Source: an uncultured Angelakisella sp.
Lineage (GTDB): Bacteria > Bacillota > Clostridia > Oscillospirales > Ruminococcaceae
NCBI GenBank assembly: GCA_904420255.1
Contig: CAJFUT010000021.1
Span: 1-12,135, forward strand
Reading direction: 5' to 3'
Length of the DNA: 12,135 nt
Shown here: piece after piece, positions 1 to 12,135 of the stretch
Layout: each line of letters begins with the position of its first letter
Numbering within the stretch: the stretch's first letter is position 1
Program-made: the position numbers and the translations under genes
The notes under the pieces: generated by a model
Told to the model about the DNA's origin: nothing
The model's input: the letters and a program-made list of their open reading frames with translations, nothing else
The model's database searches: none

Positions 1-61
1 AGCCACCCTGCACAGCCTGTCGCCTTAGAGGGGTCCAGGGCCCTCCCTGGTCAATCTTTGG

Positions 62-87
62 CCACTTTCTTTTGATCAAGAAAGTGG
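62..87. repeat. CACTTTCT-family hairpin, copy 1
   Basis: CCACTTTCTT, a 6-base TTGATC loop, then AAGAAAGTGG: a perfect 10-bp inverted repeat 26 bases long. Related copies lie at 223-248, 9943-9968 and 10035-10060. It is close to symmetrical, so either strand could form it. Confidence 0.8.
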
Positions 88-167
88 CGACACCGGCGTC
101 GGGCTTCTGCCTGACAATTTCTCAAACCACCGCATTACCCATGGCACAAGGTAAAACAAGCCCGGAC

Positions 168-184
168 TTCCGGTCCGACCGGAG
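168..184. repeat. CCGGT/ACCGG hairpin, copy 1
   Basis: Left arm TTCCGGT, loop CCG, right arm ACCGGAG: a 7-pair stem with a terminal T-G wobble. Copy 2 lies at 328-344. Copy 3, at 9978-9994, has CTCCGGT with loop GCG, so the wobble becomes C-G. All copies follow CCCGGA and precede GTA. At 168 and 9978 the CACTTTCT hairpin follows at nearly the same distance. Confidence 0.65.
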
Positions 185-222
185 TAATACCAGAAAGAGG
201 CCCCGTGCAGCGGATTCTTTGG

Positions 223-248
223 CCACTTTCTTTTGATCAAGAAAGTGG
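223..248. repeat. CACTTTCT-family hairpin, copy 2
   Basis: Identical in its 26 bases to copy 1, and exactly 161 bases away as part of the direct repeat. Confidence 0.8.
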
Positions 249-327
249 CGACCTCGGCCCAGGCCGATGGCTGACAAACTCTCAAACCTCTCCATTACCC
301 ATGGCACAAGGTAAAACAAGCCCGGAC

Positions 328-344
328 TTCCGGTCCGACCGGAG
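328..344. repeat. CCGGT/ACCGG hairpin, copy 2
   Basis: Identical to the copy at 168-184 and part of the second unit of the direct repeat. It lies just before the long hairpin at 351-387. Confidence 0.65.
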
Positions 345-350
345 TATCAA

Positions 351-387
351 TTAGAAAGAGGCCCTGTACCCTAGGGCCTCTTTCTAA
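351..387 (-). terminator. Long hairpin, likely terminator of the minus-strand PHP gene
   Basis: TTAGAAAGAGGCCC (351-364) pairs perfectly with GGGCCTCTTTCTAA (374-387), a 14-bp stem with a 9-base loop. Read on the minus strand, the descending arm is U-rich (CUCUUUCUAAUUG), though there is no long U run after the stem. It is 67 bases past the PHP stop codon, and the lower stem is A/T-rich. It may work in both directions. Confidence 0.55.
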
Positions 388-422
388 ACAAAGATAAAAG
401 AAAATCCAACGTCGCAGCAGGG

Positions 423-439
423 TGCGGGCGAAGCCCGCA
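423..439 (-). terminator. Short GC hairpin after the PHP gene
   Basis: TGCGGGC, loop GAA, GCCCGCA: a 7-bp stem 15 bases past the PHP stop. On the minus strand a T-rich stretch (GGATTTTCTTTTATC) follows about 20 bases later. That is too far for a textbook terminator, so it may only assist the longer hairpin downstream. Confidence 0.3.
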
Positions 440-453
440 AAGAGTGGATGCGG

Positions 454-1188
454 TTACAGGGCCACGCCCAGGAGGGCGAGGAGCCGCCGGCAGGCGTCCT
501 CCCCCGGGGGCCAGGAGAAGGCCGGGTCCCCCGGGTCCTTGATGTCCCCCAGGCGGTGGGCGTCGGAATTGCGGAGGATGGGGTAGCGGCCCAGGATGTC
601 CCGGCGGGCCCCGCCGGCGAAGAATTTCTCCGGCCGGCGCACCTCCGCCAGGGGGAACCCCGCCTCGTGGGGGAAGAAGCCCAGGTTGGAAAAGACGCTG
701 TTGGCGTCCCGGTCGATGTGGGCGGGGAAGGCGACGCCGCCGTATTTTTGGGCGAAGGCGGGCATTTGGTCCACCGAAAGGCCGGTGGCGCTGATGAGCA
801 GCTTCTCCACCTGGCCCAGGGGCTCCTCCCGGGGGCCCATGAGGAGCTGGTTGCCGAAGATGGCCGGGTCGTTTTTCACCGGCAGCAGGGAGGCGTAGAC
901 CTCCTCCCCCGCCGCCAGGGCGGAATCCAGGTCGGGGAAGAGGCAGACCACATGGACCTCCTCCGAGGTGGTCACCTCCATGCCGGGGATGACGGTGAGG
1001 GGGAGGCGGAATTCCCTGGCCGCCGCCATCACCGCCCCGGCGTTGCGGCAGGAATTGTGGTCGGTGACGGCGATGACCGAAAGCCCCATGAGGGCCGCCA
1101 TGTTGGCCACGTTGGGAGGGGTCATGTCGTCGTCCCCGCAGGGGGAAAGGCAGGTGTGGATGTGCAGGTCGTATGCCGGCCCCGCCAC
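454..1188 (-). CDS. PHP-domain metal-dependent phosphoesterase
   Basis: This 244-residue protein belongs to the PHP (polymerase and histidinol phosphatase) family, likely a cytosolic metal-dependent phosphoesterase. Visible metal-ligand motifs are DLHIHT (H9, H11), TDHN (D43, H44), GMEV (E71), EVHVV (H79), AHIDRD (H157, D159) and NSDAH (D209, H211), which cover the whole PHP fold. The start is a GTG at 1188, because AAAGGAGG lies about 8 bases upstream and DLHIH must sit near the N-terminus. It is last in the minus-strand set, 55 bases after the YcxB-like gene, and that A/T-rich gap could hold its own promoter. PHP genes often accompany DRTGG and hydrogenase-like genes in Clostridia, as I recall. 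The substrate is unknown; nucleotide or phosphorylated small molecules are possible. Family call is secure, role is not. Confidence 0.88.
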   Translation of the reverse strand: MAGPAYDLHIHTCLSPCGDDDMTPPNVANMAALMGLSVIAVTDHNSCRNAGAVMAAAREFRLPLTVIPGMEVTTSEEVHVVCLFPDLDSALAAGEEVYASLLPVKNDPAIFGNQLLMGPREEPLGQVEKLLISATGLSVDQMPAFAQKYGGVAFPAHIDRDANSVFSNLGFFPHEAGFPLAEVRRPEKFFAGGARRDILGRYPILRNSDAHRLGDIKDPGDPAFSWPPGEDACRRLLALLGVAL

Positions 1189-1243
1189 AGGCGTCCCCTC
1201 CTTTCGTGATATACAAATTGTAATATATGATGGATATTTTACG

Positions 1244-1756
1244 TTATGGCTTGAACCGCGGCCCCAGCGCCTGGGCCAGGAATTCCCGGAGCTGCCAGGG
1301 TTCCCCCAGGGTCATCCCCGCCTTCCCCACCAGCAGGGCCTGCTCCCGGGAGGTGTAAAGGTAAAAATATTCCGGCCCCTCCAGGGCCCGGATAAGCTGA
1401 TGGTAGTAATAAAACCCCTGGGTCTGGCGGCTGGCGTATTCCACCCGGTCGGGATAGAAGCGCAGACGGTAGACCGGCACGGCCTCGGGGGTGCTGGCCC
1501 GCACCGCCACCCGGCCGGTGAGGAAGCGCCCCTCCAGCAGCAGGAGGGCTCCCCCCGCCGCCACCAGCAGCCAGGCGCTGGCCCCCAGCTCCGAGAAGGG
1601 CAGCAGCAGGGAGCCCACCCCCACCAGCAGGAGCAGGCCCCCCAGCAGGGGCAGCAGCGCCAGCATCACCAGGTGGGTGCGGCGGTAGTGGATTTTGGCA
1701 AAATCCCGGAGGGCTTTTTGGTCATAGGGGGTGACAGCCTCAAAAAAGTGCTCCAT
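1244..1756 (-). CDS. YcxB-like membrane protein
   Basis: This 170-residue protein has two hydrophobic stretches, about residues 29-52 and 57-75, joined by a short SELGAS turn, so it probably forms a membrane hairpin. A soluble C-terminal part follows. That part has the look of the YcxB family: aromatic-rich YYYHQ, the PEYFYLYTSREQALLV strand pair, then LREFL near the end. The function of YcxB proteins is not known. The ATG at 1756 has TGGAGG about 6 bases upstream. It is separated by 52 A/T-rich bases from the DRTGG gene before it and 55 bases from the PHP gene after it, so it may be transcribed apart from the hydrogenase-sensing genes. Nothing in the sequence ties it to hydrogen metabolism. 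Confidence 0.75.
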   Translation of the reverse strand: MEHFFEAVTPYDQKALRDFAKIHYRRTHLVMLALLPLLGGLLLLVGVGSLLLPFSELGASAWLLVAAGGALLLLEGRFLTGRVAVRASTPEAVPVYRLRFYPDRVEYASRQTQGFYYYHQLIRALEGPEYFYLYTSREQALLVGKAGMTLGEPWQLREFLAQALGPRFKP

Positions 1757-1808
1757 CAGGGCCTCCAGAAAATACGGTTTGTATAAATCGAAATAAAATA
1801 TACCAGAA

Positions 1809-2141
1809 TCAGATTCCCAGGGCCTTGGCCAAAGCGGAGGCCGCCTGGAAAACCGGCAGCCTGGTGGCCAGGACGGCCACCCCCTCCCGGCCGGCCCGGT
1901 CCCGGGCGTCGGCGTCCAGGGGCATCCCCTCGGCCAGGACGATGCAGGCGCAGTCGGCCATCACCGCCACGGCGATGGAGTTGAGGTTGCCCATCACCGT
2001 CACCCAGGCGCAGTCCGCCGGGGCCCGGCCCATGACGATGGAAAGGAGGTCGCAGCAATAGACGCCGCCGGCGACCTCCCGCTCCCCACCGCCGCAGAGG
2101 ATCTCAAAGCCGCAGGCCGCGGTCAGCTCCCGTACCGTCAT
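1809..2141 (-). CDS. DRTGG-domain protein (second copy)
   Basis: This 110-residue protein consists of one DRTGG-type domain. Recognisable parts are GGVYCCDLLSIVMGRA (26-40), AWVTVMGNLNSIAVAVMAD (45-63), CIVLAEG (66-72) and the terminal GVAVLATRLPVFQAA. DRTGG domains occur next to CBS domains, in phosphotransacetylase N-termini and beside HprK-like proteins; a ligand-binding or regulatory role is assumed. The ATG at 2141 overlaps the TGA of the HydS-like gene (ATGA), so the two are translationally coupled, and GGAGG lies upstream within that gene. A paralogue sits at the head of the same operon (3914-4267). The literal DRTGG tetrapeptide is absent, which is common for short versions. Confidence 0.8.
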   Translation of the reverse strand: MTVRELTAACGFEILCGGGEREVAGGVYCCDLLSIVMGRAPADCAWVTVMGNLNSIAVAVMADCACIVLAEGMPLDADARDRAGREGVAVLATRLPVFQAASALAKALGI

Positions 2142-3463
2142 TGGGGGGAAACCTCCTCTCCCTCTTCAGCCCGGGGCTTTTCCCCGAAGCTCTCGGCCAT
2201 CATGGTTTCCATCACCGCCTCCAGCTTCTCCTTGAGGACATAGATGCAGCTGTCCTCGGCGGCGTAGCCCCGGACGATGTCCTCGGCCAGGGCCCGGCAG
2301 GAGGGAGCCCCGCAGGAGCCGCAGTCCAGCCCCGGCAGCCGCTCCTCGATCTCGGACATTTTGGAGAGCATCTCCATGGCCCGCAGGGGGTCGGGGTCCA
2401 GCTGCATCACCGGGGCGAAGGGCACCTCCCGGTCCCATTTGGCCTCGGGGGGGATGGCGTCCTCCAGGTGGTTGCAGGAAACGGGGCGGTAGCGCCCCAG
2501 GCGTTTCAGGCGGGCGGCGGCCACATAGGGGTTCTCGATGGTGAGGACCCCGCCCACGCAGCCGGAGGCGCAGGCGTCCAGCTCCACGAAATCCAGCCCC
2601 CGGAGCTTTTCGTCCTCCATGTCCTCCAGCACCCGGATGACGTTCTCGATGCCGTCGGCGGCCAGGTACCGCTCGTGGAGGGTGGCGGCGGCCTCGCCGC
2701 CGCTGCGGCCCCAGCCGATGCCGGTCTTGCCGGCGGCCGCCAGCTCCTGGAGGGTGGCGGGGAGGGCCTTCATGGTGCCCAGCAGGTGGGGGTACACCTC
2801 GCTGACGCTCACCACCAGGTCGATATCGCTGCGGGCGGTGCCCAGGGGGTGCTTGGCCGCCGTCACCTTGGCGGGGCAGGGGGAGATGAAGACGCAGCCG
2901 ATCTCCGCCGGGGAAAGGCCGGTGCGCCGGGCCGCCTGGCGCTTGGCGATCCGGGCGGCCAGCTCCACCGGGGCCTGGAGGGGCAGGACGTTGCCCAGCA
3001 GCTGGGGGAACCGCACCCGGATGAGCCGCAGCACCGCCGGGCAGGCGGAGGAGATCACCGGCCGCTCCAGGAGGCCCTGGCTCAGCAGCAGCCGGGTGGC
3101 GTCGCTCACCAGCTCGGCGGCGGCCGCCACCTCAAAGACCTGGTCGAAGCCCATGGCGATGAGGCCCCCCAGCACCAGGTCCACGTCGTCCAGGTTGTTG
3201 AACTGGCCGTAGAGGGCGGGGGCGGGGAGGGCGATCTTCCAGCGGAACCGCTCCATGCCCGCCAGGCGGTCGGTGACGGCCCGCTTGGCGTGGTGGGGGC
3301 AGACCCGGATGCACTCCCCGCAGTCGATGCAGCGGTCCCTCAGGATGTGGGCCTTGCCCCCCCGGACCCGGATGGCCTCGGTGGGGCACCGCTTGACGCA
3401 GGTGATGCACCCCTTGCAGGCGTCGGGATTCAGCGTTACCGAGTGAAAATATTGTTCTTCCAT
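2138..3463 (-). CDS. HydS-like sensory [FeFe]-hydrogenase relative
   Basis: This 441-residue protein starts with two [4Fe-4S] ferredoxin motifs (C16, C19, C22, C26 and C45, C48, C51, C55). A hydrogenase H-domain follows, then a C-terminal Fe-S motif CGSCGAPSC (C381, C384, C389, with C406). The H-cluster motifs are altered: L1 reads SSACPAV (A140-C141), L2 reads SPCPAK without the usual glutamate, and L3 reads DACASGCVGG (C298, C302). The four likely cluster-ligand cysteines remain (C141, C196, C298, C302), but alanine replaces the proton-relay cysteine of catalytic enzymes. I recall the same change in the group D sensory enzyme TamHydS of Thermoanaerobacter mathranii. No PAS domain is present. 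AAGGAAC precedes the ATG by about 8 bases. It likely senses H2 or redox state for the adjacent ATPase and DRTGG partners; a cluster-scaffold role is the alternative. Confidence 0.85.
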   Translation of the reverse strand: MEEQYFHSVTLNPDACKGCITCVKRCPTEAIRVRGGKAHILRDRCIDCGECIRVCPHHAKRAVTDRLAGMERFRWKIALPAPALYGQFNNLDDVDLVLGGLIAMGFDQVFEVAAAAELVSDATRLLLSQGLLERPVISSACPAVLRLIRVRFPQLLGNVLPLQAPVELAARIAKRQAARRTGLSPAEIGCVFISPCPAKVTAAKHPLGTARSDIDLVVSVSEVYPHLLGTMKALPATLQELAAAGKTGIGWGRSGGEAAATLHERYLAADGIENVIRVLEDMEDEKLRGLDFVELDACASGCVGGVLTIENPYVAAARLKRLGRYRPVSCNHLEDAIPPEAKWDREVPFAPVMQLDPDPLRAMEMLSKMSEIEERLPGLDCGSCGAPSCRALAEDIVRGYAAEDSCIYVLKEKLEAVMETMMAESFGEKPRAEEGEEVSPQ

Positions 3464-3491
3464 GGCGTTGTTCCTTCCCGGGGAAGCGGGC

Positions 3492-3917
3492 CTATCCCCT
3501 CAGATAGACGGTCATGGTGACGGTGGTGCCCTCCCCCACGGTGCTTTCCACCTTCATCTCGTCGGAATATTTCTTCATGTTGGGCAGCCCCATCCCGGCC
3601 CCGAAGCCCAGGCTGCGGACGTTGTCCGGGGCGGTGCTCCACCCCTCCTCCATGGCCTTGGCGATGTCCGGGATGCCGGGGCCGTGGTCGGAAAGGACCA
3701 TGTGGACCTTTTCGCCGTCGATGTCCACGTCGATGGTGCCGCCGCCCCCGTGGATCACCAGGTTGATCTCCCCCTCGTACATGGCGATGGAAACCTTCCG
3801 CACCACCTCGGGGGGGAAGCCCAGCTTCTTGAGGGTGCCTTTCACGGCGCCGGAGGCCTCCCCCGCCCGGGTGAAGTCGTCCCCCGGCACCTGGTAGGTG
3901 TAATGAAGCCCGCTCAT
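3492..3917 (-). CDS. RsbW/RsbT-like ATP-binding protein (GHKL fold)
   Basis: This 141-residue single-domain GHKL ATPase resembles anti-sigma factors and serine/threonine switch kinases. The N-box is SIAMYEGEINLVIH (43-56), the G1 box DHGPGIPD (77-84), and the ATP lid and G2 region GFGAGMGLPNMKKYSD (104-119), ending with GEGTTV. There is no dimerisation/phosphoacceptor domain, so it is not a histidine kinase. Its start overlaps the upstream DRTGG stop (ATGA), and the HydS-like gene follows after 28 bases. Proteins of this kind phosphorylate STAS-domain antagonists or bind sigma factors, but no sigma factor or STAS gene is in the window. Whether it keeps kinase activity cannot be told. Its position between a DRTGG protein and an H-cluster protein makes it the likely output or transducer of that sensor. 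Confidence 0.83.
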   Translation of the reverse strand: MSGLHYTYQVPGDDFTRAGEASGAVKGTLKKLGFPPEVVRKVSIAMYEGEINLVIHGGGGTIDVDIDGEKVHMVLSDHGPGIPDIAKAMEEGWSTAPDNVRSLGFGAGMGLPNMKKYSDEMKVESTVGEGTTVTMTVYLRG

Positions 3918-4267
3918 CGGATGGCCAGCCCCCCGTTCAGGCCCGCCTGGTACAGCAGGCCGCAGGAGGTGAACATCCGGTGGGGGGAGGACATGACGGC
4001 AATGCCCTTCTCCCGGGCCAGGTCCAGGATCTCCGGCCCCGGCTCCTTGTCCCGCACAAAGATGACGCAGACCATGTCCATCATCTCGGCGGTGCGGATC
4101 ACCTGCTGGTTCACCAGGCCGGTGAGCAGCAGGGCCTGGTCCTTGACATAGGCCAGCACGTCGCTCATCAGGTCGCTGCCGCAGGCGGTGTTCACCGTCT
4201 TGTCCAGGGATTCTTCCCCTGTCAGCAGCCGGGCGTCCAAAATGGTTTGTACTTCCCGAAGGGTCAT
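3914..4267 (-). CDS. DRTGG-domain protein (first copy)
   Basis: This 117-residue protein is a single DRTGG-type domain. Visible are ACGSDLMSDVLAYVKDQALL (28-47), LVNQQVIRTAEMMDMVCVIF (51-70), the helix PEILDLAREKGIAV and the terminal FTSCGLLYQAG. I chose the ATG at 4267 because GGGAGGAGAGG lies about 9 bases upstream and the family starts here; an in-frame extension to 4327 would add 20 residues unlike the family. It is the first gene after the strong minus-strand promoter and overlaps the next gene by four bases. It has the same fold and key positions as the protein at 1809-2141. A regulatory ligand-binding role is presumed from the family, and the ligand is unknown. Confidence 0.82.
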   Translation of the reverse strand: MTLREVQTILDARLLTGEESLDKTVNTACGSDLMSDVLAYVKDQALLLTGLVNQQVIRTAEMMDMVCVIFVRDKEPGPEILDLAREKGIAVMSSPHRMFTSCGLLYQAGLNGGLAIR

Positions 4268-4291
4268 CTGCGATCCTCTCCTCCCAATTCC

Positions 4292-4320
4292 AAAAAGCCC
4301 GCCGGTCCCCCGGCGCTTTT
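4292..4320 (-). terminator. Terminator-like hairpin in the sensor operon leader (possible attenuator)
   Basis: On the minus strand AAAAGC-GCCGG (4320-4310), loop GGGA, CCGGC (4305-4301), a GG bulge, then GC and TTTTT. It makes an 11-bp stem ending in a U run. It begins only about 6 bases after the predicted transcription start and ends 24 bases before the first start codon. It could end transcripts early or protect the 5' end. Confidence 0.55.
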
Positions 4321-4332
4321 GATACAATTCAC

Positions 4333-4361
4333 ATTATACCATTGGAAAAAGGGAATGACAA
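4333..4361 (-). promoter_or_regulatory. Sigma-A promoter of the minus-strand sensor operon
   Basis: On the minus strand, TTGTCA (4361-4356), a 17-base spacer, then TATAAT (4338-4333). The -10 box is perfect and the -35 box has five of six consensus bases. The predicted start is near 4326, leaving a leader of about 59 bases before the DRTGG start. Confidence 0.8.
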
Positions 4362-4413
4362 TTGCAGGAAATGTAGAATCGACGAAAAATTATCAAGCTT
4401 TCCACCGGAGTCC

Positions 4414-4443
4414 ATGACAAACCCAAACCGGCTATGTTATAAT
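4414..4443 (+). promoter_or_regulatory. Sigma-A promoter of the hydrogenase operon, extended -10
   Basis: ATGACA (4414-4419), an 18-base spacer, then TATAAT (4438-4443), with TG one base upstream of the -10 box (TGTTATAAT). Five of six -35 bases match. The predicted start is near 4450, giving a leader of about 110 bases before hydC. Confidence 0.8.
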
Positions 4444-4471
4444 AAAAAAGCAACCGATTTGCCGTTTCGCC

Positions 4472-4536
4472 CCTCCCGGCCCCTGCGGGGCGGAGGAGGG
4501 ACGGATTGTTCTGCCCCGGGGCGGCGCGCCCGCCCC
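4472..4536 (+). promoter_or_regulatory. Two GC-rich leader hairpins before hydC
   Basis: Hairpin 1 at 4472-4496 is CCTCC-cg-GCCCC, loop TGC, GGGGC-GGAGG. Hairpin 2 at 4518-4536 is GGGGCGG, loop CGCGC, CCGCCCC. Hairpin 2 ends three bases before the AAGGAGG ribosome site (4540-4546), so its folding may influence translation. Neither has a strong U run, so they are not clear terminators. Confidence 0.45.
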
Positions 4537-4559
4537 ATGAAGGAGGTAACGAAGAAACC

Positions 4560-5057
4560 ATGTCCAACAGAATCTGCAAAATCCCTTTCAAGGGGACGGA
4601 AAACCAGGAGCGGGAGCTCAGGAGCCTCATTGAGAAGCTCCGGGACCAGGAGGGGGCCCTGATGCCCATCCTCCAGGGGGCCCAGGGCATCTACGGCTAC
4701 CTGCCCATCGAGGTGATGAAGATCATCGCCGCCGAGATGGGGGTCTCCCTGGAAACGGTGTACGGGGTGGCCACCTTCTATTCCCAGTTCACCCTGAACC
4801 CCAAGGGCCAGTATAAAATCTCGGTCTGCCTGGGCACCGCCTGCTACGTCAAGGGCTCCGGGGAGGTCTACAGCCGCCTCCAGGAGCGGCTGGGCATCGG
4901 CAGCGGGGAATGCACCCCCGACGGGAAGTTCTCCCTGGAGGCCTGCCGGTGCATCGGCGCTTGCGGCCTGGCCCCGGTGATGACCGTCAACGACGAGGTC
5001 TACGGCCGGCTGGTGGCCGACGACGTGGACGAGATCCTGGCCAAGTACCAGGACTGA
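4560..5057 (+). CDS. hydC: HydC, NuoE-like 2Fe-2S subunit of bifurcating [FeFe]-hydrogenase
   Basis: This 165-residue subunit has a helical N-terminal part and a thioredoxin-like [2Fe-2S] domain with C90, C95, C131 and C135 (C-x4-C and C-x3-C, within SVCLGTAC and CRCIGAC). Length and motifs match HydC/NuoE, the 24-kDa type subunit that carries the single 2Fe-2S cluster beside the flavin subunit. I start it at the ATG of MSNRICKI; AAGGAGG is about 13 bases upstream, a rather wide gap. A TTG further up would add residues that belong to the GC hairpin and look non-coding. It is first in the hydrogenase operon, and the next gene starts 4 bases after its stop. Confidence 0.93.
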   Translation: MSNRICKIPFKGTENQERELRSLIEKLRDQEGALMPILQGAQGIYGYLPIEVMKIIAAEMGVSLETVYGVATFYSQFTLNPKGQYKISVCLGTACYVKGSGEVYSRLQERLGIGSGECTPDGKFSLEACRCIGACGLAPVMTVNDEVYGRLVADDVDEILAKYQD

Positions 5058-5061
5058 GGCC

Positions 5062-5643
5062 ATGATGCAGGAACTGTCCCTCAACGTCCTGGACGTGGCG
5101 GAAAATTCCGTCCGGGCGGGGGCCACCCTCATTGAGATCACGGTGGAGGAGGACACCGCCGCCGACCTCCTGGCCATCACCATCGCCGACAACGGCAAAG
5201 GGATGACCGAGGAGCAGGTCCGCCAGGTCACCGACCCCTTCTTCACCACCCGGACCACCCGGCGGGTGGGGCTGGGGGTGCCCTTTTTCAAGATGGCGGC
5301 GGAGCTTTCCGGCGGCGGGCTCCAGATCCGGAGCCAGCCGGGCAAAGGCACCGTGGTCACCGCCAGATTCGGCCTTGGGAGCATCGACCGGATGCCCCTG
5401 GGGGATATGGAGGGGACCATCCGCACCCTGGTCCAGGGGAGCCCGGGGATCGACTTTGTCTACACCCGCCGGCTGGACGGGCGGGAGCTGCGGATGGATA
5501 CCCGGGAATTCCGCCGGGTGCTGGGGGAGGGGATCCCCCTGGACGACCCCCAGGTGCTGGGGTTTTTGGAAGAATATCTCCGTGAAAATACCCGGGAGCT
5601 GCTGCATCCCGGGACCGAAACTGCAGAGGAGGAACGCGCTTAA
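5062..5643 (+). CDS. Lone HATPase (GHKL) protein inside the hydrogenase operon
   Basis: This 193-residue protein has a GHKL ATP-binding domain: N-box LDVAENSVRAGA (10-21), G1 box DNGKGM (43-48), a shortened lid with DPFFTT, G2 region GLGVPFFKMAAELSGG (70-85) and GKGT (94-97). After about residue 105 comes a C-terminal tail without a recognised fold (SIDRMPLGDMEGTIRTL onward). There is no HisKA domain, receiver or membrane segment. It sits between hydC and the ferredoxin-like gene, with gaps of 4 bases and 1 base, so it is made together with the enzyme. As I recall, similar genes accompany clostridial HydABC operons, but their role is not established. It differs from the RsbW-like protein of the divergent operon. 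It may be a regulator or an ATP-dependent assembly factor. Confidence 0.85.
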   Translation: MMQELSLNVLDVAENSVRAGATLIEITVEEDTAADLLAITIADNGKGMTEEQVRQVTDPFFTTRTTRRVGLGVPFFKMAAELSGGGLQIRSQPGKGTVVTARFGLGSIDRMPLGDMEGTIRTLVQGSPGIDFVYTRRLDGRELRMDTREFRRVLGEGIPLDDPQVLGFLEEYLRENTRELLHPGTETAEEERA

Positions 5644-5644
5644 C

Positions 5645-6022
5645 ATGAAAAGTCTTGCGGAGCTTCAGGCCCTTCGGGAGGAAATGAAGAACAAAATCGG
5701 CATCCGCCACGACAGCGATACGGGCATCCGCATCGTGGTGGGGATGGCCACCTGCGGCATCGCCGCCGGGGCCCGGCCGGTGCTGGCCGCCTTCACCGAC
5801 GAGGTGGCGAAGCGGGGCCTCACCCATGTTTCGGTGGGGCAGACCGGCTGCATCGGCATCTGCCAGTACGAGCCGGTGGTGGAGGTCTACGAGCCTGGCA
5901 AGGAGAAGGTGACCTATGTGAAGGTCACCCCCGAGATGGTGCCCACCATCGTCAGCCAGCACATCGTCAACGGCAGCCCTGTCACCGAGTACACCATCGG
6001 CGCCAGCGGCGCCAAGGCATAA
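5645..6022 (+). CDS. Small thioredoxin-like 2Fe-2S ferredoxin-type protein
   Basis: This 125-residue protein has a helical N-terminus (MKSLAELQALREEMKN) and a thioredoxin-like ferredoxin fold with GMATCGIAAGARP (C37) and GQTGCIGICQ (C69, C73). The last C-x3-C pair is standard, but only one cysteine is found in the first loop, where most 2Fe-2S proteins of this fold have two. I recall CGIAAGARP as common in this operon family, so it may be a real subtype. GAGGAGGAA lies about 11 bases before the ATG; an in-frame extension upstream overlaps the ATPase gene and is a different reading of it. It probably shuttles electrons or helps assemble HydABC. Its fold also matches the N-terminus of HydB. Confidence 0.85.
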   Translation: MKSLAELQALREEMKNKIGIRHDSDTGIRIVVGMATCGIAAGARPVLAAFTDEVAKRGLTHVSVGQTGCIGICQYEPVVEVYEPGKEKVTYVKVTPEMVPTIVSQHIVNGSPVTEYTIGASGAKA

Positions 6023-6043
6023 AGGAAAGGGAGGAAAAGACGG

Positions 6044-7831
6044 ATGTATCGTTCCCATGTACTGGTGTGCGGCGGCACCGGCTGCACCTCCTCCGGCAGC
6101 GGCCGGATCGTCACCGCCTTTGAGCGGGAGCTGGAGGCCGCCGGGCTGGACAAGGAGATCAAGGTCATCAAGACCGGCTGCTTCGGCCTCTGCGCCCTGG
6201 GGCCCATTGTGGTGGTCTACCCCGAGGGGGCCTTCTATTCCCAGGTGAAGGCCGAGGACGTGCCGGAGATCGTGGAGGAGCACCTCCTCAAGGGCCGCAT
6301 CGTGCGGCGCCTCCTTTATTCCGAAACGGTGGAGGAGGACACCGTCAAGAGCCTCAACGAAACCGATTTCTATAAGAAGCAGAAGCGGGTGGCCCTCAAG
6401 AACTGCGGCGTCATCGACCCGGAGAACATCAACGAATACATCGCCTACGACGGCTACATGGCCCTGGGCAAGGCCCTCACCGAAATGACCCCCGAGGAGG
6501 TCATCCAGTGCATCTCCGACTCGGGCCTCCGGGGCCGGGGGGGCGGCGGCTTCCCCACCGGGAAGAAGTGGTCCTTCGCGGCGGCCCAGCCCAAGGGCGT
6601 CAAATACGTCTGCTGCAACGCCGATGAGGGGGACCCCGGCGCCTTCATGGACCGCTCCATCCTGGAGGGGGACCCCCATGTGGTGCTGGAGGCCATGGCC
6701 ATCGCCGGCGACGCCATCGGCGCCCAGCAGGGCTACATCTACGTCCGGGCCGAGTACCCCATCGCCGTCAAGCGGCTCCAGGTGGCCATCGGCCAGGCCC
6801 GGGAGATGGGCCTGCTGGGGAAAAACATCCTGGGCACCGGCTTTGATTTCGACATCGACATCCGCCTGGGGGCCGGCGCCTTCGTCTGCGGCGAGGAAAC
6901 CGCCCTCATGACCTCCATCGAGGGCCGCCGGGGCGAGCCCCGCCCCCGTCCCCCCTTCCCGGCGGTGAAGGGCCTTTTCGGCAAGCCCACCATCCTCAAC
7001 AACGTGGAAACCTACGCCAACGTCCCCCAGATCATCCTCAACGGGCCGGAGTGGTTCGCCTCCATGGGCACCGAGAAATCCAAGGGCACCAAGGTCTTCG
7101 CCCTGGGGGGCAAGATCCACAACACCGGCCTGGTGGAGGTGCCCATGGGCACCACCCTCCGGGAGATCGTGGAGGAGATCGGCGGCGGCATCCCGAACGG
7201 GAAGAAATTCAAGGCCGCCCAGACCGGCGGCCCCTCCGGCGGCTGCATCCCGGCGGAGCACCTGGACGTGCCGGTGGATTACGACAACCTCATCGCCATC
7301 GGCTCCATGATGGGCTCCGGCGGCCTCATCGTCATGGATGAGGACACCTGCATGGTGGACATCGCCAAGTTCTTCCTGGAATTCACCGTGGACGAGAGCT
7401 GCGGCAAATGCACCCCCTGCCGCATCGGCACCAAGCGGCTCTACGAGCTGCTGGACAAGATCACCAAGGGCAAGGCTGACATGGAGGACCTGGACAAGCT
7501 GGAAACCCTCTGCTACCACATCAAGGAGAACGCCCTCTGCGGCCTGGGGCAGACCGCCCCCAACCCGGTCCTCTCCACCCTCAAGTATTTCCGGGACGAA
7601 TACGTCGCCCACATTGTGGAGAAGCGGTGCCCCGCCGGGGTCTGCAAGGAGCTCCTCACCATCCAGATCCTCCCCGAGAAGTGCAGGGGCTGCACCCTCT
7701 GCGCCAAGAACTGCCCCACCGGCGCCATCACCGGCAAGGTGAAGGAGCCCCACGTCATCGACACCGAGAAGTGCGTCAAGTGCGGGGTCTGCATCGAGAA
7801 GTGCCGCTTCGGCGCCATTGTGAAGCGGTAA
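6044..7831 (+). CDS. hydB: HydB, NuoF-like flavoprotein subunit of bifurcating [FeFe]-hydrogenase
   Basis: This 595-residue subunit is the NAD(H)- and FMN-binding, likely bifurcating part of HydABC. In order: a thioredoxin-like 2Fe-2S domain (C9, C14, C46, C50); the NuoF core with RGRGGGGFPTGKKW (163-176) and ADEGDPGAF (193-201); an SLBB region around 350-430; the NuoF 4Fe-4S site ESCGKCTPC (C453, C456, C459 with C499); and two C-terminal [4Fe-4S] motifs (C547, C550, C553, C557 and C577, C580, C583, C587). A CPAGVC pair (C529, C534) precedes the last domain. The length is close to known HydB proteins. GGGAGGAAA lies upstream of the ATG. hydA follows after 16 bases. No motif appears damaged. 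Confidence 0.95.
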   Translation: MYRSHVLVCGGTGCTSSGSGRIVTAFERELEAAGLDKEIKVIKTGCFGLCALGPIVVVYPEGAFYSQVKAEDVPEIVEEHLLKGRIVRRLLYSETVEEDTVKSLNETDFYKKQKRVALKNCGVIDPENINEYIAYDGYMALGKALTEMTPEEVIQCISDSGLRGRGGGGFPTGKKWSFAAAQPKGVKYVCCNADEGDPGAFMDRSILEGDPHVVLEAMAIAGDAIGAQQGYIYVRAEYPIAVKRLQVAIGQAREMGLLGKNILGTGFDFDIDIRLGAGAFVCGEETALMTSIEGRRGEPRPRPPFPAVKGLFGKPTILNNVETYANVPQIILNGPEWFASMGTEKSKGTKVFALGGKIHNTGLVEVPMGTTLREIVEEIGGGIPNGKKFKAAQTGGPSGGCIPAEHLDVPVDYDNLIAIGSMMGSGGLIVMDEDTCMVDIAKFFLEFTVDESCGKCTPCRIGTKRLYELLDKITKGKADMEDLDKLETLCYHIKENALCGLGQTAPNPVLSTLKYFRDEYVAHIVEKRCPAGVCKELLTIQILPEKCRGCTLCAKNCPTGAITGKVKEPHVIDTEKCVKCGVCIEKCRFGAIVKR

Positions 7832-7847
7832 GGGAGGGAAACTGGAA

Positions 7848-9599
7848 ATGAAAATGGTAAATCTCAAAATCAACGGCCTCCCGGTGACGGTGCCCGAGGG
7901 CACCACCATCCTGGAGGCGGCCCGGAAGCTGGCCATCGATATCCCCACCCTCTGCTACCTGAAGGACATCAACGAGATCGGCGCCTGCCGCATCTGCGTG
8001 GTGGAGGTCAAGGGGATGCGCAACCTGGTGGCCTCCTGCGTCTACCCGGTGGCGGAGGGGATGGAGGTCCTCACCAACTCCAAGCGGGTCTTCGCCTCCC
8101 GGAAAATCGACCTGGAGCTGATCCTCTCCACCCACAAGAAAAACTGCCTCTCCTGCGTCAGGAGCGGCAACTGCGAGCTCCAGAAGCTCTGCAAGGACTT
8201 CCGGGTCTACGACGAGGACGTCTACGCCGGGGAGAACCCCCAGTACGAATTTGACGACAGCGCCAAGCATATGTTCCGGGACAACAACAAGTGCGTCCTC
8301 TGCCGCCGGTGCGTCGCCGCCTGCCAGAAGTGGCAGGCCGTGGGGGTCATCGGCCCCAACGACCGGGGCTTCAATACCCACATCGGCTGCGCCTTCGAGC
8401 AGAACCTGGGGGACGTTTCCTGCGTTTCCTGCGGCCAGTGCATCGTGGTCTGCCCCACCGGCGCCATCGCCGAGAAGGACAACACCAAGGACGTCTGGCG
8501 GGCCATCAACGACCCCACCAAATATGTGGTGGTCCAGACCGCCCCTTCCATCCGGGTCACCCTGGGGGAGGCCTTTGATATGCCCATCGGCACCAACGTC
8601 AAGGGCAAGATGGTGGCGGCCCTCAAGCGGCTGGGCTTCGACGGGGTCTTTGACACCGACCTTGCCGCCGACATGACCATCGTGGAGGAGGCCCACGAGC
8701 TGGTGGAGCGGATCCGGAAGGGGGGCGCCCTCCCCATGATCACCTCCTGCTCCCCCGGCTGGGTCAACTACTGCGAGCACTTCTACCCTGAGTTCGTCCC
8801 CAACCTTTCCACCTGCAAATCCCCCCAGCAGATGTTCGGCGCCCTCACCAAGACCTGGTACGCCAGGAAGATGGGCCTGGACCCCAAGGACATCTTCGTG
8901 GTGGGCATCATGCCCTGCACCGCCAAGAAGTTCGAGGTGGCCCGGGAGGATGAGGCGGCCGCCGGCGTCCCAGACGTGGACGTGGCCCTCACCACCCGGG
9001 AGCTGGCCCGGATGATCGACCGGGCGGGGATCAACTTCAAGGAGCTGCCCGACGAGGAATTCGACGCCCCCATGGGGGTTTCCACCGGCGCCGGGGCCAT
9101 CTTCGGCGCCACCGGCGGCGTTATGGAGGCGGCCCTGCGCACCGCCGCCTGCTGGCTCACCGGCTCGGACGCCGCCCCGGTGGAATTCACCGAGGTCCGT
9201 GGCATGGACGGGGTGAAGGAGGCCAGCTACCAGCTGGGGGACCTGACCCTCAACGTGGCGGTGGCCTCGGGCCTGGCCAACGCCAGGAAGCTGCTGGAGA
9301 GCGTCAAGAGCGGCGAAAAGACCTACCACTTCATGGAGATCATGGGCTGCCCCGGCGGCTGCGTCAACGGCGGCGGGCAGCCGGTGCAGCCGGCCCGGGT
9401 CCGCAACTGGGTGGACCTCCGGGGGCTGCGGGCCGCCGCCCTCTATGAGGAGGATAAGAGCCTGCCCCTGCGCAAATCCCACGAGAACCCGGTGCTCCAG
9501 GAGATTTACAAGTCCTTCCTGGAAACCCCCGGCAGCCATGTGGCCCACCAGGTGCTCCACACCTCCTACCGCAAGCGCGGCCGCTTCACCAGCCTTTAA
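7848..9599 (+). CDS. hydA: HydA, catalytic [FeFe]-hydrogenase subunit
   Basis: This 583-residue cytosolic catalytic subunit reversibly makes H2, with electrons from NADH and reduced ferredoxin via HydBC. In order: a 2Fe-2S domain (C36, C47, C50, C64); a His-ligated 4Fe-4S site (H96, C100, C103, C109); two [4Fe-4S] motifs (C149, C152, C155, C159 and C192, C195, C198, C202); and the H-domain. L1 is TSCSPGW (C301, S302), L2 is MPCTAKKFE (C357, K360), L3 is EIMGCPGGCVNGGGQP (C501, C505). The small-subunit-like tail ends near SYRKRG. The layout is the M3 modular type of trimeric bifurcating enzymes, without the extra C-terminal Fe-S domain of the Thermotoga subunit. L1 has Ser where the well-studied enzymes have a second Cys. 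AGGGAGGG precedes the ATG at 7848; an ATG at 7854 is possible. No U-run terminator follows. Confidence 0.96.
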   Translation: MKMVNLKINGLPVTVPEGTTILEAARKLAIDIPTLCYLKDINEIGACRICVVEVKGMRNLVASCVYPVAEGMEVLTNSKRVFASRKIDLELILSTHKKNCLSCVRSGNCELQKLCKDFRVYDEDVYAGENPQYEFDDSAKHMFRDNNKCVLCRRCVAACQKWQAVGVIGPNDRGFNTHIGCAFEQNLGDVSCVSCGQCIVVCPTGAIAEKDNTKDVWRAINDPTKYVVVQTAPSIRVTLGEAFDMPIGTNVKGKMVAALKRLGFDGVFDTDLAADMTIVEEAHELVERIRKGGALPMITSCSPGWVNYCEHFYPEFVPNLSTCKSPQQMFGALTKTWYARKMGLDPKDIFVVGIMPCTAKKFEVAREDEAAAGVPDVDVALTTRELARMIDRAGINFKELPDEEFDAPMGVSTGAGAIFGATGGVMEAALRTAACWLTGSDAAPVEFTEVRGMDGVKEASYQLGDLTLNVAVASGLANARKLLESVKSGEKTYHFMEIMGCPGGCVNGGGQPVQPARVRNWVDLRGLRAAALYEEDKSLPLRKSHENPVLQEIYKSFLETPGSHVAHQVLHTSYRKRGRFTSL

Positions 9600-9603
9600 G
9601 TCC

Positions 9604-9675
9604 GGCGGGGCAGCCCCCGCTGGCATTGACGTTAGCTACGCTGTGAGAAACGAAAGATTGTGCGCCGCGCAGCTT
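9604..9675. repeat. Direct repeat bracketing the gap, left copy
   Basis: Starts with the GCGGGG hairpin (GGCGGGGCAGCCCCCGCTGG), then CATTGACGTTAGC, a diverged middle and GTGCGCCGCGCAGCTT. The right copy lies at 10062-10134 with the same order of blocks. It starts five bases after the hydA stop. Confidence 0.6.
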
Positions 9676-9942
9676 GGGATTCAGAAAGCGGTTTCCCACA
9701 CCCTAACCAGGGGGTAGCGGAAGCCCAGATTCCGCCGCGATCAGCGGGCGGGCTGGGGCGGGGTGCCCCCGCTGGCTCGCAATTTGCTCCACTCCGTTGC
9801 GCAAATTGATTTCCCCCCCGGAGGGCAGGGGGGCACATGGGGGGACTGGTCCCCCCGTGAGGGCCGACCTGCCCCGAAGGGGCGGGCCTGACCCAGAGGG
9901 CCCTCGGCCCTTGGGCCCGGGGGGCTCCCCGGCCGCTCTTTG

Positions 9943-9968
9943 TCACTTTCTCTCGGCAGAGAAAGTGA
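9943..9968. repeat. CACTTTCT-family hairpin, variant copy
   Basis: TCACTTTCTCT, loop CGGC, AGAGAAAGTGA: an 11-bp perfect stem. Against the other copies both bases of two pairs have changed together (C-G to T-A at the base, T-A to C-G near the loop), so the stem is kept although the sequence differs. Confidence 0.75.
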
Positions 9969-9977
9969 TGCCCGGAC

Positions 9978-9994
9978 CTCCGGTGCGACCGGAG
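9978..9994. repeat. CCGGT/ACCGG hairpin, copy 3
   Basis: CTCCGGT, loop GCG, ACCGGAG: seven Watson-Crick pairs. It follows CCCGGA and is followed by GTAAT, as at 161-189 on the left flank. Confidence 0.65.
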
Positions 9995-10034
9995 TAATCT
10001 ATAAAAAGTAAACCTTGCGGAGCCCCTTCTTTGG

Positions 10035-10060
10035 CCACTTTCTTTTGATCAAGAAAGTGG
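10035..10060. repeat. CACTTTCT-family hairpin, copy 3
   Basis: Identical in 26 bases to the copies at 62-87 and 223-248, about 9.8 kb away, with the same TCTTTGG lead-in and GCG after it. Confidence 0.8.
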
Positions 10061-10061
10061 C

Positions 10062-10134
10062 GGCGGGGTGGCCCCCGCTGGCAATCACGTTAGTCACGGT
10101 GAAAGAAGCGAAAATGAGTGCGCCGCTCAACTTA
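10062..10134. repeat. Direct repeat bracketing the gap, right copy
   Basis: GGCGGGGTGGCCCCCGCTGG, then CAATCACGTTAG, a diverged middle and GTGCGCCGCTCAACTT. It corresponds block by block to 9604-9675, offset by about 458 bases. Confidence 0.6.
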
Positions 10135-10147
10135 GTCTGATAAAAAA

Positions 10148-10202
10148 TGCGCCGTTTGAATCCTAAGTGATATGCTCAGGGAGCGGGGCACAAACCGGCG
10201 CA
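10148..10202 (+). promoter_or_regulatory. Long hairpin in the region before def
   Basis: TGCGCCGTTT (10148-10157) pairs with AAACCGGCGCA (10192-10202) with one bulged C, closing a 34-base loop. In the loop CCTAAG and CTCAGG can pair with one mismatch. It ends 28 bases before the AAGGAGG of def. It may be a structured leader or the edge of the repeat island; no known riboswitch pattern is evident. Confidence 0.3.
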
Positions 10203-10248
10203 ACGTAGGCGCTTCTCTCACGGACATGAAAAGGAGGAACTGATAAAG

Positions 10249-10734
10249 ATGGCGATTCGCAACATGAGAATCGAGGGGGACGACATCCTCCGCAAAAAGA
10301 GCCGGGAGGTGGAGAAATTCGATGCCCGCCTCTGGGAGCTGCTGGACGACATGGCCGACACCCTGAAGGAGCAGAACGGGGTGGGCCTCGCCGCCGTCCA
10401 GGTGGGGGTGCTGCGCCGGGTCTTCATTGTGGACGTGGGGGAGGGGATCACCGAATTCATCAACCCCCGCACCCTGGCCACCGGCGGCAGCCAGACGGTG
10501 CTGGAGGGCTGCCTCTCCTTCCCGGGCCAGTGGGGGATGATCACCCGGCCCAACTATGTGCGGATCCGGGCCCAGGACCGCCACGGGAAATGGTTCGAGG
10601 CGGAGGGGGAGGGGCTGATGGCCCAGGCCATGCTCCACGAAAGCGGCCACCTGGACGGGGAGGTCTTCAAGGAGGACCCCAGCTTCCGGCCCCTCAGCGA
10701 GGAGGAGCTGGAGGAACTCAATTCCGGGGAATGA
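10249..10734 (+). CDS. def: Peptide deformylase
   Basis: This 161-residue enzyme removes the N-formyl group from new proteins in the cytosol. The three deformylase motifs are GVGLAAVQVG (44-53), EGCLSFPG (86-93, metal ligand C88) and the metal site HESGH (H130, E131, H134) within AMLHESGHLDG. The last motif is unusual: most family members have QHExDHL, and here Leu precedes the His and Gly replaces the Asp. The three metal ligands and the catalytic Glu are kept, so activity is likely. AAGGAGG (10231-10237) lies 11 bases before the ATG. fmt follows 18 bases after the stop, the usual def-fmt pairing. The usual upstream neighbour priA is not here; a repeat-rich gap takes its place. Confidence 0.95.
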   Translation: MAIRNMRIEGDDILRKKSREVEKFDARLWELLDDMADTLKEQNGVGLAAVQVGVLRRVFIVDVGEGITEFINPRTLATGGSQTVLEGCLSFPGQWGMITRPNYVRIRAQDRHGKWFEAEGEGLMAQAMLHESGHLDGEVFKEDPSFRPLSEEELEELNSGE

Positions 10735-10752
10735 GAAAAGGGGGAAAGGACT

Positions 10753-11682
10753 GTGGAAAAGCTCAGCGTCGTCTTTATGGGCACCCCGGATTTCGCCGTG
10801 CCCTGCCTGGCACGGGTCCTGGAGGACGGCTACCCCGTCCGGGGGGTGTTCACCCAGCCGGATAAGCCGGTGGGCCGCCGCCAGACCCTCACCCCGCCCC
10901 CGGTGAAAAAGCTGGCCCTGGAGAAGGAGATCCCCGTCTTCCAGCCGGCGAAGCTCCGGGACGGCGCCGCCCTGGAGATCCTCCGGGGCCTCGGACCGGA
11001 CCTGATCGTGGTGGTGGCCTACGGGCGGATCCTCCCCCGGGAGATTCTGGACTGCCCCCGGCTGGGCTGCGTCAACGTCCACGGCAGCCTCCTGCCCAAA
11101 TACCGGGGGGCGGCCCCCATCCAGTGGACGGTCATCAACGGCGACCCGGTGGGGGGCGTCACCACCATGTACATGGCGGAGGAGCTGGACGCCGGGGACA
11201 CCATCCTCTCCATGAGCCTGCCGGTGGGGGAGGAGGAAACCAGCGGGGAGCTCTATGAGCGGCTGGCCCCCCTGGGGGCGGAGTGCCTTTCCCGGACCCT
11301 GGCCCTCTTCCAGGAGGGGCGGGTCCCCCGCGCCCCCCAGGACCACGCCGCCGCCACCCTGGCCCCCATGCTGGACAAGGCCATGGGGGAGATGGACTTT
11401 TCCCTCCCCGCCCGGCGGCTCCACAACCTGGTCCGGGGGCTGAACCCCTGGCCCTCCGCCTGGACCGCCGCCGAAGGGAAGCGGCTGAAAATCCACCGCA
11501 GCCGGGTGCTGGAGGAAACCGGGGCCCCCGCCGCCCCGGGGACCGTCCTTCCCCGGGAGGGCCGCTTCACCGTGGCCTGCGGCTCCGGCCTCCTGGAACT
11601 TTTAGAGGTGCAATTGGAAGGCAAGGGCCGTACGTCCGGGGCGGATTTCCTCCGGGGCCATCTCCTGGAGCGGCTGGGATAA
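10753..11682 (+). CDS. fmt: Methionyl-tRNA formyltransferase
   Basis: This 309-residue enzyme formylates initiator Met-tRNA using 10-formyl-tetrahydrofolate. The N-terminal Rossmann domain has VVFMGTPDFAVP (6-17), the catalytic N108 and H110 in NVHGSLLPKYRGAAPIQ, and D146 in ELDAGD. The tRNA-binding C-terminal domain runs from about 208. The start is a GTG at 10753, with AAAGGA just upstream; MEKLSVVFMG fits the family. The length is normal. The last 25 residues (285-309, EVQLEGKGRTS onward) are also encoded in three tandem copies after the stop. In the gene the family's usual QP-x-GK reads QLEGK and its Met reads Thr, while the downstream copies have QPEGK. The enzyme looks complete. Confidence 0.96.
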   Translation: MEKLSVVFMGTPDFAVPCLARVLEDGYPVRGVFTQPDKPVGRRQTLTPPPVKKLALEKEIPVFQPAKLRDGAALEILRGLGPDLIVVVAYGRILPREILDCPRLGCVNVHGSLLPKYRGAAPIQWTVINGDPVGGVTTMYMAEELDAGDTILSMSLPVGEEETSGELYERLAPLGAECLSRTLALFQEGRVPRAPQDHAAATLAPMLDKAMGEMDFSLPARRLHNLVRGLNPWPSAWTAAEGKRLKIHRSRVLEETGAPAAPGTVLPREGRFTVACGSGLLELLEVQLEGKGRTSGADFLRGHLLERLG

Positions 11683-12095
11683 CACCCCCGGAAGGAAGGG
11701 ACTTCCAGGCCGCGAAAGATTTTCCTGTGCCCCGCTCTCCGGAGGTCCAACCGGAGGGCAAGGGCCGGATGGCCGGGGCGGATTTCCTCCGGGGACACCC
11801 CCTGGAGCGGCTGGGATAACATCCCCCGGAAGGAAGGGGCTTCCAGGCCACGAAAGATTTTTCTGTGTCCCGCCCTCCGGAGGTCCAACCGGAGGGCAAG
11901 GGCCGTACGTCCGGGGCGGATTTCCTCCGGGGTCACCCCCTGGAGCGGCTGGGATAACATCCCCCGCCGGAAGGGGGCTTCCAGGCCGCGAAAGATTTTC
12001 CTGTGCCCCGCTCTCCGGAGGTCCAACCAGAGGGCAAGGGCCGTACGTCCGGGGCGGATTTCCTCCGGGGACACCCCCTGGAGCGGCTGGGCTGA
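11605..12095 (+). repeat. Tandem repeat made from the fmt 3' end, about 3.6 units of 137-138 bp
   Basis: Unit starts are 11605 (inside fmt), 11742, 11880 and 12018, spacings of 137, 138 and 138. Each unit is a 78-base segment encoding the last 25 Fmt residues plus stop (TAA, TAA, TAA, TGA at 12093), then a 59-60 base spacer holding GGAAG/CTTCC and the palindrome CTCCGGAG. The last unit lacks the spacer. All four keep an undamaged reading frame; differences are point changes such as QL/QP, RTS/RMA and HLLE/HPLE. None of the extra copies has a start codon with a ribosome site, so they are not expected to be translated by themselves. Confidence 0.9.
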
Positions 12096-12107
12096 GGGGA
12101 GGGGCCG

Positions 12108-12129
12108 AGGGGCCTCTTCCGGGGCCCCT
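12108..12129 (+). terminator. Possible terminator after the fmt repeats
   Basis: AGGGGCC (12108-12114), loop TCTTCCGG, GGCCCCT (12123-12129): a 7-bp GC stem 13 bases past the last repeat. The window ends six bases later, so a U run cannot be judged. Confidence 0.3.
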
Positions 12130-12135
12130 GAAGCC

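Follow-up and report, generated by a model that had tools for sequence, protein, structure and literature searches.

Through which proteins does a putatively sensory [FeFe]-hydrogenase pass on its signal, and which processes does it control? Work on purified hydrogenases of group D (M2e), termed HydS, has so far proceeded with no partner known, and a paper of April 2026 that still calls the partners unidentified ends by asking for them (PMC13104023). TamHydS from Thermoanaerobacter mathranii belongs to the same group as the HydS analysed here. A kinase-like neighbour has been named for this group, and in T. mathranii an AraC regulator as well, while the complete gene set described below, its fusions, its CBS inputs and its linkage to rnf do not appear in the accessible parts of the TamHydS literature. 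A survey from 2012, covering few species, placed sensory M2e genes upstream of trimeric bifurcating hydrogenases, near hydABC and often with a His/Ser kinase gene between them (for example Cthe_0335 with Cthe_0340-0342), and its accessible part does not describe DRTGG, PHP or SpoIIAB-like genes (PMC3561251). The linkage of group D HydS with hyd and a kinase has thus been in print since 2012; the conserved cassette reported here now suggests the partners of the sensor.

The window, by which we mean the whole stretch of 12,135 nt that was analysed, derives from an uncultured Angelakisella sp. (assembly GCA_904420255.1, contig CAJFUT010000021.1, positions 1 to 12,135; genome 81% complete). On balance, we favour the view that its HydS belongs to a conserved cassette for cytoplasmic signalling in anaerobic redox metabolism, in which HydS would act on the ATPase GHKL1, together with DRTGG and PHP proteins, to tune ferredoxin:NAD machines.

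Gene content and layout of the cassette

The four genes singled out by the initial annotation (DRTGG1, GHKL1, HydS and DRTGG2) are real, and their coordinates were right (Table 1). They account for the greater part of a more extensive cassette, DRTGG1–GHKL1–HydS–DRTGG2–PHP, which often comes with a second GHKL ATPase, GHKL2. In the window, a YcxB-like gene separates PHP from DRTGG2, and GHKL2 sits inside the divergent hyd operon, an orientation that contrasts with the TamHydS case. One or two YcxB-like genes occupy the same position at L005, L006, L007 and L011 (L and G numbers are our handles for loci and genomes), and at another cassette locus, L092, such a gene follows PHP; the insertion is probably a trait of the closest relatives and not part of the core. 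The cassette promoter is identical in L012, where the hyd operon promoter scores 10/12. A search for a Rex-type site in the divergent promoter region gave an unconvincing best match of 10/14 positions. No hyd gene lies upstream in the close relatives L005 and L006, and the divergent layout is not universal among relatives. Within the hyd operon, HydA passes the NF040763 cut-off (911 vs 765 bits), which identifies it as a bifurcating/NADH-dependent enzyme of group A6, and a longer frame at the ferredoxin-like gene (5375-6022) has a weak NF041612 match (40.4 bits vs a cut-off of 150).

Table 1. Features of the cassette and of the divergent hyd operon in the window.
Feature	Position	Strand	Remarks
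PHP metallo-phosphoesterase	454..1188	-	PF02811, 30.9 bits; core member
YcxB-like gene	1244..1756	-	PF14317; between D2 and PHP
DRTGG2 (D2)	1809..2141	-	DRTGG-type protein
HydS	2138..3463	-	group D (M2e) [FeFe]-hydrogenase-like putative sensor; Fe_hyd_lg_C, Fer4, C-terminal FeS
GHKL1 (G1)	3492..3917	-	SpoIIAB/RsbW-like ATPase; HATPase_c_2, 48.7 bits
DRTGG1 (D1)	3914..4267	-	first cassette gene, ATG 4267; PF07085 match
Cassette promoter, sigma-70-like	4333..4361	-	TTGTCA-17-TATAAT, 11/12 matches
hyd operon promoter, sigma-70-like	4414..4443	+	ATGACA-18-TATAAT, 11/12 matches
NuoE/HydC subunit	4560..5057	+	PF01257, 176 bits (frame scanned 4506-5057)
GHKL2 (G2), second stand-alone GHKL ATPase	5062..5643	+	HATPase_c, 62.1 bits
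2Fe-2S ferredoxin-like protein	5645..6022	+	start set at ATG 5645
HydB	6044..7831	+	ORF; named by position, by eye and from homologues in hyd operons
HydA, group A6 NADH-dependent [FeFe] hydrogenase	7848..9599	+	NF040763, 911 bits

HydS as a putative H2 or redox sensor

The window HydS comprises two N-terminal [4Fe-4S] motifs, an H-domain and, at residue 381, a C-terminal Cx2Cx4Cx16C motif that is present in 129 of 131 aligned HydS. All 16 cluster cysteines are conserved in 127 of these sequences, and two of the four exceptions are truncated ends. The position of CpI C299 is occupied by Ala, as in 111 of the 131 sequences, and by Cys in none; that of CpI M353 is occupied by Ser, with Thr (68), Ser (62) and Ala (1) in the alignment. 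Replacement of C299, and of M353 by Ser or Thr, is a feature of group D (PMC8163306), and on the sequence features checked HydS fits a group D (M2e) [FeFe]-hydrogenase. A PAS domain was not matched in the window HydS at E 0.001, which sets it apart from the likewise putatively sensory group C (M2f) HydS with PAS. The same genome encodes, at L003, a protein whose ferredoxin-like, H-domain and FeS-type motifs precede a longer C-terminal region; judging by eye, we take this protein to be of the group C (M2f) type. Stop codons were reported within a few of the HydS matches; most of these could be alignments overrunning the gene end.

HydS might also be a sensor of redox state, not of H2, with FeS clusters reduced by the ferredoxin pool and an H-cluster site that in many species is vestigial or holds no more than a [4Fe-4S] cluster, a reading that we consider rather unlikely. 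The maturases HydE, HydF and HydG were all below cut-off in 11 of 78 HydS genomes tested (a sample partly picked as exceptions), which argues against H2 sensing in those 11. They include the single-contig genomes G055 (98% complete) and G276 (99%) as well as G142 (100%), and the three maturases were likewise not found over cut-off in the window genome (81% complete). In G124 and G189, no Fe_hyd_lg_C protein other than HydS was found, which also favours a ferredoxin sensor. However, since 8 of the 11 maturase-negative genomes hold an A6-type HydA match, maturases may have gone unrecognised or been lost to gaps in the assembly. The four H-cluster cysteines, moreover, are all kept in the nine HydS examined from these genomes, that of the window included, and TamHydS turns over H2, reversibly (PMC8163306). 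Reaction with H2 is also said to alter the secondary structure of TamHydS, and its C-terminal cluster is unresponsive to H2 (PMC13104023), a behaviour compatible with H2 sensing and redox sensing alike.

Conservation and genomic neighbourhood

HydS, GHKL1 and DRTGG1 were each found in 142 of 293 class genomes. At least one of them occurs in 146 and all three together in 139, which bears out the earlier proposal of a conserved unit made up of HydS, the GHKL ATPase and the DRTGG proteins. All five genes, in the order D1-G1-S-D2-P and on one strand, are present in 112 of 130 fetched HydS loci, and this order was found in 43 of the 50 families holding HydS; at two of the ordered loci (L061, L067) more than 4 kb separates HydS from DRTGG2. 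PHP is present in 118 of the 130 loci. The association was replicated in a same-phylum set, where GHKL1 is present in 117 of 118 new genomes with HydS and lies immediately upstream of it at 116 of 124 HydS loci, with a median gap of 35 bp. Among the exceptions are G181, G231 and G276, where HydS is located away from the other cassette genes; GHKL1 is kept without HydS in G170 and G193, and G440 has two HydS genes and no GHKL1 match.

At 75 of 131 HydS loci hyd genes are present but rnf is not; both occur at 8, rnf-type genes but no hyd at 5, and pyr genes at 12, while hyd, rnf and pyr are all absent from the fetched stretch at 31. The cassette is placed between nuoE and the remaining hyd operon at 11 loci, and in three genomes the cassette minus HydS directly precedes rnf. 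In cassettes away from hydABC, GHKL2 follows PHP (for example L148, L157 and L179-L181). Among the 250 genomes in which an A6-type HydA was matched at E 1e-100, 114 lack group D HydS. Direct control of HydABC, put forward by the initial annotation as the possible output, is therefore unlikely to be the whole of it, as the cassette adjoins hydABC, rnf or neither.

Natural fusions, domains and a candidate mechanism

Several loci encode cassette proteins as single chains. GHKL1 is fused to HydS at L185 (G501), in the assembly of one genome only; a long frame in G502 (L186), considered as a second case, turned out to be separate genes. DRTGG1 is fused to GHKL1 in three genomes (L187, L195, L199), and a pair of CBS domains is fused to GHKL1 in five (L188, L189, L191, L196, L197). 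Three of these five (G426, G399 and G575) have no HydS match at E 1e-60; G426 (L191) has the layout D1-[CBS-GHKL1]-D2-PHP-G2. In G327 (L196), D1-[CBS-GHKL1] directly precedes HydS. A Rex-like gene beside the L199 fusion was discarded as a cassette component, having no relative at E 1e-10 in 141 class loci and 10 close relatives. Taken with the co-occurrence, the three kinds of fusion indicate that GHKL1 is probably a hub and HydS one among several inputs. The idea that the operon itself lists the partners of HydS thus holds in part: the L185 fusion and the near-fixed gene order make a physical partnership of GHKL1 with HydS very probable, but the list was incomplete, PHP and GHKL2 being missing from it.

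Building on the composition, order and co-occurrence of the cassette, its conserved catalytic residues, its natural fusions and its linkage to hyd or rnf, we propose the following roles in sensing, kinase/phosphatase chemistry and output. HydS would read H2 or the reduced-ferredoxin/redox state and act directly on GHKL1, which is an ATPase of the RsbW/SpoIIAB type and probably a protein kinase; DRTGG1 would sit on GHKL1 or beside it. DRTGG2, or both DRTGG proteins, would replace the STAS protein of partner-switching systems and would either bind GHKL1 or be phosphorylated by it. PHP may be the opposing phosphatase or remove a small ligand, and GHKL2 may serve as a second, accessory ATPase. The output would tune ferredoxin:NAD machines, namely HydABC in this window and Rnf elsewhere, by a post-translational route or via a distant regulator.

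DRTGG1 matches PF07085 with 37.7 bits, above the cut-off of 25.2 (frame scanned 3914-4327), and Foldseek returned the DRTGG structure 2ioj as the top match of its modest model (mean pLDDT 73.8). DRTGG2 falls short of the same cut-off (23.5 bits), and a sequence search with its profile gave no match to a solved structure at E 0.01; a fold search with its predicted structure recognised the DRTGG fold. The invariant Ser of the two proteins (S35 in DRTGG1, S34 in DRTGG2) may have a structural role. PHP reaches 30.9 bits against a PF02811 cut-off of 26.4, and residues H9, H11, D43, H44, E71, H79, H157, D209 and H211, which we take to be candidate metal ligands, are invariant in 59 aligned sequences. 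The DRTGG fold and the CBS-plus-DRTGG theme are shared with the regulatory region of a clostridial pyrophosphatase (3l2b, 3l31), where, however, CBS and DRTGG regulate one enzyme chain, whereas in the cassette CBS is fused to GHKL and DRTGG mostly stands as a protein of its own.

More tentatively, and as something possible rather than probable, the cassette could represent a new signalling class. A GHKL hub would take exchangeable inputs, from an H2/redox sensor derived from a hydrogenase, from an adenylate sensor of the CBS type, or from both, with DRTGG in place of STAS and PHP in place of a PP2C phosphatase, and would set the reduced ferredoxin/NADH balance directly on HydABC or Rnf. As candidate HydS partners we rank GHKL1 first, followed by DRTGG1, DRTGG2, PHP and GHKL2, and the natural fusions offer ready-made constructs. 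If these partners are right, H2/redox and energy charge would be tied to the enzymes governing electron disposal in anaerobes, which would matter for H2 in the gut, for the yield of biofuels and for syntrophy.

The two ATPases and an FeS protein, encoded in or beside the operons they would serve, might instead help to assemble HydABC/Rnf or to activate them in an ATP-dependent manner (as a chaperone, or by cluster insertion). We regard this as improbable, because many A6-HydA genomes do without HydS, as counted above, and the CBS pairs on GHKL1 point to nucleotide regulation.

It is quite improbable that GHKL1 acts as a classical anti-sigma factor, sequestering an unlinked sigma factor that DRTGG/HydS would release. 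GHKL1 has the ATP-binding boxes common to SpoIIAB/RsbW kinases and their GHKL family (E48-N52, D77-G81 and G104-G110, at least 90% conserved in 132 sequences), and SpoIIAB is its nearest relative among solved structures (E 1.2e-9) and NCBIfam families (62.8 bits). Unlike these anti-sigma kinases, it remains far under the SpoIIAB (135) and RsbW (23.5 bits vs 145) cut-offs and is found in sensor fusions. Of the ten window proteins scanned, none was recognised as a sigma factor, STAS protein or response regulator, in agreement with the initial annotation, and the same holds for the neighbour families occurring in at least five loci (40 listed, 10 scanned with Pfam and the rest by eye).

Evolutionary distances (mirror-tree, 71 loci) did not single out the cassette, those of HydS following HydA best (0.72) and GHKL1 less closely (0.55). 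This correlation and the reversible H2 activity of TamHydS (PMC8163306) would suit a low-rate accessory hydrogenase or electron shuttle merely accompanied by the other genes, which is nevertheless very improbable, as the GHKL1-HydS fusion in G501 and the gene set without HydS at L191 mark the other cassette genes as a unit of their own.

The HydS cassette and its conservation

We class this locus with those of group D sensory hydrogenases, and its complete set of partners can now be seen: the putative sensor HydS, a group D (M2e) [FeFe]-hydrogenase-like protein, the SpoIIAB/RsbW-like ATPase GHKL1, the DRTGG-domain proteins DRTGG1 and DRTGG2, and a PHP-domain protein (PHP). The ATGA overlaps between cassette genes reported in the initial annotation are exact in the window sequence, and the back-to-back promoters that it described correspond to two promoter-like sites.

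Features of the window and its repeats
Feature	Position	Strand	Remark
PHP-domain gene	454-1188	minus	
YcxB-like gene	1244-1756	minus	between DRTGG2 and PHP gene
DRTGG2	1809-2141	minus	
HydS	2138-3463	minus	
GHKL1, GHKL ATPase	3492-3917	minus	
DRTGG1	3914-4267	minus	
Promoter-like site, cassette side	4361-4333	minus	11/12
Promoter-like site, hyd side	4414-4443	plus	11/12
nuoE, GHKL2 (second GHKL ATPase), ferredoxin-like gene, hydB, hydA		plus	in this order; hydB named by position, by eye and by homologues in hyd operons
160-bp tandem repeat	55-346		near left end; 43-bp part recurs at 10028-10070
138-bp tandem repeat	11548-12098		about 3.5 copies, 91% matches; starts inside 3' end of fmt-like gene (named by eye), ends near contig end

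Co-occurrence was counted, as the initial annotation had proposed, in 293 genomes of the class (completeness of at least 90% requested; the window's own genome, at 81%, included). HydS scored at least 271 bits in 142 of them, with a clean gap to the next score of 138 bits, and GHKL1 at least 93 bits in 142 (gap down to 54); DRTGG1 reached at least 76 bits in 142, with a less clean gap, an extra orthologue scoring 62.7 in a genome already counted. Of the 293 genomes, 139 have all three and 146 have one or more; pairing HydS with either of the others gives a Fisher p of 4e-76, kinship ignored. HydS stands alone at contig ends in G020, G042 and G232, and contig ends likewise interrupt the cassettes of G288 and G261; the genuine exceptions are G170 and G193, with GHKL1 present and HydS absent.

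A second set of 299 genomes from the same phylum, overlapping little with the first, gave GHKL1 in 117 of 118 new HydS genomes, and directly upstream on the same strand at 116 of 124 HydS loci (median gap 35 bp). G440 carries a pair of HydS genes without any GHKL1 match, and no HydS match was obtained in nine GHKL1 genomes (G301, G324, G375, G399, G426, G433, G538, G562, G575); in G375 HydS is divided between two frames, and in G538 a contig end truncates it. HydS copies lacking an adjoining GHKL1 were seen in G440 (L198, ordered HydS-DRTGG-ferredoxin-NuoE-HydB), G309, G463, G486 and G547. The stretch examined from G301 (L193) holds GHKL1, then a DRTGG2-like gene and GHKL2, with no HydS, DRTGG1 or PHP.

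The 140 stretches fetched include 130 with HydS at the centre, which represent all but 12 of the 142 HydS sites found besides that of the window. The order DRTGG1-GHKL1-HydS-DRTGG2-PHP on one strand, unlabelled intervening genes being disregarded, is found at 112 of these 130 loci, in 43 families. Five of the others lack PHP, four DRTGG1 and GHKL1, three DRTGG2 and PHP, and two DRTGG1, and four have HydS alone; contig ends account for part of these, and HydS is truly separated from the cassette in L161, L164 and L165. The distance from HydS to DRTGG2 exceeds 4 kb in L061 and L067. One or two YcxB genes occupy the position of the window's YcxB-like gene in the closest relatives L005, L006, L007 and L011.

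GHKL1 fusions and a proposed signalling path

Excerpts of a 2012 survey place sensory hydrogenases, M2e group D included, upstream of trimeric bifurcating hydrogenases, often with an intervening His/Ser kinase (PMC3561251), and the part consulted of a Thermoanaerobacter mathranii study gives the characteristics of group D and mentions a neighbouring histidine-kinase-like ATPase (PMC8163306). An April 2026 paper, also in excerpt, calls the naming of interaction partners critical future work (PMC13104023). The DRTGG/GHKL/HydS/PHP set, its fusions and the rnf linkage are undescribed in the portions of the literature covered by our search, outside which two likely sources lay.

Fifteen short stretches from 14 genomes (L185-L199), chosen for long GHKL1 frames or missing HydS, show that fusions exist, not how frequent they are. 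GHKL1 and HydS share a single open frame in one genome (L185, G501), DRTGG1 and GHKL1 do so in L187, L195 and L199, and a CBS pair (Pfam) is fused to GHKL1 in L188, L189, L191, L196 and L197. G502 (L186), a further candidate for a GHKL1-HydS fusion, was rejected, as there is no fusion there. The one-contig genome G426 (L191) has the order DRTGG1-[CBS-GHKL1]-DRTGG2-PHP-GHKL2; in G399 (L188/L190) and G575 (L197) the CBS-GHKL1 gene precedes a ferredoxin-like gene and rnfC/rnfD. Since CBS-GHKL1 occurs in these three genomes with no HydS match, and immediately before HydS in G327 (L196), we take GHKL1 to be the hub, with HydS and CBS as its inputs, which can substitute for one another or occur side by side.

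Most likely, HydS, possibly with DRTGG1, would set the nucleotide or kinase state of GHKL1, a coupling suggested by the one natural fusion and the near-fixed adjacency. GHKL1 would then act on a DRTGG protein, PHP would reverse this action, and the final target would be a ferredoxin:NAD machine; these later steps we infer from family roles.

No sigma factor, STAS protein or response regulator was recognised among the neighbour families present in at least five loci (40 recurrent families listed, 10 of them profile-scanned). A Rex-like repressor gene lies immediately upstream of the DRTGG1-GHKL1 fusion in G554 (L199:954-1499), and no related gene turned up in the other loci tested. A response-regulator-like gene, named by eye, is found about 4.5 kb from the separated HydS of L165 (14992-15918). 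The T. mathranii HydS is flanked in its host by an AraC-type regulator, according to the part consulted of that study (PMC8163306).

Attachment to hyd, rnf and pyr genes

Linkage was tallied at 131 HydS loci, the window included, with rnf and pyr names assigned partly by eye and two Pfam-checked. Genes for hydB/hydA occur without rnf at 75 loci, hyd and rnf together at eight, and rnf-type genes without hyd at five, two of which (L164, L165) have NQR-like clusters beside a HydS separated from its cassette. The Rnf/NQR-like clusters of L164 (G231) and L165 (G181) include an NqrF-like reductase with Fer2, FAD and NAD domains. Twelve loci, all of family f10, carry pyrK/pyrD genes, the cassette being followed by pyrK-pyrD(-pyrE) in L081, L089, L108, L114, L115, L117, L130, L132, L134, L135, L138 and L140. 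The fetched stretch contains no hyd, rnf or pyr gene at 31 loci, 18 of them with more than 6 kb downstream.

In G181, G231 and G276, DRTGG1-GHKL1-DRTGG2-PHP-GHKL2 stands immediately before rnfCDGEAB, with HydS located elsewhere. In seven loci (L153, L155, L160, L170, L171, L173, L177) NuoE-GHKL2-ferredoxin-HydB adjoins the cassette without HydA and is followed by rnf, an arrangement equivalent to a HydBC-like module linked to Rnf. An A6-type HydA match (E 1e-100) was obtained in 136 of the 142 HydS genomes, and HydS is absent from 114 of the 250 genomes with such a match.

Relative to the cassette, hydA is co-oriented at 70 of 130 loci and divergent at four (hydB only in eight), and the window's divergent layout is therefore the rarer one; at 11 loci the cassette sits within the hyd operon, with nuoE on one side and GHKL2-ferredoxin-hydB-hydA on the other. 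Among ten close relatives the cassette is divergent from hyd in five (L008, L009, L010, L012, L013). The back-to-back arrangement is not fixed even this near to the window, since L014 is co-oriented and other genes, with no hyd gene, lie upstream of the cassette in L005 (over 8 kb seen) and L006 (2.8 kb seen); L007 and L011 do not extend far enough for a judgement. Both promoter-like sites are retained in L012, the best scores are 9-10/12 in L009, L010 and L013, and none passes in L008.

H-cluster maturases in HydS genomes

The maturase HydF was searched for in 80 genomes, 78 with HydS plus G170 and G193, a non-random sample into which exceptions were deliberately taken, and exceeded the cut-off in 65. 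Fourteen of the 15 others have HydS, and three of these (G219, G185, G093) have HydE over the cut-off. No HydE, HydF or HydG exceeds it in the remaining 11 HydS genomes (G000, the window's own, G055, G073, G113, G124, G142, G187, G189, G217, G276, G281), with sub-threshold HydE-like and HydG-like proteins in G073 (201.6 bits) and G276 (226.3 bits), respectively. Completeness is only 81% for G000 but 100% for G142, and the assemblies of G055 and G276 each consist of one contig. The four H-cluster cysteines are kept in all nine HydS examined from these genomes (the window's and eight fetched), eight of the 11 have an A6-type HydA match, and in G124 and G189 HydS is the only protein of its domain. 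Either maturases went unrecognised in these genomes, or their assemblies have gaps, or HydS works there without a full H-cluster; the 11 count against H2 sensing as a universal role of HydS.

The window's genome encodes two further [FeFe]-hydrogenase proteins (L003, G000:C4; L002, G000:C167). By eye, one of them, which has the FeS motif and is extended at its C-terminus, resembles group C HydS, and the other a monomeric group B enzyme.
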